Part shown: piece after piece, positions 1 to 64,000 of the stretch
Layout of the letters: the number at the start of each line of letters is the position of its first letter
How positions within the stretch are numbered: position 1 is the stretch's first letter
Assembly: GCF_000716595.1 (NCBI RefSeq)
Contig: NZ_JNXC01000029.1
Location: 1 to 64,000, forward strand
From: Saccharothrix sp. NRRL B-16314
Lineage (GTDB): Bacteria > Actinomycetota > Actinomycetes > Mycobacteriales > Pseudonocardiaceae
Direction of reading: 5' to 3'
Length of the DNA stretch: 64,000 bases
The notes under the pieces: generated by a model
What the model was told of the DNA's origin: nothing
Database searches by the model: none
The model's input: only the letters and a program-made list of their open reading frames with translations
Made by a program: the position numbers and the translations under genes

Positions 1-285
1 GACGACCTCGTTGTCGAAGAGGCTGCGGATGGTGGCGTTGTTGACCCGCATCTTCGAGACCACGTACGCGGTCTGCGTGGCGGTCATGTCCAGCGAGATC
101 GTGCCCACGGGAGTGACGTTCTGGTCGACCCCGCCACCCGATGGGAGGCCAGGGGCCAGGATCGTTTGCGGGGTGAAGGTAACGGATGCCTCCGCCTGTG
201 CGGGCGTGGCGACCAGTAGGCCGGCGGTCAGTGCGAGCACCGCCGCCGCGGCCAGGGGGCGAACGTTCAAGTCGGATCTCCTCAT
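1..285 (-). CDS. Secreted protein of unknown function, C-terminus cut off by window edge
   Basis: Read from the ATG at 283-285 leftwards, 95 codons stay open to the window edge. The protein starts MRRSDLNVRPLAAAAVLALT, a twin-arginine-flavoured basic N-terminus followed by a hydrophobic core and a likely cleavage after ATPAQA (about residue 31). The mature part (SVTFTPQTILAPG...) has the look of a beta-rich exported domain, but I do not recognise a family. An ATG at 297-299 in another frame is closed after five codons, so 285 is the best start. Export is well supported; function is not known. Confidence 0.6.
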   Translation of the reverse strand, partial: MRRSDLNVRPLAAAAVLALTAGLLVATPAQAEASVTFTPQTILAPGLPSGGGVDQNVTPVGTISLDMTATQTAYVVSKMRVNNATIRSLFDNEVV

Positions 286-641
286 CGGCGCTTGGTCATC
301 GTCCCGTGCGAGCTGACTTCCAAGTGGATTGTCCCCGTTTATCGCGGGTCAGGACGCGGATTGTCGCCGGACTTGGTCGTCGAGGCCTGTAGCCGGCTGC
401 GGGCAGTTGTATGCGAGGCGGAATACCGCAAAAACCGTGCGAGTCCGACCGGTTTGCGTGCTCGCCATCCCGGTGGGTCGGGGCGTCCTGGATGAACAGA
501 AGATTCTGCGTCTACTCGTCGGATGCCGTCGTGATCACCGATCGTACCTGCGTCGATGCGGATGGAGACCGCAAAATTGCGCGTTCAGTCATGTGCGCTA
601 AGCCATTCGAGTGAGATATCGGTTCACTCCAGAGTGGCGGC
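286..641. other. Intergenic region between divergent genes, with an inverted repeat
   Basis: No convincing gene in 356 bases; the open frames on the plus strand show no protein-like composition. Close to the start of the following ATPase gene, GAGTGA at 609-614 and TCACTC at 624-629 form an inverted repeat with a 9-base spacer. This could be a binding site for a repressor of the ATPase operon. That is inference from position only. Confidence 0.35.
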
Positions 642-3600
642 ATGTTCACTCGTTCGTGGGTCGTTCGCGATGGGGTAAGACATCGCTCCGTGACAGTCGA
701 TGTTCCTACCGAGCTGCGCAAGTGGCTGACGGCGCTTAGCGACTCTGACTTTGGCGCCCTGCTCGCTGTGTGTGATCAGCTCAGGCACGCCGCGCAGATG
801 CCCCCGCCGACCAAGGACCCTCGGCCACCGGTCCGGCGCGAGTTGCGGGCCGCGCGTGCCCACGCGGCCAAGATGTCGTCGCACCAGTTGACGCGCCTTG
901 CGGTCGGCGGGTTGTCGGTCGGAGCCCGCGTGTTGAGCGCCCACTGCAAGTTCGAGCCGGAGACAGTCGGCGACCCCGACCTCGACCAACTGCGCCGGAT
1001 GCTGATCGCTCTCGGCAGTCCATTCGGCCGGTTGGTGCTGTTCGGTCTGCTGTTGGGCGACGTGCCGGCGACAGCCCTGGCGTTGCGGCACCGGAGCGAT
1101 CTCGAGGCGGCTCTCCAAGACGCCGGACGTTCACCTGTACCAGCGTTGGTTGAGGCGTTGGAGCGCCGAGGGAATCCGGCACTGGCACTTGGGAGCGACA
1201 TGACTGCGGGCGTGGCATCGATCGTTCCGAAGGTGGATCCGGAACTCTGTTCGGCTGCGGTGGACGCCATTGAGAACGACCTCGTAGTCATTCGCGACTC
1301 TGCCTCTCGATTGGCCGTCCTTCTTCGCGCTGTAGCGGATGACATTGTCATCGGCGGCGAAATGGATGGTGAGATCGACAGATCGTTGGCCGAGTACCGT
1401 CAGCAGCGCTCGGCCTTCTTCCAAGCCCTCGCCGACGTGACCGGAAAGGCCGAGAGCGCGGACTTCGACAGTGCCGGCGCATTGCTGGTGCAGTTTCGCG
1501 CTGAGGAGCTGGCGCGGAAGGAGGAAGAAGAGACCTCCAGGCAGACCACCGAACAGGCTGCCGCCGTCGCACGCATCGCCGAACTGCGTAAGCAACTCGG
1601 CGAACTCGAAGAGCTCGTCAAATCGGTACCCGGCAACGCCCGAGAGTCTTTGCAGGACGCGGCGCGTGCGGTGGAGGCTGACATCGAGCGGCTGCGGGCC
1701 ACCGCCGAGTTGCCGTTGGTCGAAACCGAGCGACTCCCGGAACCGGTCGCGACAACTGCCGGGCACTTCGGCGAGCCGGCGTCAGAGCAAGAGCCGCGGT
1801 CTGCGGAAGCCGTGGCCCCGCCGCCGATAGAGGCAGTGGACACCACGGAAACGGTGACCTCGCCGGACAGCGACGACCTGGCGATCGGATTCCCATGGGA
1901 GGAGGGGAAACCGCCGCTCGCGGTGGAGCTGGCCGGCAGCGGCAGGCTTGTCGAGGCGTACTGGGTGACCGCGATGTCCGGCGAGCCCAATCGACGCAGC
2001 GCCGTGCTGCGGTTCGCCGCAGCCGCGTACGGGATCAACAACAACGCGGACGCCACTGCGGTGTTGGCAGGTCTTGAGCTTGACGCACAGGAGCTGGCCG
2101 GTGATGCCGACGCTGCAGCGCTTGCCACCACGGCCGCCCTGCGCGCCGGCCTGATCGCGGGATGGGGCCTCCCCACGCTGACCCAGCTGCGGCCGGAACT
2201 GGTGCTCCCGGCTCGTTGGGCTGCGCTGATCGACACGACGATCGACGCCGTTCGCCGTGGCTTCCGCATCGACGACGGCTTGGGTGGGCTCCTCCAGGAG
2301 AACGACGCGCACGAGGCACGTACGGAGCTGGGCCGTCGGGCCCGTGACATGGCCGAGGAACTGCCCCGTCGCAAGAACAGCTACCAGCGTGCGACCCGGG
2401 TGTTGCAGCGGTTGATGATCACAGGCCAGCCTTTGGCCACCGCGCTGGCAGTGGTGGCGGAGTGGTCCGAAGGTACAGGGGACGGCCAAGAAGTCGGCTC
2501 CGCGCTCGCGGCGATGAACGCGCCGGGAGCGATTGACGCGATGATCGAGTCCGCCGATGCCGCCATGCGCACACCGAAACAGGCACGAGAGCCCATCGTG
2601 GCCGTTGCGCTCCGGACCTTGGTCCGTGCGATCGAGGAAGTGCGGACGATCCTGATCGAGGCCGACGCGGTGTGCAGGCGCTTGACCGCCACCCAATCGG
2701 AAGACCAGGCCGTTGCGACACGGCTGTCGCGGGCGCTGGCGGATGTCGAATCCGCCGAGCCGCCGTCGGGCATGTCCGGTGTGGCCATGGCACTGTTCCG
2801 CCGGTGGTTGCAACGGCCCAACGAGACGATCCGCGCCGGATACGCCGCTGTGGGCGGTGGGGAAACCTCGTTCAGCCTGTCCGAACCGAGCCCCGATGTC
2901 CTGCTGGTGCTGCCGGACCTTCCCAGGGACACCTGGGGGCGCCCCAACCCGGAGGACCTGCGGACGCCCGTGGTGTTGGCGGAGCTGACCCGCGAGCCGG
3001 ACCTCGAACGGGCGGTCTCCGCCTACTGCCAGCGCGGGGACCTCCGCAGCGCGCGTCGGCTGGTCGAGCTGGCGGGGGAGGGGTTCTGGGCCGTCGATCA
3101 GCCGGTGGGTCCGCTCCGCGAGATCCTGGAAGACGGCACCCGGTCGTGCACGAAGCTCCATCACGCGGCCCTCAACAGGGCGCGTGACCTCTTCGCACGC
3201 ATCCGCACCCAGAACCTCCTCGACCTCGAGGACGAGACTGCCGTCGCGGGAAAGCTGGAAGCACTGGCCACGGTGGACGACGGCGCGTTCGACGATGCGG
3301 CGGCGAGCCTGGCGCAGCTCGCGGAGGAACTGGACGCGAAGCACCGCTCCCGGGTCGAGGACCTTCGCAGCGAGATCGCGACACTGCACGTCCAGGCCGA
3401 CGACCATGATCGGATCGTTTCCCTGCTCGATGACGGGGACACCGTCACCGCGGCGGAGTTCATCGCGTTCATCCGGGCGGGCAAGCCGCTGCCGGAGCAT
3501 GTGCAGGAGGCGGCCGAGGACGTCAAGAGCTTCGCCGAGATGGTTGCCCGCCAGCACGAGGGAACGCGCGCCGGAGCGTTCGCCTGGTCCGAGCTGGCGG

Positions 3601-6176
3601 CGAGCGGAGCGGCGCTCACCCCGCTGGCGAACACAGGTGTGCAAGCGTGGGAATCGCTGAAGAACCACGACGGCCTGAGCGGGGACCGATGGGCGAACGC
3701 CGTCCGCGACATCCTGCGGACGCTCGGCCTCCAGCCCGCCACCCGTCCACAGGAGATCAACCGCGGCGCCCGGCGCGGATTCCGCAAGTTCAGGGTGCAG
3801 GGCACGCCGTCCGACGGCTCGTACATCTCGACTTTGGGATCGGCCGCGAGCAACTACACCGTGACCGTGGTGGTCGAGGAGCACAGGGGACGCCGATCGG
3901 TTCTCGACGTGCTCGGTCCCGAGGACGCCGGACGCGCGAACGTCGTCCTCTACCTGCACACGATGGACCTGCAGTCCAGGCGGGGGTTGGCAGCCGAAGC
4001 CACTCGGAGCCCGGTCCAGGCACTGGTCATCGACCCCGCGGTGATCGGATGGGTCGCGGCGAACGCACCAGGTTCCTGGCGTGCCACCCAGCGCATCACC
4101 CTGCCGTGGACGGCGCTGAACCCGTACACGCCGTTCGTCGCGGGACTGGTGCCTCCGGAGGTGTTCGTCGGCCGGGTTCGGGAGATGGCGGAGGTCATCG
4201 ACCCGAACGGCGGGCTGTTCATCTACGGCGGTCGCCAACTCGGCAAGTCGGCACTGCTGCGCCGGGTCGAGGCGACGTTCAACGATGGTGAGTACCGGTT
4301 CGCCGTCTACCTCGATCTGAAGGGCCGCGGCATCGGGGAGGCGGAGCCCGCCAGCCGGATCTGGCGCGAACTCGTGTTGGAACTGAAGAAGGCGAGCGTG
4401 CTCTCCGACCGGGTTTCCCAGGATGCCCCCGCCGACGTCGTGGTGAACCAGGTGCGGACGTGGCTCGACCAACACTCCGGCCGCCGGTTGCTCCTGCTGG
4501 CCGACGAGGCCGATGCGTTCCTCACCGCGGATTCACGCGGGACGCCCACCGCAGGCGGCGTAGCGCACTTCCCCAACGTGCTGCGCCTGAAGGAACTGAT
4601 GGAATCGACGGACCGGCGGTTCAAGGTCGTGTTCGCCGGCCTGCACCAGGTGCAGCGATTCGGGCACCTGTCCAACGTGCCGCTGGTCCACGGAGGCCCC
4701 GACATCCTGGTCGGTCCGTTGGACCAGGTCGATGCGCGCAGGCTCGTCGTGGCGCCCCTCGCCGCGCTGGGCTACAGCTTCGAGCGACCCGAACTCGTGT
4801 GGCGCTTGCTCTCGGCTACCAACTATCAAGCCAGCCTCATCCAGATCTTCTGTGAAGAGCTCGTGCGGACGCTGCACAACCGCGTGTCGCACGCCCAGGC
4901 GTTGCCGGTGCCGATCAGGGAGAGCGATGTCGAGGCGGTGGTCGGCAGCGACCGGGTACGCGCCCGCATCGCCGAACGTCTCCGCATCACGATCAACCTC
5001 GAAGACCGGTACCGCGTTCTCACCCTCGTCATCGCGCTGCTGAGCCTGAAGGACAGGTTCAGCACCGATTACGGTCCGGAGAAGCTCCTGCAGGAGGCCC
5101 GCGAGCACTGGCCGGCCGGGTTCGAGGACCTCACCGCCTCGCAGGTCAGCATCTACCTGGACGAGATGGTCGGCCTTGGCTTGCTCATCCGGCTGTCCGG
5201 CCAGAGCAGGTACGCCGTGCGGAGTCCCAACGTGGTGAACATGCTGGGCACCAAGGCGAGCCTCGAGCTGGAACTCCGGGAAACGGCGTTCGACCTGCCC
5301 TACGAATACAACCCGCGTGACGCGCGCAGGCTGCTGCTCAGCGCGCAGGGCGTCCAGAGGCGCAGTCCGCTCACCGACGGCCAACTGTTCGAGCTCGCGG
5401 CGGTCGGCGCTGCCTCGGTCGTCACCGGCACCGATGCCCTCGGCGTGGACCGTGTGCCTGCAGCGTTGAAGGACTACGCGGAGATGCGTGGTAGCCGGGT
5501 CGAGGTGCACACGTCGGTGGCCGACATCGCGAAGGCGGTGACGACGGCCGCGCGTCGCAAGAGGCCCACCGTCATGGTGGCGGACCTGCGTGATCGGACG
5601 GTGGCCGAGATCTTCAAGGTCAAGGAGCGGCTGGCCAAGGACCGACTGGCTTCCGTGCTGGTGATCGACCCCTCGGTTGCGCGGGAGGTCGGCGTGGCGG
5701 AGGGCGTGGAGCTCGTGCGACCGTCACGGTGGACGGCGGGCAGCCTGCGCAGCTGGCCGGAGTGCCCGTTCGACGTGTTGGGCTCACGGGTCCGGCTGAT
5801 CGAGGCGACCGGCGGCTGGACGGAGCTGGTGGAGGACGTCATCGCCTGGGTGGTGGTGCGGGGTGCTACTCAGGCGCAGGCGTTGGGGCGGGTCGTGCAG
5901 TGGTCCACGGACCTGGTTTGGGCGCGGAACTTCCTCGACCGGGCCGGGGTCGACCAGGCGCTCATCACGCGCATCGGGCCGTGGGTCGACTACCTCGACC
6001 CGGGCGAGGTGATCTCGACGGCCGACGTGGCCGTGATGCTCGAACTCGACCTGGGAAGAGCAATCGAGCTGCTGGACGACCTGGTCGACTGGGGAGTGCT
6101 CGACGAAAGCGCGGACGGCATCATGCTCGACCGGGTCGTGCACCGCTGCATCACCACGGTCCGCGAGAAGTCGTGA
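642..6176 (+). CDS. Very large P-loop ATPase with coiled coil, helical repeats and C-terminal winged-helix-like region
   Basis: 1,844 residues. Visible layout: helical N-terminus; Glu/Lys-rich coiled coil at about 287-355; acidic/proline linker to about 420; a long alpha-helical stretch to about 1080; a beta-rich segment; then an ATPase core. The core begins around 1173 (PPEVFVGR), with Walker A GGRQLGKS near 1196 and Walker B LLLLADEADAF near 1283. Helical and winged-helix-like segments follow, and the last 280 residues end in a small HTH-like domain. The gross layout (NTPase plus large helical arms) is that of STAND-like or AAA sensor ATPases in bacterial conflict systems, but I cannot assign a named family. 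The stop overlaps the next gene by 4 bp (GTGA), so the two are translationally coupled. No signal peptide or membrane segment is visible, so it is cytoplasmic. Start chosen at the first ATG of the open frame. Confidence 0.75.
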   Translation: MFTRSWVVRDGVRHRSVTVDVPTELRKWLTALSDSDFGALLAVCDQLRHAAQMPPPTKDPRPPVRRELRAARAHAAKMSSHQLTRLAVGGLSVGARVLSAHCKFEPETVGDPDLDQLRRMLIALGSPFGRLVLFGLLLGDVPATALALRHRSDLEAALQDAGRSPVPALVEALERRGNPALALGSDMTAGVASIVPKVDPELCSAAVDAIENDLVVIRDSASRLAVLLRAVADDIVIGGEMDGEIDRSLAEYRQQRSAFFQALADVTGKAESADFDSAGALLVQFRAEELARKEEEETSRQTTEQAAAVARIAELRKQLGELEELVKSVPGNARESLQDAARAVEADIERLRATAELPLVETERLPEPVATTAGHFGEPASEQEPRSAEAVAPPPIEAVDTTETVTSPDSDDLAIGFPWEEGKPPLAVELAGSGRLVEAYWVTAMSGEPNRRSAVLRFAAAAYGINNNADATAVLAGLELDAQELAGDADAAALATTAALRAGLIAGWGLPTLTQLRPELVLPARWAALIDTTIDAVRRGFRIDDGLGGLLQENDAHEARTELGRRARDMAEELPRRKNSYQRATRVLQRLMITGQPLATALAVVAEWSEGTGDGQEVGSALAAMNAPGAIDAMIESADAAMRTPKQAREPIVAVALRTLVRAIEEVRTILIEADAVCRRLTATQSEDQAVATRLSRALADVESAEPPSGMSGVAMALFRRWLQRPNETIRAGYAAVGGGETSFSLSEPSPDVLLVLPDLPRDTWGRPNPEDLRTPVVLAELTREPDLERAVSAYCQRGDLRSARRLVELAGEGFWAVDQPVGPLREILEDGTRSCTKLHHAALNRARDLFARIRTQNLLDLEDETAVAGKLEALATVDDGAFDDAAASLAQLAEELDAKHRSRVEDLRSEIATLHVQADDHDRIVSLLDDGDTVTAAEFIAFIRAGKPLPEHVQEAAEDVKSFAEMVARQHEGTRAGAFAWSELAASGAALTPLANTGVQAWESLKNHDGLSGDRWANAVRDILRTLGLQPATRPQEINRGARRGFRKFRVQGTPSDGSYISTLGSAASNYTVTVVVEEHRGRRSVLDVLGPEDAGRANVVLYLHTMDLQSRRGLAAEATRSPVQALVIDPAVIGWVAANAPGSWRATQRITLPWTALNPYTPFVAGLVPPEVFVGRVREMAEVIDPNGGLFIYGGRQLGKSALLRRVEATFNDGEYRFAVYLDLKGRGIGEAEPASRIWRELVLELKKASVLSDRVSQDAPADVVVNQVRTWLDQHSGRRLLLLADEADAFLTADSRGTPTAGGVAHFPNVLRLKELMESTDRRFKVVFAGLHQVQRFGHLSNVPLVHGGPDILVGPLDQVDARRLVVAPLAALGYSFERPELVWRLLSATNYQASLIQIFCEELVRTLHNRVSHAQALPVPIRESDVEAVVGSDRVRARIAERLRITINLEDRYRVLTLVIALLSLKDRFSTDYGPEKLLQEAREHWPAGFEDLTASQVSIYLDEMVGLGLLIRLSGQSRYAVRSPNVVNMLGTKASLELELRETAFDLPYEYNPRDARRLLLSAQGVQRRSPLTDGQLFELAAVGAASVVTGTDALGVDRVPAALKDYAEMRGSRVEVHTSVADIAKAVTTAARRKRPTVMVADLRDRTVAEIFKVKERLAKDRLASVLVIDPSVAREVGVAEGVELVRPSRWTAGSLRSWPECPFDVLGSRVRLIEATGGWTELVEDVIAWVVVRGATQAQALGRVVQWSTDLVWARNFLDRAGVDQALITRIGPWVDYLDPGEVISTADVAVMLELDLGRAIELLDDLVDWGVLDESADGIMLDRVVHRCITTVREKS

Positions 6177-7555
6177 AGAGCGGCCGCTCGGACTTCGGCT
6201 TGCTGCCAGGACCTCGCCGGCACTTGGACGTGCTGTCGGAGGACTTGAACAGCGGGTGGAGCTGCATCTGGCTCCTGCCGGACGACCTGGTGGACCGCGG
6301 CGTCGCCGACGAGCTCGTCGATCTCATCGAGCGTCGGGTCGACAGCGTGCGGGTGCCCCAACCGGAGGTGCGCAGGACGAGTGGGCAGCGGGCAGAGGTC
6401 CAGGCCACGGGGCCGGCCGAGGAACAGCTGCCCGCCTGGGCGCGAAGCAGGTTCGGGGTGTTCGACTGGGACGAGTCGTTCCACACCGCTTCGGTCACGA
6501 CGTTGGAGAGCACGTCCTCCGTGTCGGAGCGCCTGCTGCTCGTGTTCGAGGACCCATCCGGTGAAGTTGACGACCCGCTCGCCGTGCTCACTTCGTCGGA
6601 CTGGCTGCGGCGGAAAGTCGTCGTCGTGCGTGCCTGGGCGGAAAACGATCCGGACGACGTTGCCTCGGTGTTCACCAGGTTGACCGCCTTCTCGAAGGAG
6701 CATGGTGTTCCGCCCGACGACCGCACACGCGTGCTCGTCGCGGCCAGGCTCGGAGATCTGCCGGCCCGGCTGTTGGACAAGGTTGATCCGGTGACTACCA
6801 GGGCGCACTGGTGGTGGAGCGTGTGCGGCCGTCTCGACACGGCGGTCGTCACCACAGCTGCCCGAGGCCGGAGGACCGGGCGGGGCCACCCGCACCGGAT
6901 CGACGTGCGGGAACTGGTGACGGCGGAGGTGATCGTCGAGGTATCCGGCCCCGATCTGGCGCTTGCAGAAGGGCTGGCGTCATCATGGGATGGTCGTCGG
7001 GGGACGCTCCGCGAGCAGATAGCCGCCTTCGCGCACGCGGAGGACGACCTCGCAGCGGGTGTTCCCCGGCGGCTCCGCGGCAGTGGAGAGCGACCGACCG
7101 AAGAGCTGAGATCCGCGTGGAGCGCCGGCTCCCTGGAACTCTGGGATGGGCAGCTCCGGATCAGTCCCGCAGTCCGCGGGGCGATCGATTCGTTGGTGGA
7201 CCTGGACAACCTCGTGTGGCGGGGGCACAACCGGGCATTGATGCCGCTCATCGACGGTTGGCGCGCACGGCTTGAGGAGACGGTCCGCTCAAGGGCGAGC
7301 ACAGCCGTACTCGCCGAACTGGGCCGTGATGTCCGCGGCGGCGCGCCCGAGGGGGTGGAGGCGAACGGTCGTATCACCCTGGAACTCGGGATGATGGCGT
7401 GGGCGGTATCGACCTCCCGGGTCAGGTTGTCGCGGTCGGACAGGGAGCTGCTGTTCTGCCTGCGGGATGCGCGAAACGCACTTGCGCACCTGAGGCCACT
7501 TGACGACGAGCACGTGGACCGCATGGCCAGGCTCGTTCCCGACCGGTCATGGTGA
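6173..7555 (+). CDS. Partner of the large ATPase, with a C-terminal HEPN-type Rx4H motif
   Basis: 460 residues from the GTG that overlaps the ATPase stop codon; the open frame extends further upstream, but only inside the ATPase gene. The protein is soluble and of unknown family. Near the C-terminus residues 434-439 read RNALAH within LRDARNALAHL, the Rx4-6H pattern that marks HEPN ribonuclease or HEPN-like domains (known for that superfamily). The surroundings are helical, as expected for a HEPN fold. Tight coupling to a giant P-loop ATPase suggests a sensor/effector pair, with this protein as possible RNase effector. Nuclease activity is inference: the same short motif also occurs in non-catalytic HEPN proteins. 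Confidence 0.65.
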   Translation: MKSGRSDFGLLPGPRRHLDVLSEDLNSGWSCIWLLPDDLVDRGVADELVDLIERRVDSVRVPQPEVRRTSGQRAEVQATGPAEEQLPAWARSRFGVFDWDESFHTASVTTLESTSSVSERLLLVFEDPSGEVDDPLAVLTSSDWLRRKVVVVRAWAENDPDDVASVFTRLTAFSKEHGVPPDDRTRVLVAARLGDLPARLLDKVDPVTTRAHWWWSVCGRLDTAVVTTAARGRRTGRGHPHRIDVRELVTAEVIVEVSGPDLALAEGLASSWDGRRGTLREQIAAFAHAEDDLAAGVPRRLRGSGERPTEELRSAWSAGSLELWDGQLRISPAVRGAIDSLVDLDNLVWRGHNRALMPLIDGWRARLEETVRSRASTAVLAELGRDVRGGAPEGVEANGRITLELGMMAWAVSTSRVRLSRSDRELLFCLRDARNALAHLRPLDDEHVDRMARLVPDRSW

Positions 7556-7630
7556 CGGTGCGCCATCTTGATCTCCGCCACGCATCGACTGGCCGTCGCT
7601 TGATGTCGGCAGGCGACAGGAGTCGTTCGC

Positions 7631-7735
7631 ATGAGACTCGACGAGCTTGAGGCCCTGCGCCGGAAATACCTCGGCATGGCGATTGCTGCGAGCCGAGAAC
7701 GCGCCGCGAGGGGAATGGGAAAAGTCAAGGTGTGA
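7631..7735 (+). CDS. Possible 34-residue basic helical peptide
   Basis: ATG at 7631 preceded by ACAGGAG with 8-base spacing, a good ribosome site for such a short frame. The peptide (MRLDELEALRRKYLGMAIAA... then arginine/lysine-rich to the stop) would be amphipathic and basic. It lies between the ATPase/HEPN operon and a tRNA-like remnant. It could be a small accessory protein, a leader or the remnant of a longer gene; there is no family signature. Confidence rests on the ribosome site and composition. Confidence 0.35.
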   Translation: MRLDELEALRRKYLGMAIAASRERAARGMGKVKV

Positions 7736-7811
7736 CAACAGGGTCGAGGTGCGCCGATGTGCCTCCAACTGCACCGTCACGGCCTGCTGATTCGGCGTCT
7801 CCACCGTTGAA

Positions 7812-7846
7812 GGTCAAGGGGCGCAGACTCGAATCCTGTCATCCGG
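7812..7846 (+). other. Degraded tRNA 3' end (T-arm and acceptor remnant)
   Basis: The stretch contains GCAGA (7823-7827), a 7-base loop CTCGAAT (7828-7834) and CCTGT (7835-7839), followed by CATCCGG. This is the usual spacing of a tRNA T-arm: 5-base stem, 7-base loop holding TCGAAT, 5-base stem, acceptor strand. The closing position is mismatched (A against C) and the loop starts C rather than T, so it is not a working gene. No matching 5' half is visible upstream. Such remnants usually mark the far end of an element integrated in a tRNA gene. Confidence 0.35.
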
Positions 7847-7881
7847 TCGTGCCCTGGGAGACGGTCTGGGATGCTGGGCAC

Positions 7882-8379
7882 ATGTCTGCACACCCTGCGG
7901 CGTCCACCGCGGACGTCATCGATCAGCCGGTTCGGGCCCAGTTCGAGGCGTTCCTCGACGAGCACCGCGGTGCGCTCAACCGATGCTTGGACGGGCTCAC
8001 CGAGGAGCAGGTGCGCCGATCGCTGGTGCCCTCCCGGACCACGTTGCTGGGCTTGGTGAAGCATGCGACCTTCGTGGAGAAGGTCTGGTTCGACGAAGCC
8101 ATCACCTGCCGCTCACGCGCCGAGATCGGCATCCCCGCGACTCCGGACGAGTCGTTCATCCTCGATGACGACGACACCATCGTCACCGTCAGGCAAGCAC
8201 ACCACGCCGCATGCGAGGCATCCCGTCAGGCGACGTCGTCGTTGGGGCTGGACGACACGGTTCGTGGCAACCGACGCGGCCCACTCCCGCTGCGCTGGGT
8301 GTACCTCCACGTGCTGCGTGAGCTCGCTCAGCACTGCGGACACGCGGACATCCTGCGCGAGCAGCTCATCAACGAGTAG
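7882..8379 (+). CDS. DinB/DUF664-family protein (mycothiol-dependent enzyme type)
   Basis: 165 residues from ATG 7882; the open frame runs 50 codons further upstream but crosses the tRNA-like remnant, and that part has no protein character. The four-helix DinB/DUF664 pattern is clear: an N-terminal helix ending in LVKHATFVEKVWF with its metal-ligand-type His, then LHVLRELAQHCGHADILRE near the C-terminus with further His ligands. In actinomycetes this family includes mycothiol S-transferases acting in detoxification (established knowledge). The substrate of this member cannot be told. Cytoplasmic, apparently monocistronic. Confidence 0.85.
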   Translation: MSAHPAASTADVIDQPVRAQFEAFLDEHRGALNRCLDGLTEEQVRRSLVPSRTTLLGLVKHATFVEKVWFDEAITCRSRAEIGIPATPDESFILDDDDTIVTVRQAHHAACEASRQATSSLGLDDTVRGNRRGPLPLRWVYLHVLRELAQHCGHADILREQLINE

Positions 8380-8413
8380 CGCTGCACCGCTGCAACACCT
8401 TTCGACCGTAACC

Positions 8414-8820
8414 GTGTCGGTCGAGCACAAGGAACTGGTGCAGTCCGGCCGGATCGACCAGGCGTTGATGAACGAGGTCGACGTCGTCGTGTCCGGGTTC
8501 TCCGGCGTGTCCGACAACGCGATCGGCGAGATGATCGGAGCAACGCACCCGGCTCGGTGCACGTGCAGCTGAAGCTAGGGTGCGGCCCGTTACGCAGGAG
8601 GACCCAGTGGCTGCGGCAACGGGCGCTGCTTGGTCGGGCACGTTCGCTACTGCGCTCGCGCTCGCGGTTCGATGTCGGGCGGGTGTGGCCGCGGATCGAG
8701 CAGGTCGCCCGCCAGCTCGACGTGGGCGGCGTCGATGTCGGGACGCTGCGCGCCCTGGCCGTGCGGTTCGGTGAGACGGTGCTCGTGAACCGGCTGGATG
8801 AGCTGGAGCGGGCGTCGTAG
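8414..8820 (+). pseudogene. Possible decayed coding sequence in a gene-poor stretch
   Basis: Between the DinB gene and the next gene (8380-8972) I find no intact gene. Two short frames have protein-like parts: a 52-residue frame at 8414-8572 (HKELVQSGRIDQALMNEVDV...) and the frame ending at 8820 (RFDVGRVWPRIEQVARQLD... to LVNRLDELERAS). They overlap in different frames and neither has a good ribosome site. They may be fragments of a broken gene. No family is recognisable. Confidence 0.25.
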
Positions 8821-8972
8821 CTGATTCCGAGGTCGGGGTGGAGTGCCTTGGTGACGGTTCTGCGCAGCGGTCAGCGGGTGGTTGGTGTCCCGCCGTCGGG
8901 ACGGGAGGGTCGCCTTGGTCATGGGTTCACGTGTGTCAGACGGGCAACGAGGCGGGCGAGGGCTCGATCTTG

Positions 8973-9872
8973 CTAGCGGCGGGCGTTCTTGTCGGTGCGC
9001 TCGGACTCTTCCCGCTGCTGCCGTTCGGCGCGCCTCCGCGCTGTCTCGTCCAGGAGTTCGCCCACGGTGCGCTGCGGCAGCGTGGGGGTGGGTGGGGTGG
9101 TGCTGTTGCGGAACCGGCGCAGCAGTTCCGTCCGGACGGTCGCGGTCTGGTTCTGGATGACGCGCAGCAGCAGGTGGTCCTTTTCGACTTCGGGCAGTGC
9201 CGTCACCCAGGTCGCGAGCTGTTCGAGGTCGTCGGTGGTCTTGTCGTGCGGTGGGCTCGCTTCGGCGGCGACTGCGAGCAGGTCGTCGTCGAGGCGGAGG
9301 AGGTCGGCCAGCGCGCGCTGCGCGGCGGTGAGTGTGCGCAGTCCGGTGGGCACGGGCGGTTCCCGGTCGTCGTCGGCGTCGCGGTCGAACGCTTCCTCGT
9401 CGCGTTCCCAGGTGCCGTACGCGGCGAGCCATGCCAGGTACAGCGCGCGGTGGTCGCCGGCGGCGAGTTCGTTCCGGACGTCGGTGATGGCGGACAGTGC
9501 TCCCTGCGGCTCGTAGTCCCAGTCGGCGGTCTCGTCGTGGTTGTGCAGGTCGAGGATGAGGTGGGTGTCCGTCGTCCAGGCCTCGACCTGCTCGTCGACG
9601 AGGTAGGGCTCGACTGCGTCCAGGTCGAGCAGAGTGCGCGGCAGGCGCAGCATGAGGCGCCGGGTTCCCCAGTCGGCGAGGTAGAGGTGCGCGTCGTAAT
9701 GGCGTTCCACCAGCCGGCACGGGTCGCCACTGAAGTCGCCCCACTGGTACTCGTTGACGAAGCTGGTGGCGGTGATCTCCGCGCGGGTGGACAGCTCGCG
9801 CACCTCGGTTTGGGCCTGCGCGTCGAGCGGCTGGTCGACCGCGACGAACTCGTAGTACTGGTACTCGCTCAA
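8973..9872 (-). CDS. Conserved actinobacterial hypothetical protein
   Basis: 299 residues if translation starts at TTG 9870-9872 (LSEYQYYEFVAVD...), which has GCGAGGCGG just upstream; the open frame could begin 15 codons earlier at an ATG, but that extension looks non-coding. The N-terminal third is beta-rich (FVNEYQWGDFSGDPCRLV, HYDAHLYLADWGTRRLMLRLP); the rest is helical with a long charged C-terminal helix (RRRAERQQREESERTDKNARR, likely coiled coil). I recall the SEYQYYEF opening from hypothetical proteins of other actinomycetes but know no function. The start codon overlaps the stop of an upstream broken frame. Confidence 0.6.
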   Translation of the reverse strand: MSEYQYYEFVAVDQPLDAQAQTEVRELSTRAEITATSFVNEYQWGDFSGDPCRLVERHYDAHLYLADWGTRRLMLRLPRTLLDLDAVEPYLVDEQVEAWTTDTHLILDLHNHDETADWDYEPQGALSAITDVRNELAAGDHRALYLAWLAAYGTWERDEEAFDRDADDDREPPVPTGLRTLTAAQRALADLLRLDDDLLAVAAEASPPHDKTTDDLEQLATWVTALPEVEKDHLLLRVIQNQTATVRTELLRRFRNSTTPPTPTLPQRTVGELLDETARRRAERQQREESERTDKNARR

Positions 9873-10117
9873 CGTCCGCCTCGCGTTGTGGTCTCGGTGA
9901 GGACGACCCGACCACACCCGCTGGCAGGGGGTGATCTCGTCGTTGCCCTCTCAATGAACTCGACGAAGGGCCAGCGGTCGTGCTCGCTCCAGCGGCATTC
10001 CATCCACCCGTTGCCGGCGGCGAACCCGAACACGCCGGTCCCGTCGCGCGTTCCGATGCGGCAGGGTACGGGTGGGAGGGTACCGCCGACTCGGTGTGCG
10101 GCGGCCGAGTAGTCGCG
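9869..10117 (-). pseudogene. Fragment of a small hypothetical gene without a start
   Basis: Reading leftwards from a stop at 10118-10120, about 82 codons remain open and end at TGA 9869-9871, overlapping the next gene's TTG start. The middle part looks genuinely coding (GVFGFAAGNGWMECRWSEHD, then RWPFVEFIER). No ATG lies before the middle of the frame and no ribosome site is visible, so the 5' part seems lost or frameshifted. A GTG start inside the frame giving about 50 residues is the alternative. Otherwise 9873-10332 contains nothing I can support. Confidence 0.3.
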
Positions 10118-10332
10118 TCACCAGGGAAACCGGCCGGTATCGCCACGGCCTGACCCGCCGCTGCCAGAGTTCTGTCGAACCGGGCGATTCACGCTGGGGA
10201 ACGGTCTGTTGTGCTGCAACGGATTGTCCGGTCGGCGTCGACATCACTGTTGTCGATCGACCTTGACTTTTCCGGTACGGCCGCCGGCCACTTCACCGCA
10301 GATTGCGGTTCACAGCCGATGATTCGGGAGCG

Positions 10333-11043
10333 TTATCGGCGGACGGAGGCGAGCAGGCCTACCGAGGGGAGCATTCCGCACGCGATGCGGCGTTCCTCGG
10401 CTTCGCGAATGGTGTTGAGGGCGTCGGCGGCGTGGGTGGCGGGCTCGGTCCAGGAACCGCCGCGTCCGTCGACCAGGCGCCACAGGATGCTGGTGTCCAC
10501 CGTGGTCAGGTCGGAACCAACGCGGCTCAGGGCGGTGAGCATGGCGGAACCCGGGTGGAGCGAATCGTGGCCACCGATCCATGCGTCGAGGAGGTCACCG
10601 GAGGGGTGGTCGGCATCCAGCAGACCTGCTGCGACCAGCAGCGCGCGGTTGTCGTAGACGAAATGTGCGGCGGCGTGGTCCACGCGTTCCCAGGCGAACT
10701 CCTCGATGATGAGTTGGCCGCCCGGCGCGAGCAATGTGGCGGCGTGGGTGAGGATGGCGTCGAGGTTCTCGGCGTGGTGCAGGGAGCGCGTGAACAGTAC
10801 GACGTCGTACTCGCCGGAGACGTCCAAGACGTCGGCTTCGATGACGGGCACTCCGCGCGTCCTCGCTGCAGCGGCCACCTCTGCGTTGCGGTCCACGCCG
10901 GTAACCTCGTAGCCCAGGTCCGCCAGAGCGGAAGCTAAGGCACCACGACCGCAGCCCACCTCGAGGATGCGAGCCGGGGGCGCGGGCAGCAGTGGCTTCA
11001 GGTGAGTGAGCGTATGAGGCACAGCAACTGTGGTCAGATCCAT
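10333..11043 (-). CDS. Class I SAM-dependent methyltransferase
   Basis: 236 residues. Motif I is LEVGCGRGALA (about 27-37), followed by the acidic ribose-binding residue in VTGVDRN, an IEADVLD motif and the post-motif LLAPGGQLIIEEF. This is a complete Rossmann methyltransferase of the UbiE/type-11 class. The C-terminal half is small-molecule-like rather than nucleic-acid-like, and the substrate cannot be predicted. ATG start at 11043. It stands alone, with no operon partner within 200 bases. Confidence 0.85.
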   Translation of the reverse strand: MDLTTVAVPHTLTHLKPLLPAPPARILEVGCGRGALASALADLGYEVTGVDRNAEVAAAARTRGVPVIEADVLDVSGEYDVVLFTRSLHHAENLDAILTHAATLLAPGGQLIIEEFAWERVDHAAAHFVYDNRALLVAAGLLDADHPSGDLLDAWIGGHDSLHPGSAMLTALSRVGSDLTTVDTSILWRLVDGRGGSWTEPATHAADALNTIREAEERRIACGMLPSVGLLASVRR

Positions 11044-11361
11044 TGCTGCGACGTTACATCCGGCCGGTTGCGTGCTGCACCTGTATTGCAGGGTGCGAGT
11101 CGTTGCGCGACTGACTCTGCCGGGGCTTTCGCCACTGTCGTGCGAGTTCGACCGGGGCGACCATTCATGGCGTGCGACTGCTGCTCGGTTTCAGGTCGGA
11201 TGTGCTGGAATGGGCAGACGGTGACGACCACGGGCTGTCCGTCGAGGAGTTCGTCTGGAGTCGAGCACCGCTTCGTCGCGGTTCAGTCCCTCCGGTCCTG
11301 ACTGCACGAGTCGGCCCGCCGGTCGAACCCGTCCGGTCGGGTGGGATGCCTTGGAGGTGTG
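11044..11361. other. Intergenic region without a supported gene
   Basis: 318 bases between divergent genes. A plus-strand frame at 11172-11285 has some coding character (LLLGFRSDVLEWADGDDHGL) but no start site, and it runs into low-quality sequence. I treat it as at most a gene fragment. A GGAGG for the following gene lies at 11353-11357. Confidence 0.3.
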
Positions 11362-11709
11362 GTGCCCAAGCACGACACGACGTTCCTTGATGGCAGTCGG
11401 TTCAAGCGTGTGAAGAACCCGGGCCGCAGCCGGATCGAGGCGGCCGTGCTCGCCATGGCGAGGGACGGCGTCCTGGTCCTCTCGGCGGAGCAGGACCACA
11501 CCTACATTCAGGTGTGGCAACGCCCGGATGGGATCTATCAGCTCGAACACCGTGCGGGTTCGCCGTCTGAGCACTACCGGACCCTGACGGTGTCGCCGGA
11601 GAAGGTCTACACGGCGTTCGATGCCTGGCGGCGAGGTGATGATGGCTGGGACGCCCCGTTCACCTGGCGCTCGATCGACTTCGAGGTCGAGTGCACGCAT
11701 GGCACGTGA
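11362..11709 (+). CDS. Small hypothetical protein
   Basis: 115 residues from GTG 11362, four bases after GGAGG (11353-11357); an earlier GTG at 11341 would place that ribosome site inside the gene. The protein is alpha/beta: a basic N-terminus (PKHDTTFLDGSRFKRVKNPG), a helix, then strands rich in aromatics (HTYIQVWQRPDGIYQLEHR). The size and composition are reminiscent of immunity proteins of contact-dependent toxins, but no toxin gene is nearby, and that comparison is only impression. Confidence 0.6.
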   Translation: MPKHDTTFLDGSRFKRVKNPGRSRIEAAVLAMARDGVLVLSAEQDHTYIQVWQRPDGIYQLEHRAGSPSEHYRTLTVSPEKVYTAFDAWRRGDDGWDAPFTWRSIDFEVECTHGT

Positions 11710-11733
11710 TCTCGGCGCGTGATCCCGGCAGGG

Positions 11734-12357
11734 TCAGGCCTGTGCCGTGTCCGTGTCCGGTGAGGACTTGGCCGCAGCGTGGACCTGGAGCAGGCTTTCG
11801 ACTCCGTGGAGGAACGTCTCGCAGATCGGTTCGGGGTCGGACAGGCAGCCGGAAGCCATCGCTCCGTCTCGCAACATGACGACGTGCCGGGCGGCGGGTT
11901 CGGCCGGTGCGTCCCCGATGCGGGCCAGCAGCGCGGTGATCGTGTGCGAGAACCACTCGCGGTGCGCGAGGACGGCTTGGTGAACGGGGTGGGCCGGGTC
12001 GGGGTACTCGGCCGCGGCGTTGAGGAAGGCGCAGCCGCGGAAGCCGGGTGACCGGATGCCGTCCGCGATGGAACCGGCGATGGCCCGGAGGACGTCGGCG
12101 TCCGGCAGCCCTCGGGCCATGATGGCGTCCACCTGGTTCCGGATGGCCTGGTCGGCTTCCCTCAGGTAGCAGACGATCAGGTCGTCCTTGCCGGGGAAGT
12201 GCCGGTACAGCGTGGCCCGGGTGACCTTCGCCTCGGCCACGATCCGGTCCACGCCGACGGAGTGGATCCCCTCCGCGTAGAAGATCCGGGTCGCCGTGGC
12301 GAGCAGCCGCGACCGCGCTTCGGAGACCTGACCGTGGACGTTCGTCATCATCGGCAT
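11734..12357 (-). CDS. TetR/AcrR-family repressor
   Basis: 207 residues from the first of several clustered ATGs (12355-12357). The N-terminal HTH is typical (RSRLLATATRIFYAEGIHSV, then GVDRIVAEAKVTRATLYRHF, then PGKDDLIVCYL). The C-terminal ligand domain is the type with GCAFLNAAAEYPDPAHPVH, often linked to small membrane or oxidoreductase genes. It is divergent from a membrane protein gene, and two GAACGTTC palindromes lie between them, so it probably represses itself and that gene. The inducer is unknown. Confidence 0.88.
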   Translation of the reverse strand: MPMMTNVHGQVSEARSRLLATATRIFYAEGIHSVGVDRIVAEAKVTRATLYRHFPGKDDLIVCYLREADQAIRNQVDAIMARGLPDADVLRAIAGSIADGIRSPGFRGCAFLNAAAEYPDPAHPVHQAVLAHREWFSHTITALLARIGDAPAEPAARHVVMLRDGAMASGCLSDPEPICETFLHGVESLLQVHAAAKSSPDTDTAQA

Positions 12358-12368
12358 GCTAACAGATA

Positions 12369-12433
12369 GAACGTTCAGTCTTGACGTGACGGCGAGGTGC
12401 TGACAGTCTCGGCTGAGACAAGAACGAACGTTC
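12369..12433. promoter_or_regulatory. Paired GAACGTTC operators between tetR and membrane protein gene
   Basis: The 8-base palindrome GAACGTTC occurs at 12369-12376 and again at 12426-12433, 57 bases apart; the second sits inside a wider symmetric run AGAACGAACGTTCT. The first is 11 bases from the TetR start and the second 27 bases from the start of the divergent gene, the expected placement for a TetR site controlling both. Binding is inferred. Confidence 0.55.
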
Positions 12434-12460
12434 TCCTCACCTGCACCCGAAGGAGCTCCC

Positions 12461-13018
12461 GTGGGTACCAGCACCGTCGCCGCTTCCAGCACCAACGCAC
12501 CCGCGCTACGACGCCTGTACTTCGCCCGTTTCGGCTTCGCCCTCGTCTGGGCCGGCCTGCTGTTCACGACCGCGTCCGAACTCGGGCCGATCAGCGTCAC
12601 GCTGCTCGTGCTGTACCCCTTGTTCGACGTCGTCGCCGCGCTCGTCGACGTGCGCTCGTCGCCGGGCGCCAAGCCCGCGTCGGGCCTGTACGTGAACATC
12701 GCGATCAGTGGGCTCGCCGGCATCGGCCTCGCCGTCGCTGCCACGTCCGGTATCCCGGAGGTCTTGCGCGTGTGGGGAGCTTGGGCGGTCGTAGCGGGCC
12801 TCGTCCAGCTCTTCGTCGGCGTCAGCCGCCGCGCGCTGGGCGGCCAATCGCCGATGATCATCAGCGGGGCGATCTCCGCGGTCGCCGGGACGTCCTTCGT
12901 GCTGCAAGCCGCGCAGCCCGACGCGTCACTGGTCAACCTGGCCGGCTACGCCGTCCTCGGTGGCTTGTTCTTCCTGGTCTCGGCGGTCCTGCTCGGCCGC
13001 TCCGCCAAAGCTCTCTGA
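12461..13018 (+). CDS. Small integral membrane protein (HdeD/DUF308-like)
   Basis: 185 residues from GTG 12461, preceded by AAGGAG. Six hydrophobic segments in three pairs are visible, for example FARFGFALVWAGLLFTTAS, VNIAISGLAGIGLAVAA and AVLGGLFFLVSAVLL, with few charges between them. This matches DUF308/HdeD-like proteins of actinomycetes, whose role is not defined beyond stress association. Divergent from, and likely repressed by, the neighbouring TetR protein. It ends 16 bases from the convergent STAS gene. Confidence 0.75.
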   Translation: MGTSTVAASSTNAPALRRLYFARFGFALVWAGLLFTTASELGPISVTLLVLYPLFDVVAALVDVRSSPGAKPASGLYVNIAISGLAGIGLAVAATSGIPEVLRVWGAWAVVAGLVQLFVGVSRRALGGQSPMIISGAISAVAGTSFVLQAAQPDASLVNLAGYAVLGGLFFLVSAVLLGRSAKAL

Positions 13019-13034
13019 CTTCGGGCGGGCCTGG

Positions 13035-13436
13035 TCAGCCGGCGGTCCGCTGCGCCGGAATCCGCGACACACCGCGCTCGACCGCGCAGGCCGCCTCGGT
13101 CAACGTCGGGTAGACCGACAGCCGGCGGTCCACCCCGGTGACCTGCAGCGGTCGCAGCACCCGGCGGCTGTCGGCCACGATGGCGAAGAACGTGCCCAGC
13201 TGCTCGGCCCGTGCGTTCGCGGCGATCAGCGCGGCGACGCCGGTGGCGCCGACGAACGTCACCCCGGTCAGGTCCATCACGAGCGCCGGCGGGGCGCTGT
13301 CGAGTCGGGCCGCCATGCGGGTCCGGAACGCCGACACCGTGCCGATGTCGATCGGCCCTGCGATGGAGCAGAACTCCACGTCCTCCTCGGCGAGGCGGTC
13401 GTGCGCGGTCTCGGCACCGGTGATCTCGTCCAGCAT
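13035..13436 (-). CDS. STAS-domain anti-sigma factor antagonist
   Basis: 133 residues, essentially one STAS domain. The core DLTGVTFVGATGVAALIAA corresponds to the SpoIIAA/RsbV loop in which a Ser/Thr is phosphorylated by the partner anti-sigma kinase; here the usual D-S-S is G-A-T, leaving Thr as candidate phosphosite. Such proteins release sigma factors by binding their anti-sigma kinase (family knowledge). No kinase or sigma gene is adjacent, so the partner is elsewhere. Confidence 0.85.
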   Translation of the reverse strand: MLDEITGAETAHDRLAEEDVEFCSIAGPIDIGTVSAFRTRMAARLDSAPPALVMDLTGVTFVGATGVAALIAANARAEQLGTFFAIVADSRRVLRPLQVTGVDRRLSVYPTLTEAACAVERGVSRIPAQRTAG

Positions 13437-13755
13437 GTGTTCGCTCCTTCGGGTCCGCGGGGGAGGGGACCGTCAGCAGACTGACCTCTTAGCCCTTTCA
13501 GGTGTATCAAGATCGGCCATCTGGGGTGGGTCTCGTACCGGCAAGTTACGGCGCATCCGAGGAGCCTTACAAGCCCTTCACCGCATCACTATCGAGTGAC
13601 CTGACCCGCCCGGAACGTCATTTCGTCAACTCTCCGTGACGACGCTGAGGGCGGCGTCCGGGAACGACGGCTGCCGCGCCACCTCCAGGGGGCGGCGCGT
13701 CCGGACCGCGGGGTCGACCTGTGCGTGGTCCGAATCGCGAAACTAGGCTTGGGCG
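13437..13755. other. Divergent intergenic region
   Basis: 319 bases separating the STAS gene from the TOPRIM-protein gene. A relatively AT-rich patch around 13485-13600 probably holds the promoters. I see no gene, repeat or hairpin that I can support. Confidence 0.3.
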
Positions 13756-14760
13756 GTGCACCTGGACCAACCTGAACTCGCCGAGTTGTGGCGGCTGGCC
13801 CGCGAGACCCTGGAAGGCGGCGGTCGGTCCGCGTTCAGCATCCGCGTCGAGGACGAGAAGACCGCCGCGGCGCTCAGCGAACTGCTGCGCAAGCCGGTCG
13901 CGCACCCGGCCCGCCGGCAGATCTCCCTGGCACGCCTGGACGAACACGTCCGCGCGCACGGCAGCACGCTGACCGAGGTCCTGGAAGCGTTGCACGGCAA
14001 GCCGATCGGCATGTCCACGACCGAGGAAGCGTCGACCGCCGACGCCGTGCTGAAGTTCGCACTGCGCGAGCACAACCTGCTGCACGAACCGTGGGCCGCG
14101 CCGTGGATCGCGCACGTCCGCCGGTACGGCAAGATCCCGCAGCCCGCGTTGCCGATGCTCGCCAACCAGGCCGCCGGGGTGCTCGGCAAGCTCGGGCCGA
14201 CGACGACCCGGTTCGCCTTGGCCGGCAACGACCTCGACGACGGACGGCCGCTCACCCGCATCGTGGGCAAGGCGCTCGAACTCATGGGCACGACCTGGGA
14301 ACAGGCGGGAATCCTCAGCGACGCCTACAGCGACCCGGTGCTGACCTCCCAGGGCTACCTGACGCTGAACGACACCCTCGAAACCCCGGAGATCACCGTC
14401 GTCCGCAGCCCACGCCTGCTCGAATCAGGCGTGCCCGGCCCGTTGATGGTGCTCCCGACCGGGCTCACCGCACAGGCCAAGCACCACCTCAAGGGCAAAG
14501 AAGTCCGCTGCCACAACGACTTCACGCCGGACGGCATCCGCGCGACCAACGAGATCCTCGCGTGGACCGGCGGCACGGCGTGGCGCATGTCGGCGAACGA
14601 CTACCGCGAGGCTGTCACCACGCTGATCGCCCGCAGTGTCGACCTGCCGACGTTGAACAGCCGGCCCGAAGAGGCCTCGTGGGATCCCGACCTGGCCCGG
14701 ACCATGGCCACCACGGGCCTGGTGGTCACCGAGGAGCACGTGCTGTCGTCGCTCCTCTGA
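13756..14760 (+). CDS. TIGR02679/DUF2399-like protein (JetD-type TOPRIM protein), orphan
   Basis: 334 residues from GTG 13756. The N-terminus (LARETLEGGGRSAFSIRVED, ISLARLDEHVRAHGSTL, TEVLEALHGKPI) resembles the DUF3323 part of TIGR02679 proteins. The C-terminus (VVRSPRLLE, MVLPTGLTAQAKHHL, EVRCHNDFTPDGIRATNEIL, AWRMSANDY) resembles DUF2399, the TOPRIM-like domain of JetD, the nuclease subunit of Wadjet plasmid-defence systems (family recognition from memory). The acidic HNDFTPDGIRA segment corresponds to the FDWPG-type catalytic motif, but with N and T/P substitutions. JetA, JetB and JetC, normally adjacent, are absent: neighbours are STAS and katG. A remnant or a separate use of the fold are both possible. 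Confidence 0.65.
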   Translation: MHLDQPELAELWRLARETLEGGGRSAFSIRVEDEKTAAALSELLRKPVAHPARRQISLARLDEHVRAHGSTLTEVLEALHGKPIGMSTTEEASTADAVLKFALREHNLLHEPWAAPWIAHVRRYGKIPQPALPMLANQAAGVLGKLGPTTTRFALAGNDLDDGRPLTRIVGKALELMGTTWEQAGILSDAYSDPVLTSQGYLTLNDTLETPEITVVRSPRLLESGVPGPLMVLPTGLTAQAKHHLKGKEVRCHNDFTPDGIRATNEILAWTGGTAWRMSANDYREAVTTLIARSVDLPTLNSRPEEASWDPDLARTMATTGLVVTEEHVLSSLL

Positions 14761-14844
14761 CGGCGGACGGCGGACGGCGGGACGACAGACGGCGGACGAC
14801 AGACGCCGAACGGTGGACGGCGCGAACCGTGACGTTCACGCGCG

Positions 14845-14881
14845 CGAGCCCGGCCGATCACTGGTGGATCGGCCGGGCTCG
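14845..14881. terminator. Strong bidirectional terminator between convergent genes
   Basis: A perfect 15-bp inverted repeat, CGAGCCCGGCCGATC (14845-14859) and its complement (14867-14881), with a 7-base loop. It lies between the end of the JetD-like gene and the end of katG. No long T-run follows, as is usual in high-GC actinomycetes. The 60 bases before it are a degenerate repeat of GGCGGACGG/GACAGACGG units. Confidence 0.8.
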
Positions 14882-14896
14882 TTGGGTGCAGCCGGA

Positions 14897-17624
<2,728 letters not shown>

Positions 17625-17660
17625 GCGACGACCCTAGCCACCTTGTCTGGAATAAATCAA
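17625..17660 (-). promoter_or_regulatory. furA-katG promoter, probably leaderless
   Basis: On the minus strand a -35 TTGATT (17655-17660) and -10 TAGGGT (17631-17636) are 18 bases apart, and only six bases separate the -10 from the GTG start. Transcription would therefore begin at the start codon. An AT-rich run around 17650-17670 overlapping the -35 is the place to expect the FurA box; I cannot identify its exact consensus here. Confidence 0.5.
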
Positions 17661-18005
17661 AATTACCTTCGTCATACCGCACTCGCGAACACTCCGCGTA
17701 GCTACTCCGCTACGCGAACGCACCGACTCGTGGGGTATCAGCGGCCGACCGGCGTCGTCCAGGTCTGCCGGCCCGCGACCGGACTTCCTCGGCACCGCGA
17801 ACAGCGCGATCAGCACGCAACGCAGCGGTGGGCCTCGCCGACTGCCGCCTCGTTGCCGAGCTGTGGCGGTGCGGGAACCCGTGACCGGCTCGGACCGTCG
17901 AAAACGCCGGAGCTCGTGGAACGGCCGCCGTCGGTGGAACGGGTGGAGTGCGGGTGGACTGCGAGTCGCTTCTCACCGGGATCGGATGTGGATCTAGTGC
18001 CGCAC
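17661..18005. other. Intergenic region upstream of furA and of the membrane-anchored protein gene
   Basis: No gene seen. A short symmetric run GTAGCTACTCCGCTAC lies near 17698-17713. The rest is ordinary high-GC sequence with no start site until the ATG at 18006. Confidence 0.3.
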
Positions 18006-19277
18006 ATGTCGTCACCGCCGCAGGGTGGCCCGGAAGTCCCGGAGCCGGGTCGCGGAGCGCAACCCTGGCCCGCCTACCCGGCTGGACCGGCGTTGCCACC
18101 GCCTGTGCCTCCGCAGCGCAAGAGCAGGGCGGTGTGGGTGGTCCTGGCAGTGGTGGTGGTGCTGGCGGCCACCGGGGTCACGGCCTGGTTGACCTTGAGC
18201 GGCGGTGGTGAGGAGCGGTCGGGCGGACGGTCCGGCGGTGACGTGGCCGACGAGGCAGGGTGCTCGGGCACCTACTGCATCGGCCAGTACCAGTACGTCA
18301 ACGCTTGCGGCCTCCTCGACCCGTCGAGCGCGACCGCCCGGATCGGCCCGATCGGTGACGAGGGCCTGCTGGTGCAGGAGTCGTTCATCGACCCGCTGCC
18401 CGCCGCCGACCCGGCATCGCCGCCCACGTGGCCCTTCGTGGTGCGGTCGCTCTGCGACATCAGGACGGTCGACCACGAGAAGGCGGTGTTCCGCTCCCTG
18501 TCGTTGGAGTTGGAGCAGTACGCCAAGGACGGCGTGGCGGAGGAGAAGCCCGCCGAGCGGGGCCGGTCGTTGCCGGGCCTGGAGAACGTCGCCGTGCAGG
18601 ACGGGGACGGTGGCGTCGAGGTGTTCGGCCGGGTCCGGAACACCCGCTTCAGGCTGAACCTCGTGTGGAGCAACAAGAAGCCGCCCATCCCCGAGTCCAC
18701 GCTCACCGCGCTGGTGGACAGCGTCGTCAAGGGTGTGGCCACTGGCCCCAGTGCGGCAGCGGACCTCGGTGAGCTGAGCGAGGGCGGGCGGCGGGTCGTG
18801 ACCGACGTCTGCACTGTGTTCACCGGTGCGGACTTCCAGGACGCGGTGGACTACGCGGTGGACCCGACCAACGTCGACCGCAGCTACAACACGACGTTGA
18901 CGGGTTCGATCACGGGGACGTGCAGGCGCACCACCGCCCCGCTCGACCGCGAGCGGCCGGCTCCCGAGGGCACCACTTACCTGAACGGGGCGATGTCGCC
19001 CAAGGTCACGGTCACCCAGCACCCCGATGCCGCGGCGGCGCGGGCGGCGGTGGCGAAGGATCGCCGGAACATCGCGGGCACGGTGGACATCCCGGGCATC
19101 GGTGACGGGGCGGTGTTCGGCACCGGCCGCTCCGCCTTCGTCCTGGAGTTCACGCGGGGTTTCCACCAGGTCCGCATCGACTGCGGGCTCTCCAACGGCA
19201 CCGCGGCCTGGACGCCCGCCGACATGCGCGCCCGCTTGGAACCCCTTGCCGCCGCCGTGGCGGCACGAATGCCCTGA
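18006..19277 (+). CDS. Membrane-anchored extracytoplasmic protein of unknown function
   Basis: 423 residues. The first 38 are proline/glycine-rich and cytoplasmic (PAYPAGPALPPPVPPQRKS), then one membrane helix (AVWVVLAVVVVLAATGVTAW), then an outside domain of about 350 residues. The outside part holds two similar-looking halves (each with an R-x-LCDI or TCRR cysteine region), suggesting a duplicated fold like the DUF3558-type exported domains of actinomycetes; I cannot confirm that match. An in-frame GTG three codons upstream is an alternative start. Neighbours give no functional clue. Confidence 0.7.
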   Translation: MSSPPQGGPEVPEPGRGAQPWPAYPAGPALPPPVPPQRKSRAVWVVLAVVVVLAATGVTAWLTLSGGGEERSGGRSGGDVADEAGCSGTYCIGQYQYVNACGLLDPSSATARIGPIGDEGLLVQESFIDPLPAADPASPPTWPFVVRSLCDIRTVDHEKAVFRSLSLELEQYAKDGVAEEKPAERGRSLPGLENVAVQDGDGGVEVFGRVRNTRFRLNLVWSNKKPPIPESTLTALVDSVVKGVATGPSAAADLGELSEGGRRVVTDVCTVFTGADFQDAVDYAVDPTNVDRSYNTTLTGSITGTCRRTTAPLDRERPAPEGTTYLNGAMSPKVTVTQHPDAAAARAAVAKDRRNIAGTVDIPGIGDGAVFGTGRSAFVLEFTRGFHQVRIDCGLSNGTAAWTPADMRARLEPLAAAVAARMP

Positions 19278-19316
19278 CGCGCCGATTCGCGTAGCGGGAT
19301 CCTCACAGGTGCCGGT

Positions 19317-19380
19317 GAGAACGGTGGCTGGTGAGAACGGTGGCGGCGAGGACGGTGGCGGCGAGGACGGTGGCGATCGA
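19317..19380. repeat. Short tandem repeat of about 15 bases
   Basis: Four near-identical units of the form GAGAACGGTGGCGGC / GAGGACGGTGGCGGC follow one another between a plus-strand gene and the end of the DJ-1 gene at 19443. It is non-coding in position. It may be slippage DNA or part of a transcription end; no hairpin is evident. Confidence 0.6.
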
Positions 19381-19442
19381 GGTGGTGGCCCGCCCGCCGG
19401 CGACCGGGCCGGGCCATCCGGGCGAAGGCGTGGAACCGGGGA

Positions 19443-20108
19443 TCACCCGGTGATCGCGGCGGCGAGCAGGCGGGCGAGGGTGGGTGCGGAGGCTGGGTTC
19501 TGGCCGGTGATCAGGCGACCGTCGACCACCGTGTGCGGTGCCTTGTCGGCCGCTCGGCTGTACACCGCGCCCCTCGCCTCCAAGGTGTGCTGGAGCGGGA
19601 ACGGGACGACGTTGGTCAGGCCGCGGGTGTGTTCGGCCTCGTGCGAGAACGCGGTCAGGCGCTTGCCGTACACGAAGTGGGTGCCGTCGGCGAGCGTGGT
19701 GTTCACCAGGGCGGCCTGGCCGTGGCAGATGGCGGCGACGACCCCGCCCCGCTCGTGCACCGAGCGGGTCAGGTGCTGGATGGCCGGGTCGTCCGGGAAG
19801 TCCCACATGGCACCGTGGCCGCCGACGTAGTAGACGGCGGCGTAGCGGGTCGGCTCCGCCTCGGCGACCGGGATGGCTGTGCGGACCTTGGCGCCGCCGT
19901 CGGCGTCGGCGAGGAAGTCGGCGTGCTCCGGCTCGGCGCCGATCATGGGCGGCGGTCCGCCGCGCGGCGACGCGAAGTCGACGGCCACGCCGGCCGCGCG
20001 CAACGCCCGCCACGGCTCGACCGTCTCGCCGAGGTGGTAGCCGGTGGGCGTCCTGGTGTCACCGAGGACGCCGTGGCCGGTCAGGACGAACAGGGCGCGA
20101 GGACTCAC
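19443..20108 (-). CDS. DJ-1/PfpI-family protein, class 1 glutamine amidotransferase-like (copy A)
   Basis: 221 residues from GTG 20108, with CCAGGAGG seven bases upstream; its GTGA start overlaps the MFS stop. The nucleophile elbow is AAICHGQAAL with the predicted reactive Cys, preceded by the acidic YYVGGHGAMWDFPDD segment. The long form with N-terminal LTGHGVLGDTRTPTGYHLGE is the Hsp31/YDR533c-like branch, which includes glyoxalase III-like and chaperone activities (family knowledge). It closely parallels copy C of the same cluster. Last gene of the minus-strand group 24306-19443. Confidence 0.88.
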   Translation of the reverse strand: MSPRALFVLTGHGVLGDTRTPTGYHLGETVEPWRALRAAGVAVDFASPRGGPPPMIGAEPEHADFLADADGGAKVRTAIPVAEAEPTRYAAVYYVGGHGAMWDFPDDPAIQHLTRSVHERGGVVAAICHGQAALVNTTLADGTHFVYGKRLTAFSHEAEHTRGLTNVVPFPLQHTLEARGAVYSRAADKAPHTVVDGRLITGQNPASAPTLARLLAAAITG

Positions 20109-21283
20109 GAATTGCCTCCTGGAGTGCGGTTGGACGTTCCGACGAGCACGGCCGCGGCCACCAGCCCGACGGTGTAGGCGATCAGGGTGGGCCGGTAGCC
20201 CAGCGACGCGGCGAGTGGTTGGGCGAGCGCCGCTCCCGCGAACAGCAAGCACGTGTTGACCGCGATCGCGGTGCCCGCCGCGGCCGGCACCAGGGTGTGC
20301 AGCAGCCCCACGAGCCCCGGCACCGCCAGTCCCATCCCCGCGACGACGACCACGCTGCCCGCCACCGCGACCCCGGGCCGGTCCGCACCCGCGAGCGCGA
20401 CCAGCATGCCCACCGCGGCGGTGAGGAACCCGGCCACCGGCAGGTGCCGCGGTCCGCGCCGGGACAGCAACCCCGACACCACCGGCGCGACGACGAGCGC
20501 GACCGCACCGACGGCCCGGACGCCGACCTGCCCGGACGCCGTGATCCCGGTCGTCGCGGCCAGGTGCGGGCCCAGCACCGCGTACACGGCCACGAACCCG
20601 CCGAACACCGTGGGCGCGGACGCGAAAACGGCGACGGTCGGCCAGGTCGTCGCCAGCCGGGCCATCGTCCGCGGCGCACCTCGCCACGACGTCGGCGCGA
20701 CCGGGCGGTCCGGCGGCAGCAGGCGGGCGAGGACGAGCGCGGTGACCGCGTAACCGACCGCGCCCACCCAGAACGGCAGCCGCCACGCGTCCACCGCGAG
20801 GGCTCCCACCGCCTGGCCCACGACGCCCGCACCGAGCAGCCCTCCGGTCACCGCCGTCATCGCCGCCGCCCGGCGCTCCGGCTTGATCCGCTCGGCCACC
20901 AGGACGAGGGCCACCGGCGCGAAAGACGCGGCGGCGAACCCCTGGAGCGCCCGGCAGGCGAGGAACACCTCCCACGCCGTCGCCACGCCCGCCGCCGCCG
21001 TGGCCGCAGCGGTGGCGACCGTGCCGACGACCAGCACCGCGCGGCGACCGACCTGGTCCGACAGCGGACCGAAGACCAGGAACCCCACCGCGTAGGCGAT
21101 GGCGAACGCGCTGCCCGCCCACACCGCGGCGCCACCCACCCCGAACGCCTCCCCGAACGTCGCGCTCAGCGGGATGGCGAGGTACAGCTGCGCGGGCACG
21201 AACAGGGCCAGGGCGACCAGCAGCACCACCTGCACGCCGGTGAGCCCGTCGACCGGCGCCACCCTGGCGCTGCTGGTCGTCAT
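20105..21283 (-). CDS. MFS transporter, drug/metabolite efflux type
   Basis: 392 residues, about 12 hydrophobic helices. The loop 2-3 signature is FGPLSDQVGRRAVLVVG and the helix-5 region is GLLGAGVVGQAVGALA, which fits the 12-TM DHA1 proton antiporters. It lies between HAD and DJ-1 genes of the same strand, with 4 bp overlap to the latter, so it likely exports a product or toxic intermediate of that cluster. Substrate unknown. ATG start at 21283. Confidence 0.85.
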   Translation of the reverse strand: MTTSSARVAPVDGLTGVQVVLLVALALFVPAQLYLAIPLSATFGEAFGVGGAAVWAGSAFAIAYAVGFLVFGPLSDQVGRRAVLVVGTVATAAATAAAGVATAWEVFLACRALQGFAAASFAPVALVLVAERIKPERRAAAMTAVTGGLLGAGVVGQAVGALAVDAWRLPFWVGAVGYAVTALVLARLLPPDRPVAPTSWRGAPRTMARLATTWPTVAVFASAPTVFGGFVAVYAVLGPHLAATTGITASGQVGVRAVGAVALVVAPVVSGLLSRRGPRHLPVAGFLTAAVGMLVALAGADRPGVAVAGSVVVVAGMGLAVPGLVGLLHTLVPAAAGTAIAVNTCLLFAGAALAQPLAASLGYRPTLIAYTVGLVAAAVLVGTSNRTPGGNS

Positions 21284-21356
21284 GGTTGCTCCTCACGATC
21301 GGAAGGCGGTGCCGTGCGGGCTCTCGTGCGCCCGCACGGCACCCGGGTGAGCGGGG

Positions 21357-22085
21357 TCAGATCCCCGCGAGGGCGGAAAGCTCCAACGGCTCGACCTCGT
21401 GGCGGGCAGCCTCGTCCCGGTGTTCCGGGATCTGGTAGCCCCACTGCGCCCACAGCGCGCGGGCGCCGGTCTCGGCGACCCGTCGCACGTTGGCCAGGTT
21501 GTCGTCCACGAAGATCACCGACGACGGGGCGACGCCGCGGCGTGCCGCGAGGTCGCGCACCGCGTCCGCCTTGGCCCCGCACTCCCCGTACACCTCGGCG
21601 ACGGTGGAGCCGAGCGCGTGCCGGTCGAGGATCGCCCGCACCGACGCGTCGTCCTTGGCGGTGATGATCGCCACCGAACCCGCGTGCCGCCGCAGTGCCT
21701 CGGGCAGCCCGGGGTAGAGGGTGTGCAGGTCCAGCCAGAACTCCGGTTCGCGCTCGCGCAGCCACGACCGCGCCGCACCGGCCGCCTCGGTGAACGCCGC
21801 CACTTCGGCGGGGTCGAGCGAGGCGAACAGCGCGTCGAACTCGTCCTGCGTCACCACGGCGTCGACCTCCGGGTGGTGGGCGACGACGAAGTGGTCGAGC
21901 AGCCGGGCGTAGTCGCGGACCTTGCGGAACCGCGCCACGAACTCGACCTGCATCGCCTCCAGGTGCTTGATGCCCGGCGTGCCGCGATCGTGCCGGTGCA
22001 CACCGAACCAGGTGATCAACGCGCACTCGGCGAGCGCGTCGCACACCACGCCGTCGAAGTCGAGCGCCAGCACCGTGCCCGTCAC
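21357..22085 (-). CDS. HAD-superfamily phosphatase-like protein
   Basis: 242 residues from GTG 22085, which overlaps the preceding DJ-1 stop by 4 bp. Motif I is LALDFDGVVCD with nucleophile and acid Asp, motif II is VAIITAKDD with the Thr, and motif IV is VIFVDDNLANV. All catalytic acids are present, so it should be an active phosphatase-type HAD enzyme. The cap (LDHFVVAHHPEVDAVVTQDE...) is helical, class C1. Substrate unknown. The gene order places it in the triple DJ-1 cluster. Confidence 0.88.
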   Translation of the reverse strand: MTGTVLALDFDGVVCDALAECALITWFGVHRHDRGTPGIKHLEAMQVEFVARFRKVRDYARLLDHFVVAHHPEVDAVVTQDEFDALFASLDPAEVAAFTEAAGAARSWLREREPEFWLDLHTLYPGLPEALRRHAGSVAIITAKDDASVRAILDRHALGSTVAEVYGECGAKADAVRDLAARRGVAPSSVIFVDDNLANVRRVAETGARALWAQWGYQIPEHRDEAARHEVEPLELSALAGI

Positions 22086-22624
22086 GCGGCGCTCAGCTTC
22101 TCGGTCGTCTCGAACACCGCGCGCATGAAAGCGCCCATGTACCCGTAGTACGAGCAGGTGATGATGTTGCCGTCCACGATGACGTCGCTGTCGACCACGT
22201 CGGCGCCCGCGTTGACCACGTCGTCGCGCAACCCGATGTAGGCGCACGCCCGCCGTCCGCGCAGGACACCGGCGCTGATCATGATCCACGGTCCGTGGCA
22301 CAGGCCCGCGACGACCTTGCCCGCCTCGGCCATGCCGGCGACGAAGTCGAGCACCCGGCGGTCCTGGCGCACCCGGTCCGGCGCCTCGTGCCCGCCGGTG
22401 AGCAGGACCACGTCGTAGGCGTCGACCGCGAGGTCGTCGAACGAGATCAGCGGCCGGGCCGTCTTGTCCATCGGCAGCGGCACGCCGTACTTGCCGGTGA
22501 CCTCGTCGGCGTTCTTGGTGGCGACGTCGACGTGCCAGCCCTCTTCGCGGAGCCGGTAGTAGGTGAAGACGACGTCGTGGTCCTGGAAACCGGGACCGGT
22601 GATGATGACCGCGCTGCGGCTCAT
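22082..22624 (-). CDS. DJ-1/PfpI-family protein (copy B, protease-I type)
   Basis: 180 residues, ATG at 22624. It has the shorter PfpI/YhbO-like layout: AVIITGPGFQDHDVVFTYYR at the N-terminus and AGLCHGPWIMISAGVLRGRR at the nucleophile elbow, with the reactive Cys. Family members act as deglycases or hydratases on small electrophiles (debated). It is only distantly similar to copies A and C of this cluster, so it is not a recent duplication. Overlaps the HAD gene by 4 bp. Confidence 0.9.
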   Translation of the reverse strand: MSRSAVIITGPGFQDHDVVFTYYRLREEGWHVDVATKNADEVTGKYGVPLPMDKTARPLISFDDLAVDAYDVVLLTGGHEAPDRVRQDRRVLDFVAGMAEAGKVVAGLCHGPWIMISAGVLRGRRACAYIGLRDDVVNAGADVVDSDVIVDGNIITCSYYGYMGAFMRAVFETTEKLSAA

Positions 22625-22673
22625 GGTTGAAGTTCCCCCCTGTGGTGACGTGCATCGGTCGTCGGGCGATCCG

Positions 22674-23465
22674 CTAGGCGGCGCGGCTGACCGACAGGTA
22701 GTGCAGGTCGGTCTCCGGACGCCTGCGGTCGTCCGGGTGGCCGGTCAGGATCGTGACGTCGGAGCGCACGACGCCGGCCATGCACAGCGGCACGTGGAAC
22801 AGGTCCTCGGGCCGCCTGCGGTAGAACAGGTCCATCCCGGTGCGCAGTTCGAACCGGAACCGGCCGTCCGGCGCGCGGTCGCGCATCCGGGCGTTCGGGA
22901 AGGACGGGATGCGGCGCATCGGGTGCCGGTCGGCCTGCCGCGACTCGGTCTCGTAGCCCTGACCGGTGCGGCTGTAGTCGTCGGCGAGCCTGATCAGGTC
23001 GAACTTGTTGCGCGGCACCTCGACCTCGATCAGCTCCAGCGGTTCGTCGCCGGTGTTGCGGGTGCCGTGGAACGCGCCCGGCGCGATGCGCAGCACCGTC
23101 CCCGCCCGCACCGGCACCTCGGTGCGGTCCAGGCCGGTCGTGACACCCCTGCCGCCCAGGCAGATCAGGTACGTCAGCTTGCGCGGGTGCACGTGCACCG
23201 AGGTGCTGTGCGGCGGGCTGATGTGCAGGGCCCAGAAGTCGAAGAACTCGTCGACGTAGGCCCGGTACTCGTACCCCCACGGCTTGGGCACCACCTCGTC
23301 GAGGTGCGCGTCGACGTCGAACTGCTCGTTGGCCGTGCGCGCTCCCCCGCGCACGAGCCGGGTGAGCGCCTTGACGTCGGCGTCGCCCGCGTCGAACCGG
23401 ACCACTCGAAATCCGGTGTCGACCTCGGCCGGCGCCGGTGGCGCCAGCTCGGCCATTTCTTCCAT
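22674..23465 (-). CDS. Cupin protein, sugar-phosphate-isomerase-like
   Basis: 263 residues from ATG 23465 with GGGG upstream; a second in-frame ATG lies three codons later. The single double-stranded beta-helix shows cupin motif 1 in HSTSVHVHPRKLTYLICLGG (HxH..K) and motif 2 in PGAFHGTRNTGDEPLELIEVEV with a conserved His. The N-terminal segment (VPKPWGYEYRAYV) resembles mannose-6-phosphate isomerase type II cupins. A small-molecule isomerase or metal-dependent enzyme is likely; the substrate is not known. Member of the triple DJ-1 cluster. Confidence 0.8.
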   Translation of the reverse strand: MEEMAELAPPAPAEVDTGFRVVRFDAGDADVKALTRLVRGGARTANEQFDVDAHLDEVVPKPWGYEYRAYVDEFFDFWALHISPPHSTSVHVHPRKLTYLICLGGRGVTTGLDRTEVPVRAGTVLRIAPGAFHGTRNTGDEPLELIEVEVPRNKFDLIRLADDYSRTGQGYETESRQADRHPMRRIPSFPNARMRDRAPDGRFRFELRTGMDLFYRRRPEDLFHVPLCMAGVVRSDVTILTGHPDDRRRPETDLHYLSVSRAA

Positions 23466-23613
23466 GATCCCCCCACTTTTCCCCCGAAAACTGATGGGAA
23501 AAGTCAAACACGCGGCGAAAGGGGTATCAAATAAGAATTCGAATGCCGGCCATAAGCGTCCGTTTCCCGAAATGTCGTGCCACGCCGGCTCCGGTGGATC
23601 ACCACCGGAGCCG

Positions 23614-24306
23614 TCAGCCGACGGTGGTCGACGCCAATTCGCGCACGACCGCTTCGGCGACACCGGTCGCCGACGCCGGGTTCTGGCCGGTGACCAGGCG
23701 GTCGTCGACGACCACGTTGGCCGCGAAGTTGTCGGCCGGCACGTGCACCGCGCCCCGTTCCTCCAAGCGGCTCTGCAACAGGAACGGCACCACCTTGTCG
23801 AGGCCGACCGCCTGCTCCTCGGCGTTGGTGAACGCCGCGACCCGCTTGCCCGCCACCAGCGGGGTGCCGTCGGAGAGGGTGACGTTGACCAGGCCCGCCG
23901 GACCGTGGCACACCGCCGAGACGACCCCTCCCGCCTCGTAGATGTCCCTCGCCACCCCCGCCAACGCCGAGTCGTCGGGGAAGTCCCACATGGTGCCGTG
24001 GCCGCCCGCGAAGAGGATGGCCGCGTACTGCCCCGGGTCGACCTCGGCCGGGGTCGGCGTGGCCGCGAGCTTGCCCGCGACCACCTCGTCCGCCAGGAAC
24101 CTCGTCTGCACCGCGTCGGACGGGTCGACCCCGTCGCGCGGCGGGTTGCCGCCGCGCACCGACACCAGGTCCACCTCGTAGCCCGCCTCGGTGAACACCC
24201 GCCACGGGTGGGCCGCCTCGGGCAGGTAGAACCCGGTGGTGCGGCCTGTGTCGCCCAACCGCTCGTGGCTGGTCAAGGCGATGAGGATCTTCTTCTGCTC
24301 GGACAT
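23614..24306 (-). CDS. DJ-1/PfpI-family protein (copy C)
   Basis: 230 residues from ATG 24306. The layout is the same as copy A: TSHERLGDTGRTTGFYLPE near the start, LFAGGHGTMWDFPDDS in the middle, and SAVCHGPAGLVNVTLSDGT around the reactive Cys. Copies A and C share the TGxxL/ExVVPFxLQxxLEERGAV/GQNPASA landmarks and are clear paralogues. It is the first gene of the minus-strand cluster, divergent from a LysR gene whose start is 163 bases away. Confidence 0.9.
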   Translation of the reverse strand: MSEQKKILIALTSHERLGDTGRTTGFYLPEAAHPWRVFTEAGYEVDLVSVRGGNPPRDGVDPSDAVQTRFLADEVVAGKLAATPTPAEVDPGQYAAILFAGGHGTMWDFPDDSALAGVARDIYEAGGVVSAVCHGPAGLVNVTLSDGTPLVAGKRVAAFTNAEEQAVGLDKVVPFLLQSRLEERGAVHVPADNFAANVVVDDRLVTGQNPASATGVAEAVVRELASTTVG

Positions 24307-24469
24307 CCTGTTCCCCCTTGGGTTGTTGCTCCCCGGTCGCGCGGTGAAGCGGTCACCTCTGCGCAGGGTCGAGCGTAGGCTCGGCGACCTATCGGAATCC
24401 AATGCGTCAGACGGCACGATGCCATCGCTTTTCCGATGGTTCAGGTGGTGCAGGGGTGGGGAGTCGAGG

Positions 24470-25369
24470 GTGGAACTGGACCTGATGAGGACGTTCCTGG
24501 AGGTCTACCGGGCGGGCACGCTCACGGCTGCGGCGCGGTCGCTCGGCCTGTCCCAGTCGACCGTGACCGCGCACCTGCGGGCGTTGGAGCGCGAGCTGGA
24601 CCAGCAGCTGTTCGAGCGGCTGCCGCGCGGCGTGGCGCCGACGGCGGTCGCCGACGAGCTGGCCGCGCGGGTCGGCACGCACATCGACGCGCTGGTCGCC
24701 GTCGGCCGGTCGCGGCCGGACCGGGGCCTGTTCGCCCGGCCGGTGCACCTGGCGGGCCCGGTCGAGCTGACCACGGTGAAGGTGCTGCCGTCGCTCGCGC
24801 CGCTGGTCGAGCAGGGGCTGCGGCTGCGGGTGAGCACCGGTCTGGCGGACGACCTGCTGGCCGGGCTGCCGACCGGGCGGTTCGACCTGGTGCTGTCCAC
24901 CGTGCGGCCACGGACCAGGGCGACCACCGCCGTGCCGCTCACCGACGAGGAGTTCGTGCTGGTCGCGAGCCCGGAGTGGGCGCGCCGGATCGGCGCCGGG
25001 CGGGTGGCGGCCGAGGGCGCCGCGGCGCTGCGGGACGTGCCGCTGATCGCCTACGCCGAGGAGTTGCCGATCGTCCGGCGGTACTGGCGCAGCGTGTTCG
25101 GGCACCGCCCGGCCGCCGCGTCGGCCGCCGTGGTGGTGCCGGACCTGCGCGGGGTGCTGGCCGCGGTGGTGGCGGGCGCCGGGATCACCGTGCTGCCCCG
25201 GTACCTGTGCGCGGGCGAGTTCGCGTCCGGTGCGCTGGTCCCGCTGCTGGAACCGGAGATCCCGCCGATCAACACGCTGTACCTGGCGACCCGCGCGGGG
25301 AGCGAACTGACGCCCGCGATCGCCGCGGTGCGCGCACACCTGTTGATGCAGAGCAGGCTCTGGCAATGA
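24470..25369 (+). CDS. LysR-family regulator (first of a tandem pair)
   Basis: 299 residues from GTG 24470. The HTH is typical (MRTFLEVYRAGTLTAAARSL, GLSQSTVTAHLRALEREL); the effector domain follows, with VPLIAYAEELPIVRRYWRSV and AGAGITVLPRYL. It lies divergently from the triple DJ-1 cluster, the classic LysR position, and so probably controls it. The effector domain is closely similar to that of the next gene, marking an old tandem duplication. Confidence 0.9.
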   Translation: MELDLMRTFLEVYRAGTLTAAARSLGLSQSTVTAHLRALERELDQQLFERLPRGVAPTAVADELAARVGTHIDALVAVGRSRPDRGLFARPVHLAGPVELTTVKVLPSLAPLVEQGLRLRVSTGLADDLLAGLPTGRFDLVLSTVRPRTRATTAVPLTDEEFVLVASPEWARRIGAGRVAAEGAAALRDVPLIAYAEELPIVRRYWRSVFGHRPAAASAAVVVPDLRGVLAAVVAGAGITVLPRYLCAGEFASGALVPLLEPEIPPINTLYLATRAGSELTPAIAAVRAHLLMQSRLWQ

Positions 25370-25457
25370 TCAGCCGGCCGCTGCGCCCGCCGGCGTAACG
25401 TTTTCGAATTGCGGCAGACTTTTCATGTGAACGCCGAGGTCCACATCTGGGGGGCAG

Positions 25458-26348
25458 ATGGACTACTCGTTGTTGGCTACGTGCCTGGCCGTGTACCGCT
25501 GTGGCTCGCTCACGAAGGCGGCCCGGCTCCTGGGGATCTCGCAGCCCGCCGTGACCGGGCAGATCCGAGCGCTGGAGGGAGTGCTGAGGCAGCCGCTGTT
25601 CACCCGGACCGCCAAGGGCGCCGTGCCCACCGACGCGGCGCACGAGCTGGTCCGCGACACGGCCGACGCGCTCGACGCGCTGGAGGTGGCGGTGTCCCGG
25701 CGGGTGCGGCCCGAGGAGCTGACCGACCGCACGGTGCACCTGGCGGGCCCGTCCGAGGTGATGTCGTGCCGGGTGCTGCCCGCGCTGTCGGACCTCGTCA
25801 CGGGCGGGCTGCGGTTGCGGCTGACGTTCGGCCTGACCGACGACCTGGTGAGCGGCCTCACCGAGGGCCGGTACGACATGGTGGTCTCGACCCGGCTGGA
25901 CCGCACGCCCGGCATCGTCACCACCCCGCTGATGGACGAGTGCTTCGCCCTGGTGGGCTCGGCGGAGTGGGCGGCGAAGATCCCGGCCGACGCGATCGGC
26001 AGGGGCGGCGCGGCGGCGCTGGAAGCCGTACCGCTGATCTCGTACGCCGACAACCTCCCGATCATCCGCCGCTACTGGCAGACGGTGTTCGGCTACAAGC
26101 CGACCGTCGTGCCGCAGGTGACCGTGCCGGACCTGCGGGCGGTCCTGGCCGCCGTCCGCACCGGGGCGGGCATCTCGGTGCTGCCGACGTACCTGTGCGC
26201 GAAGGAGGTGGACGCCGGGGAGGTCGAGGTCCTCTACCACCCGGAGATCGCGCCCCTGAACACCCTGTACCTGGCCACCAGGGCCACCGCCGACCACACG
26301 CTGGACGCCGTGCGGACCCACGTGCTCGCCCAGTCCCGGCACTGGTGA
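25458..26348 (+). CDS. LysR-family regulator (second of a tandem pair)
   Basis: 296 residues, ATG 25458 after GGGGGGCAG. HTH at the N-terminus (CLAVYRCGSLTKAARLLGIS, QPAVTGQIRALEGVL). The effector domain contains VPLISYADNLPIIRRYWQTV and TGAGISVLPTYLCAKE, almost line by line the counterpart of the preceding regulator (same RRYW, TVLP/SVLP YLC and NTLYLATRA motifs). The pair may sense related ligands. Confidence 0.9.
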   Translation: MDYSLLATCLAVYRCGSLTKAARLLGISQPAVTGQIRALEGVLRQPLFTRTAKGAVPTDAAHELVRDTADALDALEVAVSRRVRPEELTDRTVHLAGPSEVMSCRVLPALSDLVTGGLRLRLTFGLTDDLVSGLTEGRYDMVVSTRLDRTPGIVTTPLMDECFALVGSAEWAAKIPADAIGRGGAAALEAVPLISYADNLPIIRRYWQTVFGYKPTVVPQVTVPDLRAVLAAVRTGAGISVLPTYLCAKEVDAGEVEVLYHPEIAPLNTLYLATRATADHTLDAVRTHVLAQSRHW

Positions 26349-26404
26349 TCCGGCGTGCGGTGGGTGCGCGACCGGCGGTGGTCGACTCGGTGAATACCGC
26401 GCCT

Positions 26405-26418
26405 TTCGTGATCACGAA
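26405..26418. other. Perfect 14-bp palindrome between convergent genes
   Basis: TTCGTGATCACGAA is fully self-complementary without a loop and is flanked by CC/GG, extending the symmetry. It lies just before the end of the MarR gene (26428). Without a loop it is more likely a protein site than a terminator; its role is unknown. Confidence 0.4.
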
Positions 26419-26427
26419 GGTCCTCGC

Positions 26428-26904
26428 CTAAGTCGTGAGGGGCGATGGCGGTGCCGGCGCGTTCGTCGGCCCCGTGCTCGTGGCGTCCGTTGTGGACGAA
26501 CCCGACAGGGTGTCGAGCAGCTGCGCGAGCTGACGGTGTTCGTCGGGCTCCAGGCGGTCCATGAAGGGCTTGAGGGCCGCGCGGACTTCTTCCTGCAACC
26601 GTTCCGCGAGTTCGCTGCCCGCCGGGGTGATGAACACGTCGACCGCCCGGCGGTCCTGCGGCGACTTGTCCCGTGCCACGAGACCCCGGCGCTCGGCCCG
26701 TTCGACGAGACCGGACATCGTCGACTTGTCCAGCCCCAGGAACGCGGCCAGGTCGGTCATCCGCGGCCGGCGGTCGCGCAGGATGCCGAGCACCCGCAGC
26801 TGGGTGAGGGACAGGTCGTGCTCGGCGGCGATCCGGGTGAGCACGGCCATCACCCGGAAGGACGTCCGGACAAGGGCGTCGCCGAGCGCGTCGTCAGGGT
26901 TCAT
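26428..26904 (-). CDS. MarR-family repressor
   Basis: 158 residues from ATG 26904. The winged helix is complete: LSLTQLRVLGILRDRRPRMT, DLAAFLGLDKSTMSGLVERA, and the wing RDKSPQDRRAVDVFITPAG with its Asp-Arg pair. A serine/threonine/proline-rich tail of about 25 residues follows. It is divergent from a quinone-oxidoreductase gene with a doubled operator between them, the usual plan for MarR control of a detoxifying reductase. Confidence 0.9.
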   Translation of the reverse strand: MNPDDALGDALVRTSFRVMAVLTRIAAEHDLSLTQLRVLGILRDRRPRMTDLAAFLGLDKSTMSGLVERAERRGLVARDKSPQDRRAVDVFITPAGSELAERLQEEVRAALKPFMDRLEPDEHRQLAQLLDTLSGSSTTDATSTGPTNAPAPPSPLTT

Positions 26905-26917
26905 GTCGGGATCCTAC

Positions 26918-26967
26918 TTGACATGGTTTGTAATACCAATCAATCTGGAGGTAGTTGGTAATGCAAA
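26918..26967 (+). promoter_or_regulatory. Promoter and paired MarR-type operators
   Basis: TTGACA at 26918-26923 is followed 17 bases later by CAATCT, a plausible promoter for the oxidoreductase. Two related partial palindromes overlap or follow it: TTTGTAATACCAA (26927-26939) and TTGGTAATGCAAA (26955-26967), which are near inverted copies of one another. AT content is far above the surroundings. They are the likely binding sites of the divergent MarR protein. Confidence 0.65.
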
Positions 26968-26986
26968 TCAAGTGTGAGGAGTCGCC

Positions 26987-27913
26987 ATGCACGCCGCCGT
27001 GGTCACCAGCTTCGACGCCCCGCCCCAGTACGGCGAGTACGCCACCCCCGTCGCCGCCGGCGAGGACGAGCTGGTGGTGGAAGTCCTCGCGGCCGGACTG
27101 CACCGACTGGTGAAGGGCCGGGCGAGCGGCAGGCACTACAGCGGCGCCGGCACGCTCCCGCTCGTCCCGGGCGTCGACGGCGTCGTGCGCGACCAGCACG
27201 GGAAGCTCCGGTACGCGGTCCTGATGGACGGCACCCCGGGCACGTTCGCCGAGCGGGCGGTGATCGACCCCCGTCGTAGCGTGGTGCTGCCCGATGACGC
27301 CGACCCGGTGCGCATCGCCGCCGCGATGAACCCCGCCATGTCGTCCTGGGTCGCCCTGCGCCGCCGCATCGCGTTCCAGGCAGGACTGCGCGTGCTCGTC
27401 CTCGGCGCCACCGGGAGCGCCGGACGCATGGCGGTGCAGATCGCCAAGCGGTTCGGCGCCGCGCACGTGATCGCCGCCGGGCGCCACGCCACCCGGCTCG
27501 CCCCGCTGCACGAGCTGGGCGCGGACGAGGCGGTGACGTTCGACCAGGCCGACCGCGCCGCCGACGTCGACGTCGTCATCGACTACGTGTGGGGTGAGCC
27601 GTCCGCCCGCGCGATGACCGCGATGATCACCGCGCGCCGCGACCGCCGCGCGCCGCTGGACTGGATCCAGGTCGGGTCCGTCGCCGGCGAAACCACTCCC
27701 GTCCCCGCCGCGCTGCTGCGCGCGGCCCGCCTGCAGCTCTGCGGCAGCGGTTTCGGCTCGCTCTCGGGCCGCGACTTCCTCGCGGAGCTGCCGGAACTCG
27801 TCGCTGCGGTGCACACCGGCGGGATCGAGGTGCGGGCACGTCCCGTCCCCCTCGCCCGGGTCGCCGAGACGTGGGACGCGGAGACGGACGACCGCATCGT
27901 CTACGTCCCGTGA
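26987..27913 (+). CDS. Zinc-independent MDR oxidoreductase (quinone oxidoreductase type)
   Basis: 308 residues from ATG 26987 (GTGAGGAG upstream). The GroES-like N-terminus (LVPGVDGVVRDQ) is followed by a Rossmann domain with LVLGATGSAGRMAVQIAKRF, the AxxGxxG-type NADPH motif, and the VTFDQ/VVIDYVWG regions. Structural zinc cysteines are missing, so it is an NADPH-dependent enone/quinone reductase type. Divergent MarR control suggests induction by an electrophile or phenolic compound. Confidence 0.88.
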   Translation: MHAAVVTSFDAPPQYGEYATPVAAGEDELVVEVLAAGLHRLVKGRASGRHYSGAGTLPLVPGVDGVVRDQHGKLRYAVLMDGTPGTFAERAVIDPRRSVVLPDDADPVRIAAAMNPAMSSWVALRRRIAFQAGLRVLVLGATGSAGRMAVQIAKRFGAAHVIAAGRHATRLAPLHELGADEAVTFDQADRAADVDVVIDYVWGEPSARAMTAMITARRDRRAPLDWIQVGSVAGETTPVPAALLRAARLQLCGSGFGSLSGRDFLAELPELVAAVHTGGIEVRARPVPLARVAETWDAETDDRIVYVP

Positions 27914-27951
27914 CGCGCCGTCTCCGGCAGGACCCATCGCGAAGGGGAGCC

Positions 27952-28406
27952 ATGCCCACCCACAGCCGCAAGCGCTGCCTCGTCGTCGGCTTCGGCATCA
28001 GCGGTCTCGCCACCGCGATCCGCCTGCGCCAGATTGGGAGCCGGTGATCGTGGAACGCGCACCGGACCGCCGATCGGACGGCTATTCCGTCGCCCTCTTC
28101 GGCGCCGGACAGGCCGCCGCGCGACGACTCGGCTTCGACCACGCCATCCCCGACCGGGCCGTGCGCGACGGCAGCACCCACATCGTCACCCGGGACGGTG
28201 GCCGCCGGCCCGGCCTGGGGTTCGCGGACCTCCCCGGAGAGCAGCGGATGATGCTGCGCGGCGACGTCGAGCGCGCCGCGTTCGGCGCGCTACCCGGCGA
28301 TGTCGAGATCCGCTACGCCACCCGGCCCACCGGGATCGAGCAGGACGAGTCCGGTGTGGACGTCACCCTCGACCACGACGGCACCGAACGGAATCCGGGC
28401 GGGTGA
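27952..28406 (+). pseudogene. Broken FAD-dependent monooxygenase
   Basis: ATG 27952 with AAGGGGAG upstream starts a typical FAD-binding fold (CLVVGFGISGLATAIRLRQ), but that frame stops at 28045. The continuation EPVIVERAPDRRSDGYSVAL is in another frame and runs through MMLRGDVERAAF and the GIEQDESGVDVTLDHDG region to TGA 28406. The rest of a normal protein of about 400 residues, including the GD motif and substrate domain, is missing. A frameshift plus 3' loss makes this a pseudogene of a PHBH-like hydroxylase. Confidence 0.8.
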
Positions 28407-28480
28407 ATCACCCGGGTGTAACCGACCGCGTGCTTCCCCCGCCGCGGCGGGCGGTGCCAAGGTGGAGAAGACGACCGGGG

Positions 28481-30835
28481 GTGACCGTGGGCGGTGGGCT
28501 GATCGGCGCACGCGTGAGCCGTGCGGAGGACGTCCGGCTGCTCACCGGGCGGGCCGTGTTCATCGACGACGTCCGGCCGCCCGGCCTGCTGGAGGCGGCG
28601 ATCCTGCGCAGCCCGCACCCGCACGCCCGGATCGTGCGCATCGACACGGCGGCGGCGGTCGCGCACCCCGGCGTGCTCGCCGTCGTCACGGGCGCGGACG
28701 TGCGGGCACTGGTCCACCGGCCGCAGCCGCTGATCTGGCGGATCTCGCCCGCCGGACGGGAAACGGTCGCGTACCCGCTCGCCGTCGACAAGGTGCTCTA
28801 CACCGGGCACGGTGTGGCGGCCGTCGCCGCGGTCGACCGCGCCACGGCCGAGGACGCGCTGGAGCTGATCGACGTCGAGTACGCGCCGCTGCCCGCCGTC
28901 ACCACGGTGGAGCAGGCGCTCGCGCCGGACGCGCCCCGGCTGCACGAGGACTGGCCGGACAACGTCGCGGGCCGCACCGTGGTGGCGAAGGGCGACGTGG
29001 AAGAGGCCTTCGCACAGGCCGACGTGGTGCTGCGCGAGACGTTCCGCTTCGCCCGGCAGCTGGGCGCGCCGCTGGAGACGCGGGGCGTCGTCGCGACGTG
29101 GGACCCGTTCACCTCGCACCTGGACGTGTGGCTCAACACCCAGGGGCCGCACCTCGCCCGCGAGCTGTTCGCCGAGGTCCTGGGCCTGGCGGTGGACAAG
29201 GTGCGGGTGCGCGTGCCCGACATCGGCGGCGGTTTCGGCAGCAAGGCCGGGTTCTACGGCGACCAGGTGGTGGCCGCCGTCCTGTCCCGCGCGTCCGGGC
29301 GGCCGGTGAAGTACGTGGAGGACCGGCGGGAGAGCTTCGTCGCCACCGTGCACGCGCGGGAGCAGCGCATCGACGTCGAGGTGGCGGCCCGCGCCGACGG
29401 CACCATCACCGGCCTGCGCGGCACCGTGCACGGCGTGCTCGGCGCCAACTTCAGCACCGTGGGCCTCAGCCCGTGCTGGACGACGGCCGCCGTCATGGCG
29501 GGGCCGTACGCCATCCCGGCGGTCGAGGTGAACGTCGTCGGTGTCGTCACCAACAAGCCGCCCTACGGCTCGTACCGGGGGTACGGGCTGCCCAAGGCGA
29601 ACTTCGTGCACGAGCACATGGTGGAAGCCCTCGCGCGCCACCTGGGCGTCGACCCGCACGACGTGCGGCGGCGCAACTTCGTGACCGACTTCCCCCACCA
29701 GAGCCCGGTGTTCGTCTACGACAGCGGTCGGTACGCCGAGTGCCTGGACCTGTGCCGCGACGCAGTGCGCCGCGCCGGGTGGGCGGACCGCGTTGCCGGT
29801 GCGCGGGCCGGCGGCGCGCACGTCGGCATCGGCTACGCGTTCCACAACGAGGTGTCCGCGTTCGCGCCGTCCCGGATCGTCAACATGTCGGGCTTGGACC
29901 ACTCCGGGTTCGACGAGGCCGCGGTGCGCATCGACTCCACCGGGCACGTGAGCGTCCACACCGGACAGACGTCGATGGGCCAGGGCATCCACACGGCGTT
30001 GGCGCAGGTCGCGGCGCACGTCCTCGACGTGCCGCTGGACCACGTCACGGTCATCTCCGGCGACACCGACTCCGCCCCGTACACCGGGTACGGCACGGCG
30101 GCCAGCCGTGCGGCGGCGGTCGGCGGCGCGGCCGTGCTCAACGCCGCCACCCGCCTGCGGGCCAAGGTGCTGCGCATCGCCGCGCACGTCTTCGAAGCCG
30201 CACCGGACGACCTGGTGATCGACGAAGGCGTGGTGTCGGTGAAGGGCGTGCCGGGGCGGAGCGTGACCTTCGCCGACATCGGCGACGCGGCCTACCGGCG
30301 GCCCCACGGCGTGCTGCCCGAGGACGAGGCGCCGACGCTGCACGAGCGCGAGGTGTACGACCCGGTCAACGTGGCCACGGCGTTCGGCTGCACGGCCGTG
30401 CTCGCCTCGGTCGACGTGGAGACCGGCGTCGTCGACCTCCTCGGCTACCTCATCGCGCACGACTGCGGCACGGTCATCAACCCGATGATCGTGGACGGCC
30501 AGCTCCAGGGCGGCGCGGCGCAGGCCATCGGCGGCGCGCTGTACGAGCGGCTGGCCTACGGCGCGGCGGGGGAGGCGCTGACCCTGTCGTTCGCCGAGTA
30601 CCTGCTGCCGACGGCCACCGTGGTGCCGCCGTTCGGCGTCGACCACATGGAGACTCCCGCCGACCACATCCCGGGCGGTTTCAAGGGAGCGGGGGAGGCC
30701 GGGGTGATCGGCGGCGGGGCGGCGATAGCGCACGCGGTGGAGGACGCGCTGGCGGAGTTCGGCGTGCGGATCACGTCGCTGCCGATCACACCGCCGGACC
30801 TGCTGGCCGCGATCCGCGCCGGGAGCGACCGGTGA
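28481..30835 (+). CDS. Xanthine dehydrogenase/CoxL-family molybdopterin subunit
   Basis: 784 residues from GTG 28481; longer readings pass through the broken monooxygenase and are rejected. The N-terminal a/b hammerhead (GLIGARVSRAEDVRLLTGRA) is followed by the Mo-cofactor domains with GGGFGSKAGFYGDQV, and later TGQTSMGQGIHTALAQ, GTVINPMIVDGQLQGG and FKGAGEAGVIGG. The active-site loop is PYGSYRGYGLPKAN. It is not the AYRCSFR of true form I CO dehydrogenases and differs from the AYRGAGR of form II. It should hydroxylate an aldehyde or N-heterocycle rather than CO. First gene of a large-medium-small operon with 4-bp overlaps. Confidence 0.9.
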   Translation: MTVGGGLIGARVSRAEDVRLLTGRAVFIDDVRPPGLLEAAILRSPHPHARIVRIDTAAAVAHPGVLAVVTGADVRALVHRPQPLIWRISPAGRETVAYPLAVDKVLYTGHGVAAVAAVDRATAEDALELIDVEYAPLPAVTTVEQALAPDAPRLHEDWPDNVAGRTVVAKGDVEEAFAQADVVLRETFRFARQLGAPLETRGVVATWDPFTSHLDVWLNTQGPHLARELFAEVLGLAVDKVRVRVPDIGGGFGSKAGFYGDQVVAAVLSRASGRPVKYVEDRRESFVATVHAREQRIDVEVAARADGTITGLRGTVHGVLGANFSTVGLSPCWTTAAVMAGPYAIPAVEVNVVGVVTNKPPYGSYRGYGLPKANFVHEHMVEALARHLGVDPHDVRRRNFVTDFPHQSPVFVYDSGRYAECLDLCRDAVRRAGWADRVAGARAGGAHVGIGYAFHNEVSAFAPSRIVNMSGLDHSGFDEAAVRIDSTGHVSVHTGQTSMGQGIHTALAQVAAHVLDVPLDHVTVISGDTDSAPYTGYGTAASRAAAVGGAAVLNAATRLRAKVLRIAAHVFEAAPDDLVIDEGVVSVKGVPGRSVTFADIGDAAYRRPHGVLPEDEAPTLHEREVYDPVNVATAFGCTAVLASVDVETGVVDLLGYLIAHDCGTVINPMIVDGQLQGGAAQAIGGALYERLAYGAAGEALTLSFAEYLLPTATVVPPFGVDHMETPADHIPGGFKGAGEAGVIGGGAAIAHAVEDALAEFGVRITSLPITPPDLLAAIRAGSDR

Positions 30836-31677
30836 AGGCCGCGCCGTTCGACTACGTCCGGGCGTCGTCCGTGGAGATGGCGGTGGACGCGCTGCGGGAC
30901 GGCGCCGTCGCGCTGGCGGGCGGCCAGAGCCTGATCCCGCTGCTGAACGCGCGGGCGCGGCGGCCGGCGGTCGTGGTCGACGTGTCCCGGCTGCCGCTGG
31001 CCGGCGTCGAGCAGGTCGGCTCGACGCTGGTGCTCGGGGCGATGACCAGGCTGCGCGCCGCCGAGACGTCACCGGTCGTGCGGCGGGCCGTGCCGCTGCT
31101 GGCCGAAGCCCTGACGCACGTCGGTCACGTGTCCGTGCGCAACCGCGGCACGGTCGGCGGCAGCGTCGCGCACGCCGACCCGGCGGCGGAACTGCCGGCG
31201 GTCCTGCTGGCCCTGGACGCGGTCTTCTCGGTCAGAGGGCGAGGTGGCACGAGGGAGGTCGACGCCCGCGACTTCTTCCGCGGCCCGCACCGCACCGCGC
31301 TCGCCGCCGACGAACTCCTCACCGGCATCCGCGTCCCGCTGCCGCCGGCGACGGCCCGCTGCGGCATCGCCGAGCTGAGCCGCCGTCCCCACGACCTGGC
31401 GATCACGGCGGTCTTCACCTCGGTCGTGCTCACCGGCCGCGTCGTCACCGACGTCCGCATCGCCGTGGCCGGCGCGGCACCCGTCCCGCTCCGGGCCCAT
31501 GCGGCGGAACACGTCCTGCGAGGCGAAGTCTTCGGGCCCGACGTGCTGGCGGCGGCGGCCGAAGCGGCGGCGGACGCGACCGACCCGATCGACGACGTGC
31601 ACGCACCGGCCGCGTACCGCCGCGACATGACGGCCGTGCTCACCCGCCGGGCACTGCGACAGGCGGTGCCCGCGTGA
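30832..31677 (+). CDS. FAD-binding subunit of molybdenum hydroxylase (CoxM type)
   Basis: 281 residues; GTG start overlaps the large-subunit stop (GTGA). FAD motifs are canonical: ALAGGQSLIPLLNARARRPA near residue 35 and VRNRGTVGGSVAHADPAAEL near residue 105. A CO-dehydrogenase flavoprotein C-terminal domain follows. It passes electrons from the 2Fe-2S subunit to the acceptor. No frameshift, normal length. Confidence 0.94.
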   Translation: MKAAPFDYVRASSVEMAVDALRDGAVALAGGQSLIPLLNARARRPAVVVDVSRLPLAGVEQVGSTLVLGAMTRLRAAETSPVVRRAVPLLAEALTHVGHVSVRNRGTVGGSVAHADPAAELPAVLLALDAVFSVRGRGGTREVDARDFFRGPHRTALAADELLTGIRVPLPPATARCGIAELSRRPHDLAITAVFTSVVLTGRVVTDVRIAVAGAAPVPLRAHAAEHVLRGEVFGPDVLAAAAEAAADATDPIDDVHAPAAYRRDMTAVLTRRALRQAVPA

Positions 31678-32237
31678 AGATCACCGTCACCGTCAACGGC
31701 CACACCCGCTCGGCCGACTGCGAACCGCGCCGCACGCTCGCCGACTTCCTGCGCCACGACCTCGGGCTCACCGGCGTGCACGTCGGCTGCGAGCATGGCG
31801 CGTGCGGCTCGTGCACGGTCCTGCTGGACGGCGCGACGGCCCGGTCCTGCTGCGTCCTGGCGGCACAGGCGGAGGGTTCGGACGTCACCACGGTCGAGGG
31901 CCTGGCGACCACGTCCCTGAACCCCCTCCAGGAGTCGTTCCGTCGCCACCACGCCCTGCAGTGCGGCTTCTGCACGCCGGGGATGCTCGCGGTGGCGACG
32001 GAACTGCTGCGCGACAACCCCGCGCCCACAGAGGCCGAGATCCGCACGGCAATCGCCGGCAACCTCTGCCGCTGCACCGGCTACCACTCCATCGTCACCG
32101 CCATCGCCGCCGCACGAGACGAGGGCACGCCCTCGGACGACGACACCGCCGGCAGTCCGCTTGACGACAGGGCCGGGAATCCGCTCGCCGACACCGCCGG
32201 GAGTCCGCCCGAAGACGCTGCGGGGCAGTCCGCTTGA
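31674..32237 (+). CDS. 2Fe-2S subunit of molybdenum hydroxylase (CoxS type) with repeat-derived tail
   Basis: 187 residues; GTG overlaps the CoxM stop. The plant-type cluster is CEHGACGSCTVLLDG and the second cluster CGFCTPGM plus CRCTGYHS, both complete. The family normally ends near residue 150; here about 38 extra residues (DDDTAGSPLDDRAGNPLADT and so on) are encoded by the start of a downstream minisatellite. The tail is acidic, low in complexity and probably disordered. It looks like read-through of repeat expansion into the gene, not a domain. Confidence 0.92.
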   Translation: MKITVTVNGHTRSADCEPRRTLADFLRHDLGLTGVHVGCEHGACGSCTVLLDGATARSCCVLAAQAEGSDVTTVEGLATTSLNPLQESFRRHHALQCGFCTPGMLAVATELLRDNPAPTEAEIRTAIAGNLCRCTGYHSIVTAIAAARDEGTPSDDDTAGSPLDDRAGNPLADTAGSPPEDAAGQSA

Positions 32238-32515
32238 CAACGCCGCCGGCGGTCTGCCCGACGATGCCACCGGGAGTTCGCGTGAGGACGCTGCGGGGCA
32301 GTCCGCTTGACGATGCCGCCGGCGGTCTGCCCGACGATGCCACTGGGAGTCCGCCCGAAGACGCTGCGGGGCAGTCCGCCTGACGACACCGCTGGCGGTC
32401 CGCTCGAAGACGCCGCCGGGAGTCCGCGTGAGGACGCTGCGGGGCAGTCCGCTTGACGACGCCGCCGGGCGTCCGCCCGACGCCACCGCCCGCAGTCCGC
32501 CCGACACCACCACGA
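32140..32515. repeat. Minisatellite with a 73-bp period, overlapping the coxS 3' end
   Basis: GACGCTGCGGGGCAGTCCGC recurs starting at 32214, 32287, 32360 and 32433, exactly 73 bases apart each time, with one or two substitutions. Between the copies lie shorter related units (GCCGCCGGCGGTCTGCCCGA). The period is not a multiple of three, so the reading frame changes per copy and stop codons occur; only the first part is translated, as the coxS tail. It fills most of the gap before the epoxide hydrolase. Confidence 0.9.
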
Positions 32516-32649
32516 CACCACGCCACCGCGTCGCCCCGGAGCCTGACGACTGCCGGCGGTCGCGTCGGGGCGGATGAGGGGATGTCCTATCGTCGGAGCC
32601 GTTGAGCTCGCCGACACCGCTTTCCCCTACCTGGTGAGGAACCACGCCG

Positions 32650-33885
32650 GTGACCACCCCGCACGCCTTCCCGTTGGAGCCGACCCCGATCCACGTGCCC
32701 GACGAGGTCATCGCCGACCTGCGCGCCCGTCTCGCACTGACCCGCCCACCGGTGGACGAGGGCGGTGGGGACTGGTCCTACGGCGTCCCGGCCGGCTACC
32801 TCGGCGAACTGGTCGCCTACTGGCGGGACGGCTACGACTGGCGCAAGGCCGAGGCCGCCATGAACGCCCACGAGCACTACCAGGTGGACGTCGCGGGTGT
32901 CCCGGTGCACTTCATGCGCAAACCCGGCCGCGGTCCCCGCCCGATCCCGCTGATCCTCACCCACGGCTGGCCGTGGACTTTCTGGCACTGGTCGAAGGTG
33001 ATCGACCCGCTCGCCGACCCTGCCGCGTCCGGCGGTGACCCCGCCGACGCGTTCGATGTCATCGTGCCGTCCCTGCCCGGCTTCGGTTTCCCCGGACCGC
33101 TCACCGGCTTCCCGGACGTCAACTTCTGGAAGGTCGCCGACCTCTGGCACACCCTGATGACCGAGACCCTGGGCTACGGGAAGTACGCCGCCGGTGGCTG
33201 CGACATCGGCGGGATCGTCTCCAGCCAGCTCGGCCACAAGTACGCCGACCAGCTGTACGGCATCCACATCGGCTCCGGGCTGCCGCTCGACTTCTTCAAC
33301 GGGCCCCGAGCCTGGGACTTCGCCCGGAACCGGCCCCTCACCGACGACCAGCCCGCCGACGTCCGCGCCCGCATCGTCGAGCTGGACCACCGCTGGGCCG
33401 CCCACCTCGCCGTGCACACGCTCGACGGCGCGACCCTGGCCCACGGTCTGAGCGATTCACCCGCCGGACTGCTCGCCTGGCTGCTGGAGCGCTGGAACGC
33501 CTGGAGCGACAACGGCGGCGACGTCGAGTCCGTCTTCACCAAGGACGACCTGCTCACCCACGCCACGATCTACTGGGTGAACAACTCCATCGCCACCTCC
33601 ATGCGCTACTACGCCAACGCCAACCGCTACCCCTGGGCACCCGCCCACGACCTCACCCCGGTCGTGCAGGCCCCGGTCGGCCTCACCTTCGTCACGTACG
33701 AGAACCCGCCCGGCATCCACACCGCCGACGAGCGCGTCCGGGCGTTCAAGACCGGCCCGCAGGCCGCCTACTTCAACCACGTCAACGTCACCGCGCACGA
33801 CCACGGCGGCCACTTCATCCCCTGGGAGAACCCCGACGCCTGGGTGAACGATTTGCGCCGCACCTTCCACGACGGCAGGCCCTGA
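32650..33885 (+). CDS. Epoxide hydrolase (alpha/beta hydrolase, EHN domain)
   Basis: 411 residues from GTG 32650. The N-terminal EHN domain (IHVPDEVIADLRARLALTRP, VAYWRDGYDWRKAEA) precedes an alpha/beta hydrolase core. The oxyanion motif is THGWPWTFWHW, the nucleophile Asp185 sits in GGCDIGGIV, and the catalytic His388 in DHGGHFIPWE. It should open epoxides to diols by the Asp-ester mechanism. It follows the Cox-type hydroxylase across the minisatellite. Cytoplasmic; no signal peptide. Confidence 0.92.
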   Translation: MTTPHAFPLEPTPIHVPDEVIADLRARLALTRPPVDEGGGDWSYGVPAGYLGELVAYWRDGYDWRKAEAAMNAHEHYQVDVAGVPVHFMRKPGRGPRPIPLILTHGWPWTFWHWSKVIDPLADPAASGGDPADAFDVIVPSLPGFGFPGPLTGFPDVNFWKVADLWHTLMTETLGYGKYAAGGCDIGGIVSSQLGHKYADQLYGIHIGSGLPLDFFNGPRAWDFARNRPLTDDQPADVRARIVELDHRWAAHLAVHTLDGATLAHGLSDSPAGLLAWLLERWNAWSDNGGDVESVFTKDDLLTHATIYWVNNSIATSMRYYANANRYPWAPAHDLTPVVQAPVGLTFVTYENPPGIHTADERVRAFKTGPQAAYFNHVNVTAHDHGGHFIPWENPDAWVNDLRRTFHDGRP

Positions 33886-33901
33886 ACGACCCGCCGCGAT
33901 G

Positions 33902-34744
33902 TCAGGAACGGTCGTCGGGCGTGCACGTGGCCAGTCCCGCGTCCACCGCCAGGGGTAGCCAAGTGCACAACGCGGCGAGGATGCGGGAGGGGTCGCGCCC
34001 GCAGGTGCGGGCGGTGGTCGCGGCTGCGGTGTGCAGGGGGGTGCCACCGGCGGCGCACGCGTGCAGGAAGGCGTGCTGCCAGGGCGCGAGGACGTGGACC
34101 CGGACGCGGTAGTGGGTGCGGGCCACGGCGTAGCAGGTGTCGCCGGGCTCCGGGACGGGTGGCCGGACGCCGTGGTCGGCGGCGGTGACGGTGTCGAGCA
34201 GGGCGAAGTCCAGCCGCAGCAACCGCAAGGTCGGCGGGGTGCGGACGGTCAGGTCCGGCGAGGTCATCACCGCGAACGGTGCGACGGGCTGGTGGTCGGG
34301 CTCGGTTTCCACCCCTCGGGCCCGGCGTGATTCAGCGCGTGCGCGTTCCAACCGGGCCAGCGCGGTGGGCAGCGCGTCCGGTGAGCCGGGAGGTCCGAGC
34401 GGCTGGGGCCGGGTCTCCTGGAGGAAGTCGGCGAAACCCGCGCCGAGGTCGAACATCGAGTAGGAGGTCGGGGGACGTGCCGCGACGTAACCGTCCGCGA
34501 ACAAGCCGAACACCTGGTCGCCGACGAGGGCGTGGAGGACGGGGAACTCGGCTTTGAGGCATTCGCGCAAGCGCGCGCGGTAGCCACGGGCGTAGATGTC
34601 GACGCGTTCTTCCGCTCTCAGCCGGTCGGAACCCCGGACGACGTCGGACGGCCTCGGCATCCGATCGCCGCCGTGCGCTTCCCCGGTGCCCGTGCAGGTG
34701 GTCAGCAGCCACTGCTGGAGGACGGCGAGGTCCGGCTCAGGCAT
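33902..34744 (-). CDS. DUF2063 protein, partner of the DUF692/MNIO enzyme
   Basis: 280 residues, ATG 34744, overlapping the end of the DUF692 gene by 8 bp. The N-terminal DUF2063 part is clear (LQQWLLTTCTGTG, RLRAEERVDIYARGYRARLR, ECLKAEFPVLHALVGDQVF, then YSMFDLGAGFADFL). In methanobactin and related pathways the equivalent partner (MbnC-like/HvfC) holds the peptide substrate for the MNIO enzyme (family knowledge). The C-terminal part (HVLAPWQHAFLHACAAGGTP) is a separate small domain. Third gene of the 37.6-33.9 kb operon. Confidence 0.85.
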   Translation of the reverse strand: MPEPDLAVLQQWLLTTCTGTGEAHGGDRMPRPSDVVRGSDRLRAEERVDIYARGYRARLRECLKAEFPVLHALVGDQVFGLFADGYVAARPPTSYSMFDLGAGFADFLQETRPQPLGPPGSPDALPTALARLERARAESRRARGVETEPDHQPVAPFAVMTSPDLTVRTPPTLRLLRLDFALLDTVTAADHGVRPPVPEPGDTCYAVARTHYRVRVHVLAPWQHAFLHACAAGGTPLHTAAATTARTCGRDPSRILAALCTWLPLAVDAGLATCTPDDRS

Positions 34745-35666
34745 GAGCCCGGCCGTCCGCGTGCGGCCGGGGGGACGCCACGACGCCGGTGGTGCCCGCC
34801 TTGCCCGCCTTGCCCGGCGGCACGCGCCCGGCGCGGACTTCCGCCGCCTTGGCGAGTTCGGCGACCAGGTCGGGGAACGGCGGGATGTCGGCGTCCCACT
34901 CCAGCAGGGTCGACACCCCGCCGGTCCGCTGCTGCACCAGCGCGTAGAGCGGCCACACCTCGTCGGGCACGGGACCGTCGTGGGTGTCGAGCAGGTAGTG
35001 ACCGCGATCGGCGGGGCCGGCGAGGTGGACCTGGACGACGTGCTCGGCCGGCAGGCCCCGGATGTACGTCACGGCGTCGAAACCGTGATTGGTAGCGCTG
35101 ACGTGGACGTTGTTGACGTCCAGCAGCACACCGCACCCGGTGTCCTGTGCCAGCTGGGCCAGGAACTCCCACTCGGGGATGTCGGACGCGTGGAACTCCA
35201 GGTAGCTGCTGGGGTTCTCCAGGACCAGCGGCCGGCCGAGGTGGTCCTGCACCGCCCGCACCCGGTCGGCCACGTGGGCGAGGCTGCGCCGGGTCAGCGG
35301 CATCGGCAGCAGGTCGTGGCTCGTGACGCCGTTGACCCCGGTCCAGCACAGGTGGTCGGAGATCCAGGCCGGGCGCACCCGCTCGGCCAGTTCACCCAAC
35401 TTGTCCAGGTAGCCGGTGTCCAGCGGGTCCGTGCTGCCGATGGACAGGGACACCCCGTGCATCACCACCGGGCGGTGCGCCGACACGTGGTCCAGCACGT
35501 GGGCGGCGAAACCGTGGTCGTCGAAGAAGTTCTCGCTGATGATCTCGAACCAGTCGACGCCCCACGCTTCCGGAGGGGTGTCCACCAGGTAGCGGAAGTG
35601 GACATCGCGCAGCCCCACGCCGTCACCGAGGTTCGGCAGCCCCAGGCGGGCCGTCGTGCTGCTCAC
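34737..35666 (-). CDS. DUF692-family multinuclear non-haem iron oxidative enzyme (MNIO)
   Basis: 309 residues from GTG 35666; the GTGA start overlaps the stop of the upstream ferritin-like gene. The TIM-barrel metal motifs are all there: WFEIISENFF, VVMHGVSLSIG, WISDHLCWTG, VLENPSSYLEF, CGVLLDVNNVHVSATNHGFD, VVQVHLAGPADRGHYLLDTH and LLEWDADIP. These His/Asp/Glu/Asn residues bind two or three iron ions in characterised members, which modify cysteines or other side chains of peptides (MbnB, TglH, bufferin and related enzymes; family knowledge). With the DUF2063 gene next door and a Cys-rich protein upstream, peptide modification is the likely job. Confidence 0.93.
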   Translation of the reverse strand: MSSTTARLGLPNLGDGVGLRDVHFRYLVDTPPEAWGVDWFEIISENFFDDHGFAAHVLDHVSAHRPVVMHGVSLSIGSTDPLDTGYLDKLGELAERVRPAWISDHLCWTGVNGVTSHDLLPMPLTRRSLAHVADRVRAVQDHLGRPLVLENPSSYLEFHASDIPEWEFLAQLAQDTGCGVLLDVNNVHVSATNHGFDAVTYIRGLPAEHVVQVHLAGPADRGHYLLDTHDGPVPDEVWPLYALVQQRTGGVSTLLEWDADIPPFPDLVAELAKAAEVRAGRVPPGKAGKAGTTGVVASPRPHADGRAHA

Positions 35667-37603
35667 GTCGACGGGGGGAACGCCAGCCGCACCTTGTTCG
35701 GCTGCGGTTTGGGCGCCACGGGCAGCTTGCGGTGCTCCATCACGACTTGGTAGGCGCGGTAGGCGACGTCGTAGACCTTCTCGCCGCGCTCGAACGCCAT
35801 CTCGCTGATGGGCGTGGAGGCGTTCCCCTCGCCGACGAAGTCGTACAACTGCATGGTGCCGCCCTGCGGCAGCACCTGCGAGGCCGAGATGGGTACCGCG
35901 CAGCCGCCGAAGGCGCCGCACTTGTTGTCGCCCGGAGGGGAGTACAGGGTCCGCTCGCCGTCCTGGGTCGCGTCGCCGTCGGTCTTGGCCTTCACCAGCG
36001 CGAAACCGCAGTTCCCACCGCCACCGGTCTTCTGCACGAACCCGCAGCCACCCTGGGCCTTGCACGCGTTGGACCCGCGGCAGGAGTGGAAGACGTCGAC
36101 CGCCGCGCAGTCGTTCGCGTGGCCCGTCTTGTTGGTCAGGTCGAGGCCCTGGCAGGCGTGCAGGAGCTTGGTGCCGTGGTCGACGCCCACCGCGCCGCCC
36201 AGGTCGGGCGCCTTGCGGAACAACGCCCAGCAGATCGCCATCCGGTCGCCCGAGCCGGCCATGGACGGGTAGGGGAACATCACCTTCTCGTCGGTCCAGT
36301 AGGTGTTCAGGACGGTGGTGATGCCGGCGATCGAGCCGACCGCGGCCTGGCTGATCGTCCGGTACATCGCGTCGTCGCGGCCGAGGTCGTTCATCGCCTC
36401 GGCGATCGTGGCCGGGTCCGGCAGGCCGTACTTGTCGGCCTTCTGCCACGACGCGGTGGTCAGGTCCGCGGCCTTCCACGGCCGTTGCTCGCTCTTGCGC
36501 CACTGCGGCCACGTCAGGAAGTCGTGCTGCTTGAGCAGGGCTTCGATCTCCGCGAAGCGCTCGTAGTGGTCCTTGCTGCCGTTGTCGTACCGCGCCGTGG
36601 CGTCCCTCGACTCGGCCGGGCCGCCGGTGTCGGTGTAGTCGGGGTAATCCGCCTTCAACGCGTCCAGCGAAGCCTGGTACTTGTCCTCGACCATTTCCGG
36701 GCGTGCCCTCGGCAGTTCACCGCCTTCCCCCTGGTCGGTGATGGCGCTGATCATGTCCCACACCAGCTGGAGCGAGGGCCGGGTGATGGTCGTGTCGAAG
36801 CCCGGGTACTCGCGCTTGGGGTGACCGGGTGGCTTCTCGACGTTGAACAGGTCCCGCTGCAAGGCGGCACTGTCGTAGACGTACTCCCACAGCTTCTTCG
36901 TCGGTGCGTCCTCGTAGGTCAGGTTCAGGTAGTCGTAATAGCACAGGTACATGTGCCCGATCGTGCCGAACATCGGCAGGTCCTTCTCCGTCATGCCCTG
37001 CTCCCACCGCGGGAACGGGACGGGCGGGAAGTACTTGTGCCGTGCTTCGGGTTTGATCTTCGCGCGGGCGTCCTGCTCGGGTTGCTCGATCACCCGGAAC
37101 AGGCGGGTCTGCTCCAGGTCCACCGCGCCGATGTTCACCTTGACGTCCGACGAGTCCGTGGTGTCGGTCAGGTCGACGATGTGCGGGATCACGGTCTTGT
37201 CCGGCCCGTAGCACGTCCAGCCGTGGGCGGGGTTCTGCAGCAGGGGACTGGTGAACAGCGGGGTGACGCCGAGCCGGCTTGCCAGGTTCGCGGCCAGCTG
37301 GACGTGCAGCATCTCCTCGATGAACACCGAGAAGACGATGTTGAAGGCCTTCTCGTTCGGGGTGGTCGGCTTCGCGGTGGTGGCGGAACCGGGCCACAGC
37401 CGGCCCCGGTAGAAGTCCTGGCCTTTGCCGGTGATCTGGTGCATGCCCTGGATCGAGGTCATCGCGCACATGTAGAGCGGGATCGTGAACAGCTCCACGT
37501 TCACGGCCGCCTGGGCGATCGCCCTCAACGCCGAGATGTCCGCTTTCCGGGAGCCGGCCGGCCGCGGCTTGGCGACGGTGTCGGTGGTGACGGCGTGGTC
37601 CAT
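35663..37603 (-). CDS. Ferritin-like (VioB/iminophenyl-pyruvate dimer synthase-type) protein with Cys-rich C-terminal segment
   Basis: 646 residues from ATG 37603 (GGGAAGG five bases upstream; an in-frame GTG two codons earlier would overlap that site). The N-terminal half is a ferritin-like helix bundle with carboxylate ligands in VNVELFTIPLYM and FIEEMLHVQLAANL, as in VioB/RebD N-terminal domains. Residues about 484-572 carry eight cysteines: HACQG, HANDC, FHSCRG, NACKAQGGC, GGNCG and NKCGAFGGC. The spacing resembles the NDCA...HSCAG pattern of DUF2282/bufferin-type MNIO substrates. A VRLAFPPST tail ends the protein. It is directly coupled to the DUF692 gene. Inference: the Cys-rich segment is the substrate of the MNIO enzyme, fused to an enzyme domain. 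No signal peptide is seen. Confidence 0.85.
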   Translation of the reverse strand: MDHAVTTDTVAKPRPAGSRKADISALRAIAQAAVNVELFTIPLYMCAMTSIQGMHQITGKGQDFYRGRLWPGSATTAKPTTPNEKAFNIVFSVFIEEMLHVQLAANLASRLGVTPLFTSPLLQNPAHGWTCYGPDKTVIPHIVDLTDTTDSSDVKVNIGAVDLEQTRLFRVIEQPEQDARAKIKPEARHKYFPPVPFPRWEQGMTEKDLPMFGTIGHMYLCYYDYLNLTYEDAPTKKLWEYVYDSAALQRDLFNVEKPPGHPKREYPGFDTTITRPSLQLVWDMISAITDQGEGGELPRARPEMVEDKYQASLDALKADYPDYTDTGGPAESRDATARYDNGSKDHYERFAEIEALLKQHDFLTWPQWRKSEQRPWKAADLTTASWQKADKYGLPDPATIAEAMNDLGRDDAMYRTISQAAVGSIAGITTVLNTYWTDEKVMFPYPSMAGSGDRMAICWALFRKAPDLGGAVGVDHGTKLLHACQGLDLTNKTGHANDCAAVDVFHSCRGSNACKAQGGCGFVQKTGGGGNCGFALVKAKTDGDATQDGERTLYSPPGDNKCGAFGGCAVPISASQVLPQGGTMQLYDFVGEGNASTPISEMAFERGEKVYDVAYRAYQVVMEHRKLPVAPKPQPNKVRLAFPPST

Positions 37604-37922
37604 GTTCACCTTCCCTGTCGGTGGCGTCCCGGGTGGCGCGGTCGGTGCCGGTCGGAGCGGTCGTCGGTTTCCCGCGATTCCCGCGATTCCCGCACGGATC
37701 GTTCGTTGATCTCGTGTCGCGCGAGAGGCGCATGGCGCGTGCCGTGGTGGCGGGCGGTCCTGACTCGACCATAGGGGGTGTGGTGCGATTCCCGGCGTAG
37801 CTGGAAAGGGCGAATTCCGCGTTCAGCCACACGGGCACGGGACATCCAGTTGCGTGACGCCGCACATCTCGACAGGGGGACGCATTCACCTGGAGGTGTG
37901 ACGTTTTTCAGGGATGGTGATT
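37604..37922. other. Upstream region of the ferritin-like/MNIO operon
   Basis: About 320 bases without a gene. It contains three copies of GATTCCCGC in tandem (near 37675-37695). No clear -10/-35 pair stands out. The promoter of the minus-strand operon must lie here. Confidence 0.35.
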
Positions 37923-37967
37923 CGGCGTGACTTCGGGCGCGGGCGGTGGGCTCCCGAAGTCACGCCG
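37923..37967. terminator. Rho-independent-type terminator after the kinase gene
   Basis: CGGCGTGACTTCGGG (37923-37937) and its exact complement (37953-37967) form a 15-bp stem with a 15-base loop, immediately past the kinase stop at 37973 on the minus strand. Confidence 0.75.
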
Positions 37968-37972
37968 AGGGG

Positions 37973-39631
37973 TCACTTGTCGCGCGGGTAGGCCTTCTGC
38001 ACCTCGCCCTTGAGGTTCGCCTCCAGGTACGCGCCGCCGTAGTCGTCGATCAGGTACACCCGCATCGAAGGGGTGTCGTCGATGATGTCGATGTCCACGA
38101 TCAGGTACCGCATGGTCGGTTGCGGTACGCCCAGCTCGGCCGTCGCCCGGTCGAACAGCGCGGGCAGGGCGTCCCAGTTCACCTCGTTCAGGTCGAGCAC
38201 GGCGCGGTCGGCGTCCACCCCGTCCGGACCCTGCCTGGTCGCCTTGCCGCCCTTGTACTCGAAATCGTCGAAGCCGTGCGCGACCGCGGCGGTCGGGGCG
38301 ACCGCCGACGCGCGGTCCGGCCACAGCGTCAGCTCGGACACCTTGGTGCCGCCCATCGCCTCGCCGAGCGCGCCGGCCGCCTTGCGCGCACCGGCGGGCG
38401 TGAGCAGGTCGTCCTTCACCGCGTAGGCGACCGTGGTGGTCGTCGGGCCGGCGGTCGGGACGACGTCGGACCGCGTGGTCGTCGTCGCGGTCGACGAACC
38501 CGTGGGGGAGTTCGCCGAGTCGTCCTTCTTCGCCAGGTGGACCACGAGCAGCGTGGAGGCGACGACCACCGCCACCCCGACCAGCGAGGACACCACGGCG
38601 CCCGCCCGCCTGCGCGTCTTCGGAAGCGGGGTCGGGTAGGACTGCTGGTAAACGGGGGGAAGCGGACCGCCGACCGGTGTCGGCGTCGGTCCGGACGGCC
38701 ACTGGGGGTACTGCAGCTGCGGCTGAGGACCGCTCGGCGGCCCCGGGACCGGGAACCCCGCCGGGGTGGGAGGCCCCGTGAACGGAGCCGAGTCGCGCTC
38801 GGCCGCCGCGAACATCTGGTCCAGCACCTCGCCGGTCGGCCGTTCCGCCGGGTCGTTGCGGAGGGCCGCGTTGAGCGCGGGCGCGAGGGCACCCGCGCGG
38901 CGCGGCGGCGGTACCGGCTCGGTCATCACGGCGGCGAGGGTCGCCATCGTCGTCGCGCGGCGCATCGGGTGGTGACCCTCGACGGCCACGTACAGCAGCA
39001 TCGCGAGCGACCAGAAGTCCGACCCGGTGTGCGTCTCGTCGCCGCGCAGCCGCTCCGGGGCGATGTACTCCGGTGAACCGATGACGTCGCCGGTCGCGGT
39101 GAGCTGGGTCGAGCCCTGGAGGGCGGCGATGCCGAAGTCGGTGAGCACGGCGCTGCCGTCCGTCCGCAGCAGCACGTTGCCCGGCTTGACGTCGCGGTGC
39201 ATCACGCCCGCGGAGTGGGCCGAGCGCAGCGCCGCGAGCACGTCCCGCCCGAGCCTCGCGGCCTCGACCGGGGTGAGCACACCGGCGTCCAGCCGCGCGT
39301 CCAGCGACGTGCCGCGGACCAGTTCCATGACGATCCACGGGTACGGCGAGTCGGCCGAGTCGATGATCTGGTAGATCGACACGACGTTCGGGTGCTGCAA
39401 CCTGGCGAGCGCGCGGGACTCGCGCAGCACGCGCTCCCGCAGCTGGGCGGCCATCGCCGGGTTGCCCTCGATCTGGTCGGCGTCGGCCGGGCGGACCTCC
39501 TTGATGGCCACCTCGCGGTGCAGCCCCAGGTCGAGGGCGCGCCAGACCGTCCCCATCCCGCCGCTGCCCAACCTCTCCAGCAGCTCGAACCGGCCGTCGA
39601 GGATCCGGCCGGTGTGCTCTCTCTCAGACAC
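37973..39631 (-). CDS. Membrane-anchored Ser/Thr protein kinase (PknB-like)
   Basis: 552 residues. The Hanks-type kinase domain occupies about 14-275: LGSGGMGTVW P-loop, Lys44 in VAIKE, HRDVKPGNVLL catalytic loop, DFGIAAL and APERL. A proline-rich juxtamembrane stretch follows, then one membrane helix at about 343-366 (VVSSLVGVAVVVASTLLVVH). The outside domain of about 180 residues (TATTTTRSDVVPTAG linker, then a beta-rich region) is not PASTA and not recognised. It is a receptor-type kinase sensing something outside the cell. Divergent from the M1-like gene 118 bases away. Confidence 0.93.
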   Translation of the reverse strand: MSEREHTGRILDGRFELLERLGSGGMGTVWRALDLGLHREVAIKEVRPADADQIEGNPAMAAQLRERVLRESRALARLQHPNVVSIYQIIDSADSPYPWIVMELVRGTSLDARLDAGVLTPVEAARLGRDVLAALRSAHSAGVMHRDVKPGNVLLRTDGSAVLTDFGIAALQGSTQLTATGDVIGSPEYIAPERLRGDETHTGSDFWSLAMLLYVAVEGHHPMRRATTMATLAAVMTEPVPPPRRAGALAPALNAALRNDPAERPTGEVLDQMFAAAERDSAPFTGPPTPAGFPVPGPPSGPQPQLQYPQWPSGPTPTPVGGPLPPVYQQSYPTPLPKTRRRAGAVVSSLVGVAVVVASTLLVVHLAKKDDSANSPTGSSTATTTTRSDVVPTAGPTTTTVAYAVKDDLLTPAGARKAAGALGEAMGGTKVSELTLWPDRASAVAPTAAVAHGFDDFEYKGGKATRQGPDGVDADRAVLDLNEVNWDALPALFDRATAELGVPQPTMRYLIVDIDIIDDTPSMRVYLIDDYGGAYLEANLKGEVQKAYPRDK

Positions 39632-39749
39632 CGCGCAACGCTAGCAACCGGCCGCCGGGATAACGCGTCGACATGGGGAAGTGGCAGTGGGCCGGGGCAC
39701 GGGTGGGCGCTGAGACTGGCCCGAAACCGACCGAACCGAAAGGCTCCCC

Positions 39750-41153
39750 ATGACTGTGCGCGTCCGGCGACTCACGTCGTCGGTCACCTTGCTGTTGTGC
39801 GGCCTGTCCCTGCTCCCGGCGACCGCCGCCGCGCAGGAGGACACGATCGGCGGGGATGGCTACGTCCACGTCGCGCCGAACGGCACCGTGCTGGGCGTCG
39901 ACCCGTACTACCCGACCGACGGCAACGGCGGGTACGACGTGGACCGCTACGACGTCTCCCTGTCCTACGACCCGGCGAACCGGTACCTCAACGCCAGAAC
40001 GGTCGTCACCGCCACCACGACCCAGCGGCTGAGCCGGTTCAACCTCGACCTGCGCGGGCTCACGGTGACCAGCGTGCGGGTCGACGGCGTCCCGGCCACC
40101 TTCACCCGGGCGAAGGAGCACGAACTCGTCATCACGCCCGCGGTCACCCTGCCCGAGGGCGCGTCGTTCACCGTGACGATCGCGTACTGCGGTCGGCCGC
40201 AGGCCGAGTACACCGGCCGCGGCTGGACCGGCTGGCGGACCTCGTGGACCGGGGGAGCGCTCGCCGCCGGCGCACCGCACTCGGCGACGACCTGGTTCCC
40301 GGTCAACGACACCACGGCGGACAAGGCGACGTTCGGCGTCACCGCGACCGTGCCCAACGGCTGGACGGCGGTGTCCAACGGCGTGCGGAAGTCGGTCCAC
40401 GTCGATCAGCGGACGACGGTGGCCTGGTCGGAGGACACGCCGATCGCGCCTTCGGCGACCATGATCGGCCTGGACCGGTTCACCGTGCGCGAGTCGGCCC
40501 TCTCCGCCGGCACACCGGTCTTCGACGCCTTCGCGCCGTACAGCGACGCCGGCGCGCTCGCCGCCAAGCTGCCCGCCGTGGCGGACTTCCTCACCGGCAA
40601 GCTCGGCCCGTTCCCCTACTCCTCCGCCGGCGGGCTGTACGTGCCGGACAGGTTGGGCTACGCGCACCCCTCGCAGGGGCGCCCGGTGTTCGGCGCGGGC
40701 GCCGGTGAGGCCGCGCTGGTGCAGGCGGTGGCGGCGCAGTGGTGGGGCAACAAGCTCGCCATCAAGATGTGGAAGGACCAGCCGCTGGTCGAGTCGTTCG
40801 CCCGCTACCTGCAGTGGCTGTGGGACGAGGAGCGCCACGGTGTCGCGGTCGAGCAGCGCTACCTGGCGGCCGTCGGCGCCGCCGACGAGGCGTTCTGGGC
40901 GCGCAAGCTCGCCGACCCCGGCCGGGGCAGGGAGTTCTCGGTGTCCGACAAGGGTGTGCTGATGGTGCACGCCCTGCGCAAGCGCATCGGCGACGAGAAG
41001 TTCTTCACCGTCATGCGCGAGTTCCCGGAGATCAACGACAACTGGAACCAGGGCTGGTACGACTGGGAGCTGTACACGGCGGCCGTGGCCGACATGGATC
41101 TCACGGCCTTCTTCGAGACCTGGGTGTACGGCACGACGGCGCCCACTGAGTGA
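39750..41153 (+). CDS. Secreted M1-aminopeptidase homologue that has lost its zinc site
   Basis: 467 residues, with signal peptide MTVRVRRLTSSVTLLLCGLS... ending near ATAAA. The beta-domain features of M1 peptidases are clear (YDVDRYDVSLSYDPANRYLN, FNLDLRGLTVTSVRVDG, ATTWFPVNDT). Where active enzymes have HExxH followed by QWWG, this protein reads VQAVA (residues 324-328) before AQWWGN; both His and the Glu are gone. The later Glu ligand persists in PLVESFARYLQWL. The GAMEN loop is also replaced (SSAGGLYVP). It cannot be a normal zinc peptidase and may be a binding or decoy protein. Confidence 0.85.
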   Translation: MTVRVRRLTSSVTLLLCGLSLLPATAAAQEDTIGGDGYVHVAPNGTVLGVDPYYPTDGNGGYDVDRYDVSLSYDPANRYLNARTVVTATTTQRLSRFNLDLRGLTVTSVRVDGVPATFTRAKEHELVITPAVTLPEGASFTVTIAYCGRPQAEYTGRGWTGWRTSWTGGALAAGAPHSATTWFPVNDTTADKATFGVTATVPNGWTAVSNGVRKSVHVDQRTTVAWSEDTPIAPSATMIGLDRFTVRESALSAGTPVFDAFAPYSDAGALAAKLPAVADFLTGKLGPFPYSSAGGLYVPDRLGYAHPSQGRPVFGAGAGEAALVQAVAAQWWGNKLAIKMWKDQPLVESFARYLQWLWDEERHGVAVEQRYLAAVGAADEAFWARKLADPGRGREFSVSDKGVLMVHALRKRIGDEKFFTVMREFPEINDNWNQGWYDWELYTAAVADMDLTAFFETWVYGTTAPTE

Positions 41154-41159
41154 CGCGCC

Positions 41160-41187
41160 GAGCCGGCCGGGGCAGCCCGGCCGGCTC
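41160..41187. terminator. Bidirectional terminator between convergent genes
   Basis: GAGCCGGCCGGG (41160-41171), loop GCAG, then CCCGGCCGGCTC (41176-41187): a perfect 12-bp stem with a 4-base loop. It starts 7 bases after the M1-like gene and just overlaps the last codon region of the LysR gene that ends at 41186. Confidence 0.85.
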
Positions 41188-42121
41188 ACTCCAGGTAGCG
41201 GGGGAGCACCGACGACGCGTCGCACTCCGCGCGGTAGGCGGCGGCGGCATCGGTGAGCACGGCCCGCGCGTGCTCGGCCACCACCCCTTCCCGGTGCCAC
41301 AGCAGCACGAACCGGCGTTCCAGCGCGCCGTCGGCGAGCAGCCGCATCACGACCTGGTGGTGCCCCTCGCACACGCCCTGGGACAGCGCGACCGCGCCGC
41401 TGCGCACGGCGGCGATCGTCGTGGAGTTGTCGTCCGAGATGTGCCGCACGCGCGGCTGGAACCCCGCGGAGCGGCACGTGTTGTGGAAGTACTCGTGGAA
41501 CCGCGAGGAGTCCGGGCTCGGCAGCACCCACTCCACGTCGGCGAGGTCTTCGAGCCGCACCACGTCGTGCCGTGCCAACGGGTGGTCCTCCGGCAGCACC
41601 ACCATCGTCGGGTCCAACGCGACCACGGCCGTCTCCACCGACGCGGGCACGCTGACACCGAACCCCGGGTAGTCCTTGAGCAGCCCCACTTCCAGCCGGC
41701 GCTGGGCCACCAGGTCCACCACCAGGTCACGGCGGTCGCTGTCGACCAGCGACGCGCCCTCACCGGACGGGACGTGCTCGGCCACGATCGCGGGCAGGTG
41801 GCTCAGGATCGGCGAGCACACGCCACCGACCCGGATGCGCGCCGCGGTCCGGTCGGCGCGCGACTCGATGTCGCGCACCAGACCTTCCATCAGCGGCAGC
41901 ACCGCGTTGATCCGGCTCAACAGCAGTTCGCCGGTGGGTGTCGGTGTCACCGCCGCGGAGTGGCCGCGGTCGAACAGGCGCTGGCCGAGCGCGTTCTCCA
42001 GCCGTTTCAGCTTCCCGCTCACGGCGGGCTGGCTGATGCCGAGCACCACCGCCGCCTCCGACAGGCTGTCGGTCTCGCCGATGGCCTGCACGAGGCGGAG
42101 GTGGTGGACGTCGAGTTCCAT
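41186..42121 (-). CDS. LysR-family regulator of the cyclodipeptide cluster
   Basis: 311 residues, ATG 42121, 15 bases after the permease stop on the same strand, so probably in the same transcript. HTH: LRLVQAIGETDSLSEAAVVL, GISQPAVSGKLKRLENALG. The effector domain has IRVGGVCSPILSHLPAIVAE and VVLPEDHPLARHD. It resembles the neighbouring LysR at 44360 only at family level. It may regulate the cyclodipeptide genes or a linked catabolic set. Confidence 0.9.
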   Translation of the reverse strand: MELDVHHLRLVQAIGETDSLSEAAVVLGISQPAVSGKLKRLENALGQRLFDRGHSAAVTPTPTGELLLSRINAVLPLMEGLVRDIESRADRTAARIRVGGVCSPILSHLPAIVAEHVPSGEGASLVDSDRRDLVVDLVAQRRLEVGLLKDYPGFGVSVPASVETAVVALDPTMVVLPEDHPLARHDVVRLEDLADVEWVLPSPDSSRFHEYFHNTCRSAGFQPRVRHISDDNSTTIAAVRSGAVALSQGVCEGHHQVVMRLLADGALERRFVLLWHREGVVAEHARAVLTDAAAAYRAECDASSVLPRYLE

Positions 42122-42136
42122 GCCGTCACACCCCGT

Positions 42137-43435
42137 CTAGCGGTGAGTGTCGACGCGGGACCTGGGCGGCGGTCGCATGATCCCGACTGTCCTGCCGATC
42201 ACAGCGTACAGCGCGAAGGCGGTGACGACGGAGTTGATCGTCGGGATGCCGAAGGGCACCAGCACGCCGACGGCCGCGCCCACCGCCCAGCACAGCAGCG
42301 ACGCGGGCACCCAGTTCGGCGGGTCCGGCGGCAGTTCGCCGGTGGCGCGCGACTCGTCCAGCGCGGTGCGCCACGTGCGGACCACGAAGTACTCGGCGAT
42401 CATGATGCCCGCGACGGGCGGGGTGATGACGCCGATCCAGGTCAGGAACGTCGTGAAGTGGTCGAGGATGCCCAGCGCGGACAGCAGCGTGCCCAGCGCG
42501 CCGAGGGCGAGCGTGGCGGCGGGCCGGGACAGCTTGCGGCCGGCGAGCACGTCCACGGTGTTGACCAGGCCGAGCGACGCCGAGTACAGGTTCCAGTCGT
42601 TGATCTTCATGATCGCCGTGATCAGCACCAGGGTGCCCAGCACGCCGGACGTGGAGGTGATCACCGCGACGATGTCCGCGCTGCGCGCGGCGTGCGCGAG
42701 CACCACGCCGGTCAGGCCGATCAGGTACTCGCCGAGGGTGACGCTGATCAGCGTCTGCTTGACGACGTCACCCACCCGGCGGTTGAACCGGGTCATGTCG
42801 GGCGTCATCACCGCGCCCATGATGAACGCGCCCGCGACCAGCGTCGTGCCCTGCGCGAGGGACAGCGCGGGACCCGGCGGCGCCATGGACACCAGTTCGC
42901 CGAGGTCGTGCCGGCGCAGTTCCTGGCTGATCGCGTACCCGGCGAGCAGCAGGAAGGCGGGCACGGTGAGGTAGGCCGTCCACGCCATGAGGTGGAAGCC
43001 CGCGACGACGATCGACGTCACCACGATCCCGCCGATCACCGCCCACAACCACACCGGCGGACCACCCATCAACGCGTGCAGGCCGTGCGCGAACACGTCG
43101 TTCTGGACGCCGAACCACCCCGCCAGGCTCAGCGTCACCAGCAGGCCCACCAGGGCCGACCCGCGTCCGCCGAACCCGGCCCACCGGGCGAGCACGGACG
43201 TCGAGACGCCCTCCCTCATCCCGGCCACACCCATCAGCACGGTGACGATCTCCAGCATGACCGAGCCGAGCGTGATCGCCAGCACGGCGTCCCAGAAGGT
43301 CATGCCGAACCCGAGGACCGCCCCGAGCAGGAACTGGTGGAACGAGGACACCTGCCCGAACCGCTGCACCGCGACCGAGACCCAGGAGCAGCGGGCCGAG
43401 TCGGGCAGGCGGCGCAGCGAGTAGTCGTCGTGCAC
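42137..43435 (-). CDS. NCS1-family permease (cytosine/purine/allantoin type)
   Basis: 432 residues from GTG 43435 (GGGAAG eight bases upstream; GTG 43444 overlaps the CDPS stop and is the alternative). Twelve hydrophobic helices; the NCS1 pattern is visible in FLLGAVLGFGMTFWDAVLAI, SLAGWFGVQNDVFAHGL and AVMTPDMTRFNRRVGD, close to CodB-like cytosine permeases. Three bases from the cyclodipeptide synthase gene on the same strand, so cotranscribed. It could import a nucleobase used for tailoring, or move the diketopiperazine. Neither is shown. Confidence 0.88.
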   Translation of the reverse strand: MHDDYSLRRLPDSARCSWVSVAVQRFGQVSSFHQFLLGAVLGFGMTFWDAVLAITLGSVMLEIVTVLMGVAGMREGVSTSVLARWAGFGGRGSALVGLLVTLSLAGWFGVQNDVFAHGLHALMGGPPVWLWAVIGGIVVTSIVVAGFHLMAWTAYLTVPAFLLLAGYAISQELRRHDLGELVSMAPPGPALSLAQGTTLVAGAFIMGAVMTPDMTRFNRRVGDVVKQTLISVTLGEYLIGLTGVVLAHAARSADIVAVITSTSGVLGTLVLITAIMKINDWNLYSASLGLVNTVDVLAGRKLSRPAATLALGALGTLLSALGILDHFTTFLTWIGVITPPVAGIMIAEYFVVRTWRTALDESRATGELPPDPPNWVPASLLCWAVGAAVGVLVPFGIPTINSVVTAFALYAVIGRTVGIMRPPPRSRVDTHR

Positions 43436-43437
43436 GG

Positions 43438-44118
43438 TCAGCACTTCCCGTCGTCGTCGGACAGCAGCACGAACCCCTGGTCGGGGCGGGGGCACCAGGT
43501 CAGCTCGCGGGCGTACAGGGACTCCAGGAACTTCACGCGCTGGTGGTAGGCGAACACCGAGCTCTCCACCCCCGCGATGGCCGGCGTGTCCACGAACAGC
43601 GGCAGCTCGGCGAGGAAGTACCGGACGGCGCACCGCAGCTGGTCCTCGCTCGGCACTTCGCCTTCGGGCAGCCTGCGGTCCAGCACCCACCGGGTCGCGT
43701 CCAGGCACCGGTCGGCGAAGGCCTCGTCGGTGGCGAACAGGTCGTGCGCGTGCGCCAGCAGCCGTTGGTAGGCCGCGTTCTCGGCCAGTGCCGCACCGTC
43801 GAGCACGTGCCGCTCGGGATCGGCCACACCGAGGTCCCCCAACGCCCGGCACACCTTGTTGACCACGTACTGGCCTTGGCGACGGGCTTTCGCGCGGGCG
43901 CGATCGGGGTCGTAACCCACCGCCTCCAACGTGTAGACGGCGGCGCGGTCGGGGATGAAGAAGTGGAAGCGCTCGAATCCGCTCCTGGCCCAGAGGGCCA
44001 GCGCGGTGATGCGTTCGACCGAGAAGTAGCTGTTGAAAGGGCTCACGCCGATGCACACGTGCCGGCCGCTTTCCAGCGGTCCGGCGCAGTGCTCGGTCAG
44101 CGGGGTTGTCAGCAACAC
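43438..44118 (-). CDS. tRNA-dependent cyclodipeptide synthase, NYH subfamily
   Basis: 226 residues from GTG 44118 with GGAG upstream. All catalytic landmarks align with AlbC at a constant offset of 11: Ser26 and Asn29 in VSPFNSYFS (AlbC Ser37/Asn40), Tyr167 and Glu171 in YFLAELP (Tyr178/Glu182), Tyr191-His192 in FAYHQRVKF (Tyr202/His203). The Asn-Tyr-His triplet places it in the NYH group. The basic helix RARAKARRQGQYVVNK would bind the tRNA. The enzyme makes a cyclic dipeptide from two aminoacyl-tRNAs; pocket residues cannot be assigned to a product here. No P450, oxidase or methyltransferase lies adjacent. Confidence 0.96.
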   Translation of the reverse strand: MLLTTPLTEHCAGPLESGRHVCIGVSPFNSYFSVERITALALWARSGFERFHFFIPDRAAVYTLEAVGYDPDRARAKARRQGQYVVNKVCRALGDLGVADPERHVLDGAALAENAAYQRLLAHAHDLFATDEAFADRCLDATRWVLDRRLPEGEVPSEDQLRCAVRYFLAELPLFVDTPAIAGVESSVFAYHQRVKFLESLYARELTWCPRPDQGFVLLSDDDGKC

Positions 44119-44143
44119 CGTCGACTCCGAGATTTATATTGTG

Positions 44144-44177
44144 CAGGGATGCAGGGATATCCCGGAAAAACAGGGAT
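44144..44177. promoter_or_regulatory. Three CAGGGAT repeats in the CDPS/LysR divergent region
   Basis: CAGGGAT occurs at 44144-44150, 44152-44158 and 44171-44177, and GGGATATCCC (44154-44163) is a palindrome within it. AT-rich sequence (GATTTATATTGTG) lies beside it. The region separates the CDPS gene from the divergent LysR gene and probably contains the LysR sites and both promoters. The 44178-44359 remainder is ordinary non-coding sequence. Confidence 0.55.
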
Positions 44178-44359
44178 TTGTTCGACCACTATGCGGACCC
44201 CTGTGGGGCGGTGGTAGTGCCGAAACGCCATGCCGCGGCCTTATAGTCCCTGCACCGCCCGCTGCGCGGCCCGCTCGGCGAGGCCGTCCGGGTGACTTCG
44301 CCCTGCGGGATCGGCGCAACCGCGTGACAGCACGCGGCCGAACCCGCGTAAATGGACTG

Positions 44360-45298
44360 ATGGAGCTCCAGGTCCGTCACCTGCGTGTGCTGCTCGCGAT
44401 CGCGCGGGCGGGCAGCCTCAACCGAGCGGCGGGTGCACTGCGCATTCCACAACCCGCGCTCAGCCACCAATTGCGGCGCATCGAGCAGGTGGTCGGCGAC
44501 CGGCTGTTCGACCGCGACCCGCGCGGCGTCCGGCCGACGCGCATCGGCGCGCTCGTGCTCGCCCGCGCGGAGGCGATCATCCCCGCGTTCGACGAGCTGG
44601 ACCGCGACTTCCGCCGGCACCAGCGGGCCGACAGCGGCGTCCGCGTCGGCTGGAACGACAGCGCGCTGGCGCCGGAGGTGTTCCGGTGCGTGTCGGACCT
44701 CCTGCCGGACCACGAACTCACGACCAGGGCGGACATGTCGCACACGCGGCTGGTGCAGCAGGTCGTGAACCGCTGCGTGGACCTGGCTCTGGTCCTGATC
44801 TGCGGTCCCCGGACGCTCGCGGTGCCCGGTGAGGTGCGCGTCGCCCGCGTGGTCACCGAGCCGGCCTTCGTGGCGCTGCCCTCGTGGCACCGGCTCGCCG
44901 GCGAGACCGCCGTGAACCTCGCCGACCTGGCCGAGGAGAGGTGGATCGTGTCCAGCTGCGGCGACGGGTGCCGGATCGTGTTCCGGGAGATGTGCCTGGC
45001 GCACGGTTTCACCCCGCACATCGCGCACGACGTCGACACCCTGCGGTTCCGCCTCGTCGCCGGCGGGCACGGCGTCTGCCTGGTCCAGCCGACGACGTCG
45101 GACACGCCCGGCATGGCGGTCCGCCCGCTGACCGGAACGCCGATGTCGGTGCAGCACATCCTGTTGTGGCGCACCGACCACCCGCTGGCCGCGCGCTTCG
45201 GCGAGGTGCACGCCGCCGCGGTGGGCGAGTACCGGGAACTGGCCGGTGGCAACGAGATCTACCGGCGCTGGCTGGCCGCGGATAACAGCACGGCATAA
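44360..45298 (+). CDS. LysR-family regulator divergent from the cyclodipeptide synthase
   Basis: 312 residues from ATG 44360. HTH: LRVLLAIARAGSLNRAAGAL, RIPQPALSHQLRRIEQVVG. The effector domain includes VRVGWNDSALAPEVFRCVSD and LVQQVVNRCVDLALVLICGP, a branch common in Streptomyces secondary-metabolite and transporter control. Its divergent place and the repeats between the starts make it the prime candidate regulator of the CDPS-permease operon. Confidence 0.9.
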   Translation: MELQVRHLRVLLAIARAGSLNRAAGALRIPQPALSHQLRRIEQVVGDRLFDRDPRGVRPTRIGALVLARAEAIIPAFDELDRDFRRHQRADSGVRVGWNDSALAPEVFRCVSDLLPDHELTTRADMSHTRLVQQVVNRCVDLALVLICGPRTLAVPGEVRVARVVTEPAFVALPSWHRLAGETAVNLADLAEERWIVSSCGDGCRIVFREMCLAHGFTPHIAHDVDTLRFRLVAGGHGVCLVQPTTSDTPGMAVRPLTGTPMSVQHILLWRTDHPLAARFGEVHAAAVGEYRELAGGNEIYRRWLAADNSTA

Positions 45299-45384
45299 GC
45301 GGTCGGCAGTGGGCGGGACGCCCCGGACGTGGACACACTCGGTGTACCGCCGCGGGAAGCGATCCGCTGGAAAGGGAAACCGCC

Positions 45385-45735
45385 ATGCTGCCGCTGATCA
45401 CGCGGGACGAACTCAGGAAAGGCATCGACGCGGGAACGCTTGTCGTGGTCGACACCATGCCCGTGGCCTACTACGAGAAGGAGCACCTGCCCGGAGCCGT
45501 GAACATCCCGGGCTTCCCCTACGAGGAAGCGGCGGAATCCACCGCCCGGCACGCGCCGACCGTGCTGCCCGACAAATCGGCCGACATCGTCGTCTACTGC
45601 GCCAACACGCCTTGCCGCAACAGCGATTTCGTCGGCACCTGTCTCGTCCACCTCGGTTACGAGAACGTGCGCAAGTACCGCGAGGGCATCGAGGACTGGG
45701 CCGCCGCCGGCCTGCCGACCTCCGCGCTGCACTGA
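45385..45735 (+). CDS. Single-domain rhodanese-like sulfurtransferase
   Basis: 116 residues, ATG 45385 after GGAAAGGGAAA. The domain is complete: VVVDTMPVAYYEKEHLPGAV, NIPGFPYEE, and the active loop VVYCANTPCRNSDF with the persulfide Cys followed by a second Cys. It is cytoplasmic. It lies 43 bases before a secreted thioredoxin and may share its transcript, suggesting thiol or sulfur trafficking. Confidence 0.92.
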   Translation: MLPLITRDELRKGIDAGTLVVVDTMPVAYYEKEHLPGAVNIPGFPYEEAAESTARHAPTVLPDKSADIVVYCANTPCRNSDFVGTCLVHLGYENVRKYREGIEDWAAAGLPTSALH

Positions 45736-45778
45736 TCTTCCGCCGCCACCCCAATTCCCCTGCCATCGAGGAGATCAC

Positions 45779-46231
45779 ATGTCCCTGTTCACACGACTTG
45801 CGCGGATCGGCGTCACCGCCGTCGCGGTCGTCGCCGCCGCGCTCGCCGCGGTCGCGCCGGCCAGTGCCGCGCCGGCGGACACCACCATCATCAGCGAGCA
45901 CATCGTCCAGGTCACGTCGGCCAACCACGCGCAGGTCATGCAGGTTTCGCAGACCAAGCTCGTGATCCTGGACTTCGGCGCCGAGTGGTGCAGCCCGTGC
46001 CGCCAGATGAAGCCGGTCATCGAGCGGCTGGCGGTCGAGTACAACGGCCGCTTCCTGCTCGGCGAGGTGGACGTGGACGTCAGCCGCGACCTGTCGTCCC
46101 AGTACCGCATCCGCTACCTCCCGACCCTGGTCCCGGTCCGCAACGGCGTGGAGATCAGTGGCCGCACCGTCGGCTACCGCGGTGAGGCCGCCCTGCGGTC
46201 GTGGATCGACGCCCAGCTCGCCAAGGGCTGA
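45779..46231 (+). CDS. Secreted thioredoxin-like protein
   Basis: 150 residues. Signal peptide with hydrophobic core VTAVAVVAAALAAVAPASAAP (cleavage after ASA), then a thioredoxin fold with FGAEWCSPCRQMKPVIERLA and the cis-Pro in RYLPTLVPVRNG. The active site WCSPC differs from WCGPC. It acts outside the membrane in disulfide exchange. GAGGAG lies upstream. Confidence 0.93.
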   Translation: MSLFTRLARIGVTAVAVVAAALAAVAPASAAPADTTIISEHIVQVTSANHAQVMQVSQTKLVILDFGAEWCSPCRQMKPVIERLAVEYNGRFLLGEVDVDVSRDLSSQYRIRYLPTLVPVRNGVEISGRTVGYRGEAALRSWIDAQLAKG

Positions 46232-46300
46232 TCCTGATGCGTCCGGCCGGCGTCTCCCGTGGGGCGCCGGCCGTTCGCCGCGAGGGAAGGGAATCCCGTC

Positions 46301-47452
46301 GTGCTGCCGTTGCGGGCGCTGCTCGCTCTCTCCGTCATCGTCCTGCTCGGCTGCCTCACCGAGGTGCTGCCGGCCGGGCTGCTGCTGGGCATCTCCGCGG
46401 ACTTCGGGGTGTCGCCGTCCACCGCCGGGCACCTGGTCACCGGGTACGCGATCACCACCGCCGTCACCGCGATCCCGTTCACGGCACTGGTTTCCCGACT
46501 GCCGCGCAAACCGGTGCTGCTCGTGCTCGTGCTGGGGTTCGTCGTGACCAACCTCGTGATCGCGGTGTCACCGTGGTACCCGGTGGTGCTGGCCACGCGG
46601 ATCGTGTCCGGCGCGATCACCGGCGTGATGTGGTCGCTGGTCGCCGTGTACGCCATGCGGATCGCGCCACCGGGGCTCTCCGGCCGGGCCCTGGCCGTGG
46701 CCATGGCGGGCACGCCCCTAGGGTTCGCCGTGGGGGTGCCCGCGGGCACGGCGCTGGGCGAACTGCTCGGCTGGCGTTGGACTTTCGCCCTCATGGGTGC
46801 GATCGCCCTGCCGCTGCTGGCGTGGGTGGCGGCGGTGGTCCCGCCGGTCGCCGCCGAGCCGGTGCGGATCGGGGTGCGGGCCGCCCTGGCCGTGCCGGGC
46901 ATGGGCTCGGTGCTGGTGATGGTGCTGACGTTCTCGTTGGCGCACAACGTCCTCTACACGTACCTGGGTCCGGAGCTGGCGCGTTTCGGTCGGGAGTCGT
47001 TGCTCAGCACGGCGCTGCTGGTGTTCGGCGGTGCGGCCGTCGTGGGCATACTCGTGGTCGGTGGCGCGCTGGACCGGTTCCCCCGCGGTGTGCTCGCGGT
47101 GTGCCCGGCGTCGGTCGTGGCGGCGGTGCTGCTGCTGGTGGTGGCGGACGGCGAACCGTCCCGCCTGCTGCCCGCGATGGCGTTGTGGGGCCTGGCTTTC
47201 GGCGGCGCGCCGACCGCGTTCCAGGCCGTGACGGCGATGGTCGCCGGTCGTACCGCGGACGCCGCGCAGTCCCTCACCATCGCGTCGTGGAACGGGGCCG
47301 TGGCGGGCGGCGCGGCACTCGGCGGTGTGGTCCTGGACCACGCGCCGGCCGCGTTGGCGTGGACGTCCGCCGCCCTCATGGTCCTGCCGCTGCTCACCAC
47401 CGTCCGCTTGCCGCGCCGGATCGCGGAGGACGTGCCGGAGCGGGCTTCGTAG
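46301..47452 (+). CDS. MFS transporter (arabinose/drug efflux type)
   Basis: 383 residues from GTG 46301; an earlier in-frame start at 46259 adds 14 residues that do not look membrane-related. Twelve hydrophobic helices. LTEVLPAGLLLGISADFGVS at helix 1, and VSRLPRKPVLLVLVLGFVVT after helix 2, are typical of the DHA1 group with SotB/YdhP members. Follows the thioredoxin gene at 69 bases. Substrate unknown. Confidence 0.88.
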   Translation: MLPLRALLALSVIVLLGCLTEVLPAGLLLGISADFGVSPSTAGHLVTGYAITTAVTAIPFTALVSRLPRKPVLLVLVLGFVVTNLVIAVSPWYPVVLATRIVSGAITGVMWSLVAVYAMRIAPPGLSGRALAVAMAGTPLGFAVGVPAGTALGELLGWRWTFALMGAIALPLLAWVAAVVPPVAAEPVRIGVRAALAVPGMGSVLVMVLTFSLAHNVLYTYLGPELARFGRESLLSTALLVFGGAAVVGILVVGGALDRFPRGVLAVCPASVVAAVLLLVVADGEPSRLLPAMALWGLAFGGAPTAFQAVTAMVAGRTADAAQSLTIASWNGAVAGGAALGGVVLDHAPAALAWTSAALMVLPLLTTVRLPRRIAEDVPERAS

Positions 47453-47531
47453 GCCGGTCGCAATTCGGTTGCGTGCTCGGCTCTCCGCCCGAAAGGCTGC
47501 CCCGAGGTCTCGACCGGTTGAGGAGGGTCTT

Positions 47532-48629
47532 GTGGCGCTGCTGTTCGTCACGCTGGCCGGGCACGGCCACATCACGCCGACGCTGGCCCTGGTCGAGGAG
47601 CTGACGAAGCGCGGTCACCGGGTGGACTACGCGACCGGAGCGGAGAACGCCCAGGCGGTCACCGCGGCGGGGGCGGACTGGGTCGAGCTGCCGGCGCTCC
47701 GGCCGTACGCGCCGGTCGGTGGGGATGTCATGGCGGGCTGGTTCCGGCACTACTTCGCGGCGATGCGGGCGGTCCACCCGGTCCTGCTCGACCGCTGCCG
47801 GACCCACCGGCCCGACGTGATCTGCTACGACGCGACCAACTGGCCCGCCCGGATCGTCGCCCGGGAGCTGGACGTCCCGGCCGTGCGGTGCATCCCGCAC
47901 CTGGCGACCAACGAGTCCTATGCGCTGCCTGTGCCCGACGCGGCGCACGTGATCGCCGACGACTGCGCGAGGTTCGCGGACCAGTGCGGGGTCGAGCTCG
48001 ACGTGCGGAGCACGCTGGACGCGCCGGAGGAGCTGAACCTGGTGTTCCTGCCGAGGGAGTTCCAGCCCGCCGGTGAGACCTTCGACGAGACGTTTGAGTT
48101 CATCGGCCCGCTGCTCGGACGTCGTGCGGCCGAACCCTGGTCGCCCAAGTACCCCGACCTGCCACTGCTCTACGTGTCGCTCGGCTCGATCATGACCGAC
48201 CCGGAGTTCTACCGGGCCTGCGTCGGGGCGTTCGGCGACGGGGCGTGGCAGGTGGCCGTGAACGCGCCCGACACGGGGCCGGTGCCGGCCACCGTCGACG
48301 TCCGGAGCTGGTTCCCGCAGCCCGCGGTCCTGCGCCGTGCCAAGGCGTTCGTGACGCACGCCGGGATGAACTCCACGATGGAGGCGCTGTACCACGGCGT
48401 CCCGCTCATCGCGTCACCGCGGACGCCCGAACAGGAGGCCAACGCCGACCGCATCCAGGAGCTCGGCCTCGGCGAGCGCCTGGAGGACGTCGGAGACCTG
48501 CGGGCGGTGGTCGAGCGGGTCACCTCCGACAGCGCCGTCCGGCGCAACCTCGACCGGATGCGTGCGGCCGTCCACGCCGGCGGGGGCGCTGAACGCGGTG
48601 CGGACCTCGTGGGCGGATTGTCGGGCTAG
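47532..48629 (+). CDS. Macrolide-type (MGT/GT1) glycosyltransferase
   Basis: 365 residues from GTG 47532 after GAGGAGGG. GT-B fold: an acceptor half starting LLFVTLAGHGHITPTLALVE, and a donor half with LLYVSLGSI, SWFPQPAVLRRAKAFVTHAG and MNSTMEALYHGVPLIASPRT. It transfers a sugar from a nucleotide sugar to a hydrophobic acceptor; many actinomycete members inactivate macrolides or decorate natural products. With an MFS exporter upstream, a self-resistance or detoxification pair is possible. Confidence 0.92.
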   Translation: MALLFVTLAGHGHITPTLALVEELTKRGHRVDYATGAENAQAVTAAGADWVELPALRPYAPVGGDVMAGWFRHYFAAMRAVHPVLLDRCRTHRPDVICYDATNWPARIVARELDVPAVRCIPHLATNESYALPVPDAAHVIADDCARFADQCGVELDVRSTLDAPEELNLVFLPREFQPAGETFDETFEFIGPLLGRRAAEPWSPKYPDLPLLYVSLGSIMTDPEFYRACVGAFGDGAWQVAVNAPDTGPVPATVDVRSWFPQPAVLRRAKAFVTHAGMNSTMEALYHGVPLIASPRTPEQEANADRIQELGLGERLEDVGDLRAVVERVTSDSAVRRNLDRMRAAVHAGGGAERGADLVGGLSG

Positions 48630-48678
48630 AGCACGGCGAACCGCCCACGTTGCGGGGCGCCGGCCGACAACCGGGCGG

Positions 48679-49146
48679 TCAGGCCGGGGTGCGCAGGGAC
48701 GCGATGGCCGCGGTGATCCCCTTCTTGTCGTAGCTGCCGGTCGGCATGGTGGCGCCGTGGGCGTGGCGGATGACGCCCTGGCGGTCGACGAGGATGCTGC
48801 CGGACTGCTGCATCGAACCGAAGACCTTCCGGCTCAGGCCGATCATCTCGTGCGGGCTCTCGCGGCGGCCGGTGAGCACGGGGAACGGAATCCGGTGCTT
48901 CGCCTTCCACCCGGCCGCTTTCTCGCGGTCTTCCGGCACCGCCAGGAGGACGCGGACACCGTCGGCCGCCAGCTCGTCGGCGCGCTCGACGAGGTCCCGG
49001 ACGTGCCTGTTGCAGACCGGGCACGACGTCGACCGCACGAAGAAGAGCAGCACCGCGTGCCCACCCTGGTAGTCGGACAGGCGGACGGTCTGCCCCGTGG
49101 TGTCTTCCAGCACCATCTGCGGTGCGGGTGAACCGGATTCGAGCAT
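48679..49146 (-). CDS. Peroxiredoxin, AhpC/TSA family (atypical)
   Basis: 155 residues from ATG 49146. Thioredoxin-like fold with GSPAPQMVLEDTTGQTVRLS and the active stretch LLFFVRSTSCPVCNRHVRD. In place of the PxxxTxxC signature it has STSCPVC, so the peroxidatic Cys is followed by a second Cys at +3, a CxxC arrangement found in some peroxiredoxin-like (DUF899/AhpC-TSA-2-like) proteins. Downstream of an ECF sigma gene on the same strand, so possibly under its control. Confidence 0.85.
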   Translation of the reverse strand: MLESGSPAPQMVLEDTTGQTVRLSDYQGGHAVLLFFVRSTSCPVCNRHVRDLVERADELAADGVRVLLAVPEDREKAAGWKAKHRIPFPVLTGRRESPHEMIGLSRKVFGSMQQSGSILVDRQGVIRHAHGATMPTGSYDKKGITAAIASLRTPA

Positions 49147-49185
49147 GGTGGTACTCCCTTTCGGGTCGGGTTGCCCAAGAAGTTC

Positions 49186-49272
49186 GGTCGAGGTCGATCG
49201 GGTCTGGTCGGTCGAGGTCGATCGGGTCTGGTCGGTCGGGTCCGATCGGGTCGGTCGGGTCTGGTCGGGTCG
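49186..49272. repeat. 24-bp tandem repeat between ECF sigma gene and peroxiredoxin gene
   Basis: GGTCGAGGTCGATCGGGTCT plus GGTC is repeated exactly at 49186-49209 and 49210-49233, then degenerates (GGTCGGGTCCGATCGGGTCG). It fills the space between the two minus-strand genes and is non-coding. Confidence 0.85.
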
Positions 49273-49304
49273 GATGGCGGTGAGGTCGAGGGACCTCGTG
49301 CGTC

Positions 49305-49838
49305 CTAGACCCCGGTGCGCAGGCTGAGGCGCAGCGCGGTCCTGGCCCGGTGCAGGTGGGACTTCATCGCCGGGGTGCTCAGCCCGAGCGCGTCGGCGAC
49401 CGTCGATCCCGGCCGGCCCAGCACGTCCCGCATGATCAGCACGCGGCGCTGGACGTCGGGCAGCGCCCGGATCGCCTCCGCGACCCGTTCGGCCTCCAGG
49501 CGTTTGAGGACTTCGTCCTCGGCCGACGCCGCACTGCCGGTGCCGACTTCGTCGTCGTGGTCGAACAGGCGCCGGGCCCTGCGCAGGCACTCGTGCCGCA
49601 CGATCCGGAACATCCAGGACGCGAGCGCCGCCGTGGCCCGCAGGGAACCGATCTTGCGGTAGAGGACGATCAACGCCTCCTGCGCGGCGTCCTCGGCGTC
49701 CTGCGGTGACGCGCACAGGTGCTCGGCGAAGCGCCGCACGTGCGGGTGCGCCCCGTGCACCACCGCGGCGAGCGACTCCGGGTCGCCGTCCTGCGCGGCC
49801 TTGACGAGCTGCTCACTCGCCCATCCACGGTCGACCAC
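49305..49838 (-). CDS. ECF-type RNA polymerase sigma factor
   Basis: 177 residues from GTG 49838, five bases after GGAGG; the frame is open to 49955, but that site favours the shorter protein. Sigma-70 region 2 (VVHGAHPHVRRFAEHLCASP, EDAAQEALIVLYRKIGSL, WMFRIVRHECLRRARR) and region 4 (ALPDVQRRVLIMRDVLGRPG, VADALGLSTPAMKSHLHRAR) are both complete. No anti-sigma gene is adjacent. The next gene on the strand is the peroxiredoxin, hinting at an oxidative-stress regulon. Confidence 0.93.
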   Translation of the reverse strand: MVDRGWASEQLVKAAQDGDPESLAAVVHGAHPHVRRFAEHLCASPQDAEDAAQEALIVLYRKIGSLRATAALASWMFRIVRHECLRRARRLFDHDDEVGTGSAASAEDEVLKRLEAERVAEAIRALPDVQRRVLIMRDVLGRPGSTVADALGLSTPAMKSHLHRARTALRLSLRTGV

Positions 49839-50110
49839 GTCCACCTCCACGGCACGTGGCGAACCCGTCGCACGTGTCCCTCGTGACGAAACATCGCCTA
49901 TAAGAGCCTCCGGCGCCGCGAAAGGATTCACCGGGTAGGCCGTTCGGTGGGTCACTCCGCCGACACGGACCCGGGCGGCACGGGGGAGATGTCCGGACCA
50001 CCGTGGTCGACCGTGCGGGTGCTCGGCGCGTAACGGCAGGTCAGCGCGGGGAGGCGCGGGGAGATCTCCCCGGAGGCGCGGCGGCGCTACGAAAACTACT
50101 CAATGTTTCG
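49839..50110. other. Intergenic region between ECF sigma and LPMO genes
   Basis: No gene supported. It carries the sigma gene's upstream region and, near 50090-50125, a direct repeat GTTTCGTTGAAGTTTCG that leads into the LPMO promoter. Confidence 0.35.
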
Positions 50111-50164
50111 TTGAAGTTTCGCTGAGTGACGTATAGGCTCAGGGGTGCTCTGGGAGCGCTCCCA
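50111..50164 (+). promoter_or_regulatory. LPMO promoter with perfect CebR operator
   Basis: TTGAAG (50111-50116), 17 bases, then TAGGCT (50134-50139) form a promoter. TGGGAGCGCTCCCA at 50151-50164 is the exact 14-bp palindrome recognised by CebR, the cellobiose-responsive LacI-family repressor of cellulase genes in Streptomyces and relatives (established). It sits just past the predicted transcription start, where bound repressor would block the polymerase. Confidence 0.9.
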
Positions 50165-50213
50165 TATTGATCACACCGCCGCTCAATCATCCGGATTGAA
50201 TGGAGGCACATCC

Positions 50214-50876
50214 ATGCGTATGCGCAGTACCTCCGGGTCTGTTGCCCGACGGCGTGGCATCATCGCCCTGGTCATCGGCGTGCTGGCGTGCACGTTCGTC
50301 GCGACACCGACGGCATCGGCGCACGGCACCATCGTCGGACCCGCCACCCGCGCCTACCAGTGCTGGCAGAGTTGGGGCAGCCAGCACACGAACCCCGCCA
50401 TGCAGCAGCAGGACCCCATGTGCTGGCAGGCTTTCCAGGCCAACGCCGACACCATGTGGAACTGGATGAGCGCGCTGCGGGACGGGCTGGGGGGCAACTT
50501 CCAAGGAGCGACCCCCGACGGTCAGCTGTGCAGCAACGCCCTCTCGCGCAACAACGCCCTGAACAACCCGGGCCGGTGGCGGACCACCAGCGTCGGCAGC
50601 AGCTTCACGATGCGCCTGTACGACCAGGCGAGTCACGGTGCCGACTTCTTCCGGGTCTACGTCAGCAAGAACGGGTTCGACCCGACCACCCAGCGCCTCG
50701 GTTGGGGCAACCTCGACCACGTCACGACGACCGGCAGGTTCGCGCCGGCCCAGAACATCTCCTTCAACGTCCAGACCAACGGCACGTACAGGGGACACCA
50801 CGTCGTCTTCACGATCTGGCAGGCTTCGCACCTCGACCAGGCGTACATGTGGTGCAGTGACGTGAACTTCGGCTAG
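50214..50876 (+). CDS. Lytic polysaccharide monooxygenase, AA10 family
   Basis: 220 residues from ATG 50214 (GGAGG eight bases upstream). The signal peptide is cleaved after TPTASA (residue 36), leaving His37 as the obligatory N-terminal copper ligand (HGTIVGPATRAYQC). The second histidine of the copper brace is His141 in DQASHGADFFRVYV, and the axial Phe is in SDVNF at the C-terminus. No carbohydrate-binding module follows. The enzyme cuts crystalline cellulose or chitin oxidatively; CebR control points to cellulose. Confidence 0.95.
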   Translation: MRMRSTSGSVARRRGIIALVIGVLACTFVATPTASAHGTIVGPATRAYQCWQSWGSQHTNPAMQQQDPMCWQAFQANADTMWNWMSALRDGLGGNFQGATPDGQLCSNALSRNNALNNPGRWRTTSVGSSFTMRLYDQASHGADFFRVYVSKNGFDPTTQRLGWGNLDHVTTTGRFAPAQNISFNVQTNGTYRGHHVVFTIWQASHLDQAYMWCSDVNFG

Positions 50877-51146
50877 GAGTCCGGCCGATCGAACGGTTCG
50901 ACGACCCGGTCCGGCGCAGGCAGTCCCTGTCGCCGGGCCGGGTCTTCGTCCGGGTGGAACCAGGCCGCGCGAGCGTGGCGGGTGTCGGCCACTCGCACGC
51001 ACGTGTGCCGCGTCGAATGCGTCGAGTGAATTCGACCGGACAATTCGATGTCTTGTTTGGGGTTCTGCGTCGGAATGGCCGTTGATTCCCCTGGTGCTTT
51101 CCGTAGCGTCGCGACAGCACGGGTTCGCCAGCGGAGAGGAAGCACC

Positions 51147-52208
51147 ATGGCCGGAAAACCGCACCTGCTCCCCGCCTTCGCGGCCGTCGTGGCGCTCGGC
51201 GCGCTGGTCGGATCAGCGATCACCGCGGCACAGGCCGCCCCCGACGCCGCGCCGGCGGTGGTGAAGGTGATGCCCCTGGGCGACTCCATCACCGACGGCT
51301 TCAACGTGCCCGGCGGGTACCGCGTCGACCTGTGGCAGAAGCTCACCGCCGGTGGTCACGCCGTCGACTTCGTCGGCTCGATGGCCAACGGCCCGAGCAG
51401 CCTGGGCGACCGCGACCACGAAGGCCACTCCGGGTGGACGATCGCCCAGGTCGACGGCAACGTCGTCAACTGGCTGCGCACCTACACCCCGCAGACGATC
51501 CTGCTGCACATCGGCACCAACGACATCCTGCACACCGACCCCGCCGGCGCGCCGGCCCGGCTGTCGGCGCTGATCGACAAGATCACCACCCAGGCGCCCG
51601 GCGCCCACCTGTTCGTGGCCACCATCGTCCCGCTGCCCTCCGCCGACCAGGCGGTGCGAACGTTCAACGCGGCCGTCCCCGGCATCGTGCAGAGCAAGGT
51701 CGACGCGGGCAGGAAGGTCCACCTGGTCGACATGTACCGGGCGTTGACCGGCGCCGACCTCGCCGACGGGATCCACCCCAACACCGGCGGCTACAGCAAG
51801 ATGGCGACCGCCTGGCACAACGCCCTGCTGTCGGTGCCGGACAGCATCGGCGGCGGCCCGACCACAACCACCACAACCACAACCACCACCACGACGACCA
51901 CGACGGTCGTGCCGGGGGCGTGCGTGGCCACCCACCGCATCGTCGGCACGTGGCAAGGCGGTTTCCAGGCCGAGGTCAAGGTGACGGCGGGGACGTCCGC
52001 GATCAGCGGTTGGACGGTGCGGTGGACCGCGCCTCCCGGGCAGGCGGTCAACCAGGTGTGGGGTGGTGTGTCCACCGGCAGCGGGTCGTCGGTGGCGGTG
52101 CGCAACGCCGACTGGAACGGTGCGCTGGCAGCCTCCGCCTCGACGACGTTCGGCTACATCGCCGGCGGCACACCGGGTGCGGCGGTGTTCTCGTGCACCA
52201 GCCCCTGA
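51147..52208 (+). CDS. Secreted SGNH esterase with C-terminal CBM2
   Basis: 353 residues, ATG 51147 (GAGAGGAAGC upstream). After a signal peptide (cleavage near AQAAP) comes an SGNH hydrolase: block I VKVMPLGDSITDGF, block III LLHIGTNDI, block V DGIHPNTGGY. A 15-residue pure-threonine linker joins it to a CBM2 cellulose-binding module (CVATHRIVGTWQGGFQAEVK, SGWTVRWTAPPGQAVNQVWG). A polysaccharide deacetylase-type esterase acting on cell-wall xylan is likely. It follows the LPMO gene by 270 bases without its own CebR box. Confidence 0.93.
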   Translation: MAGKPHLLPAFAAVVALGALVGSAITAAQAAPDAAPAVVKVMPLGDSITDGFNVPGGYRVDLWQKLTAGGHAVDFVGSMANGPSSLGDRDHEGHSGWTIAQVDGNVVNWLRTYTPQTILLHIGTNDILHTDPAGAPARLSALIDKITTQAPGAHLFVATIVPLPSADQAVRTFNAAVPGIVQSKVDAGRKVHLVDMYRALTGADLADGIHPNTGGYSKMATAWHNALLSVPDSIGGGPTTTTTTTTTTTTTTTVVPGACVATHRIVGTWQGGFQAEVKVTAGTSAISGWTVRWTAPPGQAVNQVWGGVSTGSGSSVAVRNADWNGALAASASTTFGYIAGGTPGAAVFSCTSP

Positions 52209-52280
52209 CTGATCAGCCGCTGTCGCGGATCAGGCCGGTCGTAGCCCGGTGATCCTCTTCTGACCTCGGAAGGACGCAGA

Positions 52281-53771
52281 ATGCACGTCACCCGTCATGG
52301 AAGCCGGTTGGCTGCCGCCATCGGCATCGTCACCGCGGTAACCGCCGCCGTCACGCTCGCCACGATCCCCGCCCAGGCCGCGGCGGGCTGCCGGGTGAGC
52401 TACCAGGTCGGCAGCCAGTGGCCGGGCGGCTTCAGCGCGAACGTGAACGTCACCAACCTCGGCGACCCGGTCCCGAGCTGGCGGCTGACGTGGTCCTTCG
52501 CCGCCGGTCAGGCCGTCACCCAGCTCTGGGGCGGCACGGCGGCGCAGTCCGGCGCCCGGGTCACGGTCGACAACGCGAGCTGGAACGGTTCCCTGGCGAC
52601 CGGGGCGAGCGCCGGGATCGGGTTCAACGGCTCGTGGAACTCCTCGAACCCCGTGCCCACCGACTTCGCGCTCAACGGCACCCCGTGCAACGGCACCACC
52701 ACCACGACAACAACGACGACGACCACGACAACAACGACAACGACAACGACCACGTCCACCCCACCCACGGACGTCCTGGCGCAAGCGCACACCGTGGGCC
52801 GGGTGAAGGTCGACGGCACTGCCGCGCAGTACACGTGGCCGGGCGTCTACTTCGAGGGGCGTTTCCGCGGCACCGGCGTCGGGATCGTGCTCGACGACGC
52901 CCACAACGACTACGACGTCCAGGTCGACGGCGCCACGGTCGCCACCCTGGTGACCCCCGGCCGCATCACCCACCAGGTCCAGGGCCTGACCGACGCCGAG
53001 CACACCGTGCGGCTGGTCAAGCGCACCGAAAGCCCTTGGGCCGCGGGCCAGTTCGGCGGTTTCGTCGCCGCTCCCGGTGGTGCGATCCTCGCCAAACCGA
53101 CCGCGCGCACCCGGCAGATCGAGTTCATCGGCGACTCACTGACCGCCGGCTACGGCAACACGTCCACCACCCGGGACTGCTCGGCCAACGGCGGGGTCAA
53201 CCGCAACACCAACACCGACCTGAGCTTCGGCGCCCTCACCGCCCGCTGGCTGAACGCCGACTACCAGGTGAACGCCCACTCGGGCCGCGGCATGGTCCGC
53301 AACTACAACGGCGGCGAACCGGGCATCGACTTCCGCACCGGCTACGACCGCGCCCTCCAGCACGTCCCCGGCGACGTCTGGCGCAACCCCGGCACCTGGC
53401 GACCGCAGCTCGTCGTGGTCGGCCTGGGCACCAACGACTTCTCCACCGCGATCAACCCCGGCGAGCCCTGGACGTCCGACAGCCTCGTCACCGCCTACAA
53501 GAGCGCCTACCAGGGCTTCATCGACAAGCTCCGGACCCGGTACGGCTCCGACGCGGTCATCGTCGTCAGCGCCACGAACCTGTTCGCCCAGACGGCCGAG
53601 CAGGTCGTCCGGGACCGCAACGCGCGCGGCGACGATCGGGTCCGGTTCTGGAACAACGACGACCCGCGACTGGACCGCCTCGGCTGCGACTGGCACTTCT
53701 CCCTCAACGACCACCGGCTCATCTCCGGGCTGCTCACCGACTACGTCGCCACCCTCCCGATCACCTGGTGA
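52281..53771 (+). CDS. Secreted CBM2-linked CE2-type acetylxylan esterase
   Basis: 496 residues from ATG 52281. Order: signal peptide (ends near AQAAA), N-terminal CBM2 (CRVSYQVGSQWPGGFSANVN, SWRLTWSFAAGQAVTQLWGG), a linker of 20 threonines, a beta-jelly-roll part (GRVKVDGTAAQYTWPGVYFE), then an SGNH catalytic domain (IEFIGDSLTAGYGNT, VVVGLGTNDFST, and a His near DHRLISGLL). The jelly-roll plus SGNH arrangement is that of CE2 esterases. It mirrors the preceding gene with the CBM on the other end, and both probably deacetylate plant xylan. Confidence 0.93.
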   Translation: MHVTRHGSRLAAAIGIVTAVTAAVTLATIPAQAAAGCRVSYQVGSQWPGGFSANVNVTNLGDPVPSWRLTWSFAAGQAVTQLWGGTAAQSGARVTVDNASWNGSLATGASAGIGFNGSWNSSNPVPTDFALNGTPCNGTTTTTTTTTTTTTTTTTTTTSTPPTDVLAQAHTVGRVKVDGTAAQYTWPGVYFEGRFRGTGVGIVLDDAHNDYDVQVDGATVATLVTPGRITHQVQGLTDAEHTVRLVKRTESPWAAGQFGGFVAAPGGAILAKPTARTRQIEFIGDSLTAGYGNTSTTRDCSANGGVNRNTNTDLSFGALTARWLNADYQVNAHSGRGMVRNYNGGEPGIDFRTGYDRALQHVPGDVWRNPGTWRPQLVVVGLGTNDFSTAINPGEPWTSDSLVTAYKSAYQGFIDKLRTRYGSDAVIVVSATNLFAQTAEQVVRDRNARGDDRVRFWNNDDPRLDRLGCDWHFSLNDHRLISGLLTDYVATLPITW

Positions 53772-54126
53772 ACCGGGCGGACCGGCTGCCGATCCCGGCG
53801 CTGTGACAGGCGGCGGTGGTCGGCAGACCGGTCCCGCGGTGGTCGCCCTGGTGGACGTCGCGGTGCCGGCCGCCCGGCCGACGGTGCCCACGTCGGCACG
53901 GCGCCCACCCGCCACCGGTCCGGTCGTGAACGTCGAGGCGGCCCGGTCCGGGCCGCCCACTCGAACCCGGAAATGCGGATATGTCATTCGGGATCGCTAT
54001 GGGTTTGCCTTTCGGATTGGCTGGAACATGTCGCGGCGGTCCGTTCCCATTCATGGTCGGTGACGTTCCGCTTCGCGGAGCGCACACTCTGCCTCACGCA
54101 CGGTGAAGGTTGCGCGCTATCTCGTG
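53772..54126. other. Intergenic region between esterase and TetR genes
   Basis: 355 bases between convergent genes; no protein-like frame or clear hairpin. It becomes less GC-rich after 53970. Confidence 0.3.
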
Positions 54127-54780
54127 TCACTCAGTGTCCGCTCCATTCTCGACAGTGGTCGCCAGCAGCTTCTCCAGTCCGTCGAGGATCAGTTCCAGGC
54201 CGAACTCGAAGTCGGCGTCGCGGTATTCCTCCGCCAGGATGCCCTGGGTGATGGCGTAGACGTGCGGGTGCTGTTCGACGGAGATCTGCGGGATGTTGTG
54301 CTCCGCCCACGCGGCCAAATTGTCCGGATCGAACGGAAGGTCCAGTCTCCGGACGATGAACCCGAAGATGTGGCTGTCGATCAAAGAGCACGCGTGACCT
54401 GCGAGGAGGTAGGGGAACCCGGCTACGTGCAGGCAGCCGAGGGTGGCGTCGTAGTGCGCCAGCTGAAACGGCCCCACCGTCTGCCGTGAGGCGATCAGCC
54501 CGACCGCCCACCGGTGCCGCCGGAACACCTGGTGCGCGGAGACCGCGCGGCGGTGCATTGCGTTACGCCACGGTTCGCCTACCGAGGGTGTATCTATCTC
54601 GCTGATAACCAGATCCGCAACTCCGTCGAAAAGGTCTTCCTTGCTCTTGACGTGGTTGTACAGTGACATCGCCTCGACACCGAGTTCACCAGCGAGCTTG
54701 CGCATCGACAGGGCCGTCAAGCCTGATTCGTCGGCGAGCTGAATCGCGGTCGTCAGCACCCGGTCCCGGGTCAACCGCAT
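54127..54780 (-). CDS. TetR-family repressor (TetR_C type 1)
   Basis: 217 residues if ATG 54780 is used; the frame is open to GTG 54801, but the GGGAGG there overlaps that codon. HTH: RVLTTAIQLADESGLTALSM, RKLAGELGVEAMSLYNHVKS, then KEDLFDGVADLV. The C-terminal domain (FRRHRWAVGLIAS, LDGLEKLLA) is the TetR_C_1 type common next to actinomycete efflux and biosynthesis genes. Divergent from the NRPS operon, with two matching palindromes between them. Confidence 0.9.
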   Translation of the reverse strand: MRLTRDRVLTTAIQLADESGLTALSMRKLAGELGVEAMSLYNHVKSKEDLFDGVADLVISEIDTPSVGEPWRNAMHRRAVSAHQVFRRHRWAVGLIASRQTVGPFQLAHYDATLGCLHVAGFPYLLAGHACSLIDSHIFGFIVRRLDLPFDPDNLAAWAEHNIPQISVEQHPHVYAITQGILAEEYRDADFEFGLELILDGLEKLLATTVENGADTE

Positions 54781-54817
54781 ACGCTTCAAAATTAACCGCA
54801 CCTCCCTGTTGACAGCA

Positions 54818-54861
54818 CTTACTGCGTAAGTGTAACTTACCGCCGAGACTTACGGCGTAAG
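54818..54861. promoter_or_regulatory. Two TetR-type operators upstream of the NRPS
   Basis: CTTACTGCGTAAG (54818-54830) and CTTACGGCGTAAG (54849-54861) are near-perfect palindromes 31 bases apart, with a further half-site GTAACTTAC between them. They are close to the TetR start and upstream of the NRPS, and are the likely sites for autoregulation and NRPS control. The 54862-55097 stretch to the NRPS start shows no other feature. Confidence 0.75.
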
Positions 54862-55097
54862 CTTCGGGGGCGTTGGCGCGGCCGGTGTGACCCACCGGCA
54901 TGCGCGTTGCAGGAAATCAGCAGATCGGTGCAAGGCAGGACGACGGGCGCACACGGGGGTTTCCCGAACCGTCCTGGACCCCGCGCGACACGCGATGGAG
55001 CGGCGCGGGGAGCCCTCCGGTACGCGAGGGCTGGGACAGCCGTGCGATGGGGTGGCAAGCATGGTCCGTTCATGATCAGAAAGCGCAGTGTGTCCCG

Positions 55098-58000
55098 ATG
55101 ACAATGGTGACCGAGAACCAGAACCTCCTCCAGGACAGCACCTTGGGGCGTCTCGACATCGAGACGGTGCACGGGTTGTTCCGGTGGTGCGCGCAGCGCT
55201 GGCCGTCCGACGTCGCGATCGTGGCCGGTCCGAGGCGGGTGACCTACCGCGAACTGCGGCTGCTCGCCGACGACTACGCCGTGGAACTGGCGAACAGGGG
55301 TATCGGCAGGGGTGACCTGGTACCGGTGCTCATGCCCCGGACACCCGAGTTCATAGCGGCGTTACTCGCGGTGCTGGAGTGCGGTGCCGCTTACGCCGCC
55401 CTCGACGTCCGCTGGCCGCGCGAACGGCTGAACTCGCTGGTCAGCGCGTTGGACGCGAAGGTGCTCGTGACCGCCGTCGAGGGCCCGTGGCCGGTGCCGG
55501 TCGCGGCGCCACCCAGCACCGCGAACGCCGCGGGACGTCAGCCGCAGCGGATCGAGGTCCGCGGTGACGAGCCGTGCGCCGTGTTCTTCACGTCGGGCTC
55601 GACGGGCACGCCGAAGGCGACCGTCACCCCGCACAGCGGCATGGTCCGCCTCTTCGCCGACTGCGACTTCGCCGAGTTCGGTCCCGGCATGGTCGTGCCG
55701 CAGCTCGCGCCGGTGTCCTGGGACGGGTTCTGCCTCGACGGCTGGGGCGTCCTGCTCAACGGCGGCACGTCGGTGTTCCTCGACGACCCGGTGCTGGTGC
55801 CGAGCACGCTCCGCCGGCTGGTGGCCGAGCACGGTGTCAACGGCGTTTTCCTGACGACCACGCTGCTCAACATGATCATCGACGAGGACGTCGACGCGTT
55901 CGCCGGTGTCCGCTGGCTGCTCACCGGCGGTGAGCGCGCGTCGGCCGCCCACATGGGCCGGCTGGTGCGCCACTTCCCGGACATCGAGCTGAACAACATG
56001 TACGGGCCGGTCGAGTCGACGTCCGTGGTGACCGCGCGCCGGGTCACCGCCGAGGACTGCGTCGACCCCGGCGGCGTTCCGCTGGGCCGGGTGCTCAACG
56101 GGACGCGGATCTTCGTGCTGGACGGTGACCGCCCCTGCGGCCCGGGTGAGACCGGTGAGCTGTGCATCGCGGGGTCCGGGCTCGCGTCGGGGTACATCGG
56201 CGACCCGGAGCTGACCGCGAAGAAGTTCCCCGAGGTCGTGGTCGACGGGCAGACCCACCGGGTGTACCGGACCGGCGACCTCGGGCACTACTCGGACGAC
56301 GACGTCCTGTACTTCGACGGCCGCCTCGACCGTCAGGTCAAGATCCGCGGCCACCGGATCGAGCCGGCCGAGATCGAGTTCGTCGCCGAGCGCCTCGCCG
56401 GTGTCACGGCGGCCGTGGTGGTGCCGATCGCGGACCCGGAGGGCCGAGGCCGCAGCCTGTGCCTGTGCTACTCCGGCAGCGGTGACGACGTGCCGGACGA
56501 ACGCGCCGTGCGCGCCGAGCTGGCGACCCTGCTGCCCGCCTACCTCGTGCCGGACCGGATTCGCCGGTTGGCCGAGATGCCGTTGTTCTCCAACGGCAAG
56601 GTCGACCAGCGCGCCCTCGAGCAGATCGCCACCGAAGAGGACCACGCGGACGACCACCGGCCGGAAGCGCAGCCCTTGCTGGACCCCGTGGAGGCCCGCT
56701 TGGCGGCCGTGTTCGGGCAGGTGCTCCGGCGCGGCTTCGTCCCGGCGGACGGCTCCTTCTTCGAACTGGGCGCCAACTCGCTCGACGCGGCCCGCCTGTG
56801 CGCGAAGGTCGAGGCGGAGTTCGGCGTCGCCGTGCCGGTCTCGCAGGTGTTCGCGACCCCGAGCGTGCGTGAACTCGCGGCGTCGCTGAAGCCGCGGCTG
56901 GACGAGGTCGGCGCCGTTCCGGTCGATGCGCCCGACGCGTCCGCGGAAGCCGTTGCCGGCGCGGTCGACTTGCCGGTGCACTACGCGCTGGCCCTGTGGG
57001 AGGGCATGTCCGAGGCTTCGGACCTCGCCTACCTCTGCACGATGGCCTGGTGGATCGACGGCGCACCGGATGTCGACGCGCTCTCCCAGGCGATCCTCGA
57101 CGTGCACCACCGGCACGAGGCCCTGCACTCGCGGTACGTGATGGACCCCGGCCCGATCGCGATGCCGTCCGACGACGTGCCCGGCCCGGAGCTGGCGCTG
57201 CTGCCGGACCAGCCGACGGAGGACGCCGCGCTGGCCGCGCTCCACGCCGAGCTGTACCGACCGCTGTGCATCGCGGAGGGCAGGATCTGGCGCTGCGCCA
57301 TGGTCCGGAGCGCCGACACCGGGCGCCTGGCGTTCGGGCTCACCGCGCACCACGTGGCGTTCGACGGCGCGTCCCAGGAGCCCATGGCCACCGACCTGGC
57401 CATCGCCTACCAGGCCAGGCTGCTCGGTGAGGCTCCCGTGTTCGCCGAGCCGGCCGAGACGCTCGCCGAGATCGCCGACACCTACCGCCGTCGGCGCGCG
57501 GCGGCCGACCTGGACGCGCAGATCGAGTACTGGAACCGGGAACTCGACGGTCTCCCGCAGATCACCCTGCCGCAGCGGCAGTCGTCGCAGGCGACCGACG
57601 GCCCCCGGGCGACGGTCGAGCGGCAGGTGTCCGCGCGGGAGATGGAGCCGTGGGACGCCGCCGCCCGCGAACTGGGGTCCACCCGACTGGTGGCGCTGTC
57701 CGTGGCCTACGCCTCGGTGCTGCGCGAGCTGTCCGGCCAGGACGACTTCGGCATCCTGGTGCCGTTCTCCAGCTGGATCGGCGACCCCGGCCGGTCGATC
57801 TCCACCCGGATGGACATGCTGTGCCTGCGCATGCGCCCGTCGTCGGGCGGTAGCGACATGTGGGACAACGTCGGCAAGGCGGTCGGTGGCGCGCTCGTCG
57901 CCCAGGACGTCTCGTTCGTCGAGGCGGCCATGCCGGTCATCACCGGGATCGGCGAGGACGCCATGGGGCGGCTGCCGGTGCTCCTGGTGGAGAACCTGGA

Positions 58001-58238
58001 CGACCCGGACCTGGTGCTGCCGTCCTGCCGCACCGAGTTCGCCCACCTGGGCGCTCCGACGACGATGAGCGAGCTCGAGACCGAAGTCTGGTACGCCCCC
58101 GACGGCGGTGTGCGGCTGAACGTGGCGGTGTGGACCGACTACCTCTCGGTAGAGTTCGCGACCGAGTTCGCCGATGAGTTCCAGCGCGTCCTGTGCGCCG
58201 GGCCGGCCGCGTTGGCCGCACCGGCCGACGCACCGTGA
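55098..58238 (+). CDS. Single-module NRPS with order adenylation-carrier-condensation
   Basis: 1,046 residues from ATG 55098. The adenylation domain (about 20-525) shows A3 FFTSGSTGTPKA, A5 NNMYGPVES, A7 YRTGDLGHYS and A10 FSNGKVDQRAL; the region WDGFCLDGWG keeps the Asp that holds the amino group, so the substrate is an amino acid. The carrier domain has its phosphopantetheine Ser561 in FFELGANSLDAARL. The condensation domain (about 625-1046) has an intact HHVAFDG with His752 and Asp756, so it should be active. Ending in condensation, with no thioesterase, implies that an acceptor in trans or a small nucleophile takes the aminoacyl group. An esterase follows 42 bases on. Confidence 0.94.
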   Translation: MTMVTENQNLLQDSTLGRLDIETVHGLFRWCAQRWPSDVAIVAGPRRVTYRELRLLADDYAVELANRGIGRGDLVPVLMPRTPEFIAALLAVLECGAAYAALDVRWPRERLNSLVSALDAKVLVTAVEGPWPVPVAAPPSTANAAGRQPQRIEVRGDEPCAVFFTSGSTGTPKATVTPHSGMVRLFADCDFAEFGPGMVVPQLAPVSWDGFCLDGWGVLLNGGTSVFLDDPVLVPSTLRRLVAEHGVNGVFLTTTLLNMIIDEDVDAFAGVRWLLTGGERASAAHMGRLVRHFPDIELNNMYGPVESTSVVTARRVTAEDCVDPGGVPLGRVLNGTRIFVLDGDRPCGPGETGELCIAGSGLASGYIGDPELTAKKFPEVVVDGQTHRVYRTGDLGHYSDDDVLYFDGRLDRQVKIRGHRIEPAEIEFVAERLAGVTAAVVVPIADPEGRGRSLCLCYSGSGDDVPDERAVRAELATLLPAYLVPDRIRRLAEMPLFSNGKVDQRALEQIATEEDHADDHRPEAQPLLDPVEARLAAVFGQVLRRGFVPADGSFFELGANSLDAARLCAKVEAEFGVAVPVSQVFATPSVRELAASLKPRLDEVGAVPVDAPDASAEAVAGAVDLPVHYALALWEGMSEASDLAYLCTMAWWIDGAPDVDALSQAILDVHHRHEALHSRYVMDPGPIAMPSDDVPGPELALLPDQPTEDAALAALHAELYRPLCIAEGRIWRCAMVRSADTGRLAFGLTAHHVAFDGASQEPMATDLAIAYQARLLGEAPVFAEPAETLAEIADTYRRRRAAADLDAQIEYWNRELDGLPQITLPQRQSSQATDGPRATVERQVSAREMEPWDAAARELGSTRLVALSVAYASVLRELSGQDDFGILVPFSSWIGDPGRSISTRMDMLCLRMRPSSGGSDMWDNVGKAVGGALVAQDVSFVEAAMPVITGIGEDAMGRLPVLLVENLDDPDLVLPSCRTEFAHLGAPTTMSELETEVWYAPDGGVRLNVAVWTDYLSVEFATEFADEFQRVLCAGPAALAAPADAP

Positions 58239-58280
58239 GGACCCACTGGGTTCACCGGTGTTCGGGACGAAGGGGACAGG

Positions 58281-59768
58281 ATGATCACGACTGACGTCGA
58301 GATCGCGGACGGCGTCGTCCGTGGTTGTCAGGGCTCGCGCGCGCTGCGGTGGCGGTCGATCCCGTACGCGGCTGCGCCGGTCGGGGAGCTGCGGTTCCGG
58401 GCTCCTCAGCCGGTGCGGCCGTGGGTGGGTGTGCGTGATGCCACCGAGTTCGGGTTCCCGGCCGTCCAGCGCCGCAACCCGATGGTGGGCCTGCGCCGGA
58501 CCGACGAGGACTGCCTGACCCTGAACGTGACCACGCCGCCGGAACCCTCGACGAGGCCCCGGCCGGTGATGGTCTTCATCCACGGCGGCAGTTACGTCTC
58601 CGACACCGCGTCCCGGTACCCGGGCGACTCGCTGGCGGTGCGCGGCGACGTGGTCGTGGTGACGCTCAACTACCGGCTGGGCGCGTTCGGGTACGTCGAC
58701 TTCACCGAGTTCTCCACCGCCGACCGGCCCATCGAGTCGAACCTCGGCCTGCGGGACCAGGTGGCGGCGTTGCAGTGGGTGCGGCGCAACATCTCGGCGT
58801 TCGGCGGTGACCCGGACAACGTCACGGTCTTCGGCGAGTCGTCGGGCGCGGACGCGGTGCTGACGCTGATGACCACACCGTCCGCGGCCGGGCTGTTCCA
58901 CCGCGCGATCGCGCAGAGCTCGGCCGCGGACTGGGCGGCCGTCGACGTGGAGGAGGCCCGGCGGTTCGCCCGCCGGGTCCTCGGCAAGCTCGACGTCGCC
59001 CCCGATGCGGCGGCACGGGCGTTGGCCACGGCGGGTGCGCAGGACCTCTGCGAAGCCGCCCACCGGGCGCTGCTGGACGTGCTGCGGGACTACCCCGGCA
59101 CGTTCCCGGTGGCGGTGGTCGTCGACGGCGACTTCCTGCCGGAGGACCCGTTGGACGTCCTCGCCGCGGGGCGGGCGCAGGCGGTGCCGCTGATCGCCGG
59201 CAGCAACCGCGACGAGTGCACGCTGTTCCAGTTCGACCCGACGGTGCCGACCAGCGAGCCGGCGCTGCGGGCCGCGCTGGAGCGGTGCGGCGCCGACTAC
59301 GAGCGGGTGGTCGCGGCCTACCCCGGCTACCCGAAGCGGGCGGCGGCCGTGGACGTCAGTACGGACTTCGTGCTGTGGCGGCCGTTGCAGGCGGTGCTCG
59401 AGGGGCACAGCGGCACGGCGCCCACGTTCGGCTACCGCCTCGACTTCGCCCCGCGCGCGTTGCACCTGCTCGGGTTGAGGGCGCTGCACGGGCTGGAGCT
59501 GCTGGCGATCTTCGGCGGTGTCGACAGCGTGCCCGGACGGCTGTTGACGCTGGCGGGCGGCCGGCAGGGGTTCCGCGCCGTGCAGGACGAGTTCCAGGAC
59601 AACTGGACCACCTTCGCCCGCACCGGCCGGACGCTCGAATCCTGGCCGGACTACACGGTGGAGCAGCGCAACACCCGCATCATCGACCACCCGTCACGGG
59701 TCGAGGTCGACCCGCAGCGGGAACGCAGGCTCGTCTGGGAGGGAATCCGCATCCCCGCCTCGGAATGA
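58281..59768 (+). CDS. Type-B carboxylesterase
   Basis: 495 residues from ATG 58281 (AAGGGGACAGG upstream). Fold and catalytic triad are complete: VMVFIHGGSYVSD oxyanion hole, Ser in FGESSGADAVL, acid in NRDECTLFQF, His in RALHGLELLAIFGG. No signal peptide, so cytoplasmic. It lies immediately behind the NRPS in the same direction and may hydrolyse or transfer the NRPS product. The N-terminal PQPVRPWVGVRDAT is typical of the family. Confidence 0.93.
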   Translation: MITTDVEIADGVVRGCQGSRALRWRSIPYAAAPVGELRFRAPQPVRPWVGVRDATEFGFPAVQRRNPMVGLRRTDEDCLTLNVTTPPEPSTRPRPVMVFIHGGSYVSDTASRYPGDSLAVRGDVVVVTLNYRLGAFGYVDFTEFSTADRPIESNLGLRDQVAALQWVRRNISAFGGDPDNVTVFGESSGADAVLTLMTTPSAAGLFHRAIAQSSAADWAAVDVEEARRFARRVLGKLDVAPDAAARALATAGAQDLCEAAHRALLDVLRDYPGTFPVAVVVDGDFLPEDPLDVLAAGRAQAVPLIAGSNRDECTLFQFDPTVPTSEPALRAALERCGADYERVVAAYPGYPKRAAAVDVSTDFVLWRPLQAVLEGHSGTAPTFGYRLDFAPRALHLLGLRALHGLELLAIFGGVDSVPGRLLTLAGGRQGFRAVQDEFQDNWTTFARTGRTLESWPDYTVEQRNTRIIDHPSRVEVDPQRERRLVWEGIRIPASE

Positions 59769-59796
59769 GGCGGGCGGACCGTTCGGCGGCCGACGA

Positions 59797-59840
59797 GATC
59801 ACCCGCCGCGCCGAGGGACCACTCGGTGCGGCGGGTGATC
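59797..59840. terminator. Bidirectional terminator between convergent esterase genes
   Basis: GATCACCCGCCGC (59797-59809) pairs perfectly with GCGGCGGGTGATC (59828-59840), and CCGAG/CTCGG inside extends the stem. It lies between the ends of the carboxylesterase and the secreted hydrolase genes. Confidence 0.85.
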
Positions 59841-59846
59841 CCGTCG

Positions 59847-60977
59847 TCAGCTCGACGGTTCCACGATGACCACCTCGGGGTAGCTCGCCGACGCGCCCTC
59901 CAGCAACGGCTGCGGCTCGCCGCGCAGGTGCAGGTCGAAGAACGCCCTGACGTAGGCGCGGGTGATCGCCGCGCCGCGTTCCCCGCCGACGTCCGCGCCG
60001 AAGTCGAGGCCGAGCTGCGCACCCAGCACCCCGATGTCGGTGAACGACGGGTGCGCCATGCCCGCGACGACCAGCCAGCGCTTCCACCCGGTCAGCAGCG
60101 GCCAGTTGTCCTCCCAGGACTTGGCGCCGCCGGGCGTGCCGGGGGCGTAGGCGCTCTGCCGCCCCAGGAGCATGAACGGGCGCGACAGCCCGGGGTCGGG
60201 GATCGGGGTGTTGATGCTGCCGTCGACGTCGATCCCGGCCAGCAGGCGGTGATCGGCGCGCAGCGCGGCGAGGCTGCTCGACCCGCCCACCGAGTGGCCG
60301 CCCATGGCGATCCTCGACGCGTCGACCAGGTTCGCACCGCGCCGGTGGCGCAGCGGCCCGGTCAGCTGGTCCAGCACGAAGGACACGTCCGCCGCCCGGC
60401 CGCGCTCCAGCTTCTGCCAGAACTCCGGGTCGTAGGAACCGCAGGCTTCACAGGTGGTGACCCGCCCGTCGGGGAACGTCGTGGCGACGTTCTCGTAGGT
60501 GTGGTCGATGACCACGACGGCGTAACCGTGGCTCGCCAGGTCTTCGGCGAGCGTGCTCAGCGTGGCGCGTGGCCTCTTGAAGCCGGGGGACAGCACGACC
60601 AGCGGCAGGCTGTGCCGCTTGCCGGCGATCGGACGCGCGTCGACCACGGCGTTGGTCCGGGCCGTGCTCAGCACGTCGGGCGGCACCGTCGTGATGCCGC
60701 CCTCCTCCAGCACGGCGGCGGATTCGGTCGGTGTCATGTACTGCTTCACCGGTCCACGCGCCGAAGCCGCCGGGTAGAACAGCGAGACCATCAGCTCCCG
60801 CTGCCGCGCCGGCACCCACGGGTCGGGCCGCGAGGTGTCCGTCAGGTGGAACGACGTCGCGCCGACCGGGTGGCGGCCGGTCGGCGCGGGCAGGTGCAGC
60901 GAAGTCGAAGTGGCGGCAGCCGCGGGCGAAGCGGTCACGGCGAGCGTCAGTGCGGTGAGTAACGTGAGACGGCGCAT
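59847..60977 (-). CDS. Secreted alpha/beta hydrolase (PAF-acetylhydrolase/lipase-like)
   Basis: 376 residues from ATG 60977. Signal peptide RRLTLLTALTLAVTASPAAA; catalytic Ser in AMGGHSVGGSSSLAALRA; acid in GIDVDGSIN; His in GMAHPSFTDIG. The N-terminal LMVSLFYPAAS and YTENVA-like segments fit the PAF-acetylhydrolase/chlorophyllase-type lipases of actinomycetes. It hydrolyses esters outside the cell. Divergent from the lipoprotein gene. Confidence 0.88.
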   Translation of the reverse strand: MRRLTLLTALTLAVTASPAAAATSTSLHLPAPTGRHPVGATSFHLTDTSRPDPWVPARQRELMVSLFYPAASARGPVKQYMTPTESAAVLEEGGITTVPPDVLSTARTNAVVDARPIAGKRHSLPLVVLSPGFKRPRATLSTLAEDLASHGYAVVVIDHTYENVATTFPDGRVTTCEACGSYDPEFWQKLERGRAADVSFVLDQLTGPLRHRRGANLVDASRIAMGGHSVGGSSSLAALRADHRLLAGIDVDGSINTPIPDPGLSRPFMLLGRQSAYAPGTPGGAKSWEDNWPLLTGWKRWLVVAGMAHPSFTDIGVLGAQLGLDFGADVGGERGAAITRAYVRAFFDLHLRGEPQPLLEGASASYPEVVIVEPSS

Positions 60978-61034
60978 GATTCCCTTGTACAGGTTCGCCG
61001 GGAACCGCGGGCTTCTCCGTACGTCTGAGGGATC

Positions 61035-61523
61035 ATGCGAACCTTGCTGAACCGGGCCACGGCGCCGACGGTCGCCCTCGTCGCGGTCCTCGGCCTGGTC
61101 ACGGGCTGCTCGACCACCGTGACCGGCTCCGGGTCGGGCTCGGGGACCGCGACCACCGCGACCACGACCGCCAAGGCCACGACCACCACGGCTGAGGACG
61201 AGCCGACGCCCGAGTCGGAGCCCGAGCCGTTGCCGACGATCGACGAAGGCGCACCGGCCCAGTACTGCGAGGAGCCGTTCGCCGGCGCCCTGGGCAAGCC
61301 GATGCTCGCGGTCGTCGTGGAAACGCCATCGGGCCGGCTGACGTGCGACCAGGCCGCCGCCGTCCTGTTCGACTACTACGCCCAGCGCCGCGACCCGACG
61401 CCGGGGCTGCCGCCGCTGGTGATCGGCACGATGACGTGCAACCAGGTCGCCGAACCGGCGATGCCCCAGGTCGTGTGCGCGGACGAGGACAACCTCGCCT
61501 ACTCGATGTGGCCGCAGACGTGA
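61035..61523 (+). CDS. Lipoprotein of unknown function
   Basis: 162 residues, ATG 61035. Lipobox LVTGC at residue 25 with a hydrophobic core before it, then a Ser/Thr/Gly- and acid-rich linker (TTTAKATTTTAEDEPTPE) and a compact domain with four cysteines (QYCEEPF, RLTCDQ, TMTCNQ, VVCADE), probably two disulfides. Anchored to the outer face of the membrane. No family known to me. Confidence 0.85.
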   Translation: MRTLLNRATAPTVALVAVLGLVTGCSTTVTGSGSGSGTATTATTTAKATTTTAEDEPTPESEPEPLPTIDEGAPAQYCEEPFAGALGKPMLAVVVETPSGRLTCDQAAAVLFDYYAQRRDPTPGLPPLVIGTMTCNQVAEPAMPQVVCADEDNLAYSMWPQT

Positions 61524-61536
61524 CGTGCCGACGGGA

Positions 61537-63114
61537 TCAGCACGACTTGGTCCAGCTGCACTCCAGCTCGACCCGGACGTCGCCGCCCTGACGCGCCTGG
61601 TGGTCGGCCGGCGCGGGAACGACGTGGGCGCCGGTCGGGGTCTGCCCGGTCCGGTGGCCCGCCAGCCGGACGGCGACCGCGTCCTCCAGCGGTTTCGCGG
61701 AGGTCAGCGTGTTGTTGCTGATCATGGAGAACACCAGCGGGACACCGTCGGCGGTGGTCACGTAGCCGGACAGCGCGCTCACGCCGGTCAACGTGCCGGT
61801 CTTGGCCCGCACGTTGCCCTCGGCCGGTGTGCCGCGCATCCGGTTGCGCAGGGTGCCGCCGGTCATCCGGTCGCTCACCCCGGCGACGGGCAGCGAGTCG
61901 TACCAGGCCTGGAACCACGGCTTGCCCTTGGCCGCGAGCAGCAGCCCCGTCACCTGGCCGGGCGCGACCTGGTCCATCCTGGACAGACCGGAACCGTCCC
62001 TCAGCGAGATCACCGCCGGGTCCATGCCGAGCCCGCCGAGCCGCGCCGAGATCGCCCGCAGCCCGGCGCCCCAACTGCCTTCGCCGAACACGGCCCGGCC
62101 CGCGGTCTTCACCAGGATCTCGGCGTGCATGTTGTTGCTGAGCTTCATGAACGGCACCATCAACCGCGACAGCGGCATCGACCGGTGCTCACCCAGGACC
62201 CTGGCGTCCGCCGGTGTCGCGCCGACTCCCGTGCCGCCGAGCACGCGGACCCCGTGCCGCTCCAGCGCGTCGTGGAACAGGGACGTGACCAGTCCGGTCG
62301 GCTCCCAGACGGTGCTCCACTCGTTCTCGACCGCACCCCCTGCGGGGATGGCACCGCGCACGGTGATCACGTTCGTGCCGTGCTGCCGCTCGACGGACAC
62401 GCTGGACGCCGAACCGGGCGCGCCGGTCACGGCGGTGTTGGCGATGGTGACGTAACCCGTCGGCGGCTCGGTGGTCACCGTCGCCGGTGCGCCGGCCGCA
62501 CCCGGCGCGACCCGCACGATGATCGACCCGGCGTCGTAGTCGGTGTCGGGTGAGACGGTCAGCGCCGAGATCTGGGCGTTGTAGTAGTACGGCTCGTCGT
62601 CCCAGGCCCAGCCGGTGCCAAGGCGCACGGAGTCGAACCACGTGTCGTCGGCGACGAGCCTGCCGCGGACCAGGTTGATCCCGCTGCCGGCGACCTCGGC
62701 GGCCAGCGCGTCGTAGTCGGCGGCGAGGATCGTCGGGTCACCGGTTCCGCGCAGGTGCAGGTCGCCGGCCAGCACACCGGCGTTCGTGCGGCCGACCGCC
62801 GACACGCTGGTGGTGAACCGGTGGTCGGGACCGAGGATGTCGAGCACCGCGGCCGAGCTGATCAGCTTGCCGTTGGACGCCGGTTGGCCGCGCCGGTCGC
62901 TCTCGCGGGAGAACAGGACATCACCGGTGTCGGCGTGGCGGACCACGAGCCCCACGTCGGCACCTTTGAGCCCGGGAGCGGCGAGGATCGCGCTGAGGTC
63001 CTGGTGGAGGGTGTCCTGGGCCTGTGCCGACGCGCCGGTGGCCAGGTCGGCGGCCGGAACCGCGGTCACCAGGGCGGCGGCCAGCACGAGGGCGAACGAT
63101 CGCGGTCTGGGCAT
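61537..63114 (-). CDS. dacB: D-alanyl-D-alanine carboxypeptidase/endopeptidase, PBP4 family
   Basis: 525 residues from ATG 63114. Signal peptide; SxxK motif Ser80-Asn-Gly-Lys83 in QPASNGKLISS; SxN in FMKLSNNMHAE; KTG in VRAKTGTLTGVSALSGY. The long insert between SxxK and SxN is that of class C PBP4 proteins. It trims or cuts cell-wall peptides. The C-terminal VELECSWTKSC adds two cysteines beyond the usual end. It converges on the lipoprotein gene with a gap of 13 bases. Confidence 0.93.
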   Translation of the reverse strand: MPRPRSFALVLAAALVTAVPAADLATGASAQAQDTLHQDLSAILAAPGLKGADVGLVVRHADTGDVLFSRESDRRGQPASNGKLISSAAVLDILGPDHRFTTSVSAVGRTNAGVLAGDLHLRGTGDPTILAADYDALAAEVAGSGINLVRGRLVADDTWFDSVRLGTGWAWDDEPYYYNAQISALTVSPDTDYDAGSIIVRVAPGAAGAPATVTTEPPTGYVTIANTAVTGAPGSASSVSVERQHGTNVITVRGAIPAGGAVENEWSTVWEPTGLVTSLFHDALERHGVRVLGGTGVGATPADARVLGEHRSMPLSRLMVPFMKLSNNMHAEILVKTAGRAVFGEGSWGAGLRAISARLGGLGMDPAVISLRDGSGLSRMDQVAPGQVTGLLLAAKGKPWFQAWYDSLPVAGVSDRMTGGTLRNRMRGTPAEGNVRAKTGTLTGVSALSGYVTTADGVPLVFSMISNNTLTSAKPLEDAVAVRLAGHRTGQTPTGAHVVPAPADHQARQGGDVRVELECSWTKSC

Positions 63115-63379
63115 CGGGACTCCCTGGGCGCCGAGGATGGTTCGTCAAGGATTCTCCACAAACTCGGGTGATCTGTGAAGCTCTGACGCCCGCAGCCCGA
63201 CAAGTTAAACCGTTTGCATGCGCATCCTGGGCTCACATGCGTTTCTATGGCTTGACAGTGGTCGCCAAGTACTGGTTCTCTGCGCTCACCATGGTAAACG
63301 TTTACATGGTTAAGGGCACCGCCGCCACCAAGTGTCGGGTGCCGAGGTGAAAGCCGCCTCGGCCTGCTGAGGGGCAGTG
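63115..63379 (+). promoter_or_regulatory. PL11 lyase upstream region with LacI-type operators
   Basis: GTAAACGTTTAC at 63294-63305 is a perfect 12-bp palindrome with a central CG, the classic LacI/GalR-family operator, extended by CATG/ATGG flanks. A weaker copy, GTTAAACCGTTTGC, lies at 63204-63217. TTGACA at 63252-63257 may be the -35. Sugar-acid-responsive repression of the pectin gene is inferred. Confidence 0.7.
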
Positions 63380-64000
63380 ATGAAACGACTGACAAAGACG
63401 TCCGTCTTCGCGGCTGTGGCGGCGGTCTTGGCCTCCACCGCCACGGCAGGGGTGTTCACGCCGGCCGTGCAGGCGGCGACCGCCCGGTACGAGGCGGAAA
63501 CCGCGCCGGCCACCTGTGACGGCGCCATCGCGTCGAACCACTCGGGCTACTCGGGCAGCGGGTTCTGCGACAGCAACGGCGCCGTCGGGGCCGCGGCGCA
63601 GTTCACGGTCACCGCGGCCACCGCGGGCACCGCGACCCTGGACCTCCGCTACGCCAACGGCAACGCCGTCGGCCGACCCGCCGACATCAGCGTGAACGGC
63701 ACGGCGGCGCACCGGGCCGTGGCGTTCGACAACACCGGCGGGTGGAACGCCTGGGCCACCAGGACGGTGACCGTGCCGGTGAACGCCGGCAGCAACACCG
63801 TCCGGCTGTCGGCGACCACCACCGGCGGGTTGGCCAACATCGACTACCTGGACGCCACCACCGCCGACGGCGGCGACCCGACGGCCAGGAAGATGGAGAG
63901 CCTGGGCCGTGGCGTGGTGGCCGTGCGGTCGGGTGGCAACCAGGTGCTGGTCTCCTGGCGGCTGCTCGGGTTGGACCCGAACGGCATCGGCTTCAACGTC
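63380..64000 (+). CDS. Rhamnogalacturonan lyase (PL11) with N-terminal CBM35-like module, 3' end outside window
   Basis: 207 residues visible, running off the window edge; ATG 63380 after GAGGGG. Signal peptide (cleavage near VQAAT), then a CBM35-like sandwich (ARYEAETAPATCDGAIAS, YSGSGFCDSNGAVG, VRLSATTTGGLANIDYLD), then the start of the PL11 beta-propeller, ARKMESLGRGVVAVRSGG and VLVSWRLLGLDPNGIGFNV. The last segment matches YesW-type rhamnogalacturonan endolyases. It would cut pectin backbone outside the cell. Confidence 0.88.
   Translation, partial: MKRLTKTSVFAAVAAVLASTATAGVFTPAVQAATARYEAETAPATCDGAIASNHSGYSGSGFCDSNGAVGAAAQFTVTAATAGTATLDLRYANGNAVGRPADISVNGTAAHRAVAFDNTGGWNAWATRTVTVPVNAGSNTVRLSATTTGGLANIDYLDATTADGGDPTARKMESLGRGVVAVRSGGNQVLVSWRLLGLDPNGIGFNV

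Follow-up and report, generated by a model that had tools for sequence, protein, structure and literature searches.

What does an MNIO/DUF2063 enzyme pair act on when the gene in front of it encodes a 646-residue ferritin-like protein? The question is raised by three genes on the minus strand of the window, the 64,000-nucleotide stretch of Saccharothrix sp. NRRL B-16314 DNA that was analysed: FER (35663..37603, 646 amino acids from an ATG, with an alternative GTG start at 37609), an MNIO gene (DUF692, PF05114; 34737..35666, 309 amino acids, GTG start) and the gene of a DUF2063 partner (PF09836, PME-type 1; 33902..34744, 280 amino acids). FER and MNIO overlap by 4 nt, MNIO and DUF2063 by 8 nt. 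Pfam matches exceeded the cut-offs for all three products: PF12902 (Ferritin-like) in FER (E 1.4e-18, 68 bits for a cut-off of 22.3), PF05114 in the MNIO (E 2.3e-101, 338.9 bits, profile positions 3-261 of 263, over the curated cut-off) and PF09836 in the partner (E 1.1e-18, 67.8 bits for a gathering score of 27.2). Coordinates and matches thus bear out the sequence-only reading of the locus as three overlapping genes for a ferritin-like protein, a complete DUF692 enzyme and a DUF2063 protein. The C-terminal RRE-type domain NGO1945_C reached 14 bits in the partner, below its cut-off of 27. Scanning positions 33500-38100 of the window revealed no promoters and one terminator-like site, on the plus strand, fewer than in shuffles. 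FER as a query against the contigs of the genome returned one locus.

FER consists of three parts. A folded ferritin-like part (residues about 10-470; 36194..37576, minus strand) is followed by a cysteine domain (residues about 480-572; 35888..36166, minus strand), which we propose as the MNIO substrate, and by a folded C-terminal element (residues 573-646; 35666..35887, minus strand) with strands at 582-590 and 595-604 and a helix at 610-624. FER had been described as ending in the cysteine segment; instead, about 75 folded and conserved residues come after it. With respect to the closest known relatives of this kind, 3HL1 (CC_0557, a Caulobacter ferritin-like protein) and VioB, an oxidative coupling enzyme, the aligned range ends at residue 469, and nothing in that alignment corresponds to the cysteine domain or the C-terminal element. 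The label "VioB-type" given to FER is justified only as far as PF12902 goes: with E<=0.1 as the limit, FER had no NCBIfam match, not even to VioB (TIGR04492; equivalog score 1250). The candidate dimetal ligands E37, E97, H100, E173, E293 and H346 are kept in all 121 sequences compared (the window FER and the best 120 of 905 relatives at E<=0.001), which suggests that the dimetal site is an active site.

The cysteines of FER lie at positions 46, 131, 221, 458, 484, 499, 508, 514, 520, 532, 562 and 568. Of 20000 random placements of 12 cysteines in 646 residues, 17 put eight of them inside an 85-residue span. In the same 121 sequences, Cys 484, 499, 508, 514, 520, 532, 562 and 568 are kept in 121, 115, 121, 121, 121, 118, 121 and 121, respectively, and this retention confirms the eight-cysteine segment noticed earlier; almost without exception, the best 120 of the 905 relatives retain at least seven of the eight columns. 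In the predicted structure the stretch is of low confidence (pLDDT block means of 43-71 over residues 481-570) and internal, flanked by folded parts of FER. On its own, the segment gave no match in Pfam or NCBIfam, even with a limit of E<=10. FER has no apparent signal peptide, and none of 120 FER proteins reached 1.8 in a hydropathy proxy over the first 25 residues.

A split version of the locus proved informative about this segment. In the Saccharothrix sp. NRRL B-16314 genome itself and in other genomes, a free cysteine protein of ~200 amino acids, an MNIO, a DUF2063 protein and a separate ferritin-like protein are encoded in succession (five of the six loci retrieved). Compared with the FER cysteine segment, this free protein reached an hhalign probability of 98.3% and a pairwise E of 1e-14, and the controls gave 0.1% for the N-terminal part of FER and 0.3% for a reversed template. 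It also matches BufA2 (95% over 36 columns; NF050166 at 21.2 bits, E 2.5e-4, below the cut-off of 60). Compared directly with BufA2, the FER segment reached 55% over 21 columns and did not match NF050166; reversed BufA2 templates gave 0.7% and 0.5%. The BufA2 set comprised 7 loci over cut-off (of 15 matches), 6 of them past the motif filter. The mean pLDDT of the free protein is 53.8, with confidently predicted, leader-like N-terminal helices and a low-confidence cysteine core; such a core, shared with FER, fits what is expected of a flexible substrate. The ferritin-like protein of the split clusters matches TIGR04492 far below the equivalog score (24.7 bits, E 4.8e-6), and the paralogous MNIO scores 348.5 bits with NF050167. 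For the free cysteine proteins, DUF7640 (E 0.069) and DUF7107 (E 8.3) fell below the Pfam cut-offs and were set aside; a plasmid search with the free protein as query gave no match.

Since the free protein matches both the FER segment and BufA2, these profile comparisons mark the segment as a diverged Buf2-like domain, apparently lacking a signal peptide, which very probably serves as the substrate of the MNIO. As in Buf2/BufA2 systems (the "Cys-Lys" captophorins), the genes run in the order substrate-MNIO-DUF2063 and the MNIO is above the BufB cut-off; the C-x5-C ... C-x6-C-x5-C pattern of BufA2 occurs in the free cysteine protein. Unlike BufA2, the FER domain lacks an apparent Sec signal peptide and the second cysteine of the pattern, has the following two further apart, is longer by a second cysteine block, falls below the family cut-off and is embedded in a ferritin-like protein. 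Over the first 60 residues, 0 of 120 free cysteine proteins reached 1.8 in the hydropathy proxy, versus 24 of 24 Buf1 and 5 of 6 Buf2 proteins. The likeness to DUF2282 bufferins that had been suspected did not hold: kinship with DUF2282/Buf1 (PF10048) was rejected, with an hhalign probability of 0.9% (30 loci of 32 matches, 24 past the motif filter) and no Pfam match, versus the 55% obtained with BufA2.

The enzyme pair accompanies the fusion wherever downstream DNA was readable. The order FER-MNIO-DUF2063 recurs at 17 of 19 further fusion loci, the remaining two being contig ends after FER; a Burkholderia locus (L056) was left out of this count, L055 and L056 lying at contig ends and the L056 MNIO having an odd N-terminus. 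Among 30 PF12902 genes surveyed in 22 genomes, 18 carry the cysteine domain (16 with an MNIO in the fetched flank, two at contig ends), 5 belong to split clusters with an MNIO and 7 have neither cysteine domain nor MNIO in the fetched stretch. The same cysteines with no MNIO nearby, which the sequence-only reading had named as evidence against itself, were found at none of the 17 loci with readable downstream DNA, two more being cut by contig ends. Together with the free homologue in the precursor position in the same genome and the BufA2 profile kinship, this supports its proposal that the cysteine segment is an MNIO substrate inside a larger protein.

The MNIO of the window belongs to the BufB subfamily (NF050167, 343.7 bits for a curated cut-off of 310). 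In the tree, a single clade (100/99) holds 16 of the 17 rows of fusion MNIOs. At the proposed catalytic Asp the motif reads EWDA; its last place is Asp in 24 of 41 bufferin-locus rows, and Ala also in four Buf1-adjacent MNIOs (L096, L099, L101 and L104) and in the split locus L062. As Asp has been reported for the Cys-Lys (BufB2) type at the place where the fusion MNIOs have Ala, the cysteines chosen by the latter may differ.

Known MNIO substrates had been taken to be small separate peptides, which sections 14 and 15 of PMC12452194 contradict: the Buf1 precursors described there reach 835 residues, and the fusions given in that paper include Buf1|Cytochrom_C|FGE-sulfatase, MerC|Buf and Buf_EGKC|EF-hand_5. 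FER resembles these in having a putative MNIO substrate domain within a bigger protein. It differs in that none of the fusions listed there is named ferritin-like and that FER matches none of the Pfam and NCBIfam bufferin models tried. The word "ferritin" is absent from the main text of PMC12452194, and our literature searches found no report of an MNIO substrate fused to a ferritin-like partner. The TIGR04222 membrane proteins paired with an MNIO in Actinomycetota are likewise protein-size putative substrates with a Cys-rich segment, C-proximal in their case. Unlike FER, they form a membrane protein family with a Gly/Ser/Cys tail, and their MNIO sits on a branch distant from the BufB-type rows. 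One such pair is also present in the Saccharothrix sp. NRRL B-16314 genome. Judged by its description in Table 2 of PMC12452194, adjamnio-I (signal-peptide-less, 122-293 amino acids, 8 or more cysteines, preceding an MNIO, with PME-type 2 partners) could be of the same family as the free cysteine protein; in contrast to adjamnio-I, the partner of the latter is a DUF2063 protein over the Pfam cut-off. According to section 19 of that paper, signal-peptide-less substrates go with PME-type 2 and not with DUF2063, the DUF2063 type accompanying substrates with signal peptides. FER and the free cysteine protein, with their DUF2063 partners, depart from this reported correlation.

Gene order, homology, conservation and the split/fused pair are direct observations, and we propose the following mechanism from them. 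FER would carry a diverged Buf2-type bufferin domain set between the ferritin-like bundle and the folded C-terminal element. With the DUF2063 protein as its guide, the BufB-type MNIO would oxidise some of the conserved cysteines while FER is in the cytosol; by analogy with characterised MNIO/DUF2063 systems, 5-thiooxazoles are the likeliest products. Neither excision nor export would follow, the mature product being the modified ferritin-like protein. A bufferin-related segment built in beside a Cys-modifying enzyme pair argues that FER probably receives a chemically made metal site rather than releasing a small peptide. The new thiol-heterocycles may form a metal site, copper-type perhaps, acting jointly with the dimetal site; it is the co-occurrence of the two that suggests cooperation, and the split clusters would divide the two functions between two proteins. 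Several observations count against this reading: the FER segment by itself matches no Pfam or NCBIfam model and reaches just 55% with BufA2, the fusion MNIOs differ from the Cys-Lys type in their Ala, no copper gene turned up among the flanking proteins scanned, and the pairing of a substrate lacking a signal peptide with a DUF2063 partner runs counter to PMC12452194. We give the reading, with no peptide released, about an even chance. Possible, though rather doubtful, is that the thiooxazoles are a built-in protein-derived metal cofactor required for a ferritin-like oxidase activity, the MNIO serving enzyme maturation and the split clusters supplying this cofactor in the form of a distinct protein subunit.

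The ferritin-like part might instead be a second tailoring oxidase. Once the MNIO had acted, its dimetal site would further oxidise or crosslink the modified cysteine domain, working in cis where the two are fused and in trans where they are split; the fused form would then be a precursor that brings its own enzyme with it. Fused and split arrangements also occur in borosins, and the finding of the same two parts in both states is consistent with this idea, as are the leader-like helices of the free protein and the distant kinship of the split-cluster protein with VioB (E 4.8e-6 with TIGR04492; PMC9705886). A 1:1 fusion would however be wasteful for a catalyst. Moreover, the cysteine core lies between folded parts, and no recurring neighbour family, protease or exporter appeared among the 19 proteins scanned, mostly flanking ones (L045, L049, L011, L012, L053, L010, L006 and the window); a peptide product is thus not evident, and we consider this explanation unlikely. 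Single occurrences in the neighbourhoods were a peptidase-M1-like gene at 39750-41153 of the window, on the opposite strand and past a kinase gene, and, at L045, a Peptidase_M10_C/RTX protein encoded upstream of FER, neither seen at other loci, as well as a Trans_reg_C regulator (L012) and a pyridine-nucleotide oxidoreductase (L049) downstream.

It is distinctly improbable that the modified domain is a self-sufficient binding site for copper or some other soft metal, in cytosolic storage or detoxification, with the bundle mainly a scaffold, store or delivery device and no interaction between the sites. Bufferins and EGKCG peptides do bind copper according to PMC12452194, PMC13097082 and PMC12538549, and FER has no apparent signal peptide, but the invariance of the six proposed ligands suggests an active site, and no metal-resistance gene was seen among the 19 proteins scanned. 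Metal-efflux, DoxX and sigma factor families were not seen among these proteins either. Finally, a plain metal-binding or disulfide domain that stays unmodified, with the MNIO acting on something encoded elsewhere, would fit the failure of the FER segment alone to match a bufferin model, but is very improbable given the MNIO-DUF2063 linkage at every locus with readable downstream DNA, the homologue in the precursor position and the BufA2 kinship.

MNIO/DUF2063 pairs are very common, with over 24,000 loci (PMC13097082, section 7). The characterised products in the cited papers (bufferin 1, oxazolin, fontiphorin and bulbicupramide) all bind copper and are peptides or resemble peptides. Fused MNIO substrates were already known; what appears new here is the ferritin-like fusion partner. 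The fused and split architectures offer a natural two-way test, and a putative substrate domain within a ferritin-like protein, together with its natural split counterpart, suggests that MNIO chemistry also serves to mature enzymes or metal proteins.

The three genes are as the sequence-only reading had described; the overlaps are 4 nt between the gene for FER, the 646-residue ferritin-like (PF12902) protein with an internal Cys segment (window 35663-37603, reverse strand), and the MNIO (DUF692) gene, and 8 nt between the MNIO and DUF2063 genes. Eight of the 12 cysteines of FER lie within residues 484-568, a clustering this tight being obtained in 17 of 20000 random placements. Among 7992 sequences scored, 905 were relatives of FER at E<=0.001. 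In a set made of the window protein and the best 120 of these 905, Cys484, 508, 514, 520, 562 and 568 were kept in 121/121 sequences, Cys532 in 118 and Cys499 in 115, and all six proposed dimetal ligands were present in 121/121. The genera listed for the best 120 include Saccharothrix, Actinosynnema, Actinokineospora, Caulobacter, Myxococcus and Spartinivicinus, with others. The C-terminal PPST of FER homologues (window 35666-35677) is almost invariant, P644 and S645 fully and P643 and T646 nearly so; this end is possibly a recognition site.

The distribution of the fusion is rare and patchy: it was found in 3/297 genomes from the family to which the window belongs (counting its own), in 2/398 from a sample centred on Burkholderia genome G297 (counting G297) and in 14/299 from the family of genome G553. 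We fetched every fusion locus of the three genome samples, together with those of two Pseudoalteromonas plasmids, which makes 19 without the window; L012 and L013 are near-identical in sequence. The order FER, MNIO, DUF2063 on one strand was found in 17 of them; at the other two (L054 and L055), the contig stops after FER. Seven of the eight cysteines were present in 19/19 of these FER proteins and C499 in 17. At the Caulobacter-type locus L045, a 2598-residue RTX/Peptidase_M10_C and cadherin-like protein (63-7859) is encoded directly upstream of the fusion operon; none of the other scanned loci showed it.

There are three MNIO genes in the window's genome. One belongs to a paralogous split cluster on contig C8 (L006, 5422-8954), which encodes a free 208-residue Cys protein, an MNIO, a DUF2063 protein and a separate PF12902 ferritin-like protein. 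Another, on contig C37 (L004, 293-2286), follows a TIGR04222 protein with a Cys/Gly/Ser-rich tail (81.8 bits against a cut-off of 43), a pair of known kind. With the own genome included, the free Cys protein occurs in 2/396 genomes of a phylum sample and 4/150 of a family sample; it has 412 relatives at E<=0.001, and the best 120 all keep eight cysteines. Six split-type loci were fetched, L063 through its MNIO, and five (L006, L062, L063, L064, L065) have the full four-gene order. The sixth, L066, has an MNIO over the BufB (bufferin MNIO) cut-off and a DUF2063 gene without an adjacent ferritin-like gene; its free-Cys-protein homologue (6904-7308) keeps the surrounding motif with just two cysteines, and may either have decayed or serve as a substrate whose modified residues are others. 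As a proxy that gives a lower bound, contigs were matched by their lengths: 17/55 contigs of at least 5 kb with the free Cys protein, and 0/77 FER contigs, recur among the 120 best relatives of the separate ferritin-like protein, 119 of which entered the comparison. In Nocardiopsis gilva, the spacing of tags CDO52_19695 and CDO52_19710 agrees with two intervening genes.

As a control, we examined 30 PF12902 genes in 22 fusion and split-cluster genomes, all picked for having a Cys domain. Eighteen of the genes carry the Cys domain: 16 have an MNIO within the flank that was fetched, which reaches 1.5 kb from the domain match, and two lie at contig ends; five are split-cluster genes with an MNIO present; the remaining seven have neither Cys domain nor MNIO within the flank, where a more distant MNIO would escape detection.

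Profile-profile comparison matched the FER Cys segment to the free Cys protein (98.3%, pairwise E 1e-14, 72 columns), the N-terminal part of FER giving 0.1%. The free Cys protein matched the bufferin precursor family BufA2 (95%, E 3.8e-8, 36 columns), the FER segment reaching just 55% (E 1.2e-4, 21 columns). Against DUF2282, the segment scored 0.9% and the free protein 0.2%; the known pair DUF2282-BufA2 gave 96.6%, and composition-preserving reversed templates 0.05-0.7%. The ferritin-like parts of the two architectures also matched (99.1%, E 5e-19; reversed 0.1%), with a template that also included non-cluster PF12902 proteins, and the alignment pairs E37, ExxH 97/100, E173, the QGEG Glu and the HYxxF His. 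Fused and split clusters are therefore built of the same four parts. Borosins, too, have fused and split forms. That the four parts may function jointly is an argument from gene fusion.

The MNIO of the window exceeds the BufB cut-off and aligns to 3bww across the HG/SDH/EN/LDVNN/NHG/HxAG/DTH/ExD motifs. According to PMC13097082, FonB uses Asp249 as its catalytic base, and the residue that follows it (Phe250, replaced by Asp in Cys-Lys BufB2) has a part in determining which Cys context is accepted. The ExD-x position, placed via the alignment to 3bww, would correspond to this pair. The residue after ExD is Ala in 18/18 fusion MNIOs, window included; in split-cluster MNIOs it is Asp in 4/6, with Ala and Glu in the other two, and in bufferin-locus rows Asp in 24/41 and Ala in four (copies counted). 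In a tree of 62 rows (68 less six copies; L013 left out), 16/17 fusion rows fall in a single clade (support 100/99) and the six split rows in a separate one (98/96); all 17 fusion rows as one group have just 64/82, and the node that joins the fusion and split rows to L056 and to four Buf1-adjacent rows has weak support (86/52). L056 is a Burkholderia MNIO on a short contig (2285-3319), with the fusion-type EWDA motif; its N-terminus is unusual, the first 40 positions of the profile being absent.

MNIO precursors of large size and fusions are described in the main text of PMC12452194; the word "ferritin" is absent from that text and from the main texts of PMC13097082 and PMC12538549. Among the matches listed for the main texts of papers open in PMC, we found no report linking MNIO/DUF692 with ferritin, ferritin-like proteins or VioB; one paper has "ferritin-like" solely in the title of a reference, and ten others listed are on medical or nanoparticle subjects. 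As given in the main text of PMC12452194, substrates with a signal peptide go with PME-type 1 partners (DUF2063) and those without with PME-type 2, whereas the window DUF2063 protein, over the Pfam cut-off, adjoins a substrate without apparent signal peptide.

It is very probable that the FER Cys segment is the MNIO substrate. As to its role, the main rival holds that the ferritin-like part tailors the Cys domain in cis, which we consider rather unlikely; VioB is an oxidative coupling enzyme. The reading that we prefer, with about an even chance of being correct, is that the modified Cys domain would take part in the function of the ferritin-like protein.
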